Assembly: GCA_902729315.2 (NCBI GenBank)
Contig: LR746269.1
Coordinates: 4,694,501-4,758,500 of the forward strand
Direction: 5' to 3'
Length of the DNA stretch: 64,000 nucleotides
Origin: Spirodela intermedia
Lineage: Eukaryota > Streptophyta > Magnoliopsida > Alismatales > Araceae
This document shows, piece by piece, positions 1 to 64,000 of this stretch. The translations under genes were made by a program, and so were the position numbers. The notes under the pieces were generated by a model, which saw only the letters and a list, made by a program, of their open reading frames with translations, searched no databases and had not been told where the DNA came from. The first letter of the stretch is position 1. Each line of letters begins with the position of its first letter.

Positions 1-914
1 TCATATCAGAGAAGGAGAGTGAGAGAGGGAGAGTGGGCTGTGCCCATAGCAGCCTTGGCGTCTGGGCTGAACTGGTAGGATGAATTTTTTAACTTCGGGC
101 TCTATTTCATTCAAGCTCAGAAAAGAAGGGTCCACGCTGTTGACCTTCTCAGTTATGCAGGTCAAAAGGTAGACACATTTCTTGTGTTGCATTATCATAC
201 ATGATACGACAGAATATTCTAGAAGAAAAAAACGAGCCCAATGAGAAAGAAAGCATCTGCCTTTGTAGATCTCTCAAAATCTCTAAAAAGTCAAAGGCAT
301 GAGAGATAATACCTAGAGATAAATTAGAAATGCCCTTTTGAGAGATGTCAGCTGACTTATTGCTGCCATGAATGATTCTTCTGCCTGATGACTCTTTTTT
401 TATCGTTTCCGGGTACGTGAGGATGCTTTTATCTACTCTGTTAATTTGTTTTCGCAAAGTCAACGTGATAGATTTCCTTGTTCTGGACTAACCAAAGCTT
501 CTGAGGAGCGTGGTGACATTGCAAACGATTCGAGGTTGACTGATGTGTGAAACTCTCTTAATGTTGCCTATCGGATGAATGAATGAATGTCCTGGATTAT
601 TGAAGAGGAAGGAAACAAGTACTGAAGCAATCTTTCAGCCTTGCAAGTGACGTTTGATTTGACTCTCAAATGTACCAGGAGAAGAGGTCAGGGATCCTTG
701 TGCCAATAATTGGAAGACTTTGCCTTGGTTGTTCTTAACATGTAATTACGAAGTTCTAATTGAAAAAAGAAAATTGATATATTTTAATTTCATCAAATCT
801 AGTTATTTTTTATTTCTCTATGGTAAAAATAAAAATAAAAATTGCATTGATCTGATCACCTTCAGAAGCAGTTGAACTCGGAGAAAAATCCATTGGCAAC
901 GGAGAGGAATAACC
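1..914. other. Non-coding stretch upstream of the epoxide hydrolase gene
   Basis: No reading frame here has recognisable protein similarity or plausible splice structure. The first 50 bases are purine-rich (GAGAG repeats). The last 150 bases before the gene are AT-rich and probably hold its promoter. Confidence 0.5.
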
Positions 915-920
915 TTGTGG

Positions 921-928
921 TTTATATG
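921..928 (+). promoter_or_regulatory. Candidate TATA box of the epoxide hydrolase gene
   Basis: TTTATATG lies about 75 bases upstream of the chosen ATG. A start site 25-35 bases downstream would give a leader of about 45 bases. Assigned by motif and spacing only. Confidence 0.35.
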
Positions 929-998
929 CAGACCACCAGCGGCCTGTCTGCAGAGAGGATTCTACCGTAGTCTCGGAATTGGTCGACGGGTGGAGGAC

Positions 999-2306
999 AT
1001 GGCGACGGAGGGGATCACGCACAGGACCGTGCCCGTGAACGGGATCAACATGCACGTCGCGGAGAAGGGGGAAGGGCCGACGGTGCTCTTCATCCACGGC
1101 TTCCCGGAGCTGTGGTACTCTTGGCGCCACCAGATCGTCGGCCTCGCCGCCCGCGGCTACCGCGCCGTCGCCCCCGACCTTCGCGGCTTTGGCGACACCG
1201 ACGCGCAGCCGTCGGTGGAGGCGTACTCCATCTTTCACCTCGTCGGCGACCTCGTCGCCCTCATCGACGCCCTGGGCCAGGAGCAGGTGCGAGGAACCCT
1301 TCCTCTTCAATCAACTAACGAGAAGACCTATCTAGAAAGAACCACGCCACGAGAGATTGAGCTTTGCATCGCAGGTGTTCGTCGTGGGGCACGACTGGGG
1401 GGCCATCGTGGCGTGGCATCTCTGCCTGTTCAGGCCCGACAGAGTGAAGGCGCTGGTAAACATCAGCGTCGCCTTCTCGCCGCGCAAGCCCAACGCTAAG
1501 CCGGTCGAGACCCTCCGCTCAATCTACGGAGACGAGCACTACATAGCCAGGTTTCAGGTTCGTGAACCCACCCTTTCCACAATTTCTCTTCCCATCCTCA
1601 TCACCTATGTTCTTGCGCGAAAATTCGAAGACAATCGGCCCCTTTTTATGTGAATGTCGGCCGTTCCGACGAATTCTGATCATAATTTCTCGGAAGATAC
1701 AGTAGATGTCCTCCGTTCCTCATTGTAGAGAGTTTTCAGGAACCCGGCGAAGCAGAGAAGTTGTTTGCGAAACTAGGAACGGAATTTGTGCTCAGGAGGC
1801 TCTTCGCGTATCGGACACCTGGTCCGTTCTTCTTGACGGCGGAGTTATTGGGCTCACCCGACCACCAAGTTCCTCTGCCTCCTTGGCTCTCAGAGGAAGA
1901 TATTCGCTATTTTGCAGACAAATTCGAGCAGAGTGGATTCACCGGGGGAATCAACTACTACCGATCTCTAGACAGGTGACTTGGCTGAATCGACCGCTGT
2001 TCTAGAGTTTAGCACCGTGATCATCTCAGAATGGCTCTCTGATTTTCGGTGCGGGGCAGGAACTGGGAGCTGTCGGCGCCGTGGACGGGAGCGCAGGTCA
2101 AAGTGCCCACCAAGTTCATCGTCGGTGACCTCGACTTGAGCTACCACACACCGGGTGTCCAGAACTTCATCCACAAGGGCGGGCTGAAGAAGTTCGTCCC
2201 CTTGCTGGAGGAGGTGGTGGTGATGGAGGGAGTCGGCCACTTCCTCAACCAGGAAAAGCCCTCTGAGACCACCGACCACATCTTCGACTTCATCAAGAAT
2301 TTCTGA
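999..2306 (+). CDS. Soluble epoxide hydrolase (alpha/beta-hydrolase), four exons, complete
   Basis: Exons 999-1286, 1375-1557, 1740-1975 and 2060-2306, joined at GT-AG introns, encode 317 residues, the usual length of plant soluble epoxide hydrolases. The family hydrates fatty-acid and other epoxides to vicinal diols, mainly in cytosol or peroxisomes, in cutin and oxylipin metabolism. Visible features are the oxyanion motif HGFPE (33-37), nucleophile Asp103 in GHDWGA, charge-relay Asp261 in GDLDL and His296 in GVGHF. Tyrosines at 152 and 230/231 fit the epoxide-activating pair of the lid domain (my alignment by motif). The ATG at 999 is chosen because the protein then starts directly at the conserved N-terminus; an in-frame ORF reaches 915 but has no ATG with family similarity. 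Exon 1 is very GC-rich, as in commelinid monocots. No break is seen, so the gene looks functional. The C-terminus ends in KNF, with no clear peroxisomal signal. Confidence 0.93.
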
Positions 2307-2330
2307 CGCACCACGGCGCCGCGAATTCGA

Positions 2331-2336
2331 AATAAA
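2331..2336 (+). terminator. Polyadenylation signal of the epoxide hydrolase gene
   Basis: AATAAA lies 25 bases after the stop codon, which is close but plausible for a plant 3' UTR. Assigned by motif and position. Confidence 0.5.
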
Positions 2337-3860
2337 GCTCCTTTCTTTAAGCTGTTACCTGTTGAAACGGCATTGAACCCAGATCCTGCCTGTAATATGG
2401 GTCAACCCCATTTCCGCACGCCAGTCGAGATCTGATCAGATGGGTTGACCTGATGAACTTCCTTCCATGGTGTCCGATGGAGTAAGAATCTCCCAGTCTA
2501 TTCTCGATCTGGTCGCCATTAAGCCAGCCTTGCCCCAGATTCTCGGAGCTTAAAAATATCGAACTGCTTCAAGTAGGAACGCTTCCGCATCATCTCTCTT
2601 CTGCAAGTGAAATGCATCGTCATGGCATGAACATCAACATGAACCCCTGCACAGCAATCTCGTGGGGAGAAATAAGTTCTTGATTTTTTTTTTAATTTCT
2701 TTTTAAGAAATAGGTTCTTGATTGCTAGGCAGACTCACTCCGCGCTCAGACTCGGCTGCTTGGGTTTTTTGCTCATTAAATTTTTGTTCCTTGATAAATA
2801 AATACCCAACAGACGCAAACCATATGGGAAATATATCTGTGAATGTATTGATAATAACCCTAATAGCAGTCAAATGATTAATTTCTACATTAGATCAGTC
2901 ATGTACTTTAACTTTAGCAAAGTGGGTGTCAGAAAATATGGTCAACGTATTGAAGATATGGTCAGAAATAAAACAAATTGAAGCATAATTTGAGTAATCA
3001 CTCTGATATTGCGCATAAAATCCTATAGCTTTAGAGTAAGAGGAAGACGAGCCGTAGGATAAGAAATGGACGGATTAAATTGATGGGGGGGATTTCAGAG
3101 GAATACGACTTGTTCTATGGTAATTTCGTAAATTTATGTGGTTAAGGTGGTGTATATGATGAAGAAGCCTGAGAATCCTCGCAGAGCTGCATGTGGATTT
3201 TGAAATGAGCCGGGATTGGATCCAGGGAAGACCACCGGGAGCTGCCGGTGAGTCGGCGTTGCGCGCGCAATCGTCCGCAGTAGCCACCGGTGACTGCCGG
3301 TTATTTTCCTGCCTCCCCCCGCAGGATTTTATGGTTCTTATAATTTGTCTCCTGCCTGGTCTTCTTCCTCCCCGCCTCCGGCGATTATATGGCCATTGTC
3401 CAGGGCGGGTCTTCGCGCCGGTGAATTCTCAGCGGAGGAATCCGCCCATCTGATGCTAATTCTGCATATGAGCTGGCCGAGATCTGGATCGGGTGTCGTT
3501 TGGTGCCAGGAGCTCCTCGAGATCGGGATCGCCAGCTAATTGCTGCCTGCTTGATGAACACTCCGACTCTGAGGCAGCCGAGCCCTCCGACAGGAAATAT
3601 TACTTTTCTTTTACATTTTCTTGATCTCCGATGTTCACTATGGTGTTTTTTGGAATGAGCTGGGGGAAGCGGATGTCCTTATGGTGTTGTAAGACGACTT
3701 CGTCTGTGGATTCTTCCATTCTGAAGTGGGTTGTTTGTATAACTTGTTCTGCGAGGGATTAGACGCCGTAGTTTTGGTTTATTAGTGTGGGTTTTGTAAT
3801 ATCTAGAGTTTCTCTGCGCTGGAAGGTATCGTAGGTTTGGAGTAGGGATCTGTTAGCACA
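2337..3860. other. Intergenic region and probable promoter/5' UTR of the PGAP1-like gene
   Basis: No coding sequence is recognised. 2337-3060 is mixed intergenic DNA. From about 3190 the composition becomes GC-richer, which fits the promoter and leader of the following gene. Short open frames at 3193-3539 have no recognisable similarity and lie in this GC-rich leader. Confidence 0.45.
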
Positions 3861-4151
3861 ATGCAGGGCTGCAGAGCAAGATGCAGGGTGGGATTCCTGG
3901 TCGTGTTCTCTCTATGGATGGGGCTTGTAGCTCTTTACGGTCTGTTGAAGCCTGCTCCGAGCAGTTGTGTGATGACATATATGTATCCGACATACATTCC
4001 TATCTCGACAGCCGCAAATATTTCGGCCGGCAAGTATGGGCTGTTCCTGTACCATGAAGGCTGGAAAGCAATAGATTTCAATGAACATCTGCAGAACCTT
4101 AATGGCGTTCCTGTTTTGTTTATTCCCGGGAATGGTGGCAGCTACAAGCAG
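3861..4151 (+). CDS. GPI inositol-deacylase PGAP1-like, first exon only
   Basis: An ATG at 3861 opens 97 codons that match the N-terminus of plant PGAP1 proteins. There is a short basic cytosolic start, one membrane segment (about residues 10-29), then MTYMYPTYIPI, GLFLYHEGW and VLFIPGNGGSYKQ, the last being the start of the PGAP1 alpha/beta-hydrolase fold. PGAP1 acts in the ER membrane and removes the inositol acyl chain from GPI anchors. The frame stops being family-like exactly at CAG|GCAAGT, a strong consensus for a GC-AG 5' splice site, so this looks like a correctly ended exon. The other exons, including the catalytic-serine exon, are not recognised downstream. DNA at 4256-4440 has a weak resemblance to what a second exon might contain but carries stops. 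The gene is either a truncated fragment or has a very long intron running into the retrotransposon region. Confidence 0.8.
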
Positions 4152-4593
4152 GCAAGTCCATTTTGAACGTTTGGTGATATTCCTTGTTGAACAAGTCCTG
4201 AATATAGCTTAAAATGGGGGAGAATTGCCAGTTTTGGTCATTACATGCATCTTTTGTGGACTTTCTTGAAGAGGACTCGTCCAAGGAATGGGGATCCTGC
4301 CCAGCAGTAGAAGCATGTTTCTGCTCCACAATCCTGGTCACATTCTCTCAGAGGCCATTCAGTATGCCTTCTACTTGGAACCTCACCGAGATTCTCATGA
4401 AGAGAGTGTAGATAATTAGACTTTGACTTCGGATCAGGTACGCTTTCCTTACATGTTACTGCCACAGCCGCCGTTTTCACCTGAGGAATTTGAAAACTTA
4501 GGATGGATCCATGGCAAACCCTAAAGCTCTGGAAAACATGATACAATAGAGAGTCACCATATCTGGGAAGTCCCCGAGTATGCCCGCGCGTGC
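4152..4593. other. Sequence downstream of the PGAP1-like exon, possible intron or gene remnant
   Basis: No exon could be established. An open stretch at 4300-4405 reads loosely like exon material but has in-frame stops and no clear acceptor. It may be a decayed exon 2 or chance. Confidence 0.3.
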
Positions 4594-4842
4594 CGCGAGG
4601 CACCCGCTCCGCATGTGCTGAAAGGCACCGCCGCGTTATCCTGCCGCCAGGCACGTGGTCTAGCTCCGAAGAACGGCACGTCGCCGCCGTGCTGTGAGGC
4701 AAACGTGGCAGCCATCTACGAAGAACCTGCCGAGAGCCATCCCTTCGCCGTCCGCGAGGACACGTGGCACCATCTCCGAAGAACTTGCCAACCTTCTGCC
4801 CGCGAGGCGCACGTGGCACCTCCGAAGAACGTGCCAATGTAA
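4594..4842 (+). repeat. Degenerate tandem repeat with G-box cores
   Basis: A GC-rich block has about four imperfect units built on GAGG-CACGTGGCAC-(N)-TCCGAAGAAC-GTGCC. Cores lie at 4652, 4702, 4761 and 4810, spaced 50, 59 and 49 bases. Three cores hold the palindrome CACGTG (4652-4657, 4761-4766, 4810-4815); the second is AACGTG. The block ends abruptly in very AT-rich DNA at about 4845. Function is unknown; a chance open frame of 75 codons overlaps it. Confidence 0.6.
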
Positions 4843-6087
4843 TACTTAAAATACTAATTGATTGATAAAAAATCGCCTTACCTTTTTGTTTACAATTAAA
4901 TTGTCATATTACTTAATTAACTTATTTATATTATTTTAATATTATTAAATCAATTAATTTATTAAAAAATATTTTATTATGTGCCTCAATAAACATGCCA
5001 CGAAGGTTTACATCAAACCAAGTGCTGTCAGATTAGACATGCTGCTCCGAATAAGTTGGGTGACCTCCTTAGAAGAGGGGTGCCCTCCTGAGAAGTTTGG
5101 CTCAAGATAGTTATCAGACCAATGTAATAAGGTGTATGAAGTACCCGAGAGGGTGACCTCTGAAAAGTTCGGTCAAAGAAAAAGAAAAAAATAAAAACAG
5201 AGAGATAAACTGTGCAGTGTTTACGGAGGCGGCGTGATAAATCCACATGGCATATATCAGTGGCTATAACAAAGAAGTAGGGTCAGAACTTGGTACAATG
5301 ATAGCTTTCGTTGGAGAAAAGTGATATTCTGAGCCTGGAAACTATATGATAAATTCGTCCAGCCCGAAGGAACGATATTAGATGTTCTTCGTATGTAAAT
5401 AAGATTAACTTGCCTACCTTGCCTACATACATAGAGATGTCATCGGAATGAGAGGATAATACTATACAATAAATTACAAACCTTCCGACTTCTCATTCCC
5501 TAAAGATTCCATTTAGGATATGGCGTTGCCCACTTTCTGTCATGAGAAACTTCCTGACCTTGAGAAACAGAATATATGACGCCAAAGAGTACAACAAAGC
5601 CTTCCGGGAAACGTCAACATAGGTACAATAATAGTAATTAAAAATCAGTGGAAGAGGATAACACGCATTATTGATTGGTTCCAGTGACATCTAAAATTCG
5701 ATGTTTTGAACGTCACAGAAAAGATTGTATATGGGAAAAGACGTGTGCAAAGGGCCATTCTATCAAACGTTGACTTTTAAATGGACGGCAGTGCACGACA
5801 CGGGCTGCACGTTCATTACTTTCTAGGACAGAAAAAAGAAAGTACCGCACAAATCCGTTATGAAATCATTCAAAATCTGTGAAGTTAACTAATAGAGGCA
5901 TAAACATTTTTTACAAAAATCGTGATAGGACAGCACCATAGAAATCCGTTGACCCGAAAGGTAAGGAGGGCTACCTGAATCCCACACGCTCCCTCATTGT
6001 ATGACTTTCGGAACAAGTTGACTCCATTCTCCGCATGGGAACCCATTGCTGCTGAACGTACAAGAGAAAGAGTGGACGCTTTGGGAA
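4843..6087. other. Intergenic region before the DUF247 gene
   Basis: 4850-4985 is extremely AT-rich. Three imperfect copies of GGGTGACCTCCTGAGAAGTTTGG lie at 5058-5080, 5077-5100 and 5151-5175. No coding sequence is recognised. The last 150 bases probably belong to the promoter or leader of the DUF247 gene, but no convincing TATA box can be singled out. Confidence 0.45.
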
Positions 6088-7469
6088 ATGGGCCTCCATC
6101 TGGTCATGGGCGATATCAGTCTGATCTCTGCGCAACAAAGTTCTTTCCCGACGGTGGGAGAGTCTTTGGGAACCAGCACCACGGCCGCCGCCATCGTGAT
6201 CGACGCCGACTGGTTGGCGTCAATCAATGAGAGGGTCAAACAGCTGTCGCGAGGCGAGGGCCACGGGAACCCCTCGACGATCTTCCGGGTCCCAAAGAGC
6301 ATCCGCGATGTCAAGCCAAGCGCGTTCGAGCCCCAGATCATCTCCTTCGGCCCCTACCACTACGGCCGGGAGCACCTGAAAGGAATGGAGGAGCACAAGT
6401 GGTGTTACCTCAGAGACCTACTCCACCGGGATCGCAGCAAGAGCCTCGAGGACTACCTGAGGAAGATGAAGGAACTGGAGAACCGCGTGAGAAGCTGTTA
6501 CGGTGATCCCATCCGAGAGAAAGACAGCAACAGCTTTGTGGAGATGATGACACTCGACGGGTGCTTTCTCGTAGAGCTCGTAATCAAATACAGCGAATGT
6601 CAGCGTCTTCAACAGCGGGAAGAGCATACTTCGGTCGACCGGAGCAAATTCTGCATGATCGTAAACGACATGATGTTGCTCGAGAACCAGCTCCCCTTCT
6701 TCGTTCTCCAGGAAATCTGGTGTCTTCTGAAAGCTGCCAACGGAGAACCTAAAGATAAGCTTGTTATGTATTTCCTCTCTCTTCTAAAAGAATTCTCTCC
6801 GACCAGCTCCTCAGAGCCCTCGACCCTTCCTCCCATTTGAGTTCCCCCCACCATCTAGTCGACCTGTTTCGATCCTTCATCCTCCCAAAGCGGAACCCTG
6901 AGCCAGAACCCTGGTCTCCTCTGGACATAATCCCATGTGCGACAGAGCTCGAGAAGGCTGGCGTGGAGTTCAGAGAGAAGGCTGGCGCCCACGTCCTTGA
7001 AGCGGCATTCACCGACGGAGTGATGCACATGGCCCCCCTTAGCATCTACGACCACACCGATTCGCATCTGCGAAACCTCATCGCCTTCGAACAGTGCTTC
7101 CCAGCGGCCGGGGACGAAATATCTAGCTACGCCGTGCTCATGGACTTCCTTATTGACACGCCGGTGGACGTGGCGGTGCTGAGGCGGAGCGGCGTCCTGC
7201 TCAGCGGGCTTGGCAGCGACAAGGAGGCCGCCAGCTTCTTCAACAACCTGTGCAAGGATATCTTCACCTATCGCACGGGGAAGCTCTACGTAGACGTGAA
7301 GGAATACTGCAAGGTAAGACATCGGAAGTGGAAGGCGGAGCTGGTGCACGACTACCTCCGCAGCCCTTGGACATTCATCCCGGTTATGGCTGCAGCCATT
7401 CTTCTCCTTCTCACGCTTACCGAGACGATCTTCGCCGTTCTATCCTTCTTGAGTTCCCTTTCGCATTAG
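6088..7469 (+). pseudogene. DUF247 (UPF0481) protein with one frameshift
   Basis: Two overlapping frames together cover a whole DUF247 protein of about 460 residues. The first (ATG 6088 to stop 6840) has family blocks FRVPKSIRD, PQIISFGPYHYG, MEEHKW, TLDGCFLVEL and NDMMLLENQLPFFVL. The second (about 6837 to 7469) has ATELEKAGVEF, LRNLIAFEQC, SYAVLMDFLIDT, NNLCKDI and a C-terminal membrane helix near VMAAAILLLLTL. The switch lies near 6825-6840 and equals a one-base loss or two-base gain; no splice sites fit there. No ATG lies further upstream in the first frame. DUF247 proteins are plant membrane-anchored proteins of mostly unknown role; some act in grass self-incompatibility. Otherwise every block is intact, so the lesion is recent or an assembly error. 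It is intronless, as usual for the family. Confidence 0.85.
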
Positions 7470-8348
7470 TCCAAAGAGCCTGACATAAACCCGTTGAATA
7501 TGAGGTGTCTTAGCTCAGCGGTCCGTTTTATACTTCTACTTCTTGTGATCTACATAATCTTCATAAATCCGGAACAATCTATGTCAGTGGGTGCTCAGCG
7601 AGTCGTTTCTTCTGATTCTTGATTGCGGATAGTGAGTTGGCGTTAAAGCCTCTCACCTTACAAGAACAGTCAGATCAGAGAGGGAAAAACAACGAATCCC
7701 TTCACTCTTTTGGACGCTGAACCACTGCGAAGAAGGTTGGGACCGAGGAAGGAAGGTTCTGGGTCATATTTGGTTGAAAGCGAGTCGATTTGGATGATCA
7801 ACGGTAGCTTCCATAGAAAACTGTCACACAAATATAGATAAACATTCAAAACGAAAGTTTACTATTTTAGTTCAGTACATGTAGGAGGTGTGGGCCTCTC
7901 TTGTTTAGTAAATGAACCATGAGCCTACTTTTAATATCAATGAGCCAACTATCATATGAATATTCTGATTAATAAACATTTGCTTATAAAATCGTAAGAT
8001 GAAAATTTTATCCAAATGTCTCAATTAATATGTTTACACTTTACCAAAGAAGATTCCTGTCCACAGCCTACTATAATCCTCAGATCATCTCTATCTATCC
8101 ACTAGCTGATACAAGGGGACACCATCACAACTGAAGATAGGGCATTATAAGAATGTTTTGGCTTTCCACAATGCCTCTACATGTAGGTGTGATCTGCTCG
8201 GTTTTCGGTTGGAACAGCAAAAGCTTGGGCTTGTTCAGCCTCTTAAGAAATAACTGATATGGCCTTGACCTAGAGAATCTCCTTCATCAAAATCAGCTTG
8301 GCACTATCGTAAAGAGAGTTTCAAATGAGCAATAGCCACAAAGGTTAT
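7470..8348. other. Intergenic region between the DUF247 gene and the retrotransposons
   Basis: No coding sequence, RNA gene or recognised repeat is seen. It is the last non-repeat stretch before the transposon block. Confidence 0.45.
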
Positions 8349-10580
8349 TGTTAAAGCTAGAATTTTGTGTTTTAATTAGTTTTATTATTTTACTTTATTT
8401 TGTTAACTTGCAGAATAAATTTAAGATATATTGTTAATTTTAGAAGGTTGAAGTTAAAATACTTAGCAAAATTTTAGATTATTTAGAAATATAAAATAAT
8501 ATAATATAAAAAAACATTCTGCCTACTGGCAAGCTGTCACTCGGCAGCTGACCTAGAGAGACACTGTGGTCGAGTGGGTAGACCTAGATTGGGGGAGCCA
8601 TGAGTTGGGCTCAAATGGCGGACTTGCTCTACACATGTGTATGTCACTCCACTTCTACATCCCGGTGGCAAACCGGTTGTGGGGCAAGGAGTATCTGTAC
8701 ACATGTGCGTGCATGAGGGTGGACCACCTTTTTATCTTCTCCCAAAATGGTCTTAGACATTATTTTATTTTGGGAGAAGGGATCTTTGATGGCATGCAGT
8801 AGCTTTGATTTATATTCAGCTCATGCGTCCATAATATTTCTGATGTGGGGCTAAAGGTTCTAATCCGTCTCAAGGCAGCCATCTAGAGCATGGTGTGATC
8901 TAACGATATTTAGCGAACCACATCATCAGATGAGTCAGATCCTGCTGTTGGCGAGCTACCACAATACCAGATGCGTAAAGTGATCCATCAATGGTTTGCG
9001 AATCCAACGCCACTCAGCACGCATGTGACCTTAAAGGATGATCCGACAGCTAAGGAGTAGTCATAGTACTAGAGACTTAAGTTCTCGATCAGTAGCGATT
9101 TGTGGGCAGTTGATCTTGCATCACTCAACACACCACGTGACCAAGCACATTTGATCTAGCGGCTCACGAAGTGTCATGATACTGGAAACTTAAGCTCTCA
9201 CATGTATCACCATTAGGGATATAAAGATAATAATCAATTATGATCTGATAAAACATATATTATCGATTATCCTTAAAATTCCAATGATAGTCACAAATAT
9301 GGCAATCCGTTTCCTCCCTCTTTTTGCACGATCAATGCCTTTGGCGATTGGCAAAGCTTGTTCCTTCATTCTCCGACTACATTAAAGGCCTTCAGTGAGT
9401 TGTTAACTCTTCCCTTCTCTCCCCAGATGACAGTGACAGCATGGTTGACCCCTCTTTCGATGGATCTCTCCAGCAAGTAGCACATCACTTCCAGACGATA
9501 CTTTTATGACTTTTGGCATGGTGTAGCACATTTGGACAAAATCAAGCCATTATACTAGTATCTTCAATTGTCTAAGAGGCAGACTAAACTTGGGCAATGA
9601 TTTATTACCTAATTTGACCATTTACTTACTTACTTTTATCATTTATTTATGGTAAGTTATTTCTATTTCATGTATGTTTTGATTAAAATGAGTATAACTA
9701 ATTCAAAACTTGATGAATGGTTTTCGTTCTTCATCTGAATCCTTCGAAACTCATTTTAGATTAAGCTAAAATTATTTTAAACTTATTTTTTATTGATTTT
9801 CACAATCGAATCTCAACGTACTCATGTTCTCCACATTATGCAAATAACAAGTATTTTTCTATTTTCAAATGTGAAATCATTAAGATTAAAGATTGATTAA
9901 TGAGTGTTCAATGATTAAAACAAACTAAAGACATTCATGGCTGACGTCATGTCATGTGTGTGAATTCTTGAACACACATTTGTTCGAGAATAATGGTCAC
10001 CATGAATGTGTTGACTGTATTTCTCTCTTTCTTCATTTTCGTCTTATTTCTCTCTTTCCCACTCTTGTGAGACCTCTCTTCTCTCTTTGTCTCTTGTGAG
10101 ATCTCTCTCTTTCTCTCCCTCTCTCTCTCAATTATTCTCTTTCTCTTTCTCTCTCTCTCTTGATCTCCTTTTCTTTCTCTCTCTTGATTGATCTCCTTCT
10201 CTATCCTTCTCTCTCTCTCTCATGAGACTTTTCTCTCTCTCCGTTTCACGTAAAATTTCTCTCCTTTCTCTTTTTCTCTCTTTCACAAGAGATCTCACCT
10301 CTTCTCTCTCTCATGAGAGCTCTATTTTCTCTTTTTTCCTCTTTCCTTTCTCCGCTTCCTTTCCTTTATTCTTCTCACCTCACCCTATTCTATTATTTTT
10401 ATTAAATAAATATAAAATATTAAAATCACTTTATATATAAACTAACTTAGTTGTCACAACGAATTAATCAATCTCCTTGTGTTCGACCTAAGTCTTACTT
10501 CTATATTAATATTTTATTAAGTTTTAGTTATAAATATTATGAGATAATGTGTCTTTAAACACAACGACAAGTGTACAACA
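8349..10580 (+). repeat. Family C 5' LTR (about 2.23 kb)
   Basis: Starts TGTTAAAGC and ends GTACAACA; its start and end align with the copy at 14646-18510. It has a GC-richer module at 8560-8720 that is also found in family A LTRs, and a long CT-rich tract at 10020-10380. Confidence 0.85.
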
Positions 10581-10586
10581 TCTTGT

Positions 10587-10604
10587 TGGCATCATTTCCA
10601 AAGA
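10587..10604 (+). other. Decayed tRNA-Asp primer binding site of element C
   Basis: TGGCATCATTTCCAAAGA begins 6 bases after the LTR. It differs from the intact family A site TGGCGCCGTTGCCGGGGA mainly by G-to-A and C-to-T changes, as expected from loss of methylated cytosines. Confidence 0.65.
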
Positions 10605-11066
10605 GATATGTTTTTAATCGGTGTTAATTGATTTAGTTTTTTATATTTCAGTGATTTTAGGAAAAAAATAATTTTCATTATTTATTATTTTGTTTAAATA
10701 GTATTTTGAAAAAAAAAGGTTTATTAGGCTCATTTGATTTCTTTCTTTCATAAGTTAGAATTTTAAATCTTTAGTTTCTATTTATTTATTTACTTGAATA
10801 TTTTAGATTTCACATTAATTCTATACTTCTCTTTGACATATTCATTAGAATCATATATTAATGTCATGATCATTGCTAGATTTAAATTCTGAAAAACCTG
10901 ATTTATGAATGGTAGACGTAGCTTGCAACCAATCTTAGAAAACTCAATTACCAACCAATCTAAGAATTTAGGGGCATAAGAAAAATAAAATTTACTACCC
11001 ATATTAGAGACTCCAACAATAAAAAAAAGAATAAATTCATCTTCTACCGAAGTAGAATTACTTAGG

Positions 11067-13390
11067 ATGGATCATCCAACCCAAGAGAGTGAGAATGTTA
11101 AAAATACTCAACCTTATAACCCTATGCATGATTATTATACACCTGATTTAGATAGACCTACTTTGCAGGTTAGACCTCTTATTTTGCCAAATATTCATTT
11201 TGATATTTTTCATAGCACTCTACAGATACTTCCTGAATTTCATGGGTTAACTAATGAGGAACGACATCAACATATTCTTCGATTTTTAGCTGCATGTGAA
11301 CTTATTAATATTCTTAATATTCCTCAAGATGTACTTAGGTTACATCTCTTCCTATATTCATTGCATGATAAAGCTAGAGACTAGCTCACATCATTACCAC
11401 ATGAGATCACCGCATGGTTAGAAGTAGAGTAAGTATTTTTGAGAAAATTCTATCCCATTGGCAAGACTTATGCCAGTAGAAAGCCATTATCTAATTTACT
11501 CAAAAATTAAGAGAAGCCTTGCATGAATCTTTGGAAAGATTCAAGGAGCTTCAAAGGAGATGTCCACATCATAGAATTACCAAATGATAATTAAATCATG
11601 TATTTTATGATGGTGTACTTGAACAACACAAAAATACTAGAGATGTAGTAAGTGGAGACACATTCATGAGTAAGGATGAGGATGAAATTTATAAATTATA
11701 TAAAAATTTAAGTGAAAATTCTATTAAATGTGAATCTTTTGCTTGATATAATCGCAAAAATAATGAAAATAAAAGAGGAATGTTTGAGGTTAGAAATCAT
11801 GATGCATTAGATATTGGAAATGAAGTTAGTGAGGTTCATGAAAAGTTGAATATTTTATATGATCATTTACTACATATAAATCATACATTTAAACCTCCTC
11901 ATCAACCACAATATAAATCTTAGCCCCCTTTTCATCAAAACACTCATAATTTCCTACAAGGTACTCATCAGCCACAAGTCCACAATTTTACCCCTTCTTC
12001 TTCAAGTTTAATCCTTGATTCCAGCCCACAATATCCTAATTCATATCAAAATCAATCTAATATGAATTCAAATTCAATGCAACAGTTTATGGGATAAATG
12101 ATGTAATAATTTCAGGAAATAAATACATCTATGATGAAGATGATGGAGTAAATTAAGTAAAAACATTAGCAAACAACCCTTAGACTAGAAAAAGAGATGG
12201 GTAAATTAGCCTTGACCCATTCAAAATGTGAAACAAGTCATCTTCTTAGTCAATTGATCATGAACCCATGAAATCAACTTTCTAATAGCCATGAACCATC
12301 TACATCTCAAGGTTTTGAAAATGTAGAAGTGGTGACCACTTCGAGAAGTGGAAAGCAACTCAAAGATCTGTATGCACTAGATTTTTTTGAAAAATAAGTT
12401 CATAATGATGAAATGTTGAATGATAATGATAATAATGATAATAATTTATTTTCTAATGATACGAATTTAGAAGGAAAAAAAAAAGAATCAAAGGAAGAAA
12501 AAGCAGAAGTAGACATACCACCTATTCCTACTTTATCACAGCAAGATAGACTTAAAAAAACAGTCCCCTTTCCTACAACATTAGAACCAAAACTTAGGAA
12601 AAGATCTGAACCTAATGAAGATCTTATGAAAATATTTAAACAAGCTCAGATCTCTACAAACATATATCTACATATGCAAATTTTTTAAAAGAATTATACA
12701 CACCTCATAGATCACCTCGAAAGATATCTTTATTTGAAGAGGCTAGTGCCATTATTTCTCATTCTTTGCCTAGGGAATATAAGGATCTAGGAGCACCTTT
12801 CATCTCATATAAAGTGGGTGAAGCTACATTTAGAAATGTGCTCTTAGATTTGGGTGTAAGTGTTAATTTATTACCTTTAGATATTTTTGAAAATTTAAAA
12901 TTAGGAGAACTAAAACCAACTTCAGTGGAACTTCAGCTAACTAAGAGATCTATTTAAACATCGAAGGGTCTCCTAGAAGATGTCATCATCGATGTTAAAA
13001 GATGTAGATTTCCAATGAATTTTCTGATTTTAGATATTCCTATTTTAGATAATCTTACTCATGCACCAATCATCGTAGGACGCCCATTTCTTGCCACAGC
13101 CAAAACAAATATTGATTGTGAAAATTGGATTATAAATATGAAATATGAAGTTAAAAATATCTCTTTAAATATTTCTAAAATTTTAAGATTTTTAAAAAGG
13201 AAAGATGATAATTATGAATATATTATGGTAATTAATTCTTGCATAGAGGAATTGAATTATGTTAAGTAAGATGATCAGTTAATTTTTCCATTCCATGCTC
13301 ATGCATTAGGTCAAAAATATTATAGAAAAGAAGCATTAGATGATGACTTAACATTCATGGAATCATCATAGATTGGTGTCTAGCTGAAGA
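11067..13390 (+). pseudogene. Family C gag-protease remnant
   Basis: An ATG at 11067 opens an Athila-type gag with LPEFHGLTNEERHQHI and SLHDKARD, stopped at 11384 and by several later stops. The retropepsin region (12760-13270) has LGAPFISYKVG and LLDLGVSVNLLP; the active-site D-T-G-A is D-L-G-V here. It ends with IIVGRPFLATAKTNID. After about 13370 the sequence jumps straight to the short 3' motif that normally follows integrase, so pol is missing rather than only decayed. Confidence 0.8.
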
Positions 13391-14645
13391 CATTAAACTT
13401 ACCGCTGATTGGGGGGGAACCCAATAATTTTATTTTTACAGACTTTAATTTGTATTTTGTAGTTAATAAATTTAAAATTTTGTTGCTCCTTATTTCATTT
13501 CAGTAGTACCTCATACATTTCTGTTTTATCATTTTATAGTTGTTGATTTATGAGTATATAGCTTTTGCTTCGCAGTTTAATTTGATAATATATTTCAAGT
13601 CATTGAGGACATTTCCGATTTTAATTGGGGGGAGCAAAGAAAATTTGGTTAGATTTATTTCATGAATAATTAGCATAGAAAGAAATTTTAAAACTAGTAT
13701 TGATGAATTCATGGATTTCTACATTTTTCATGTAGGATGGTAAATGCATTTAAGTATGAAGGTTAAAATGTGTTAGATTTAGTGACTTCAATTGATAGAT
13801 TTTTTTTTTATAGTATATTGAAGAATGAAATATTTTCAAAATATATCTTGATGACCATGATCCATATATTATGAATTCACATTTGGAATTAGTAGAAATC
13901 ATGAAGTTAGATGTGAAGAGGCTGAGATTATATAAAAAATATTGGAAGCTAGATATTCTTAGTATGAGGAATCTTTAGTAGTTGACCATTTGTCTTATAT
14001 CTATGTAGAAAAAAAATAACAATAATAAAAATCATCATATGGTAGAGTGTAAGACCCAACTCACGAAAAAAATATATATGGGGATTTCCCACTTGTCCCA
14101 TAGAAACTTTTCTACATGTGAGATTAGGATAAGATAAAAAAAAAAGTGAGTGTAAATGCTTTTATGAGAATTTTCCACTTGTCTTGTGGAGGCTTTTCAC
14201 ATGTGAGATTTAGACATAAAAAAGAAGCTATATGGGGAAAGCTACCTGCCTATGATATTTGTAATAATAATAAAAAAGAAAAAAAAGAAAATAGACAAAT
14301 GGAATATGCTACATAGGTGCACGAATCTAGAAGAGAAGGTTAAAGATAGTTTGAAAACTTGAGTAAACTTTTGATCATTTAATTAGTGATTTCTGAAAAT
14401 GAAAGATGTGTCAAATTTCATGCACTGAAGAGAATGAAAGTTAAGATGAATATTTTTTGAAATAGTTCATTTGGATATGGAAATATTTTTTATTTTTTAT
14501 CTTGTAGGAAACTAATTTGAATTAGATGAATATCTCAATATTTATTTGAATGCCATCTCTAGTGGAAAAATGAGAAAATAAAGCTTTAACTTTGTAAGTC
14601 TTTTGCTTATTGCTAGGGACTAGGAAATTTCAAAGTTGGGGTTTT
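13391..14645 (+). other. Family C 3' untranslated region with two G-rich tracts
   Basis: No gene. A motif CATTGAGGACAT followed by AATTGGGGGGAG lies at 13601-13635 and recurs in families A and D. The tract next to the 3' LTR (AAAGTTGGGG, about 14630-14641) is the likely polypurine tract. Confidence 0.6.
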
Positions 14646-17600
14646 TGTCAAAGCTAGATTTTTGTGTTTTAGTTAGTTTTTTTTTTTTTTTTTTTTTAAC
14701 TTGCATAATAAATATAGGATATATTCTTAATTTTAAAAGTTTGAAGATAAAATACTTTACATAATTTTATATTATTTAAAAATATCAAAAAATATAATTT
14801 AAAAAAACATTCCATTCACTAGCAAGCTGGCACTCGCCAATTGACCAAGAGGGGCACTATAGTCGAGTGGTAGACCCAGACTGGGGGAGCCACGAGCTAG
14901 GCTCGAGTGCCGAAGGGCTCACTCCATGTAGGCGTGCATCACTCCCCTTCCATGTTCAAGTGGTCAACCGGTCGTGGGGTAAGGAGCGTCAATACATATG
15001 TGCACATGCGAGGGTGGACAACCTTTTTGCCTTCTCCCAAGATAGTCTTGGGCACTGTTTTATTTTGAGAGAAGGGATCTTTGATGACATGTGGTAGCTT
15101 TGATTTATATTCGGCTCATGAGCCAAATAAAAATTCCGATGTGGGGCTAAAGGTTCTTGTCTATCTCAAGATAGTCATTTGGAGTGTGGTGTGATCTAGT
15201 GGTATTTAGTGAGCCACATCATTAGATGAGCTAGATCTTGTGGCTGGCAAGCCACCACGATATCAGATACATAAAACAATTCATCGGGAGTTCGTGAATT
15301 CAACGCCACTCAACACACACTTGGCCTTAAAGGATGGTTTGACGACTAAGGAGTCGCCACAGTACTAAGGACTTAAGTTCTAAATTGGCAGTGGTTCGTG
15401 GTGGGTTGATCCTGTATCCTCAGCATGCCACGTGACCAAGCACATTTGATCTAGCAGCTTGTGAAGCTTCACGATATCGAGAACTTAAGCTCTCGCACAT
15501 ATCATCATCAGGGATATAAAGATAATAATCAATTATTATCTGATAAAATAAATATTATCGATTATCTTTAAAATCTCGATGGTAGTTGCGAATACGACAA
15601 TCTGTTTCCTCCCTCTTTTTGTGCGATCAACGTCTCCGACGATCGGCAAAGCTCGTTCCTTTCTCCCCCGACTGCACTCAAGGCCTCCGACAAGTGCTCA
15701 ACTCTTTCATTCTCCCCCCACATGATGGTGACAGCATGGCCGACCCCTCTTTTGGTAGATCTCTTGACTTGACTTAGTCGTTGTATATTAAATCACGCAA
15801 ATATAAAATTGATAAAACTAGAAAATACGAATTTTCAGATATTTAGAAGTATTTCTGAACAAATATATCAATTATAATTCAATAAAAGTTCTAAAAATAG
15901 TAGTAGTTTTCCAGGTCGATCACAAGGATGTAATATAATATATGGTAATTATTCAGAATTTTTCTCAATGAATACGATTTTCTATGAATTGTATACTAGG
16001 AAATGAAAAGGAAATATATTTAAAATTCACGAAAAAGGTAAATAAGGGTGCGGACGTCAGGATGACGTCAGCGCTCGGCGAACGTGAATCGGGCGGAAAC
16101 AGAGTTCTGCCCAGCGATTCTTACGTAAGCGATTACAGACGATTTAATTAATCAAATTAAGATTTGTAAAAGCCAGAAGAATCGTAATAGAACAAAGTAT
16201 ATTTTGGTAAATTAAAATCACAAAAAGTATCACTAAATGAAGCGTAAAGTAAGTTGAAAGTAGGAAAACAGAGTTCCGGCATCGCGACGGCGATGCGTCG
16301 GTGATGCACCGGAATCCTAAGCATTCGGGAGGATCGTCGTGCAGTGTCCACGGCCTCGAAGGCTCTCCTTGGACAAAGACGACGTGGGCAATCTCTAGAT
16401 CTTCTGGCAAAGTCTAGAGATTAATGAAATGGGTCGTCGAGTCGTCTCCGGCGGCTGTCACCCGGCGTAGTGGAAAAATTACAACTTTGCGGCTCTTCGG
16501 CGGCTGTCACCCAACGGAGAGGAGCTAGATGGAGGTGGGGCGCGTGTCAAGGAGCTTCATCCTCAGGTCCGCGCAGCAAGAAGAGGCTCTTCATCGCATC
16601 TAGTACACTCTCAGGAGGTGGCGACTCGTCTCTCGACGGATCGTCCTCTTCCTGACGACGGCTTGTTCGTCGATCAATCGGAGATGATTTACTCGATGGA
16701 TTTGCGATCCTTTTATCGTGAATCGTTTAGCAATTTTAGTAGCAATGTTCCGCAAATCGCGTTGACGAGATTTTCGCCGATGATCCAGCGATTCTGGTTG
16801 CTTAATCCTTCACTGGCGATCTGCAGGAAAGTCACGATAATCAAATAAAAATATATGAATTTTGACTCTAGGAGGATTCGAACCCGCGCCAGTTGTCCGC
16901 CCCTTCTGAGGAAGGTGTGACGTGGGTTTAGTCCCACATCAGTTGTGCACCGATTTTTTGGACGAATATATAGTAATGTTACATTTCTAAGCAATAAAGT
17001 TCCTTCTCTCGCGTGTACGACCACTCCTTGCCCCACAGCCGGCTGGCCACCGGTGACGTGGAAGGGGAGTGGTGCACACGTGCCCCTATCAGTCCAAGCC
17101 GCTCGAGCCCCTGCTCGCGGCTACTCCTCGACTGAGCTTCCGACCCGCTTGCGGGCTCGGCTGGCCGGCGGGTCCCCTCCATTTTGCAATATTTTAGTTT
17201 TATTTCTTTTTCTTCATTTATCTCAAAAGTAAGATTGTAAAAATCATATAAATTCATATAAAATCACATAATTATCCAAAAAATCACATTAATCAACTGA
17301 AAACCACTTTTCACACTTTAGCACAAATATAAGTCTATTTATCATGAGTTAAGGCTAAAAATATATTATTTACTAATTATTAACTCATGATAATGAAGAC
17401 TTATCATCTCTTTAATAAACAACGCAGCACTTCCAGATGATACTTCTGTGACTTTCAGTATGGTGTAGCATGTATGGACAAAACCAAGCCGTCACACCGG
17501 TGTCTTTGATTGCCCAAGAGGTAGACTAAACATAGGTAATGATTTATTTCCTACTTTTAGCATTTACTTACTTGCTTTTGTCATTTATTGACATTTTACG

Positions 17601-18510
17601 ACAAGTTATTCCCCTTTCATGTATGTTTTGATTGAAATGAGTAAAACTAATTTAAAATTTGATGAATTCGTTCTTCTTTTGAATCCTCCAACACTCGTCT
17701 AAGATCAAGTTAAGATTCTTTTCAAGTTATTTTCTATTAATTTTTACAGTTGAATCTCGACATATTCATATTCCCAATGTTCTATAAATAAGAAATATTT
17801 TTCTATTTTTGAACACAAAATCACTGAGATTAAAGGCTGATTGATGATCATTTAATAGTTAAAAGAAATTAGAGACATTCACAGCTGACCTCATGTGAAT
17901 TCTTGAGCACACATTCATCTGAGAATAATGGTCATCATGAAAATAGGTTGACCATATTTCTCTCTTTCTTTATAATCGTCTTGTTTCTCTCTCTCCTTCT
18001 CTCGTGAGACCTCTTCGTCTCTCTCTATCTCTAGTGAGATCTCTTCCTTTTTCTCCCTCTCTCTCGATTAATCTCTTTTTTTTCTCTATCTTGATCGATC
18101 TCCTTCTCTTTCTCTCTCTCGGTCGATCTCCCTCTCTCCTTCTCTCTCTCTCAAGAGACTTTTCTCTCTCTCCATCTCACGTGAGATTTCTCTCCTTTCT
18201 TTTTCTCTCCCTTTCACGAGAGATCTCATCCCTTCTCTCTCTTGTGAGAGTTATCTCTTCTCTGTTTTTCTCCTTTTCTCCGCTTCCCTTCCTTTATTGT
18301 TCTCACCTCACCTTTCTATTTTATTATTTTTGTTAAATAGAGATAAAATATTTAAATTATTTTATATATAAACTAAATTTATTTTCACTACGAATTAATC
18401 AATCTCCTGTGTTTGACCTGAGACTTATTTCTATATTAATATTTTATGAAGTTTTAGTTATAAATATTATTAGATAATGTGCATTTAAACACAACGATAA
18501 GTGCACATCA
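14646..18510 (+). repeat. Family C 3' LTR, split by a family A solo LTR
   Basis: Starts TGTCAAAGC and ends GTGCACATCA. Without the 1647-bp insertion (15765-17411) it is about 2.22 kb, equal to the 5' LTR. Both halves align with 8349-10580. Confidence 0.85.
15765..17406 (-). repeat. Family A solo LTR in the family C 3' LTR
   Basis: Family A LTR in reverse orientation (starts TGACTTGACTTAG, ends GACTTATCA), flanked by TCTCT at 15760-15764 and 17407-17411. No internal sequence remains, so it arose by recombination between the two LTRs of an inserted element. Confidence 0.9.
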
Positions 18511-19380
18511 CATACACAGCTAAATAATAATTTTCTACTATATAATTTATGTTGTAATTATAAATAAATTCAAAAAAATGTTCATACATACCTAATTTAA
18601 GTCCAATGTGATTTTGGGGTTGATTGTATGACTTTCATGTCTCTTCTTTTCACACAAGAAGGGAACCCATTTGTTGACCCACTTTAAGAGATGAAGTTTT
18701 CCAATAATAATAAGAAAGATATCAGATATGGGCGAAAAGGAAAATTTTGAAGTACAATTAAGTTATGAATCCTTTCAATCAGGAATAATGATAGAATTTC
18801 TTTTGTGGTTGAAATTTTCTACTTCCAAACATTATGTTTACAATTCCTTGCACGAAGAGAGCTGACTCAATTTGTAAGATGAAATTTGACATTCAATATT
18901 ATCAAGTTATAAATGAAATGAGCTGACCCCTACTAGTAAAAGAAAAGCTCAATACTAATAGCAACTTAAGAGGTAAGTCAACCCACCTAGTAGGAACTTT
19001 TTGCATATAATGACCAAGTTATCACATGATGGAGGTGAGTTGATTCATTAAAAAAAGTAGGCATAACTCTTAACATTAATAATGAATGAGACATCACCTA
19101 GATGAAATAAGTCAACTCAAATCATTTCACCAGCCAAGTCTCAACATAGTCATTAGAACAAAATAAAAGGGTAAGATAATAATTTTACATCATTAACAAA
19201 GTGTTCCATTCTAACATTTGAAAACCTCTTTTAAATCCTTGTGTTGTGCTATTTGTAAAATTGGTGTTTATTACTTCATTATGAGAAATAAATTCACGAG
19301 TTGGGTAGCTTGATATAAAGGCTATTAACATGTATCACTAGAGGATAAAATCTAGAAAGGATAAATAGCCATAATATCAC
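18511..19380. other. Unassigned DNA between elements C and A1
   Basis: AT-rich, without a recognised gene or repeat. Its last five bases, ATCAC, are half of the target-site duplication of the original A insertion; the other half is now inverted at 40161-40165. Confidence 0.5.
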
Positions 19381-19816
19381 TGATAAGTCTTCATTATCAT
19401 GAGTTAATAATTAGTAAATAATAAATTTTTAGCCTTAACTCGTGATAAATAGACTTATATTTGTGTTAAAGTGTGAAAAGTGGTTTTTAGTTGATTAATG
19501 TGATTTTTTGGGTAATTATGTGATTTTATACGAATTTATATGATTTTTACAGTCTTACTTTTGAGATAAATGAAGAAAAAGAAATAAAACTAAAATATTG
19601 CAAAATGAAGGGGACCCGCCGGCTAGCCGGGCCCGCAAGCGGGTCGGAAGCTCAGTCGGGGAGTAGCTGCGAGCAGGGGCTCGAGCGGCTTAGCTTGGAC
19701 CGATAGGGGCACGTGTGCGCCACTCCCCTTCCACGTCACCGGTGGCCAGCTGGCTGTGGGGCAAGGAGTGGTCGTACATGCGAGAGAAGGGACTTTGCTT
19801 AGAAAGCTAACATTAC

Positions 19817-19824
19817 TATATATT
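19817..19824 (+). promoter_or_regulatory. Candidate LTR TATA box
   Basis: TATATATT lies in the middle of the LTR and is kept at the same place in the full-length family A LTRs. It probably sets the start of the element RNA. Assigned by motif. Confidence 0.45.
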
Positions 19825-19904
19825 CGCCTGAAAAATCGACGCACAACCGATGTGGGACTAAACCCGCGTCACACCTTCCTTAGTAGGGGCGGACAACCGG
19901 CGTG

Positions 19905-19915
19905 GGTTCGAATCC
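19905..19915 (+). promoter_or_regulatory. RNA polymerase III B-box-like sequence in the LTR
   Basis: GGTTCGAATCC matches the tRNA B-box consensus and is present in most family A LTRs here (deleted from 33993-35467). No matching A-box or tRNA fold is seen, so it may be a captured tRNA fragment or chance. Confidence 0.35.
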
Positions 19916-20666
19916 TCCTAGAGTCAAAATTCATATATTTTTATCTGATTATCACGACTTTCCTGCAGATCGCCGGTGAAGGATTAAGCAACCAGAATCA
20001 CTGGATCATCGGCGAAAATCTCGTCAACGCGATTCGCGGAGCATTGCTACTAAAATTGCTGAACAATTTGTGATAAAAGGATCGCGAATCCATCGAGTAA
20101 ATCATCTCCGATTGATCGACGAACAAGCCGTCGTCGAGAAGAGAACGATCTGCTGGGAGACGAGTCGCCACCTCTTGAGAGCATACTAGATGCGATGAAG
20201 AGCCTCCTCTTGTTGCGCGGACCTGAGGATGAAGCTCCCTGACACCCACCCCACCTCCATCCAACTCCTTTCCGTCGGGTGACAGCCGCCGGAGAGCCAC
20301 AAAGTCGCCGTTTTTTCGCTCCGCCGAGTGATAGTCGTCGAAGACGATTCGACGACCCATTTTATTGATTTCTAGACTTCACAAGGAGATCTAGAGATTG
20401 CCCACGTCGTCCTTGTCCAAGGAGAGCCTTCAAGGCCGTGGACACTACACGACGATCCTCCCGAACGCTTAGGATTCCAGTGCATCGCCGACGCATCGCC
20501 ATCGCAACGCCGGAACTTTGTTTTCTTGCTTTCAACTTACTTTATGCTTCATTTAGTGATAATTTTTGTGATTTTAATTTACCAAAACCAAAAGATACTT
20601 TGTTCAATTACGATTCTTTCGGCTTTTACAGATCTTAATTTGATTAATTAAATCGTCTGTAATCGC

Positions 20667-20732
20667 TTACGTAAGAATCATCGGGTGGAACTTTATTTCC
20701 ACCCGATTCGCGTTTGCCAGGCGATGACGTCA
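20667..20732 (+). promoter_or_regulatory. Palindromic bZIP-type sites in the LTR
   Basis: TTACGTAA (20667-20674) and TGACGTCA (20725-20732) lie near the 3' part of the LTR and recur in most copies. The LTR end TGAGTCACGTCA adds a GCN4-like and an ACGT core. Binding is inferred from consensus only. Confidence 0.4.
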
Positions 20733-21036
20733 TCCTAACGTATGCACCCTTATTTCCCTTTTTTGTGAATTTTAAATATATTTCCTTTTGATTTTCCTAG
20801 TATAAAATTCATAGAAAATAGTGGTCTTTGAGAAAAAATCTGAATAATTACCAGATATTATATTACATCCCTGTGATCGACCTGAAAAATTACCGTTATT
20901 TTTGAAAGTTTTATTGAATTATAATTGATATATTTATTCAGAAATACTTCTAAATATCCAAAAATTCATATTTTCTAGTTTTATAAATTTTATATTTGCG
21001 TGATTTAATATACAACGCATGAGTCACGTCAAATTT

Positions 21037-21054
21037 TGGCGCCGTTGCCGGGGA
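21037..21054 (+). other. tRNA-Asp primer binding site of A1
   Basis: TGGCGCCGTTGCCGGGGA, starting 5 bases after the LTR, is complementary to the 3' end of plant tRNA-Asp, as in Athila elements. Confidence 0.85.
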
Positions 21055-21335
21055 TGTATTGCATAATATTTAGTATTTTTCTGTTTTTCTCTTAGAGTAC
21101 ACAAAAAAAAAACTTAACTCTTGTTTTATTTTCTTTTTGCCAATTTTTATTTGAAAAAGGGAACCAAAAGAAGCACGGCAAGGACTGGAGCATCCTGAAG
21201 GAAGGTAACAGTTACTAACTTTTTCCCTCGAATTTATTGATTTTTATGCATGGTAGAAGATCCTTGCATCGAAGGCTAGAAAATCCTTTCATTATTTCAT
21301 TGAAAAATAAAAATCCGAAAGAAAAATTAATTTTG

Positions 21336-22544
21336 ATGGATCCTAAAGGAAGTACAGGTCAAACTAAGAACAATCCTATGGCCATGAAAAATCATTATAT
21401 CCCTGATTCATTTCAAAGAGCATCCAATATTAGAGTCCCATTAGCACCCACTGTTAAATTCGAAATAAATCCAGGAATTTTTCAAATGCTCCCTAATTTT
21501 CATGGATTGCCTTTAGAGGAACCTCATCAGCACTTAGAAAAATTTCATATGGTCTGTGATTTAGTTAATCTCCCTCAAGTTACAACGGAAATTATTAAGA
21601 TGAAATTATTCCCTCATACACTTAGGGACAAAGCTAGTCATTGGCTATCCACATTAGATAGAGAATTAACTAGCTGAAAAGATATAGAACAGGCCTTTCT
21701 TCGAAAATTTTATCCCTTAGGAAAAACTCAAAATATGAGAAAACATCTATGGAGTTTTTCTCAAAGACCAGGAGAAACTTTGCATGAGACATGGAAAAAA
21801 TTTAAAGATTTACTTAGAAAGTGTCCTCATCATGCTATACCCAAGTGGCAGCTCAATAGAATTTTTTATGATGGATTATTAGAACAACATAGAAATATGG
21901 TTGATTCTATATGTGGAGGAGCTTTTATGGAGAAAACTCCTGATGAGATTTACAGTCTTTATGAGAATTTAAGTGAAAATTCTAGCGATCAAGCCTCTTT
22001 TGAATTATATGACAGGGATAAGAAGAGAGGAATTTATGAATTACATCATGATGATGATTCTAAACTTAGAAATGAGGTTAATCAGATTAATCAAAGATTA
22101 GAAAAAATTGATTTACTTATTGACAATATTAGAAAGCCTTTTAACCCTCAACTTAATTCGAATAGTACATGTCCTATGTATGGTGAAAATGATTATTCTG
22201 AATTTCAATGTTATAATTTAGATCAATCATTTCACCCTATGCAAGAACAAGTGCAAGTAGCTCACGGTTTTAATAGAAACAGGGAACCTTTTTCAAATTC
22301 TTATAATCCTAATTGGAGGAATAATTTTTCATGGAGAGACCCAAATAATATTCAAAATCCAGAAGCACTTAGACCCAATTCAAACTCTGAATTTCGTCCA
22401 AAACAAGAAAACAAATTTCAGAAAAATCAGCCCTCTCAAACCCAACCTGATACTATGGAAATGATGCAGCAAATGAGCCAAATGATGCAACAAACTATGA
22501 ATCAAATGATGCAACAAACTATGAATCAAATGATGCAGCACTAG
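21336..22544 (+). pseudogene. A1 gag, two in-frame stops
   Basis: Athila-type capsid protein of about 400 codons: RVPLAPTVKFEINPGIFQ, LPNFHGLPLEEPHQHLEKF, LFPHTLRDKASHWLS, CPHHAIPKWQLNRIFYDGL. An ATG at 21336 (MDPKGS) is preferred; an upstream ATG in the same frame (near 21247) is possible. A TGA at 21675-21677 replaces a tryptophan codon that copy A2 keeps. The frame ends at a TAG (22542-22544) after an M/Q-rich repeat (QMMQQTMN units). A2 has the same TAG, whereas A3 has CAG there, so the stop is a C-to-T change shared by A1 and A2. Confidence 0.85.
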
Positions 22545-23780
22545 AAACAAATTATAGAGGCCCTTGGGAATAAGAGAGAAGAGGGACAGCTACCTAGTCA
22601 GCCCATAGAAAATCCAGGGAACCGCCCAACAATAGGATTTCAGCAAGGGGAGTCTAGTAATATGAATCTAGGAAAAAACCCACGAAATGAAAATGTTAGG
22701 ACAGTGAATGCATTAAGGAGTGGTAAGATCTTACCTGATCCTTATCCCCAAACATTAGAAGAAAAAGAAAACATGGACAACCCAAAACAAAATCAAATAG
22801 GAGTAGAAGAGGATTTTATAGATTCTACCAAGGAAATTTCGAAAGAGAGGACCACCATTCCATTTCCTAAAGCTCTCGAGCCTAGACAAAGAAAGAAAAA
22901 GGAACACAATGAAGAAATAAAGAAAATTTTACAAGATGTGCAAATTAGTCTTCCTTTACTCACTGCCACTAAACATATTCCTGAATATGCTAGAGTTTTG
23001 AAAGAAATGTGTACACCAAAAAGGGCACCTAGAGTAGAAAAATTATCTGTGCATGCTAGTGCATTATTATTAAATCAATTACCATATAAATTGAGAGATA
23101 CAGGTGCCCCTTTAATTTCGTGTGATATTGGTGGATTCATTTTTCAGAATGCATTACTTAACACCGGTGCTAGTATTAATTTATTACCTGCAAGTATTTG
23201 TGATAAATTTAATATTTCTGATCTTAAACCTTCTACTGTTACCTTAAAATTTGTTGATAGATCCATAAAACATCCTAAAGGTATTTTAGAAAATGTGATA
23301 GTGACAGTTAAAGGGTGTAAATTTCCAGCTGATTTTGTAGTGCTGGAAATGGATTTTAATGGACAGTTTTATGATATGCTAATCATCCTAGGGAGACCAT
23401 TTTTGCATATAGCAAAGATGAATATTGATTTTCCTACAGGTATTGCGAAAATTTCATGTGGAGATCAATCAGTAGAAATTAAAATTTTTGAGGTACCAAA
23501 TGATCTTAAGAAATCACAAGTATATGATTGTCATACCATAGATCTTCTAGATGATTTTGATGATCCAGATGTTATTGATGATTGTGTGCTGGAAGAATTA
23601 GAGGAAATAGAGAATATAAATTTGGGAGAAAAGAAAGAGGAAGATCATCTGAATTTAGAGTTGAAACCTCTTCCCTCTAGTTTAAAATATATGTTTCTGG
23701 AGGAAAATAATTCATTTCCTGTTATTATTGCAGCTGATTTGAGTGATGAACAGGAAGAAGAATTATTAGATGTACTTTGA
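22545..23780 (+). pseudogene. A1 protease region with lost catalytic aspartate
   Basis: Continues in the gag frame after the TAG; the first ATG is 22662. It has an acidic, lysine-rich linker and a retropepsin domain, ending at TGA 23778-23780. The active-site triplet reads N-T-G-A (codon AAC at 23160-23162) where A2 has D-T-G-A, which should abolish proteolysis. The closing TGA stands where related elements have a sense codon; pol continues in the same frame 15 bases on. The enzyme would cleave the gag-pol polyprotein. Confidence 0.8.
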
Positions 23781-26552
23781 AAAAATAAGAAGGCTATGGG
23801 CTGGAAAATGGACGATCTAAGGGGCATTGATATGAGTGTATGCATGCATAGTATATATCTAGAGGAGGGGGCCAGAACTAGCAAGGAACCACAACGAAGA
23901 TTAAATCCTAACATGATGGAAATTGTAAAAAAAGAAATTTTAAAGTGGCTGGCTGCTGATATTATTTATCCTATTTCAGATAGCAAATGGGTTAGTCCTA
24001 CACAAGTAGTGCCAAAAAAATCAGGGATCACGGTTATAAAAAACGAAAATGCGGATGAAATACAAACAAGATTAACTACCGATTGGAGGGTTTGCATTGA
24101 TTATAGAAAATTAAATTCAGTTACTAGAAAAGATCATTTTCCCCTACCATTTACTGATCAAATTCTAGAAAACTTAGTTGGAAAAAACTTTTTTTGTTTT
24201 CTGGATGGATACTCTGGTTATAATCAAATTTATATAAACCCTTTAGATCAAGAAAAAACAACTTTCACTTGTCCATTTGGTACTTTTGCTTTTAAACGCA
24301 TGCCTTTTGGTCTGTGTAATGCTCCAGCCACATTTCAAAGATGTATGCTGTCTATTTTTTCTGATATGATTGGAAAATGCATGGAAATTTTTATGGACGA
24401 TTTTTCTATTTTTGGTGAATCATTTGATGAATGCTTAAATCATTTACAACATGTACTTGAAAAATGTATAGAGAAAAAATTAGTTTTGAGTTGGGAGAAA
24501 TCACATTTTATGGTTAAAGAGGGAGTTGTGTTGGGTCATATTGTGAGTAAAAGGGGTTTAGAGGTGGATAGAGCAAAAATTGATATTATATCTAAAATGA
24601 AACCTCCAAATTCAGTAAAACAGATTAGATCTTTCTTGGGTCATGCAGGTTATTACAAAAAATTTATTCAAGATTTTTCGAAGATTTCTAAACCTCTCAC
24701 CATGTTATTATCTAAAGATGTGCCTTTTAATTTTGATGAGAAATGTTTTGAGTCTTTTTCCGAAATAAAAAGATTACTCACTGAGGCACCCATTTTACAA
24801 GCTCTTGATTGGTCCCTTCCCTTTGAAATAATGTGTGATGCATCGAATTATGCAGTGGGGGCCGTTCTAGGACAAACAAAAGAGTCAAAACCCATAGTAA
24901 TTTCATATGCTAGTAAAACTATATCCGATGCTCAATTAAATTATACCACGACTGAAAAAGAGTTGTTAGGTGTAGTATTTTCGTTAGAAAGGTTTAGATC
25001 ATATATTTTGGGAGCTAAAATTATTATTTATACTGATCATGCAGCATTAAAATATCTATTAAATAAGAAAGGTGCAAAGCCACGTTTATTAAGATGGATT
25101 TTATTGTTGCAGGAATTTGACTTAGAAATAAAAGATAAAAAAGGTTTCGAGAATGCTGTTGTTGACCATCTTTCTAGATTAAGTGACACAGGAATAAATG
25201 CAGCACCTTTACAAGACGCATTTCCAGATGAACAATTGATGGCAGCTCAACATCAACCATCACCATGGTATGCATATATTGTTAATTTTCTGGTTTCTGG
25301 AAAAATTTCAGAACAGTGGGATAAGAATAGAAAACATCATTTCTTTTCTAAGATTAGAAATTATTTTTGGCATGGTCCTGATTTATATTACTTGGGCAAT
25401 GATCAAATTTTAAGGAGATGTGTTCCTGAAGAAGAATACCATAGCATTATTAACATGTGCCATTCATCTAACTGTGGAGGACACTTCTCTGGACGAAAAA
25501 CAGCTGCAAAAAATTTTCAGTGTGGTTTTTATTGGCCTACAATCATTAGAGATTCTATAGAATTTAGTAGAACATGTATTTCATGCCAATCTATAGGTAA
25601 CATGAGTAAGAAAGATGAAATGCCCATGAGTAACATGTTAGTAGTCGAAATTTTTGATGTATGGAGAATAGATTTCATGGGTCCCTTCCTATTAGCTGAA
25701 AAATATGAATATATTTTGCTTGCTGTTGATTATGTGTCGAAGTGGGTGGAAGCTATTCCTACTAGAACTAATGATCATAAAATCGTGATGAAATTTGTGC
25801 AGGAAAATATTTTTTCGAGATTTGGATGTCCTAGAGTGATTATTAGTGATGGAGGAACACATTTTACAAATAAAAATTTTAGAGAACTGTTGAAAAAGAA
25901 TGGAGTACACCATAGAGTAGCCACTCCATATCATCCCCAAACAAATGGGCAAGCTAAAGTAGCAAATAGGGAAATTCAGAGAATTTTGAGAAAAATAGTT
26001 AGACCAGATAGGAAAGATTGGCCCACGAAATTACAAGATGCATTATGGGCTTATAGAACAGCTTATAAAAATCCCATAGGTATGTCCCCATTTCGTCTCA
26101 TTTTTGGAAAGCCATGTCATCTTCTTGTGGAAATAGAGCATAAAGCATTATGGGCTATAAAAAATTTATGTATGGATGAAAAATCAGCTGGTGGGCATAG
26201 AATTTTTCAGCTACATGAACTAGAGGAGTTGAGGAATGAAGCTTATGAAAATCATAGAATATATAAAGAAAAAACTAAAACTTTTCATGATAAATACATT
26301 AGCAGAAAAAAATTTGTTGGACAAAAAGTGTGGTTATATGATTCTAGGCTGAAATTATTCCCAAGAAAATTAAAATCAAAATGGAAAGGGCCTTATGTGG
26401 TGGAAGAGACATATGATCATGGGGCTGTAATGATTAAAGATCCTAAAAGTGATCATAACTTTAAGGTAAATGGACAGCGGCTTAAACATTACATAGAACA
26501 TGAACGCCTTGCAGAAAAAGAAATTTTATTATTAAAAGAAATTCAAGAGTAA
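23781..26552 (+). pseudogene. A1 pol: reverse transcriptase, RNase H and integrase
   Basis: One open frame of 918 codons from ATG 23796. Reverse transcriptase has [16 protein letters not shown] and the catalytic FMDDFSIFG (Asp201/202). RNase H has [12 protein letters not shown] (Asp348), TTEKELL (Glu387/389) and IYTDHAAL (Asp414). Integrase has a zinc-binding region CHSSNCGGH...CISC, Asp626 in RIDFMGP and Asp685 in ISDGGTHF. The third catalytic residue, expected exactly 35 residues after Asp685, is Lys721 (AAA at 25956-25958) where A2 has Glu. So integrase should be dead although no stop interrupts the frame. The sequence pattern places it in the Athila lineage. Confidence 0.88.
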
Positions 26553-28147
26553 GATCAAGGAGTCCAGCTGGAGACATTAAATTCAGCGCTGCATGGGAGG
26601 CAACTCATGGTTTTTATTTCATTTTGTTTGATTTTTTTTAAGCTCTGTTTTTCTTAGAATTTTGCAGTACTTGTTTCTGTATTTGTTTTTTCGAAAAAGT
26701 GCAGGAGGAGGCGTGTAAGACGAAGTGGAAAATTAAAAACGAGGTTGAGGTGATGTCTTTCGGAGCTTTATCATTTATGACAACATTTTAAATGCTAAAC
26801 TTTGCATATATGCATGCTTCACTTGAAAATTATATTTTCTGTATATTCTGTTTCGATTTTTCTGTGTCATTGAGGACAATGTCATTTTTAAGTTGGGAGG
26901 TGAAGTATTCATTATTAATTTATGTTGTAGGACGATTAAGAACATGTGTTTGCATTTTATTCAACTTAGAACAGCAACTAAAAAAATAAAAAAAAAGATC
27001 GCCGAATTCGGAAAAACTGCAACATCTATTTTCTGGTTTTCTGTCAGGAACAACAGACTGTCAAAAATAGCAGACGAAAAAATAACCCAAAATTTGAAAT
27101 TATAGAGACCCTTTTCTCACATTTCAATCCCCTAGACATATATTACTGAAATTCAAAATTACAGCTATAAAGAAGATAGTTTTGATTTATTTTTGACAAA
27201 TTTATTGCTACTAAAATAGAACTGAAAACAGAAAACAGAACTGTCAGAACTATCTAATTTACAAATTTCTTACATCATATTGCATGCATGAAAAATTAAA
27301 TCAATTAGATTGATTGATACCAAAAGATACTAGGAAGATTATTATTGAGTCAAAAGAATGATCTAGTAGCATGAAATGCTGGAATACTCCTTGGATACAT
27401 GATAGATAACATGGATTTGATTTTACAGATTTTCACTTCATGATCTTGATGGATAGTATTTACTTGATGTGAAAATTTGATTGATCATTTGAGTTTAATG
27501 GAGATTTTTGCACCCTGATCTATAGGACTTGTGAGGAGAAATCACTTATTTCGAAAAAAAAAAGAGAGAGCAATGTGAAAAATCTAGAAACGAAGAGTAC
27601 ACATGGAGGGTGTGAGACATTATTCTCATTGTCGAAAATCGTGTATAGAAAAACACTTACTGCAAAATAAGTGGATAAACTGAAAGCCCTGAAAATGAAG
27701 AGTACACATAGAGGGTGTGAGACACCATTCTTATTGTCGAAATTTATCTATAGGAAAAGCTACTTATCCACTATATATAAAGAAAGAAGAAATATAGTGA
27801 AAACTTCAAAAATCAAGCCATAGAAAAAGGAAAATGTAGGATCAATATTATTCTTGGATGAGTATTGATAATTGGAACATCTTATAAATATATCTATGAG
27901 TGAAGAAGTGATAAAGATGTGAATAGAAGAAGTGAAGTCTAGATTGTTATTCCAAGGAGTGTTTAAACATTTAAGTGCTTGACATCATTCTTAAATACTT
28001 GATATAAGAATCCAAAGTGTCTAAAGGTGCATCATTTCTAATTGTATTTTTTTTCTTTCTGTATTGAAATATGATGTTTGAGATTTGTAAATTTTTATTT
28101 TCGTAATTCCATTGCTAAGGGACTAGCAATGATTTAAGTTGGGGGTG
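26553..28147 (+). other. A1 3' region and polypurine tract
   Basis: No convincing gene. It has a second G-rich motif (TTGAGGACAATG...TTTAAGTTGGGAGG, 26868-26902), a two-copy tandem repeat of about 105 bases (27592-27800, each with GAAGAGTACACAT-GAGGGTGTGAGACA) and the polypurine tract TTAAGTTGGGGGTG directly before the LTR. Confidence 0.7.
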
Positions 28148-29746
28148 TGATAAGTCTTCATTATCATGAGTTAATAATTAGTAAATAATATAGTTTTAGC
28201 CTTAACTCGTGATAAATAGACTTATATTTGTGTTAAAGTGTGAAAAGTGGTTTTCAGTTGATTAATGTGATTTTTTGGGTAATTATGTGATTTTATATGA
28301 ATTTATATGATTTTTATAATCTTACTTTTGAGATAAATGAAGAAAAAGAAATAAAACTAAAATATTGCAAAATGGGGGGACCCGCCGGCCAGCCGGGCCC
28401 GCAAGCAGGTCGGAAACTCAGTCGGGGAGTAGCCGCGAGCAGGGGCTCGAGTGGCTTGGACTGATAGGGGCTCGTGTGTGCCACTCCCCTTCCACGTCAC
28501 CGGTGGCCAGCCGGCTGTGGGGCAAGGAGTGGTCGTACACGCAGGAGAAGGAACTTTGCTTAGAAATGTAACATTACTATATATTCGCCCGAAAAATCAG
28601 TGCACAACCGATGTGGGACTAAACCCACGTGACACCTTCCTTAGAAGGGGTGGACAATCGGCGCGGGTTCGAATCCTCCCAGAGTCAAAATTCATATATT
28701 TTTATCTGATTATCGTGACTTTTCTACAGATCGTCGATGAAGGATTAAGCAACGAGAATCACTGGATCATCGGCGAAAATCTCGTCAATGCGATTCGCGA
28801 AGCATTGCTACTAAAATTGTTGAACGATTCGAGTAAATCATCTCCGATTGATCGTCGGGAAGAAGACGATCCACCGGGAGACAAGTCGCCACCTTCTGAG
28901 AGCGTACCAGATGCGACGAAGAGCCTCCTCTTGCTGCGCGGATCTGAGAATGAAGCTCTCTGACATGCGCCCCACCTCCATCCAACTCCTTTCCGTCGGG
29001 TGACAGCCACCAGAGAGCCGCAAAGTCGCCATTTTTTCGCTCCGCCGGGTGACAGCCACCAAAGACGACTCGATGACCCATTTCATTAATCTCTAGACTT
29101 CGCGAGAAGATCTAGAGATTGTCCACGTCATCTTTGTCCAAGAAGAGCCTTCGACACCGTGGACACTGCGTGACGATCCTCCCGAACGCTCAGGATTCCG
29201 GTGCATCGCCGACGCATCGCCGTCACGACGTTAGAACTCTATTTTCCTGCTTTCAACTTAACTTCCATTTCATTTAGTGATAATTTGTTGATTTTAAATT
29301 TACCAAAATATACTTTGTTCTATTACGATTCTTCCGGCTTTTACAGATCTTAATTTGATTAATTAAATCGTCTATAATCGCTTACGTAAGAATCGCCAGG
29401 CAGAACTCTATTTTCACCCGATTCGCGTTCGCTGGGCGCTGACGTCATCCTGGCGTCCGCACCCTTATTTCCTTTTTTTTGTGAATTTAAAATATATTTC
29501 GTTTTCATTTCTTAGTATAAAACTCATAGAAAATAGTATTTTTTGAGGAAAATTCTGAATAATTACCAGATATTATATTACATCCCTATGATCGACCTGG
29601 AAAATTACCGCTATTTTTGGAAGTTTTATGGAATTATAATTGATATATTTATTCAGAAATACTTCTAAATATTCGAAAATTCGTATTTTCTAATTTTATA
29701 AATTTTATATTTGCGTGATTTAATATACAACGACTGAGTCACGTCA
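28148..29746 (+). repeat. Family A LTR, right end of A1, chimeric a1/a2
   Basis: Starts TGATAAGTC and ends CACGTCA. Its first part is subtype a1 (ACTAAAATATTGCAAAATGG). Its last part is subtype a2 (TTTGTTGATTTTAAATTTACC), like the LTR at 54119-55755. It also lacks about 30 bases (GATAAAAGGATCGCGAATCC region). It is best read as a product of LTR-LTR recombination. Confidence 0.82.
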
Positions 29747-29777
29747 ATAGGTAATGTATTTTTAGGGTCTAAGAATG

Positions 29778-29778
<1 letters not shown>

Positions 29779-29822
<44 letters not shown>

Positions 29823-32200
29823 AAGAAGAAGAAGAAGAAATTTGATTGAGTGATAAAAGTTTGACCTCATTCCGAGGTTACATAAGTGGGATCTCATTCG
29901 CACAAGGGGCGAGGATGACATGAAGAATGAAAGACCTCTTTTGAAGAGGGGATGTGATGATACTGGAGATAGACTCCAAGGCGTTCATCATATTTGAGGA
30001 AGGTGATTGATTTGCATTGGGTTGAACTTTGAGTTCATGAAAGTTGGAAGATCTGCTCAACAGGAGTAGGACGAGAGCTCCATGTTGTGCGCCATGCAAT
30101 GTTCCTGCAAGACAAGAGTTTGCTGCAGTAAGTGGTTCTAAGAGATAAATAAATTGATATAAAGTGGTGAGAAAAGAGTGATTAGGGCAGTGAGGAGGAT
30201 AGAACTATGCTGAAGCATGACAATAAGCCCAAATATGAACTTGCCTTGCTAGTGTTGCACGCGCCTAATCCCTCTGGCCAAGATCTTGTTAGTATCATCA
30301 GTTGCCGTACTTCCTCTAAGTAGGTAAGGGACCTTTCACCCCACGAGGAATGACTTGGTCTCTGGTTCTAACTCTTTTCTTTTCTCTTATTCTCTCTCTC
30401 TTCTTTCTCTCTCCTTGAGGGCCTCTTCTTTTACCCTCCACTAATGCCCATTATTTGGTGTACATTAGGCTAGTGATTAAGGGAAGGGAAAAAGGTTGCC
30501 CCTTTTTTTTTTTTTTTTTTTTTTGTTTTTTGGTTTTAGGGCCCTTTCCCTCACCCTCCACTAATTGTCTATGATGGGCTAGTGATTCCGGGAAAAGAAG
30601 TAGGCTGTCTTTTTTTTTTTTTTTTTTTTTTTTTCCTAGAGAGAGAAAGGGAGGGAGAAAGAAATAGAGAATCGAGAGAGAGAGAGAGGAGAGAGGGTCA
30701 ATCCTATGGATATAGATCTTTACCTTCTCATGGGTTCAAGCTGGCTGATGGTACTAATAAGATCTTGAGAGAGGTGCTAGGTTGCCGATTCACAACTAGT
30801 TTGGCAGGTCTGATGTGCTATAGACCTATAGTTCAAAAGTGGGCCGATGCCAACATATGCTGATAGTTCTATGTCCTCACTACTTGAGCATGATAGATAG
30901 TAGATGTGATGTGATTATGAGGAGAGTAATGATTGGAAGTAATGTACCCGAGTGGATTACGATGTGCCTTGTTGTCCGTGTTGTGCTGTATCTCCATTGT
31001 GGTCTTCAGCGGCCAATAGTAACCACCCCTGATCTCCTCCAAGCAATACGCCACTGTCGTGGAGAGGCCGGTAGTGGAGTGCGGTGTATGCGTAAAGAGG
31101 GTATGCCGAGTCGCTCAAGTCTATGAGCACCTCGGGCTTCCAGGGGCATGTCCTGCCAAAAAGAGAAGACTGTCCTCCGACGCGATCTGACTCCATGCGC
31201 AGCAAGGGCGTCAGCTGTCTGATTCCCTTCTCGGAATTGATGCGTAATAGTTGTGATGCGTCCTCGACATCGCATGATGTCTGCCCAGATATTCTTGAGC
31301 CTCCAATGAGGACAAGAGTCTGCACGTAACATGTCCACTAACACTTTGGAATCAGATTCTAAGACAATGTTAGTAATATTTTGCTCCTCACAAAGAAACA
31401 AACCATCCCGTATTGCCATAGCCTCTGCCACAATATTAGTTTGTATATTATAAAAGTTCGAAAAGGCAAAGAGAATGCATCCTATACTATCGCGTAAGAT
31501 ACCGCCTCCTCCAGATGATCCTGGGTTGCCTTGAGATGCTCCGTCGACGTTGAGTTTCCACTGTCCAGCCCTCGGTGGTGTCCATCTAACAGATCGGACA
31601 GTAGTCCAGGTCTGTGTAGGTATGATATGGAGTCCCCAAAGCCCAAAAGCCTCACAAACAGAACGCGAGCGTTTCGTTTTATTTGGCACTAAGGAATGAG
31701 TACTCCGAAGCCATTGTGTTACGTGCCTCATAATCTCTGTGGCACGCATCACTTGGCCTGCATATCGAGATGAGTTACGTCCCTTCCATATTTCCCATAA
31801 CATATATGCTATGGAGATACGGATGAAAGGACAAACCTTGACACTCGTCGGTGAGTCAAAGACTCTCCTAAAGACCTCTAGTGGTGGTCTCGTAGGTCTG
31901 TACGAGAGCATTGGAAGCCAATTCGCTAGAAGTTGACGCCAACACTCGACAGCGATATCACTATGGAAAAATAAATGTTCCATACTTTCGTCTGTCGTGA
32001 TGGAGCAACAATGACATTTCCTTTCCACCTCCTGATCGGTGACAATCACTCGATCGTCGGTGGGTAGTCCTCGGTGCATGAACTTCCACAGGAAGAACGA
32101 AACACGAGGTGTGATGGCCGGATGCCATATGAGATTTCCCCAAAATGTCTTTGGGGAGCGGTTTCTAAAGTGCTCCCAAGAGGAGCTACAAGAGAAACTG
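29779..32200 (-). mobile_element. 5'-truncated LINE (RNase H-bearing non-LTR element)
   Basis: Minus-strand 3' part of a plant L1-type element ending in a long poly(A), seen as 43 T at 29779-29821. Its coding end lies at about 31006-32160. It interrupts family D near the protease/pol boundary: D sequence resumes on each side (32205 upward, and 29747-29778). No target-site duplication was found. Two more T tracts (30503-30524 and 30610-30634) sit at the ends of a duplicated stretch in its 3' region, so the 3' part may itself be composite. Confidence 0.7.
31006..32160 (-). pseudogene. LINE ORF2 C-terminus: zf-RVT and RNase H
   Basis: About 380 codons, open to the end. The start is a zf-RVT region (W-K-F-M-H-R-G-L-P, then CHCC and MEHLFF). 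An RNase H domain of the plant LINE type follows: Asp179 in VDGASQGNPG, Glu219 in AEAMAI, Asp243 in ESDSK and Asp290 in QTADALA (numbered from the ATG at 32079). All four RNase H residues are intact, but endonuclease and reverse transcriptase are missing. It would degrade RNA in RNA-DNA hybrids during retrotransposition. Confidence 0.85.
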
Positions 32201-32204
32201 CCAT

Positions 32205-33740
32205 CTATGGTAATGAAGAGGGTAAAGGTTTTAGGTCTAAATTTGGGACAATGAAAGGTTCTAGAGGTTTCAATAGTTTTCTTTTGTCTATTTCACAAAT
32301 TTCAAAATAATTTTCTCCTAACTCATCATCTTCATCAAAGACATCACAAATGTCAACTTCTTCATGGCTAACACTAAGATATTTCATTAATTTCGAAATA
32401 TTCAGTTCGACTTTCTCCTTTCCTACCCTTAATATTACTGTCTTTTTCTTAATCCGTTATGGCTTTAGTGGTGATAAAAAAGGGTCTCCTTAAAATTATG
32501 GGTGCTCTACTCTAATTATCAGGCATTTTCATATCAGCCACAATAAAATCAATAGGAAATGCACACTGTTCTATCTTCGTTATGACATCCTCCAACACAC
32601 CATATGATTACTTAATAGATCCATCCACAAGTTGTAATTCTAAAAGGACTGATTCTAGATTTCCAATTTTAAATTTGTCATATAATACTTTTGGCATGAG
32701 ATTGACACTAGCACCAAAATCTAATAAAGATCTAGAAAAATATGTTTCTCCAATATCACAAGAAATTAAGGGTGTACCTAAATCCTTTTCTTTTTTCTAG
32801 AATTTGATTTAATATGATAGAACTAACACTTTCAAACAATTTGACTCTCTTGGGTTTCCAATTGGGAGTATAAAGTTCCTTAACATATTTTGAGAATGAA
32901 GGAATATCTTTTGTTTCTTCTTCTAAGGAAATGACTATTGTTGTCTCTTTAAAGGTTTCTAGGAGTTTACTATTTTAGATGGGAGGTTTGGTAAATTTTA
33001 AAGCTTTTGGAAAAATAATAGGCGGTTGATATTTTTCGAAGGTTGGTTCTCTTTCTTTCAACTCTACTTTTTCCTCTTCTTTCTCTAAGGTTTTCTCTTG
33101 CTCTCCCTTTTCATTCTTGTCATAAGGGTCAACTAAACATTTCCCATTTCTTAATTTAGTTATGGCATGAATACATTCATGATTTTCAAAAGGAAAAGAT
33201 GCATGAGATTTTATAGAAATAATATTACAAAGATTAATTGAGGGCTGAGTTGAAAATCAACCTATACCATAGTCCACTTCTCTCCCTTTACCTTTCATAT
33301 TTTCAACATTAGAGTTGACTTGATTCAACCTCTCCACATCAGCCTTGAGCTGCTCCACATCTCTCACTATGTCTTGCACTACTTCTTTTGTTTCACACTA
33401 TTCTTTTTGAATTTCCTACAAAATCTGTGTAAGGAGTTCATTAGAGTTACCTTGAGGCATGTTTTGTGGTTGAGATCATTGGAAGTAAGGTCTTGGCTAA
33501 AATTAGGGTCGAGATTCCTTATTGAAGTTTGCATTGCCTCGCCCATTTCATGAATTGTGAGGTGGTGCATGTTTCATCACATTCACTTCACCGGTGTCGA
33601 TGTATTCCCCATCTACATGTCCTTTGCTAAAACACATAAAGCATGGAGTATTATGAACATGTGAAATAGTAGGATTAGATAATAAATTTAACATCATGTT
33701 AGTCAACTTTCCTAAATGCCTATTAGTCATATCCCTTTTA
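32205..33740 (-). pseudogene. Family D gag C-terminus and protease remnant
   Basis: Minus-strand decayed coding sequence of the D element. Around 33550-33735 is a cysteine-bearing gag tail (CFMCFSKGH); 33000-33500 is a charged linker. The protease region (about 32480-32800) reads GTPLISCDIG and LLDFGASVNLMP, with D-F-G-A in place of D-T-G-A. It ends at about 32205 with LKPLPSSL, which normally precedes pol. Many stops break it. Most of gag's capsid part is missing, because only about 330 bases of D remain between here and the primer site. Confidence 0.75.
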
Positions 33741-33992
33741 ATTTCAGGTTCAATACCTTTTGAAGATCTCTTTTGATGAATTTTTATAGTAAAAGAAAGG
33801 TTATAAAAAAAAATAAAAAAAAATACTAACTATCATTGAATCATCGCGGATCCAACTACACAATTAGTTGCAGGGGGTCAAGGGGGAAGCTGCCCCTTGT
33901 GAGGCGTGGGACAGCTCCCCGCTGCTCAAAAATCTCATGAAATTGGATATGTAAAAAGTGATATTTTTCTTGAAAAGTTCTCAATCGATGAC

Positions 33993-35467
33993 TAACGTGA
34001 CTTAGTCATTGTATATTAAATCACACAAATCTTAAATTTATAAAACTGGAAAATACGAATTTTCAGACATTTAGAAGTATTTTTGAACAAATATATCAAT
34101 TATAATTCAATAAACTTCCAAACATAGCGATAATTTTCCAAGTCAATCATAGGGATATAATATAATATCTTATAATTATTTAGAATTTTTCTCAAAGAAT
34201 AATATTTTATATAAATTTTATACTAAGAAATGAAAAAGAAATATATTTAAAATTCACGGAAAAAGGAAATAAGGGTGCGGACGTCAGGATGACGTCAGCA
34301 CCTAGCTAACGTGAATCAGGCAGAAATAGAGTTCCGCCTGGCAATTCTTATGTAAGCGATTACAAATGATTTAATTGATCAAATTAAGATCTGTAAAAGT
34401 CGGAAGAATCGTAATGAAATGAAGTATATCTTAGTAAATTTAAAATCAACAAATTATCACTAAATGAAGTGTAAAGTAAGTTGAAAGTAAGAAAATAGAG
34501 TTCTGGCATCGCGGCGGCGATGCGTCGGGGATGCACTGGAATTCTGAGTATTCGGGAGGATAGTCGTGTAGTATTCACGGCCTCGAAGGCTCTCCTTGGA
34601 CAAGGACGATGTGGGCAATCTCTTGATCTCCTTAGGAAGTCTAGAGATCAATGAAATGGGTCGTCGAATCGTCTCCGACAGTTGTTACCCGACGGAGTAG
34701 AAAAATGACGACTTTGCGGCTCTCCGACAGCTGTCACCTGACAGAGAGGAGCTGGATGGAGGTGGGGCACATGTCAGGAAGCTTCATCCTCAAGTCTGTG
34801 GAGCAAGAGGAGGCTTTTCATTGCATCCGGTATGCTCTCACGAGGTGGCGACTCATCTCCCAGCAGATCGTCCTCTTCCCGACGACGGCTTGTTTGTCGA
34901 TCAATCAAAGATGCTTTACTCGATGGATTCGTGATCCTTTTATCGCAAATCGTTCAATAATTTTAGTAACAATACTCCGCGAATCGCATTGACGAGATTT
35001 TCACCGATGATCCAGTAATTCTGGTTGCTTAATCCTTCACTGGTGATTTTTAAAGGCAAGTCCCTTTCTCGCGCGTGCACGACCACTCCTTGCCTCACAA
35101 CCGGCTGGCCACCGGTGACGTGGAAGGGGAGTGGCGCACACGTGCCCCTATCGGTCCAAGCCACTCAAGCCCCTGCTTGTGGCTACTCCCCGACTGTGCT
35201 TCTGACCTGCTTGCGGGCCCGGCTGGCCGGTGGGTCCCCTATTTTGTCTTATTTTTATTTTTATTTCTTTTTCTTCATTTATCTCAAAAGTAAGATTGTA
35301 AAAATCATATAAAATCATTTAAAATCACATAATTACCTAAAAATTCACGTTAATCAACTGAACACCACTTTTCACAGTTTAATACAAATATAAGTCTATT
35401 TATCATGAGTTAAGGCTAAAACTATATTATTTACTAATTATTAACTCATGATAATGAAGACTTATCA
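33993..35467 (-). repeat. Family A solo LTR in the D element (subtype a2)
   Basis: Starts TAACGTGACTTAG and ends GACTTATCA, flanked by ATGAC at 33988-33992 and 35468-35472. It is about 170 bases shorter than the other copies because the stretch with the B-box-like sequence and the TATA region is deleted near 35050. Confidence 0.88.
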
Positions 35468-35550
35468 ATGACTTAGAAAATTATTCGCTGAAGAAAGAAA
35501 AAATGACAAAAAAATAAAGAAAAAATTATATTCTCTCAATGACACCTAGT

Positions 35551-35568
35551 TTGCTAGCAACAATGCCA
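35551..35568 (-). other. Decayed primer binding site of the D element
   Basis: The reverse complement, TGGCATTGTTGCTAGCAA, resembles the tRNA-Asp site TGGCGCCGTTGCCGGGGA and lies 33 bases inside the D LTR end. Confidence 0.5.
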
Positions 35569-35601
35569 ATTTGATAAACTCAAATTGGAGGTTAAATATA
35601 T

Positions 35602-36702
35602 TGTCATGATTCAACCAAGTTCATGTAAATAATATTTATGAAATCTCACATTTTTATTTACGATAAGTAAGGATTGATGTTCAAAGAGTATGGGTAATGA
35701 GAGTACAAATTCTGCTTATTTTATTTCTTATATAGATATATATGCATGAGATTGTGAAGGACAAAATTAAATGTAAAAAGGTGAAGACAAGAGTTATGAA
35801 AAGCGTGACAAAAGAGAGAGAATGAATCTGACGCAATGGAATGATAAAATAAATAATAAAACTATTTCAAATTGCAAGTTAATCTATCTATGGAGAGGAT
35901 TACAAGAACGTCCCAAATCTAGATCTTGCACAAACCTCGTTGTGCCCTAATCCTAGGCCGAGTGATGCTTGATCCATGACGATCTTGATGCACTCTAGGT
36001 AGTCGCTTCTCCACGATGATCTTGGGCATGAGAATGCTATTGACCAGGTCTTGATTTCTCTCCTATTTTGTTTGGCTAGCCACTACTAGAGAGAGCCAAA
36101 AAGCATCCTCCAAGAGGGAGGCGTGATGCCTAATCCTCTCGAAAATTAGGCCCCTCTAATAGATGGTTATGATTAATAACCAAACTCCCTTGGTGGATGG
36201 CCCAGATCATTCTATGAGGGCAGCATTCTAATTCTTCTCTTAATCTCATCTTAAGGTGCCTTAAGATGTGCAGCCTAGATCTCATCTCTTTATAACTCTT
36301 TCAAGTCCAAATGGGTTAGGCCAAGATGACACCCTCTCTTAGTCTCATAAATATATTACGCCAACCCTCTCCATAAAACTTGGGCTTTTCATTAGGCTGA
36401 AGGCTTGGGCTTCTTCTTTTACTTCCAACTCATAATAAAAGCTCACCTAAGTTCTTGCAATCAAATAATTATCAAGAAAATGTGAGAGAATCACTACTTG
36501 ACTTCATAAAAGTCAAGTGGGGTTAGTCTCATAATATAAATAAAATAAGTAAAATAATATACATTAGGACTTAAATGATGAAATATTATGAATGTTGTAA
36601 TGAGTCGGTAACACATATATAATTATATTATCTACCCACTAATTAACATTTATATATAAGATATTAATGTATAGATGTAACTACTAATTTGTAATTATCA
36701 CA
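35602..36702 (-). repeat. Family D 5' LTR (about 1.1 kb)
   Basis: In element sense it starts TGTGATAATTAC and ends ATCATGACA. It aligns with the opposite-strand copy at 38700-39846, which fixes both ends. Given its orientation and the primer site next to it, it is the 5' LTR of the D element whose coding parts are 32205-33740 and 55756-63240. Confidence 0.7.
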
Positions 36703-37499
36703 AGGACACTCTAAATTTAGATCTTGCACAAACCTTATTTTGTTCCAATCCTAGGCCGAGTGATGCTTAATCCATGATGATCTTGATGCACCTTAGGTAA
36801 TCTCTTCTCTACGATGATTTTGAGCATGAGAATGTCTTTGATTAGGCTTTGATTTTTCTCTTATTTTTTTCAACTAGCTACTACTAGAGAGAGAACCAAA
36901 AATAACCCTCTAAGAGGAAGGCAAGATGTCTTAATCCTCTAGAGAATTAGGCCCCTCCAATAGATGGTTATAATTAATAACCGACTCTCTTGGTAGACAG
37001 CCCAAATCATTTCATGAGGGTAGTGCTTTAATCCTTCTCTTAATCTCATCTTAAGGCGGCCTAAGATGAGCAGCTTAGATCTCATCTCTTGATAGCCCTT
37101 TTAAGTCCAAATAGGCTTGGCCAAGGTGATGCCCTCTCTTGAGCCCATAAATATATTAGGCTGGCCCTCTTCATAAGACTTAAACTTTTTATTGGACTAA
37201 AGGCTTAGGCTTCTTCCATTACTTCCAACTCATAATAAGAACTCACTAAGTCTTTACAATCAAATAATTATCAAAACAATATGAGATAATCACCACTTGA
37301 CTTCATAAAAGTCAAATAGGATTAGTCTCATAATGTAAATAAAATAAGTAAAATAATATGCATTAAGTCTTAAATGATAAAATATTATGAATATCATAAT
37401 GAGTTGGTAACACATGTATAATTCTATTATCTATTCATTAATTCACATTATATATAATATATTAATGCATAGATGCAACTACGAATTTATAATTTTCAG
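36703..37499 (-). repeat. Truncated second family D LTR in tandem
   Basis: Repeats 35907-36702 in the same orientation (begins AGGACACTCTAAATTTAG). It lacks the first 300 bases on its left side and joins the complete LTR directly. Confidence 0.75.
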
Positions 37500-37829
37500 T
37501 CTTCCCTCTCCATCTCTCATGAAATATCTCTTTCTCTCTCCCTCTCTCTAGATTGATCTCCCTCTCTTTCTTCTCTCTCTCTCTCTCCCTTCCTTCTATT
37601 ATCTACTTTCTTTATTCTTCTCATCTCTCACTTCTATTTTATTATTTTTACTAAATAGTAATAAAATATTAAAATCTCTTTATATAAAAATTAAATTAAT
37701 TTTTAAGGATGAATTAATTAATATTTATGTGTTTGACTTGAGACTTACATCTATACTAATAGCTTATTAAGTCTTAATTATAAATATTATAGATAATGGG
37801 CATTCAAATACAATGATAAGTGTACATCA
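37500..37829 (+). repeat. 3' fragment of a family C LTR
   Basis: The CT-rich tract and the following TTATTTTTACTAAATA-AATAAAATATT to GTGTACATCA match the last 330 bases of the family C LTRs (10250-10580). Only the 3' end is present. Confidence 0.75.
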
Positions 37830-38699
37830 ATTTTAAATCATAAATTTAGTAGAATTATTATGTATCTATAAGGATGAAAGACAAAAAGTATGTCTTTAAT
37901 TCATTCTCATCACTTATTAATAATTAAGCAACTGAGTAATAGAAAAAGAACAAAGATGATCTTTCTAATCGTCAAGTCATTGTAGGCAAATTTCCTTTTC
38001 TTTATTGACAATAATAAATCATTATTCAGCTACACCTTCAATCCATATCACTAGACTCATGTTGGCATGTGGAATCTTGGAAGATAATGTGGAAACATAG
38101 GAACAAAGGAGAAGAGTAAAATTCATTGATTGCTTGTCCTACTACTAGTGAAGCAATAGAATAAACAATTTATAGCTCAATAATACCTAAAAATGATAAA
38201 ATATATTATTCTAAAAAGAAAACAATGTTAGATCTTGTCATGTGTGTCACCTCACATGATTAAATAAGTAATATATTGAAATAAAACACAAGAATAAAAA
38301 ACTCTTAGTAAAATAAAGGAGAAAATACAAAGAAATTGAGTTGCAACTTTGTTGTCATACACAAAGAGATTTGAATGAGAATGTAAACCAAAAACTAGAT
38401 TAAAAAGAAGCTTAAAAGAGCTAGAATCAAGAGAAGAACCAATTATGAATCTCAAGAAATTGAAAAATAAGGAATTTCACACAAAAGAGAAAATTACTCA
38501 TGCTCCTTCAAGTCATCATAGAGAAGAACAAGCCAACCCCTCTCTTCAAAAGAAGGGAGAAGCTCCGAATAGAAGTAAGAAATCCTCTTGTAATATTTCT
38601 TCCTCTCACTTTTACACATGAATCTAGGTAGTAGTAATTGTAAGTTAACAATGCTACCATGCAGTCCTACTTTAGGTGTCCTACATAAAGTGTGTCATG
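37830..38699. other. Unassigned AT-rich DNA
   Basis: No recognised coding sequence or structure. It may be internal sequence of the element that owned the C LTR fragment. Confidence 0.35.
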
Positions 38700-39846
38700 T
38701 GTGATAATTATAAATTAGTAGTTACATCTATGTATTAATACCTTATATCTAGATGCTAATTAGTGAGTAGAGAATGTAATTATACATGTATTATCAACTG
38801 ATTATGAGATTCATAATGTTTTATTATTTACGTTCTAATATATATTATTTTATTATTTTATTGATATTATGAGACTAACCTCACTTGACTTTTATGAAGT
38901 CAAGTGGTGATTTTCTCATATTTTCTTGATAATTATTTAATTTGAAAAACTTAAGTGAACTCTTATTATGAGTCAGAAGTAATGGAAGAAACCCAAGTTT
39001 TCAGCCCAACAAAAAGCCTAAGTCTTATGGAGAAGACTAGCCTAATATATTTATGAGTCCAAGAGAGGGTGTCATCTTGGTCAAGCCCATTTAGACCTTA
39101 AGTGGCACATGACCTTAGCCTAATCTATCTGGACTGAAAAGGCCTATCAAGAGATGATATTTAGTCCACCCATCTTAGGGTGCCTTAAGACAAGATTAAG
39201 AGGAGGATTAAAGTGTTGCCCTCATGATAGAATCTGGGCCGTCCACCAAGAGAATCGGTTATTAATCATAATTTTTTATTAGAGGATCTTAATTTTCTAG
39301 AGGTTTAAAGCCTCTCACCCCCCTTCTTAGAAGAGCCTTTTTGGCTCTCTCTCTCTAGTAGTGGCTAGTTGAAGGAAAAAAGAAGGAAATCAAGGCTCAG
39401 TCAATGGTATTCTTGTGCCCAAGATCATCGTGAAGAAAAGACTACTTATACTACATCAAGATTATTGTGAATCAAGCACCACTCAGCCTAGGACTAACAT
39501 ATAATGAGGTTTGTACAAGATCAAGATTTGGGGCGTCCTTGTAATCTTCTCCATAGATAGATTATCTCTTAGTTCAACTAGTTTTATTATTTATTCTATC
39601 ATTCTATTATGCTAGATCCATTCTCTCTCCTTTTGCCACACTTTGTATTTCTTTTTATCTTCACCCTTATTAGATTAATTATGCCCTTCACAATCTCAAG
39701 TATATCTATATATATAAGAAATAAAATAAGTAAAATTCTTACTCTCATTATCTACGTTCCTTGAGAATCGACCTTTACTTATCCTAAATTGAAGAGTGAG
39801 ATTTTATAAATATTATTTGCATAAACTTGGTTGTATCACGATGACA
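38700..39846 (+). repeat. Family D LTR, opposite orientation
   Basis: Starts TGTGATAATTATAAATTAG and ends CACGATGACA (1147 bp). After it follows TATTTAACCTC, as after the other D LTR, but no primer site can be recognised further on. Confidence 0.75.
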
Positions 39847-40165
39847 TATTTAACCTCTAAATCGGGTTCATCCATGTGCTAACCACAAAAAGCACCATTG
39901 TATCTTGTTTCTTCATTACAAATGTGACAAATGCCTATTCATGTACAACATGTTGTTCTTCACTCAAAAGTCATGTGTAGTGTTGTTGGTTATACTTTGC
40001 AACAAGCTCTTTGCTCTTCATTTGTGGACAATGCAGCTTGGATCTCATCCAACATCATCTCATGCACTATTGTGATGGCTGCAAAGCAAGCTTCATACTC
40101 CTTATGATTGAGGATGTTGATCACTACATTGACTTGTCCTAGCTGGTTGCAACAATTAAGGTGAT
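39847..40165 (-). other. Unidentified coding-like fragment next to the inversion breakpoint
   Basis: On the minus strand 39993-40165 is open for about 55 codons (includes NHKEYEACFAAI and EMMLDEIQAALS) before a stop. I do not recognise it. It may be gag-like sequence of another element. Confidence 0.3.
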
Positions 40166-41809
40166 TGACGTGACTCAGTCGTTGTATATTAAATCACGCA
40201 AATATAAAATTTATAAAACTAGAAAATATGAATTTTTGGATATTTAGAAGTATTTCTGAATAAATATATCAATTATAATTCAATAAAACTTCCAAAAATA
40301 GCGGTAATTTTCCAGGTCGATCACAGGGATGTAATATAATATCTGGTAATTATTCAGATTTTTTCTCAATGAATACTATTTTCTATGAATTTTATACTAG
40401 GAAATGAAAAGGAAATATATTTAAAATTCACAAAAAAGGGAAATAAGGGTGCAGACGTTAGGATGACGTCATCGCCTGGCAAACGCGAATCGGGTGGAAA
40501 TAAAGTTCCACCCGATGATTCTTACGTAAGCGATTACAGACGATTTAATTAATCAAATTAAGATCTGTAAAAGCCGAAAGAATCGTAATTGAATAAAGTA
40601 TCTTTTGGTAAATTAAAATCACAAAAATTATCACTAAATGAAGCATAAAGTAAGTTGAAAGCAAGAAAACAAAGTTCCGCCGTTGTGATGGCGATGCGTC
40701 GGCGATGCACTGGAATCCTAAGCGTTCGAGAGGATCGTCGTGCAGTGTCCACGGCCTCGAAGGCTCTCCTTGGACAAGGACGACGTGGGCAATCTCTAGA
40801 TCTCCTTGTGAAGTCTAGAAATCAATAAAATGGGTCGTCGAATCGTCTTCGACGACTGTCACTCGGCGGAGCGGAAAAACGGTGACTTTGTGGCTCTCCG
40901 GTGGCTGTCACCCGACGGAAAGGAGTTGGATGGAGGTGGGGCGCATGTCAGGGAGCTTCATCCTCAGGTCCGCGCAGCAAGAGGAGGCTCTTCATCGCAT
41001 CTGGTACGCTCTCAGGAGGTGGCGACTCATCTCCCGGCGGGTCATCCTCTTCCCAACGACGGCTTGTTCGTCGATCAATCGGAGATGATTTACTCGATGG
41101 ATTCATGATCCTTTTATCGCGAATCGTTCAGCAATTTTAGTAGCGATGCTCCGCGAATCACGTTGACGAGATTTTCGCCGATGATCCAGCGATTCTGGTT
41201 GCTTAATCCTTCACCGGCGATCTGCAGGAAAGTCGCGATAATCAGATAAAAATATATGAATTTTGACTCTAGGAGGATTCGAACCCGCGCCGGTTGTCCG
41301 CCCCTTCTGAGGAAGGTGTGATGCGGGTTTAGTCCCACATCAGTTGTGCGCCAATTTTTTAGGCGAATATATAGTAATGTTAGCTTTCTAAACAAAGTCC
41401 CTTCTCTCGCGTGTACGACCACTCCTTGCCCCACAACCGGTTGGCCACCGGTGACGTGGAAGGGGAGTGGCGCACACGTGCCCCTATCGGTCCAAGCTAA
41501 GCCGCTCGAGCCCCTGCTCACGGCTACTCCCCGACTGAGCTTCCGACCTGCTTGCAGGCCCGGCTGGCCGGCGGGTCCCCTCTATTTTGCAATATTTTAG
41601 TTTTATTTCTTTTTCTTCATTTATCTCAAAAGTAAGACTGTAAAAATCATATAAATTTGTATAAAATCACATAATTACCCAAAAAATCACATTAATCAAC
41701 TGAAAACCACTTTTCACACTTTAACACAAATATAAGTCTATTTATCACGAGTTAAGGCTAAAACTATATTATTTACTAATTATTAACTCATGATAATGAA
41801 GATTTATCA
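40166..41809 (-). repeat. Family A LTR, left end of A2 (subtype a1)
   Basis: Starts TGACGTGACTCAG and ends ATTTATCA. Its private variants match the LTR at 19381-21031, not its present neighbour at 48925-50561. The flank GTGAT is the complement of ATCAC left of A1. Confidence 0.9.
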
Positions 41810-43404
41810 CACCCCCCAACTTAAATCATTGCTAGTCCCTTAGCAATGGAATTACGAAAATAAAAATTTACAAATCTCAAACATCATATTTCAATACAGA
41901 AAGAAAAAAATACAATTAGAAATGATGCACCTTTAGACACTTTGGATTCTTATATCAAGTATTTAAGAATGATGTCAAGCACTTAAATGTTTAAACACTC
42001 CTTGGAATAACAATCTAGACTTCACTTCTTCTATTCACATCTTTATCACTTCTTCACTCATAGATATATTTATAAGATGTTCCAATTATCAATACTCATC
42101 CAAGAATAATATTGATCCTACATTTTCCTTTTTCTATGGCTTGATTTTTGAAGTTTTCACTATATTTCTTCTTTCTTTATATATAGTGGATAAGTAGCTT
42201 TTCCTGTAGATAAATTTCGACAATAAGAATGATGTCTCACACCCTCCATGTGTACTCTTCATTTTCAGGGCTTTCACTTTATCCACTTATTTTGCAGCAA
42301 GTGTTTTTCTATACACGATTTTCGACAATGAGAATAATGTCTCACACCCTCCATGTGTACTCTTCGTTTCTAGATTTTTCACATTGCTCTCTCTTTTTTT
42401 TTTCGAAATAAGTGATTTCTCCTCACAAGTCCTATAGATCAGGGTGCAAAAATCTCCATTAAACTCAAATGATCAATCAAATTTTCACATCAAGTAAATA
42501 TTATCCATCAAGATCATGAAGTGAAAATCTGTAAAATCAAATCCGTGTTATCTATCATGTATCCAAGGAGTATTCCAACATTTCATGCTACTAGATCATT
42601 CTTTTGACTCAATAATAATCTTCCTAGTATCTTTTGGTATCAATCAATCTAATTGATTTAATTTTTCATGCATGCAATATGATGTAAGAAATTTGTAAAT
42701 TAGATAGTTCTGACAGTTCTGTTTTCTGTTTTCAGTTCTATTTTAGCAGCAATAAATTTGTCAAAAATAAATCAAAACTATCTTCTTTATAGCTGTAATT
42801 TCGAATTTCAGTAATATATGTCTAGGGGATTGAAATGTGAGAAAAGGGTCTCTATAATTTCAAATTTTGGGTTATTTTTTCGTCTGCTGTTTTTGACAGT
42901 CTGTTGTTCCTGACAGAAAACCAGAAAATAGATGTTGCAGTTTTTCCGAATTCGGCGATCTTTTTTTTTATTTTTTTAGTTGCTGTTCTAAGTTGAATAA
43001 AATGCAAACACATGTTCTTAATCGTCCTACAGCATAAATTAATAATGAATACTTCACCCCCCAACTTAAAAATGACATTGTCCTCAATGACATAGAAAAA
43101 TCGAAACAGAATATACAGAAAATATAATTTTCAAGTGAAGCATGCATATATGCAAAGTTTAGCATTAAAAATGTTTTCATAAATGATAAAGCTCCGAAAG
43201 ACATCACCTCAACCTCGTTTTTAATTTTCCACTTCGTCTTACACGCCTCCTCCTGCACTTTTTCGAAAAAACAAATACAGAAACAAGTACTGCAAAATTC
43301 TAAGAAAAACAGAGCTTAAAAAAAATCAAACAAAATGAAATAAAAACCATGGGTTGCCTCCCATGCAGCGCTGAATTTAATGTCTCCAGCTAGACTCCTT
43401 GATC
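41810..43404 (-). other. A2 3' region with polypurine tract
   Basis: Mirror copy of 26553-28147. The polypurine tract (CACCCCCCAACTTAAA on the plus strand) abuts the LTR. It holds the 105-base tandem repeat at about 42190-42400 and the second G-rich motif at 43056-43092. No gene. Confidence 0.7.
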
Positions 43405-46161
43405 TTACTCTTGAATTTCTTTTAATAATAAAATTTCTTTTTCTGCAAGGTGTTCATGTTCTATGTAATGTTTAAGCCGCTGTCCATTTACCTTAAACTT
43501 ATGATCACTTTTAGGATCTTTAATCATTACAGCCCCATGATCATATGTCTCTTCCACCACATAAGGCCCTTTTCATTTTGATTTTAATTTTCTTGGGAAT
43601 AATTTCAGTCTAGAATCATATAACCACACTTTTTGTCCAATAAATTTTTTTCTGCTAATGTATTTATCATGAAAAGTTTTAGTTTTTTCTTTATATATTC
43701 TATGATTTTCATAAGCTTCATTCCTCAACTCCTCTAGTTCATGTAGCTGAAAAATTCTATGCCCACCAGCTGATTTTTCATCCATACATAAATTTTTTAT
43801 AGCCCATAATGCTTTATGCTCTATTTCCACAAGAAGATGACATGGCTTTCCAAAAATGAGACGAAATGGGGACATACCTATGGGATTTTTATAAGCTGTT
43901 CTATAAGCCCATAATGCATCTTGTAATTTCGTGGGCCAATCTTTCCTATCTGGTCTAACTATTTTTCTCAAAATTCTCTGAATTTCCCTATTTGCTACTT
44001 CAGCTTGCCCATTTGTTTGGGGATGATATGGAGTGGCTACTCTATGATGTACTCCATTCTTTTTCAACAGTTCTCTGAAATTTTTATTTGTAAAATGTGT
44101 TCCTCCATCACTAATAATCACTCTAGGACATCCAAATCTCGAAAAAATATTTTCCTGCACAAATTTCATCACGATTTTATGATCATTAGTTCTAGTAGGA
44201 ATAGCTTCCACCCACTTCGACACATAATCAACAGCAAGCAAAATATATTCATATTTTTCAGCTAATGGGAAGGGACCCATGAAATCTATTCCCCATACAT
44301 CAAAAATTTCGACTACTAACATGTTACTCATGGGCATTTCATCTTTTTTACTCATGTTACCTATAGATTGGCATGAAATACATGTTCTACTAAATTCTAT
44401 AGAATCTCTAATGATTGTAGGCCAATAAAAACCACACTGAAAAATTTTTGCAGCTGTTTTTCGTCTAGAGAAGTGTCCTCCACAGTTAGATGAATGGCAC
44501 ATGTTAATAATGCTATGGTATTCTTCTTCAGGAACACATCTCCTTAAAATTTGATCATTGCCCAAGTAATATAAATCAGGACCATGCCAAAAATAATTTC
44601 TAATCTTAGAAAAGAAATGATGTTTTCTGTTCTTATCCCACTGTTCTGGAATTTTTCCAGAAACCAGAAAATTAACAATATGTGCATATCATGGTGATGG
44701 TTGATGTTGAGCTGCCATCAATTGTTCATCTGGAAATGCGTCTTGTAAAGGTGCTGCATTTATTCCTGTGTCACTTAATCTAGAAAGATGGTCAACAACA
44801 GCATTCTCGAAACCTTTTTTATCTTTTATTTCTAAGTCAAATTCCTGCAACAATAAAATCCATCTTAATAAATGTGGCTTTGCATCTTTCTTATTTAACA
44901 GATATTTTAATGCTGCATGATCAGTATAAATAATAATTTTAGCTCCCAAAATATATGATCTAAACCTTTTTAACGAAAATACTACACCTAACAACTCTTT
45001 TTCAGTCGTGGTATAATTTAATTGAGCATCGGATATAGTTTTACTAGCATATGAAATTACTATGGGTTTTGACTCTTTTGTTTGTCCTAGAACGGCCCCC
45101 ACTGCATAATTCGATGCATCACACATTATTTCAAAGGGAAGGGACCAATCAAGAGCTTGTAAAATGGGTGCCTCAGTGAGTAATCTTTTTATTTCGGAAA
45201 AAGACTCAAAATATTTCTCATCAAAATTAAAAGGCACATCTTTAGATAATAACATGGTGAGAGGTTTAGAAATCTTCGAAAAATCTTGAATAAATTTTTT
45301 GTAATAACCTACATGACCCAAGAAAGATCTAATCTGTTTTACTGAATTTGGAGGTTTCATTTTAGATATAATATCAATTTTTGCTCTATCCACCTCTAAA
45401 CCCCTTTTACTCACAATATGACCCAACACAACTCCCTCTTTAACCATAAAATGTGATTTCTCCCAACTCAAAACTAATTTTTTCTCTATACATTTTTCAA
45501 GTACATGTTGTAAATGATTTAAGCATTCATCAAATGATTCACCAAAAATAGAAAAATCGTCCATAAAAATTTCCATGCATTTTCCAATCATATCAGAAAA
45601 AATAGACAGCATACATCTTTGAAATGTGGCTGGAGCATTACACAGACCAAAAGGCATGCGTTTAAAAGCAAAAGTACCAAATGGACAAGTGAAAGTTGTT
45701 TTTTCTTGATCTAAAGGGTTTATATAAATTTGATTATAACCAGAGTATCCATCCAGAAAACAAAAAAAGTTTTTTCCAACTAAGTTTTCTAGAATTTGAT
45801 CAGTAAATGGTAGGGGAAAATGATCTTTTCTAGTAACTGAATTTAATTTTCTATAATCAATGCAAACCCTCCAATCGGTAGTTAATCTTGTTTGTATTTC
45901 ATCCGCATTTTCGTTTTTTATAACCGTGATCCCTGATTTTTTTGGCACTACTTGTGTAGGACTAACCCATTTGCTATCTGAAATAGGATAAATAATATCA
46001 GCAGCCAGCCACTTTAAAATTTCTTTTTTTACAATTTCCATCATGTTAGGATTTAATCTTCGTTGTGGTTCCCTGCTAGTTCTGGCCCCCTCCTCTAGAT
46101 ATATACTATGCATGCATACACTCATATCAATGCCCCTTAGATCGTCCATTTTCCAGCCCAT
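43405..46161 (-). pseudogene. A2 pol, two tryptophan-to-stop changes
   Basis: Same 918-codon pol as A1, with TGA at 44689-44691 (between RNase H and integrase) and TGA at 43573-43575 (near the integrase C-terminus). Both replace tryptophan codons kept in A1. The RT motif FMDDFSIFG, RNase H residues and the integrase D, D and E (GAA at 43999-44001) are otherwise intact. Its integrase thus keeps the glutamate that A1 has lost, while A1 keeps the two tryptophans. Confidence 0.88.
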
Positions 46162-47412
46162 AGCCTTCTTATTTTTTCAAAGTACATCTAATAATTCTTC
46201 TTCCTGTTCATCACTCAAATCAGCTGCAATAATAACAGGAAATGAATTATTTTCCTCCAGAAACATATATTTTAAACTAGAGGGAAGAGGTTTCAACTCT
46301 AAATTCAGATGATCTTCCTCTTTCTTTTCTCCCAAATTTATATTCTCTATTTCCTCTAATTCTTCCAGCACACAATCATCAATAACATCTGGATCATCAA
46401 AATCATCTAGAAGATCTATGGTATGACAATCATATACTTGTGATTTCTTAAGATCATTTGGTACCTCAAAAATTTTAATTTCTACTGATTGATCTCCACA
46501 TGAAATTTTCGCAATACCTGTGGGAAAATCAATATTCATCTTTGCTGTATGCAAAAATGGTCTCCCTAGGATGATTAGCGTATCATAAAACTGTCCATTA
46601 AAATCCATTTCCAGCACTACAAAATCAGCTGGAAATTTACACCCTTTAACTATCATTATCACATTTTCTAAAATACCTTTAGGATGTTTTATGGATCTAT
46701 CAGCAAATTGTAAGGTAACAGTAGAAGGTTTAAGATTAGAAATATTAAATTTATCACAAATACTTGCAGGTAATAAATTAATACTAGCACCGGTGTCAAG
46801 TAATGCATTCTGAAAAATGAATCCACCAATATCACACGAAATTAAAGGGGCACCTGTATCTCTCAATTTATATGGTAATTGATTTAATAATAATGTACTA
46901 GCATGCATAGATAATTTTTCTACTCTAGGTGCCCTTTTTGGTGTACACATTTCTTTCAAAACTCTAGCATATTCAGGAATATGTTCAGTGGCAGTGAGTA
47001 AAGGAAGACTAATTTGCACATCTTGTAAAATTTTTTTTATTTCTTCATTGTGTTCCTTTTTCTTTCTTTGTCTAGGCTCGAGAGCTTTAGGAAATGGAAT
47101 GGTGGTCCTCTCTTTCGAAATTTCCTTGGTAGAATCTATAAAATCCTCTTCTACTCCTATTTGATTTTGTTTTGGGTTGTCCATGTTTTCTTTTTCTTCT
47201 AATGTTTGGGGATAAGGATCAGGTAAGATCTTACCACTCCTTAATGCATTCACTGTCCTAACATTTTCATTTCGTGGGTTTTTTCCTAGATTCATATTAC
47301 TAGACTCCCCTTGCTGAAATCCTATTGTTGGGCGGTTCCCTGGATTTTCTATGGGCTGACTAGGTAGCTGTCCCTCTTCTCTCTTATTCCCAAGGGCCTC
47401 TATAATTTGTTT
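46162..47412 (-). pseudogene. A2 protease region, active-site aspartate present
   Basis: Open from ATG 47295 to TGA 46177-46179, in the gag frame. The retropepsin triplet is D-T-G-A (Asp codon at 46795-46797). The TGA that separates it from pol is the same as in A1. Confidence 0.82.
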
Positions 47413-48621
47413 CTAGTGCTGCATCATTTGATTCATAGTTTGTTGCATCATTTGATTCATAGTTTGTTGCATCATTTGGCTCATTTGCTGCATCATTTCC
47501 ATAGTATCAGGTTGGGTTTGAGAGGGCTGATTTTTTTGAAATTTGTTTTCTTGTTTTGGACGAAATTCAGAGTTTGAATTGGGTATAAGTGCTTCTGGAT
47601 TTTGAATATTATTTGGGTCTCTCCATGAAAAATTATTCCTCCAATTAGGATTATAAGAATTTGAAAAAGGTTCCCTGTTTCTATTAAAACCGTGAGCTAC
47701 TTGCACTTGTTCTTGCATAGGGTGAAATGATTGATCTAAATTATAACATTGAAATTCAGAATAATCATTTTCACCATACATAGGACATGTACTATTCGAA
47801 TTAAGTTGAGGGTTAAAAGGCTTTCTAATATTGTCAATAAGTAAATCAATTTTTTCTAATCTTTGATTAATCTGATTAACCTCATTTCTAAGTTTAGAAT
47901 CATCATCATGATGCAATTCATAAATTCCTCTCTTCTTATCCTTGTCATATAATTCAAAAGAGGCTTGATCTCTAGAATTTTCACTTAAATTCTCATAAAG
48001 ACTGTAAATCTCATCAAGAGTTTTCTCCATAAAAGCTCCTCCACATATAGAATCAACCATATTTCTATGTTGTTCTAATAATCCATCATAAAAAATTCTA
48101 TTGAGCTGCCACTTGGGTATAGCATGATGAGGACACTTTCTAAGTAAATCTTTAAATTTTTCCCATGTCTCATGCAAAGTTTCTCCTGGTCTTTGAGAAA
48201 AACTCCATATATATTTTCTCATATTTTGAGTTTTTCTTAAGGGATAAAATTTTCGAAGAAAGGCCTGTTCTATATCTTTCCAACTAGTTAATTCTCTATC
48301 TAATGTGGATAGCCAATGACTAGCTTTGTCCCTAAGTGTATGAGGGAATAATTTCATCTTAATAATTTCCGGTGTAACTAGAGGGAGATTAACTAAATCA
48401 CAGACCATATGAAATTTTTCTAAGTGCTGATGAGGTTCCTCTAAAGGCAATCCATGAAAATTAGGGAGCATTTGAAAAATTCCTGGATTTATTTCGAATT
48501 TAACAGTGGGTGCTAATGGGACTCTAATATTGGATGCTCTTTGAAATGAATCAGGGATATAATGATTTTTCATGGCCATAGGATTGTTCTCAGTTTGACC
48601 TATACTTCCTTCAGGATCCAT
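47413..48621 (-). pseudogene. A2 gag, open up to the shared TAG
   Basis: ATG at 48621 (MDPEGS), with an in-frame upstream extension to about 48712. It is uninterrupted to the TAG at 47413-47415, so this is the only complete gag here. It has the capsid motifs of A1 and the M/Q-rich QMMQQTMN repeat at the end. Gag packages the element RNA in virus-like particles. Confidence 0.82.
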
Positions 48622-48901
48622 CAAAATTAATTTTTCTTTCGGATTTTTATTTTTCAATGAAATAATGAAAGGATTTTCTAGCCTTGAATGGAAGGATCTT
48701 CTACCATGCATAAAAATCAATAAATTTGAGGGAAAAAGTTAGTAACTGTTACCCTCCTTCAGGATGCTCCAGTCCTTGCCGTGCTTCTTTTCGTTCCCTT
48801 TTTCTAATAAAAATTGGCAAAAAGAATATAAAACAAGAGTTAAGTTTTTTTTTGTGTACTCTAAGAGAAAAATAGAAAAATACTAAATATTATGCAATAC
48901 A

Positions 48902-48919
48902 TCCCCGGCAACGGCACCA
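48902..48919 (-). other. tRNA-Asp primer binding site of A2
   Basis: The reverse complement is TGGTGCCGTTGCCGGGGA, one change from the A1 site, 5 bases inside the LTR. Confidence 0.85.
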
Positions 48920-48924
48920 AAATT

Positions 48925-50561
48925 TGACGTGACTCAGTCGTTGTATATTAAATCACGCACATATAAAATTTATAAAACTAGAAAATATGAATTTTTGGAT
49001 ATTTAGAAGTATTTCTGAATAAATATATCAATTATAATTCAATAAAACTTCCAAAAATAGCGGTAATTTTCCAGGTCGATCACAGGGATGTAATATAATA
49101 TATGGTAATTATTCAGAATTTTCCTCAATGAATACGATTTTCTATGAATTGTATACTAGGAAATAAAAAGGAAATATATTTAAAATTCACAAAAAAGGGA
49201 AATAAGGGTGCGGACGTCAGGATGACGTCAGCGCCCGGCGAACGCGAATCGAGCGGAAACAGAGTTCCGGTCGGCGATTCTTACGTAAGCGATTACAAAT
49301 GATTTAATTAATCAAATTAAGATCTGTAAAAGTCAGAAGAATCGTAATAAAACAAAGTATATATTGGTAAATTAAAATCACAAAAAGTATCACTAAATGA
49401 AGCGTAACGTAAGTTGAAAGTAGGAAAACAGAGTTCCGACGTCGCGACGGCGATGCGTCGGCGATGCACCGGAATCCTAAGCGTTCGGCAAGATCGTCAT
49501 GCAGTGTCCACAGCCTCAAAGGCTCTCCTTGGACAAAGATGACGTGGGCAATCTCTAGATCTCCTTTTGAAGTCTAGAAATCAATGGAATGGGTCGTCGA
49601 GTCGTCTCCGGCGGCTGTCACCCGGCGGAGTGGAAAAACGGCGACTTTGCAGCTCTCCGGCGGCTGTCACACGACGGAGAGGAGCTGGATGGAGGTGGGG
49701 CGCGTATCAGGGAGCTTCATCCTTAGGTCCGCGCATCAAGAAGAGGCTCTTCATCGCATCTGGTACGCTCTCAGGAGGTGGCGACTCGTCTCCCGACGGA
49801 TCGTCCTCTTCCTAACGACGGCTTGTTCGTCGATCAATGGGAGATGATTTACTCGATGGATTCGCGATCCTTTTATCGCAAATCGTTTAGCAATTTTAGT
49901 AGCAATGCTCCGCGAATCACATTGACGAGATTTTCGCCGATGATCCAGTGATTCTCGTTGCTTAATCCTTCACCAACGATCTGTAGGAAAGTCATGATAA
50001 TCAGATAAAAATATATGAATTTTGACTCTAGGAGGATTCGAACCCGCGCCGGTTGTCCGCCCTTTCTGAGGAAGGTGTGACGTGGGTTTAGTCCCACATC
50101 GGTTGTGCGCTAATTTTTCGAGCGAATATATAGTAATGTTAGCTTTCTAAGCAAAGTCCCTTCTCTCGCGTGTATGACCACTCCTTGCCCCACAGTCGGC
50201 TGGCCACCGGTACGTGGAAGGGGAGTGGTGCACACGTGCCCCTATCAGTCCAAGCCGCTCGAGCCCCTGCTTGCGGCTACTCCCCGACTGAGCTTCTGAC
50301 CCGCATGCGGGCCCGGCTGGCCGGCGGGTCCCCCCATTTTGCAATATTTTAGTTTTATTTCTTTTTCTTCATTTATCTCAAAAGTAAGATTGTAAAAATC
50401 ATATAAATTCGTATAAAATCACATAATTACCCAAAAAATCACATTAATCAACTGAAAACCACTTTTCACACTTTAACATAAACATAAGTCTATTTATCAC
50501 GAGTTAAGGTTAAAACTATATTATTTACTAATTATTAACTCATGATAATGAAGACTTATCA
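48925..50561 (-). repeat. Family A middle LTR of the composite (subtype a1)
   Basis: Starts TGACGTGACTCAG and ends GACTTATCA. It is subtype a1 in both halves, unlike the a2 LTR at 54119-55755. It is the 5' LTR of the element inserted into A3. Confidence 0.88.
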
Positions 50562-51403
50562 GTATCCAAGGAGTATTCCAACATTTCATGCTACTAGATC
50601 ATTCTTTTGACTCAATAATAATCTTCCTAGTATCTTTTGGTATGAATCAATCTAATTGATTTAATTTTTCATGCATGCAATATAATGTAAGAAATTTGTA
50701 AATTAGATAGTTCTGACAGTTCTGTTTTCTATTTTCAGTTCTATTTTTAGCAGCAATAAATTTGTCAAAAATAAATCAAAACTATCTTCTTTATAGCTGT
50801 AATTTCTAATTTCAGTAATATATGTCTAGGGGATTGAAATGTGAGAAAAGGGTCTCTATAATTTCAAATTTCAGGTTGTTTTTTCGTCTATTGTTTTTGA
50901 CAGTCTGTTGTTCCTGACAGAAAACCAGAAAATAGATGTTGCAGTTTTTCCGAATTTTATTTTATTTTTATTTTTTTAGTTGCTGTTCTAAGTTGAATAA
51001 AATGCAAACACATGTTCTTAATCATCTTACAGCATAAATTAATAATGAATACTTCACCCCCCAACTTAAAAATGACATTGTCCTCAATGACACAGAAAAA
51101 TCGAAACAGAATATGCAGGAAATATAATTTTCATGTGAAGCATGCATATATGCAAAGTTAAGCATTAAAAAATTGTCATAAATGATAACGCTCCGAAAGA
51201 CATCACCTCAACCTCGTTTTTAATTTTCCACTTCGTCTTACACGCCTCCTCCTGCACTTTTTCGAAAAAACAAATACAGAAACAAGTACTGCGAAATTCT
51301 AAGAAAAACAGAGCTTAAAAAAATCAAACAAAATAAAATAAAAACCATGGGTTGCCTCCCATGCAGTGCTGAATTTAATGTCTTCAGCTGGACAGCTCTT
51401 AGA

Positions 51404-52687
51404 TCATATAAGATGATCTATGGCCATCAAAATATATTTGTATCCCAAGGTAAGTTTCATGATATTCTTTTTCAGATTTAGCATAAATTCATATACTTCA
51501 TATATATACCTTGACATACTTTCAGCCAAAAAAAAATGGAAATTAACAAAATTTTCTGAAAAAAAATATTTCCATTTTGAAAAGAATCTTTTCTCATTTC
51601 TATCTTGTTTTGTAAGGCTGTCATTCATTAATAAATACTTTTTATTAATAGACCATAAAATGTGATCAGGCCATATAATTTTCAAATTAACTCTTACCCA
51701 ATCTAGAAATTTTTCATCTAAATTGATATCTTTAATTCTTCCATTCATCCATTTCTTAATGTCTTCTTTTATCTTCATAATCTTCCCCTGCTCTATTTCA
51801 TCTTCCATACATATTTGTTCAATTTGTGAAGAGTGAAATAATTCAAGCTTAGAAGTAATTCTAATGGGCTGTGGGTTTTGAAGGATGGAAGGATTGTCTT
51901 CTTTAATCTCAGATCTAATCAATTCAGTAAAATTCAAATTTTCTCTTCGAAAATTATCTCTATATTCATATTCATTATTTTCGTTTCTCCCCACTAGTTG
52001 AATCAACTCTTTTTCTAGCTTTTCGTTTCTCAACTCATCAAATTTTTCATCTTCATAAGAGCTATCTTTTAATTTCGGTATATGATATACATCATCATCC
52101 TCACAATCAACATCCATGGCTACAAAATTATGATTAGATTTATTAATTACGTCTCCCAAATCAACTGATTTTTCCTCACTTGAAATATGTTTTTCTTCAT
52201 TTTTGTCCTTACTCTTTTCTACTAAAATTTGGATGATTTTTCCATGATCAGCTGCTGTTTCTTCATCTAAGGGTTCTTTCTCCTCATCATCCTCACTATA
52301 TTCATTCATCAATTGTGAGCAATAAATTATTTTATTTAAATTTTCTGCTACTATATTTTCAGCCTTAATATTCTCATTTACTTCTAATAGCTCATCAATT
52401 TCTTCTAATAATTGGAAATAAGGATCAGGTAAAATATTCTCACTCAATGTATTCACTGACCTAAAATTTTCATTTCGTGGGTTTTTTTCTAAATTTATCC
52501 AGCTAGACTCTCCTTGTTGAAATCTTACTATTAGACAGTTTCCTAAATTTTCTATGGGCTGACTAGGTAGCTGTCCCTCTTCTCTCTTATTCCCAAGAGC
52601 CTCTATAATTTGTTTCTGGTGCAGCATCATTTGATTCATAGTTTGTTGCATCATTTGGCTCATAGTTTGTTGCATCATTTGGCTCAT
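51404..52687 (-). CDS. Unknown acidic protein fused to the gag end in A3
   Basis: An open frame of 427 codons. The first 90 residues are the M/Q-rich gag tail and the linker seen in A1/A2 (HQKQIIEALGNKREEGQ). After about LLEEIDELLEV the similarity stops and about 330 unfamiliar residues follow. These are a very acidic part (EDDEEKEPLDEE, DVDCEDDDVYHIP), then a more basic, aromatic-rich part (WPDHILWSINKKY, KWKYFFSENFVNFHFF). The final GYKYILMAIDHLI faintly resembles the start of an integrase core. No protease, RT or zinc-finger motif is seen. It is in the gag frame, so gag and this frame were one polyprotein. It stayed open for over 400 codons while gag upstream has stops. It could be an accessory retroelement ORF, a captured host fragment or the remains of another element; I cannot assign a function. 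Confidence 0.6.
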   Translation of the reverse strand: MSQMMQQTMSQMMQQTMNQMMLHQKQIIEALGNKREEGQLPSQPIENLGNCLIVRFQQGESSWINLEKNPRNENFRSVNTLSENILPDPYFQLLEEIDELLEVNENIKAENIVAENLNKIIYCSQLMNEYSEDDEEKEPLDEETAADHGKIIQILVEKSKDKNEEKHISSEEKSVDLGDVINKSNHNFVAMDVDCEDDDVYHIPKLKDSSYEDEKFDELRNEKLEKELIQLVGRNENNEYEYRDNFRRENLNFTELIRSEIKEDNPSILQNPQPIRITSKLELFHSSQIEQICMEDEIEQGKIMKIKEDIKKWMNGRIKDINLDEKFLDWVRVNLKIIWPDHILWSINKKYLLMNDSLTKQDRNEKRFFSKWKYFFSENFVNFHFFLAESMSRYIYEVYEFMLNLKKNIMKLTLGYKYILMAIDHLI

Positions 52688-53802
52688 TTGCTACATCATT
52701 TCTATAATATCAGGTTGGGTTTGAGAGGGCTGATTTTTCTGAAATCAGTTTTCTTGTTTTGGACGAAATTCAGAGTTTGAATTGGATCTAAGTGCTTCTG
52801 GATTTTGAATATTATTTGGGTGTCTCCACGAAAAATTATTTCCCCAATTAGGATTATAAGAATTAGAAAAATATTCTCTATTTTTACTAAAATCGTGGGG
52901 TATTTGCCCTTGTTCTTGCCTATGATGATATTGAAATTCGAAATGATCATTTTCACCATACATAGGATATGTACTATTTGAATTAAATTGAGGGTTAAGA
53001 GGTTTTTTAATATTGTCAATAAGTAAATCAAGTTTTTCTAATCTTTGATTAATCTGATTAACCTCATTTCTAAATTTAGAATCATCATCATGATGCAATT
53101 CATAAATTTCTCTCTTCTTATCCGTGTCATATAATTCAAAAGAGGCTTGATCTCTAGAATTTTCACTTAAATTCTCATAAAGACTATAAATCTCATCAAG
53201 GGTTTTCTCCATAAAAGCTCCTCCACATATAGAATCAACCATATTTCTATGTTGTTCTAATAATCCATCATAAAAAATTCTATTGAGCTACCACTTGGGT
53301 ATAGCATGATGAGGACACTTTCTAAGTAAATCTTTGAATTTTTCCCACGTCTCATGCAAAGTTTCTCTTGGTCTTTGAGAAAAACTCCATATATATTTTC
53401 TCATATTTTGAGTTTTTTCTAAGGGATAAAATTTTTGAAGAAAGGCCTGTTCTATATCTTTCTAGCTAGTTAATTCTCTATCTAACGTGGATAGCCAATG
53501 GCTAGCTTTGTCCCTAAGCGTATGAGGAAATAATTTCATCTTAATAATTTCTGGTGTAACTTGAGGGAGATTAACTAAATCACAGACCATATGAAATTTT
53601 TCTAACTATTAATGAGGCTCCTCTAAAGGCAATTCATGAAAATTAAGGAGCATTTGAAAATTCTTGGATTTATTTCGAATTTAACGGTGGGTGCTAATGA
53701 GACTCTAATATTTGATGCTCTTTGAAATGAATCAGGGATATAATGATTTTTCATGGCCATAGGATTGTTCTCAGTTTGACTTGTACTTCCTTTAGGATCC
53801 AT
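52688..53802 (-). pseudogene. A3 gag with stops and frameshifts
   Basis: ATG at 53802 (MDPKGS). It matches A1/A2 gag throughout but is broken near 53640 and 53590 (frameshift and stops), at about 53465 (TAG for the conserved tryptophan), 53287, 52745 and 52692. At the position of the A1/A2 TAG it has CAG (glutamine), so that stop is not ancestral to the family. Confidence 0.78.
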
Positions 53803-54095
53803 CAAAATTATTTTTTCTTTCGAATTTTTAGTCTTGAATGAAATAATGAAAGGATTTTCTAGCCTTGGATGCAAGGATCTTCTACCATGCATAAAAAAAT
53901 CAATAAATTCGAGGGAAAAGTTTAGTAATTGTGACCCTCCTTCAGTATGCTCCAGTCTTTGCCTTGTTTCTTTTCGTTCCCTTTTTCTAAAAAAAAAAAA
54001 AAAAAAATCGACAAGAAGAAAATAAAACAAGAGTTAAGTTTTTTTTTGTGTACTCTAAGAGAAAAACAAAAAAATACTAAATATTATGCAATACA

Positions 54096-54113
54096 TCCCC
54101 GGCAACGGTGCCA
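54096..54113 (-). other. tRNA-Asp primer binding site of A3
   Basis: The reverse complement is TGGCACCGTTGCCGGGGA, one change from the A1 site. Confidence 0.8.
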
Positions 54114-54118
54114 AAATT

Positions 54119-55755
54119 TGACATGACTCAGTCATTGTATATTAAATCACGCAAATATAAGATTTATAAAACTAGAAAATACGAATTTTTGGATATTTAG
54201 AAGTATTTCTTAATAAATATATCAATTATAATTCCATAAAACTTCCAAAAATAGCAATAATTTTCCAGGTTGATCACAGGGATGTAATATAATATCTGGT
54301 AATTATTCAGAATTTTCCTCAAAGAATACTATTTTCTATGAATTTTATACTAAGAAATGAAAAGGAAATATATTTTAAATTCACAAAAAAAAGGAAATAA
54401 GGGTCCGGACGTCAGGATGATGTCAGCGCTCGACGAACATGAATCGGGCGGAAACAGAGTTCCGCCCGGTGATTCTTACGTAAGCGATTACATATGATTT
54501 AATTAATCAAATTAAGATCTGTAAAAGTCAGAAGAATCGTAATAAAACAAAGTATATTTTGGTAAATTTAAAATCAACAAATTATCACTAAATGAAATGG
54601 AAATTAAGTTGAAAGCAGGAAAATAGAGTTCCGACATCGCGACGGCGATGCGTCGGCGATGCACCGGAATCCTAAGCGTTCGGCAAGATCGTCATGCAGT
54701 GTCCACAGCCTCAAAGGCTCTCCTTGGACAAAGACGACGTGGGCAATCTCTAGATCTCCTTTTGAAGTCTAGAAATCAATGGAATGGGTCGTCGAGTCGT
54801 CTCCGGCGGTTGTCACCTGGCAGAGCAGAAAAACGGCAACTTTGCGGCTCTCTGGCGGCTGTCACACGACGGAAAGGAGCTGGATGGAGGTGGGGTGGGT
54901 GTCAAGGAGCTTCATCCTCAGGTCTACGCAGCAAGAGGAGGCTCTTCATCGCATCTGGTACGCTCTCAGGAGGTGGCGACTCATCTCCCGACGGATCGTC
55001 CTCTTCCCGACGACGGCTTGTTCGTCGATCAATCGGAGATGATTTACTCGATGGATTCGCGATCCTTTTATCGCGAATCGTTTAGCAATTTTAGTAGTAA
55101 TGCTCCGCGAATCGCGTTGACGAGATTTTCGCCGATGATCCAGTGATTCTCGTTGCTTAATCCTTCACCAACGATCTGTAGGAAAGTCATGATAATCAGA
55201 TAAAAATATATGAATTTTGACTCTAGGAGGATTCGAACCCGCGCCGGTTGTCCGCCCCTTCTGAGGAAGGTGTGACACGGGTTTAGTCCCACATCGGTTG
55301 TGCGCCGATTTTTCGGGCGAATATATAGTAATGTTAACTTTCTAAGCAAAGTTCCTTCTCTCGCGTGTACGACCACTCCTTGCCCCACAGCCGGCTGGCC
55401 ACTGGTGACGTGGAAGGGGAGTGGCGCACACAAGCCCCTATCGGTCCAAGCTGCTCGAGCCCCTGCTCGCGGCTACTCCCCGATTGAGCTTCCGACCCGC
55501 TTGCAGGCCCGGCTGGCCGACGGGTCCCCCCCTCATTTTGTCTTATTTTTATTTCTTTTTCTTCATTTATCTCAAAAGTAAGACTGTAAAAATTATATAA
55601 ATTCGTATAAAATCACATAATTACCCAAAAAATCACATTAATCAATTGAAAACCACTTTTCACACTTTAACACAAATATAAGTCTATTTATCACGAGTTA
55701 AGGCTAAAACTATATTATTTACTAATTATTAACTCATGATAATGAAAACTTATCA
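54119..55755 (-). repeat. Family A LTR, 5' LTR of A3 (subtype a2)
   Basis: Starts TGACATGACTCAG and ends AACTTATCA. It is subtype a2 in both halves. The right flank CCTAT (55756-55760) is complementary to ATAGG at 29747-29751. Confidence 0.88.
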
Positions 55756-55884
55756 CCTATTATTATATTATCAAGCCTTACATCAGAACAAGAGAAAAAA
55801 CTCATGCATGTATTGAAGGAAAATAGGGCAGTAATAGGATGGTCATTTGATGATATAAAGAGAGTACCTCCTATGATGTCTGAG

Positions 55885-57630
55885 TGATGTGACCTAGTCG
55901 TTGTATAGTAATCACGTAAATTTAAAATTTATAAAACTAGAAAATATAAATTTTTGGATATTTAGAAGTATTTCTAAAAAAATATATCAATTATAATTCA
56001 AGAAAACTTCCAAAAATAGTAGTAATTTTTCAGGTCAATCATAGGGATGTAATATAATATCGGATAATTGTCAGAATTTTTCTCAAAGAATACAAGTTTT
56101 TTATGAATTTTATACTAAGAAATGAAAATAAAATATATTTAAAATTCAGAAAAAAGAAAAATAAGGGTACGGACATCAAGATGACGTTAGTGCTTGACGA
56201 ATACGAATTAGGCGAAGATAAAGTTCCACCTGACGATTCTTACATAAGTGATTATAGGCGATTTAATTGATCAAATTAAGTTGTTTCCATCCGACGATTC
56301 TTAATTGAATGAAGTGTAGCTTGGTAAATTTAAATCACATAAATTATCACTAAATAAAGTAGAAATTAAGTTGAAAGTAGGAAAAACAAAGTTTTGACGT
56401 CACGGCGGTGATACGTCGGTGATGCACCAAAATCTTGAGCGTTCGGAAAGATCGTCGTGCAGTGTCCATGGCCTCGAAGGCTCTCTTTGGACAAGGACGA
56501 CATGGGCAATCTCTAGATCTCCTTGCGAAGCCTGGAGATCAATGAAATGGCTCGTCGAATTGTCTCTAGCGGCTGTCACCCGGTGGAATGGAAAAATGGC
56601 AACTTTGTGGCTCTCCAGTGATTATTGCCCGGCAGAGAAGAGCTGGATGAAAGTGGGGCGCAGGTCAGGGAGCTTCATCCTCAGGCCCGCGCAGCAAGAG
56701 TAGGCTCTTTGTCGCATCTGATACCCTCTTAGGAGGTGGCGACTCGTCTCCTAGCAGATTGTCTTCTTCTCGACGACGGCTTGTTCGTCGATCAATCAAA
56801 GATCATTTACTCAATAGATTTACAATTCCTTTATTGTGAATCATTTAACAATTTTAGTAACAATGCTTTGCAAATTGCGTTGACGAAATTTTTGCCGATG
56901 ATCCAACGATTCTGACAGCTTAATCCTTCACCAGCGATCTACAGGAAAGTCGCAATAATCAAATAAAAATATGAGTTTTGGCTCTAGGAGGATTCGAATC
57001 CGCGCTGGTTGCTCGCCTGCATGATAGAGATTGAAATAAGTACTCTAATGCTCTGATCAAGTGACATCATCATGGTATATTTCTAGTATAATAAAGGAGT
57101 AGTTTAGGTATTAAAATCTTTGAAGCCTTTCGGAGGAAGGTGTGACACGGGTTTAATCCCACATCACTGGTACACTGAAGTTTTGGACGAATATATAGTA
57201 ATATCACATTTTCAAGCAATGAGTCCCTTTCTCTTGCCTGTACGACCACTTCTTGTCTCATAGCCGGCTGACCACTAGTGACGTGGAAGGGGAGTGGCAC
57301 ACACGGGCCCCCATCAGTCCTAGTCGCTCAAGTCCCTACTCACAGCTCCCTTCAATTGCACTTCCGACCCGCTTGCAAGACTAGCTAATTGACGGGTCCC
57401 CCCCATTTGTTATATTTTTATTTTAATTTCTTTTTCTTTAACTATCACAAAAATAAGACTATAAAAATCATATAAATTCGTAGAAAATCACATAATTAGC
57501 CAAAAAATCACGTTAATCAACTAAAAACCATTTTTCATAATTTAGCATAAATATAAGTTTATTTATCATAATTTAAGGCTAAAACTATATTAGTTACTAA
57601 TTATTAACTCATGATAATAAAGACTTATCA
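55885..57630 (-). repeat. Family A solo LTR in family D pol
   Basis: Starts TGATGTGACCTAG and ends GACTTATCA. Flanks CTGAG (55880-55884) and GTGAG (57631-57635) differ at one base. At 1746 bp it is longer than other copies because about 110 unrelated bases (about 57013-57122) interrupt the stretch after the B-box-like sequence. Confidence 0.85.
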
Positions 57631-58139
57631 GTGAGCATAAGATATTTTTAGAAGAAGGCTCTAAGCCATCAAGAGAAAATCAAAGGCACTTAAATCCTCA
57701 TATGTTAAAAGTGTTAAATAAAGAAATATTGAAATGACTTAAAGTGGATGTGATATATGCAATCTTGGACAACTCTTGGTTAAGTCTAGTCCACATGGTA
57801 CCAAAGAAGACTTGCATAATAGTGGAAAAAAATGATAAAGCAGAAGAAGTGCAAGCCACCAGTTGGAGAGTATGTTTAGATCATAAGAAACTAAATTTAG
57901 TAACTAAAAAAGATCATTATCCTTCACCTTTATAACTGATTAAATTTTGAAAAAATTAACTGGTTAAAATTATTTATATTTTCTTGATGGTTATTCAAGG
58001 TATAATCAAATTAATATTCATGTGGATGACCAAGAGAAGACCGCTTTTACATGTCCAATAGGAACATGTGCTTTTAGACGAATGCAATTTAGTCTTTGTA
58101 ATGCTCCTGCTACGTTTCAAAGATATATGAACGCCATGT

Positions 58140-59773
58140 TGATAAGTCTTCATTATCATGAGTTAATAATTAGTAAATAATATAGTTTTAGCCTTAACTC
58201 ATGATAAATAGACTTATATTTGTGTTAAAGTGTGAAAAGTGGTTTTCAGTTGATTAATGTGAATTTTTAGGTAATTATGTAATTTTATATGAATTTATAT
58301 AATTTTTAAAGTCTTCTTTTGAGATCAATGAAGAAAAAGAAATAAAAATAAGACAAAATGAGGGGGGGACCCGCTGGCAAACTAGGCCCGCAAGCGAGTC
58401 TGAAGCTTAGTCGGGGAGTAGCCGCGAGCAGGGGCTCAAGCGGCTTGGACCGATAGGGGCTTGTGTGCACCACTCCCCTTCCACGTCACTAGTGGCCAGC
58501 CGGCTGTGGGGCAAGGAGTGGTCGTACACGCGAGAGAAGGAACTTTGCTTAGAAAGCTAACATTACTCTATATTCGCCCGAAAAATCGGCGCACAACCGA
58601 TGTGGGACTAAACCCGTGTCACACCTTCCTCAAAAGGGGCGGACAACCGGCGCGGGTTCGAATCCTCCTAGACTCAAAATTCATATATTTTTATCTGATT
58701 TTCGCAACTTTCCTACAGATGACCGGTGAAGAATTAAGCAACGAGAATCGCTAGATCATCGGCGAAAATCTCGTCAACGCGATTCACAGAGCATTGCTAC
58801 TAAAATTGCTGAACGATTCACGATAAAAGGATCGTGAATCTATCGAGTAAATCATCTCCGATTGATCAACGAACAAATCGTCGTCAGGAAGAGGACGATC
58901 TGCCGGGAGACGAGTCGCCACCTCCTGAGAGCGTACTAGATGTGATGAAGAGCCTCCTCTTGCTGCGCGGACCTGAGGATGAAGCTCCTTGACACGCGCC
59001 CCACCTCCATCCAGCTCCTCTCCGTTGGGTGACAGCCGCCGGAGAGCCGCAAAGTCGCCGTTTTTCCGCTTCGCCGGGTGACAGCCACCGGAGATGACTC
59101 GACGACCCATTTCATTAATCTCTAGACTTCGCGAGAAGATCTAGAGATTGCCCACATCGTCTTTGTCCAAGGAGAGCCTTCGAGGCTGTGGACACTACAC
59201 GACAATCCTCCCGAACGCTCAGGATTCCGATGCATCGCCGACGCATTGCTGTCGCGACGCCGGAACTCTGTTTTCCTACTTTCAACTTAATTTCCGTTTC
59301 ATTTAGTGATAATTTGTTGATTTTAAATTTACCAACATATACTTCATTTCATTACGATTCTTTCGTCTTTTACAGATCTTAATTTGATCAATTAAATCGT
59401 TTGTAATCGCTTATGTAAGAATCACCAGGCAGAACTCTGTTTCCGCCCGATTCACGTTCACCGGCGCTGACATCATCCTGACGCCCGCACCCTTATTTCC
59501 TTTTTTCATGAATTTAAAATATATTTCCTTTTCATTTCTTAGTATAAAATTCATATAAAATATTATTCTCTGATGAAAATTCTGAATAATTACCAGATAT
59601 TATATTACATCCCTGTGATTGACCTAGAAAATTACTACTATTTTTGGAAGTTTTATTGAATTATAATTGATATATTTGTTCAGAAATACTTCTAAATATC
59701 CAAAAATTCGTATTTTCTAGTTTTATAAATTTTATATTTGTGTGATTTAATATACAACGACTAAGTCACGTCA
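58140..59773 (+). repeat. Family A solo LTR in family D reverse transcriptase (subtype a2)
   Basis: Starts TGATAAGTC and ends GTCACGTCA, with perfect CATGT duplications at 58135-58139 and 59774-59778. Only this solo LTR and the A1 LTRs are in plus orientation. Confidence 0.92.
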
Positions 59774-61890
59774 CATGTTTACCGAATTAGTGGGCGATAG
59801 ATTGGAAATTTTCATGGATGATTTTTCAATTTTTGATGCATCATTTGCGATGTGTTTATTTAATCTAACATAGGTTCTACAAATATGTATCCAAAATAAT
59901 CTTATATTAAGTGGGAAAAATCTCATTTTATGGTGCAAGAAGGAATAGTGTTAGGACATCGAGTCAATAAGCATGGGCTGAAGGTAGGCAAGGCCAAAAT
60001 CAAAGTGATCAAGCATCTACCTCTTCCCAGCAATTTAAAAGAACTTAGAGGGTTCATTGGCCATGCAAGCTTCTATAGGAGATTCATTAAATATTTTGTA
60101 AATATTTCTAAACCCTTAACTAATCTCTTGCCTAAAGATGTCAATTTTATTATTGATAGTGATATTAGGATTGCTTTTAACCAAATTAAAGATGCACTCA
60201 TTCAAGCTCCTATTTTGCGGGCCCCTGATTGGAGCTTGCCTTTTGAGCTAATGTGTGATGCATTGGATTTTGTGGTGGGAGCAGTCCTAAGCCAAAAAAT
60301 CGACAAGTGAGCGGCCATCTATTACGCTAGTAAGACCTTGGTGGATGCTTAGGTGAATTATTCAATTACTAAAAAGGAATTACTAGCCATTATTTTTCCT
60401 TTAGAAAATATTGGGTCTTATTTATTAGGTAGTAAGATTGTTATTTTTTTCTGATCATACAACTTCAAAGTTTTTACTTAGAAAGAAAGAGGCTAAACCT
60501 AGGCTTATTAGGTGGATACTTTCATTATAGGAATTTGATATTGAGATATAGGATATGAAGGAAAGTGAAAATATAGCAGCTGATCATTTATTGAGGATGA
60601 TTGTAGCGGATTCACAACCCATTAGTGATTCCTTTCTTGATGAACATATTTTTTAAGTTCAAGTTAGGAAAATTCCTTGGTATGCACACATAGTGAATTA
60701 TCTTGCTATAGGAATGTTGCCTTTAAATTGGGACTATAATGAGAGAAACAAATTCTTCAAAACATTATCACATTATTACTGAGAAGAACCTGAATTATTT
60801 TATTTAAGAGTTGATCAGATTTTGAGGAGATTTGTACCCAAAGAGGAGCAAGGAAAAAGTTGAGTTTTTTCATTCATCACCATTTGGAGACCATTATTCT
60901 TCTAAAATTAAAGCTTCAAAGGTCTTACAATGTGGGTTTTATTAGCCAACTTTATTTAGAGATTTTTATGATTTTTATTTAATATGTTTAAGATGTCAAG
61001 CAGCCATTAGTTTGAGTAAGAAAGATCATATGTCCCTTAAGTCAATTTTAGAAGCAGAGATATTTGATTATGAGAAATTGATTTCATGAGGCCTTTCTCA
61101 AATTCAGAGGGATATGAATACATTTTGATGTTAATAGATTATGTGTCTCGTTAGGTAGAAGTAATTCCTACTAAAACTAATGATAGAAAGGTAGTAGTTA
61201 AGTGTATTGAGTAACATGTTTTCTCAAGGATTGAGTGTCCTAGGGCTATCATTAGTGATGGAGGATCACATTTTAACAACTATCAATTTAAGACCCTATT
61301 GAAAAGATATGGAGTTCATTATAGGATAACTACACCTTATCATCCACAAGCCATTGGACAAGTAGGAGTGTATAATAGAAAGATTAAAAAAATTCTATAA
61401 ACAAATCTGTAGGCTTGATGGAAAGGATTGATCTAGGAGATTATATGATGCTCTATGGGCATATAGGAGAGCATTTGGAACTCCTTTAGGCATGTCGCCA
61501 TATAGATTAATTTTTGGTAAGGTATGTCACCTTTCGGTAAAACAAGAGCATAGAGTATATTGGGTAATTAAAAAATTCAATTTATCTATTGATGATGCTG
61601 GAAAGAAATGATTACATGAATTGCATGAGTTTAATGAGATTCGAAATGAGGCATATAAGAATTCTAAGATTTATAAAGCTAAAATGAAAGTATTTCATGA
61701 TAAACAATTAAGAAGAAGAGAATTCAAAGAAAATCAAAAAGTATAGCTTTATAATTCGAGATTCAAACTCTTTCTTGGTAAGTTAAAATCTAGATGAGAT
61801 GGTCTATTTATTATTATTAAAATCTTTGAATGTGATGCTATTTTAATTGAGGATCCAAAACTAGGACAGCAAATAAAAGTGAATAGACAA

Positions 61891-63240
61891 AGATAGACAT
61901 GGATGTGAAAATGTGGTTGTAGATCATTTATCTAGATTACAAATCAAATCACATGTATCTATCATAGACTCATTTGTGGATGAGCAAATTTTAAGAATTC
62001 AAGATAGAAAAATACCTAAGTATCCACATATAGTGAATTATCTTGCCACATGCCAACTACCAAATGAATGAAATTTTAGTGACAAAAGAAAGTTTTTCAA
62101 AGATATCCAATATTATTTTTGGGAAGAGCCTAAGTTATTTCATTTGAAAGTTGATCATATCCTTAGAAAGTGTGTACTTAATGAAGAGCAATGAAAATTT
62201 TTAAAATCTTGTCACTCTTCATTGTTTGGTGGTCATTTTCCCCCAAAAATTACTACTTCCATGATATTACAATGTGGTTTTTTTTGGTCTAGCTTGTTTA
62301 AATATGTTTTTGAGTACTACAAAGATTATTTGAAGTGTCAAGCTGCAGTGAATTTGCGGAAGAGAGATCATATGCCACTACAGCCGATTATAGAAGTAAA
62401 GATATTCAATTTATGGGAAATCAATTTTATGGGGCCCTTTTCATCTTTTGAAGGCTATGAATATATTTTGATAGGAGTGGGTTATGTTTCTCAATGGGTA
62501 GAAGTAATTCCTACTAGATCTAATGATCACAAAGTGGTAGTGAAATTTATTGTGCAGAATATTTTTGTGAGATCTGGGTGTCCTAGGGCGATTATTAGTG
62601 AAAAAGTAACCAACTTCAACAACTCTCATTTTTGGAATTTACTGAAAAAGTATGAAGTCCACCATAGAATGACGACTCCTTATCACCCTCAAGTTAAATG
62701 GCCAAGTAGAGGTGAGTAATAGGGAGATTAAGAAAATATTAAAGAAGATTATTAGACCTGATGGGAAAGATTGGTCAAGTAGATTGTACGATGCCTTATG
62801 GGCCTATATAACTGCTTATAAAACACCCATAGGGATGTCACCTTATAGGATAGCATATGGGAAAACTTGTCACCTTCTTGTGGAAATCGAATATAAGGCT
62901 TATTGGGCTATATGAAAACTTAATCTCTCTTTAGATGCAACAAGTGAGAACCATATGTTGCAACTGCAAGAGCTTTAAGAATTGCAAAATGAGGCATATG
63001 AGAACTCCCTAATTTATAAAGCAAAAATGAGGGCTTTTCATGACAAGAATGTGAGTAGAAGGAATTTTCATGAGAATCAAAAAGTTTGGCTTTATAATTC
63101 TTGATTGAAATTATTTCTAGGGAAATTGACATCTAGATGGGATGGACCATACCTTATGATTAAAGTTTTTGACTGTGGCGCAGTATTAATTGCAGATCCA
63201 AAAATTGATCAAAATTTTAAAGTGAATGGGCAAATAAACC
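61891..63240 (+). pseudogene. Second, tandem family D RNase H tail and integrase
   Basis: The sequence restarts at the RNase H end (VVDHLSRL) and runs through a second integrase, more complete than the first. It has FGGHF and CQAAVNLRKRDHMP, then EINFMGPF, with Asn where the first catalytic Asp belongs, and IISEKVTNF, with Glu for the second. A frameshift follows at about 62700 before [19 protein letters not shown]. The C-terminal part is open in 63105-63240. The tandem copy implies unequal recombination between related elements. Confidence 0.78.
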
Positions 63241-64000
63241 TTATTAGACAAATCTCCCTTCTTTACCCGTTTCCACTCAATTGTACGATCCATCTATTGA
63301 ACCTCAACCTTCTTAGAACTTCTCGTCCCAATAATTCTATCGATCAAGTACTCTAAGATGGTGTAGCTTTCCTTTCCACTATATTTCTTTCCTATTATTT
63401 TTCTCTATCCTTTAATGTTTTTCTTGAGTTTTTATTAAGCGGACAGATCAAGCATTCCAGAGGAAGCACATATCGTGACATGGATTAGTACAAAAGGAAA
63501 TTGAAAGATGAATAGTGAAGCACTCACTCTCGATTTGCATATTTAATGCTTTCTCTTTTTTCTCTTATATAGATGCATTAGGGACAATGCGTATGGTAGT
63601 TTGGGGGGGAAGCATAAATGCATGAGGATGAGTACATGAGATTACACCAGGTGCTATAATGCTTATAACCAGATGACGAGGTTCATGACCTTTCATGGTG
63701 CATATAGCCCACACTCTTAAATTTAGAAAATCTACCTTGATCTCCAGCTGAATTTATGTTTATGAATTTCTATTTTCATCTGTGAGTAGTGAATTGAATC
63801 CTTCTGTATCTTGATCAGCAGTTGGCTGAAAAGTTTTTGAATTAGTTGATGCGTCTTCAAGTCATTAATCATGATTAAACTTGGGGCAAAAGGGCAGAAC
63901 ATTGTAAAGATTACACTAGTTAAAAAAAAAATGCTTAGCTGATTTCGTCGAGTTTCCACATGTGAGATTAGAATTAGCAAGGCTTGCAAAATACCTATTG
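63241..64000 (+). other. Family D 3' region, running off the window
   Basis: No gene. It has the conserved motif GCATTAGGGACAATG followed by TTTGGGGGGGAAG (63574-63611). The end resembles family C 3' sequence (CCACATGTGAGATTAG, compare 14110-14130). No 3' LTR is reached. Confidence 0.5.

Follow-up and report, generated by a model that had tools for sequence, protein, structure and literature searches.

A probable inversion between opposed Ty3/gypsy LTR retrotransposons in Spirodela intermedia

A segment of the Spirodela intermedia genome appears to have been turned over by recombination between two opposed copies of one Ty3/gypsy LTR-retrotransposon family (A), a reading to which we assign a probability of about 0.84. 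The segment lies within a 64,000-nucleotide stretch of contig LR746269.1 (assembly GCA_902729315.2, positions 4,694,501 to 4,758,500, forward strand), which is the window analysed here. A flip with both ends in A elements is supported by target duplications that are crossed between the copies, by the LTR tree, and by paralogues of a third element, D, that are colinear with the locus only after reversal.

Homologous recombination between inverted A copies had already been proposed in a first-pass annotation, and the same three lines of evidence back that proposal, the D paralogues elsewhere in the genome being a witness that the annotation did not have. The extent given there, 10.4 kb, is too narrow. 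If the crossover took place inside the A elements, the flip must take in the parts of both that are distal to it, so that the turned DNA would amount to about 13.6–27.8 kb, with 29747–40165 as its core only.

Structure of the locus

Homologous A copies stand in opposite orientation at both breakpoints (Table 1). The family has the features of Ty3/gypsy elements: LTRs bounded by TG and CA, a 5-bp target duplication, gag and pol, and the order reverse transcriptase (RT), RNase H, integrase. The letters TGGCGCCGTTGCCGGGGA are present at 21037, after the A1 5' LTR, and are presumably a primer site for tRNA-Asp, which would place A in the Athila/Tat lineage.

The right-hand block is best read, from its sequence, as one A copy inserted into another, A2 nested in A3, with later loss. 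The alternative of two elements with a common LTR is dismissed, since A3 pol sequence begins directly beside the LTR at 50561, at a GATAC. A 23-base degenerate pattern for the lost end of the nested copy, composed of the LTR end, GATAC and the pol sequence that follows, had no exact match, nor any match within the window. Allowing one or two mismatches gave 85 matches, against 23 for a reversed control, and many of these resemble the unbroken pol of related copies.

Table 1. Features of the locus, in window coordinates
Feature	Position	Strand	Remarks
Target duplication ATCAC	19376–19380		Before 5' end of A1; full match only with 3' end of opposed copy
A1 5' LTR	19381–21031	+	Sister of LTR 40166
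A1 internal region	21032–28147	+	Ty3/gypsy gag, RT, RNase H, integrase; Pfam on separate ORFs
A1 3' LTR	28148–29746	+	ATAGG behind, as ahead of A3 5' end; read as 3' LTR end of the A3 insertion before the flip
Target duplication ATAGG	29747–29751		After 3' end of A1
Flipped core (putative)	29747–40165	-	Colinear with D paralogues on C13 and C5; strand opposite to D part right of block
D fragment in core	29747 to about 29783	-	D paralogue comparison
LINE in core	Ends about 32210		zf-RVT and RVT_3 domains
D piece in core	32211–33989	-	D paralogue comparison
Solo A LTR in core (solo34)	33993–35467
D resumes in core	35468 to at least 35664	-
Repeats in core	From past D piece (35664 or beyond) to 40165
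Target duplication GTGAT	40161–40165		ATCAC in element orientation, after 3' end of A2
A2 3' LTR	40166–41809	-	Read as 3' LTR of the ATCAC insertion before the flip (LTR tree, flanks)
A2 internal region	41810–48924	-
A2 5' LTR	48925–50561	-	Inserted in A3 pol after GATAC; adjoining A3 sequence stops at equivalent of A1 27398
A3 remaining internal parts	50562–54118	-	Older subfamily; internal gap (51393/52399 against A1); 3' part missing
A3 5' LTR	54119–55755	-	ATAGG ahead in element orientation
Target duplication CCTAT	55756–55760		ATAGG in element orientation, before 5' end of A3
Right-hand D part	55756–61807	+	Pieces 55756–55884, 57631–58139, 59774–61807; L010 and L012 matches
Solo A LTR interrupting D (solo55)	55885–57630		Solo LTR flanks
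Solo A LTR interrupting D (solo58)	58140–59773		Solo LTR flanks

Exchanged target duplications

Read directly, A1 (19381–29746) has ATCAC ahead and ATAGG behind, and the block at 40166–55755, on the plus strand, has GTGAT ahead and CCTAT behind. When the 5-bp flanks of the seven 5' and six 3' LTR ends in the window are paired, 5 of the 42 pairings match exactly. Three of these are solo LTRs paired with themselves (solo15, solo34 and solo58; solo34 has an altered terminal TG, and its 3' boundary was placed by hand). The other two are the crosswise pairs: ATCAC at the A1 5' and A2 3' ends, and ATAGG at the A3 5' and A1 3' ends. Two further pairings agree at four of five positions, solo55 with itself and the solo55 5' end with the A2 3' end. 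Random 5-mers from the window match with a probability of 0.0017, and both crosswise pairs would jointly do so at about 3e-6. The flanks are thus mismatched within each element and reverse complements crosswise, as first annotated. Target duplications have been exchanged between the opposed copies, and the right-hand partner end is that of A3, the host of nested A2.

Among five full-length control copies of A, flanks match in three (C8, C16, C19), differ in one (C13) and are unreadable in one (C9). The C13 copy is bounded by GACAG/GCTCC; unequal flanks therefore need not signal an inversion. Solo-like LTRs outside the window have matching flanks in three of four cases, two of them at twin places on C13, and the fourth, C16b, is mismatched.

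Kinship of the LTRs

In the LTR tree, the LTR at 19381 is sister to that at 40166 (support 100) and not to 28148, which settles the alignment check that the first-pass annotation had set. Identity is 95.7% with 40166, against 90.2% with the present partner at 28148. A genome search with the first 1.2 kb of LTR 19381 returned LTR 40166 as the best other match (95%, next 94%) among 40 candidates scored. The two LTRs have 11 common states found in none of 20 others, a count made among 24 LTRs with the divergent or truncated solo LTRs 33989 and 55883 set aside. Three private motifs also occur in both and in 0 of 22 other LTRs compared, each on its own being small evidence. At the site after CGAGCGGC, which varies, LTRs 19381 and 40166 have an insertion of 5 bp, the two C13 LTRs one of 6 bp, and six LTRs belonging to C8, C9 and C16 one of 4 bp; it is missing from 14 LTRs. 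AAAAGATAC is common to the two through one substitution, with an extra 6-bp insertion there in 19381 and not in 40166, and CATCCTAACG is a single G-to-A change.

The private variants pair 19381 with 40166, as first annotated; the other pair, 28148 and 54119, draws no support from these variants, and LTR evidence for it is weak. LTR 28148 groups with LTR 54119 and the solo LTR at 58140 (support 84). Its identity with 54119 is 91.6%, several LTRs elsewhere are nearer (up to 92.7%), and in a genome search with LTR 28148 the stretch 54119–55755 ranks eighth among the matches listed. When LTR 28148 was tested as a mosaic of LTRs 48925 and 54119, 108 sites divided into 51 and 54, with 3 agreeing with neither, in a patchy arrangement. 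The control, LTR 48925, is patchy too, so no breakpoint is claimed within LTR 28148. Because the LTRs of the A family look patchy, LTR kinship alone is an unsafe guide.

Continuity of the D element

Paralogues of D were compared at 10 (L010–L018 and L024) of 29 loci outside the window; the remainder are either weaker protein matches, largely at places of A copies, or L025, whose match equals that of L024. Both sides of D are present at 7 of the 10, in all 7 on opposite window strands, and 3 fall short. L010 (C13) runs from window position 55760 on to 32211–32905, and L012 (C5) from 55758 on to 32211–32916, in each case on the other window strand. Both hold the unbroken right-hand site, without the A insertion. 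With the short flanks joined and the core reversed, L010 aligns without a gap over 119 bases, scoring 170 against 133 with the core in its present strand; L012 aligns with one 2-base gap, scoring 150 against 108. These paralogues bear out, for DNA continuity, the earlier proposal that reversal brings 29747 next to 55756 and makes D continuous.

On the left side, 18511–19380 had no second match in the genome search, and a dispersed repeat accounts for 39296–40165 only as far as about 39889. Consequently, nothing bridges the left junction, and no empty site came to light there.

Similarity of the opposed copies

The opposed arms are 97% identical over 9.5 kb. Such near-identical 10-kb inverted arms could also have misled the assembly, with the plant retaining the uninverted order and the wrong sides being joined by the assembler or during curation. 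The published assembly that fits this genome was, by the account in PMC7645714, built with MaSuRCA from nanopore and Illumina reads, with an N50 of 408 kb before ordering; it was then ordered with another clone as the reference and manually curated. Against an artefact, the arms are separable, differing at 82 of 7114 internal bases and still more in the LTRs, with identical runs of up to 761 bp. According to the same account (PMC7645714), 307,111 nanopore reads were 10 kb or longer, totalling 9.96 Gb and averaging about 32 kb, which is long enough to span an A element, and the window has no N. An artefact is, on this balance, unlikely.

The internal regions of A1 and A2 diverge by 1.15%, against 2.2–2.6% for either compared with three other copies, taken from the internal stretches, at least 38 in number, that lie elsewhere in the genome. 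The facing LTRs of A1 and A2, however, are at least as different from each other as from those of the same three copies (Fisher p 1e-8, 1.5e-6 and 4e-7). Internal regions more alike than the LTRs would suggest hint at gene conversion. The crossover would lie in the same internal regions, but no crossover point is visible within them; it could not be narrowed because the 82 differences are spread along the whole length. A1 combines LTR 19381 with LTR 28148, of a different clade, and shows no internal change-over because the two internal regions are alike.

Homogenised internal regions would also suit an inversion that is polymorphic or recurrent, with both orders present in heterozygous state or flipping back and forth. 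This is compatible with the preferred reading and a stronger form of it. Long, similar inverted arms are still in place, so that reversal is mechanically possible; the single assembly, however, shows no second order, and we regard this extension as improbable. Equally speculative is a view of the opposed copies as an active exchange pair, in which repeated conversion and crossover would keep the 7-kb internal regions alike while the LTRs drift, the segment still flips and both orders segregate. Spirodela is mainly asexual. A history with no flip, in which separate exchange or conversion at LTR ends crossed the flanks and the D pieces stem from two unrelated, oppositely directed fragments, could appeal to LTR patchiness and to the unequal flanks of the C13 copy. 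It is very improbable, as both flank pairs would need to match by chance and the D pieces, once reversed, join in register at the insertion site, just as L010 and L012 do.

Proposed history of the locus

Under the preferred reading of a flip between A copies, the oldest resident of the locus is an element D. Into it, at CCTAT, went A3 in minus orientation, as its flanks and the unbroken site in the paralogues show. An A copy inserted in A3 pol after GATAC, as seen at one end, and a later deletion probably took its other end. Flanks and LTR pairing show that a further A copy inserted on the left at ATCAC, in plus orientation. A crossover between the internal regions of these opposed copies probably then turned over everything between them. 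Each copy would thus be left as a hybrid with one exchanged flank, in keeping with the flanks, one LTR pair and the order of D, and gene conversion may have homogenised the internal regions. The relative order appears settled only for the nested insertions.

Comparison with known systems

Read as the trace of one transposon-mediated inversion, the locus is unusually complete: its flanks, a single LTR pair and the interrupted third element, D, all agree. It suggests that LTR-retrotransposon flanks can reveal small inversions in one assembly, with no second genome needed. Because the two LTRs of a present-day element may stem from different insertions, ages taken from LTR divergence can be misleading.

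The exchange of target duplications has been published as a signature of inversions mediated by transposable elements (PMC2775673), and the locus is best seen as a new and very clear example of an already known process. In the inversions generated by Galileo in Drosophila buzzatii, such as 2z3, the breakpoints likewise carry opposed copies, and target duplications have been exchanged; hybrid copies and ectopic recombination, also described there (PMC2775673), would be further features in common. The Galileo elements, however, are DNA transposons, and for the chromosomal inversion 2z3 uninverted chromosomes are available (PMC2775673), whereas the present case involves LTR retrotransposons, a flip of tens of kilobases at most and a paralogous unbroken site on one side only. 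Ty-mediated rearrangements in yeast, mentioned in PMC2775673, also involve recombination between LTR-retrotransposon copies. Gene conversion and ectopic recombination of plant LTR retrotransposons (PMC7251063) offer further parallels in nested elements, conversion signals and LTR divergence that is unsafe as a plain clock; that study deals with LTR pairs and solo LTRs, and the word 'inversion' does not occur in its text.

Flanking sequences and LTR relationships

The sequence between two opposed copies of a Ty3/gypsy family, A, appears to have been inverted by recombination between them. The first-pass annotation proposed this from the sequence of the window alone. Comparisons were extended to the whole genome, 32 contigs totalling 136.5 Mb, in which the window is C6:4694501-4758500; a published paper on Spirodela intermedia clone 8410 describes a nanopore/Illumina assembly of 136.6 Mb in 18 pseudomolecules, the largest being Si09 at 13.4 Mb (PMC7645714).

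Coordinates of the opposed A copies in the window
Feature	Position	Strand	Remarks
A1, full-length Ty3/gypsy element	19381-29746	+	Retrotrans_gag, RVT_1, RNase H and integrase model matches on separate ORFs
Right-hand block, LTR	40166-41809	-	
Right-hand block, internal region	41810-48924	-	
Right-hand block, LTR	48925-50561	-	
Right-hand block, broken internal region	50562-54118	-	
Right-hand block, LTR	54119-55755	-	

In the right-hand block, A2 takes up 40166-50561 and A3 the remainder to 55755. In element orientation, the 5' flanks are ATCAC (A1), GATAC (A2) and ATAGG (A3), and the 3' flanks are ATAGG (A1) and ATCAC (A2). With four solo A LTRs added (the boundary of solo34 was placed by hand), seven 5' and six 3' ends give 42 pairings. 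Full matches number five: in three, a solo LTR is paired with itself, and the remaining two are the crosswise pairs first proposed. Two further pairings, both involving solo55, match at four of five bases. Sampling from this window puts the probability that both crosswise pairs match by chance at about 3e-6.

LTR kinship points the same way as the initial reading. In a tree of 24 LTRs (nine from the window, 15 from elsewhere), the two that start at 19381 and 40166 group as sisters (support 100; 95.7% identity), while identity to their present partners is lower (19381/28148, 90.2%; 40166/48925, 92.7%). They have in common 11 substitution states found in none of 20 others. All three motifs first described as private do occur, among the LTRs compared, only in this pair, but one lies at a variable-insertion site and the other two depend on single substitutions. 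Polarised differences between the two LTRs are C>T or G>A in 55 of 69 cases, an excess expected of methylated cytosines. The tree joins LTR 28148 to 54119 and solo 58140 (supports 84 and 91; identities 91.6% and 90.2%), although by plain identity some LTRs outside the window are closer to it (up to 92.7%), as a genome search also indicated. Its position is compatible with 28148/54119 as a second pair, without proving it.

LTR identity is 99.0, 98.4 and 97.1% in the three control copies whose flanks are equal. A full-length copy at C13:4198767-4209151 (L067, L068) has unequal flanks (GACAG/GCTCC) and only 93.1%, making it another candidate for exchange between copies. Also on C13, three A-family matches at about 4150468-4162564 recur at 4234107-4246204, all displaced by the same 83,639 bases, including two solo LTRs, both flanked by CTCGT and 98.7% identical; this is either a segmental duplication or a duplicated assembly piece.

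The D element as an independent witness

Family D, an older Ty3/gypsy element, is now fragmented, and the order of its paralogues provides evidence that depends on neither flanks nor LTR trees. The window was compared with ten D loci. Two of them, L010 (C13) and L012 (C5), carry the order 59774-61807, 57631-58139, 55760-55884, about 35 bases matching the start of the core in reverse, and then 32211-32916 on the other window strand; both lack the LINE that splits the core. When short flanks are joined with the core reversed, L010 aligns over 119 bases without gaps (score 170) and L012 with one 2-base gap (score 150). If the core is left in its present orientation, scores drop to 133, the L010 alignment including only a few core bases and then crossing a 19-base gap, and to 108, the L012 alignment reaching only four bases into the core. 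The predicted continuity of D on reversal is thus borne out at the DNA level. Both sides of D are present in seven of the ten loci, on opposite window strands in all seven, five of which are only 67-75% identical; the other three stop short of the core part.

The C5 copy keeps the same order as the core, across the solo LTR (33993-35467), up to 35664. Beyond this its order is uncertain, since the next stretch matches two tandem core repeats (36137-36596 and 36938-37392) and a third, reversed. On the left, the flank 18511-19380 matched nothing in the genome but itself. Consecutive D-related pol stretches at 60651-61860 and 61989-63203 are 71% alike, and L010 matches them at 87% and 70%, respectively; a second, more divergent D relative therefore seems to abut D at 60651-63203.

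Internal regions and extent of the probable inversion

LTR 19381 pairs with 40166 over its full length with no visible switch, which places the crossover within internal region 21032-28147 and its counterpart 41810-48924. The flipped DNA would then span 13.6 to 27.8 kb: a core of 10,419 bp and, counted twice, the stretch between the crossover and 29746. The 10.4 kb originally proposed is included, but the whole flip is longer.

The internal regions of the opposed copies show 82 differences in 7114 sites (1.15%) and include an identical stretch of 761 bp. In a comparison of five copies at two-state sites, 37 minority states are common to the opposed pair, against nine that link just one member of the pair to one further copy. 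This similarity exceeds what the LTRs would lead one to expect: differences inside and in the LTRs number 82:273 between A1 and the opposed copy, against 174:234, 164:254 and 181:272 between A1 and copies on C19, C8 and C16 (Fisher p = 1e-8, 1.5e-6 and 4e-7). Our reading is that conversion between the opposed copies may have made them alike, probably accompanying the crossover. Alternatively, the LTRs were replaced by conversion from elsewhere, or the internal regions had a common source and the LTRs changed later. A1 retains a 918-aa open pol frame (23796-26552), though the LTR pair to which its left end belongs has diverged by 4.3%, which agrees with an internal region more recent than the LTRs.

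Within the right-hand block, the pol sequence adjoining 50561 comes from an older A subfamily that differs from A1 by 4-8%. It stops after GATAC, at the equivalent of A1 position 27398, so A2 was inserted into A3. The other end of this nested insertion, with a second GATAC, is absent, and the flank needed by A3 is now on the 3' LTR of A1. The simplest reading would be that a deletion removed DNA between the 3' parts of the two nested elements; a genome search for the missing junction did not locate it elsewhere. A one-mismatch match at C17:3258593-3258615 reads like a reversed LTR end against GATAC in A-like pol; A2 entered A3 at this pentamer too, whether by chance or because the site is preferred.

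Comparison with known inversions

The main doubt is that an assembly error lies behind the present order. No title on this locus was found in the literature, among open-licence papers. Published criteria for inversion by ectopic recombination are that the copies are oppositely oriented, that they have exchanged target duplications and that they are hybrids (PMC2775673). The present case belongs to an ordinary class, though its own sequence documents it very well.
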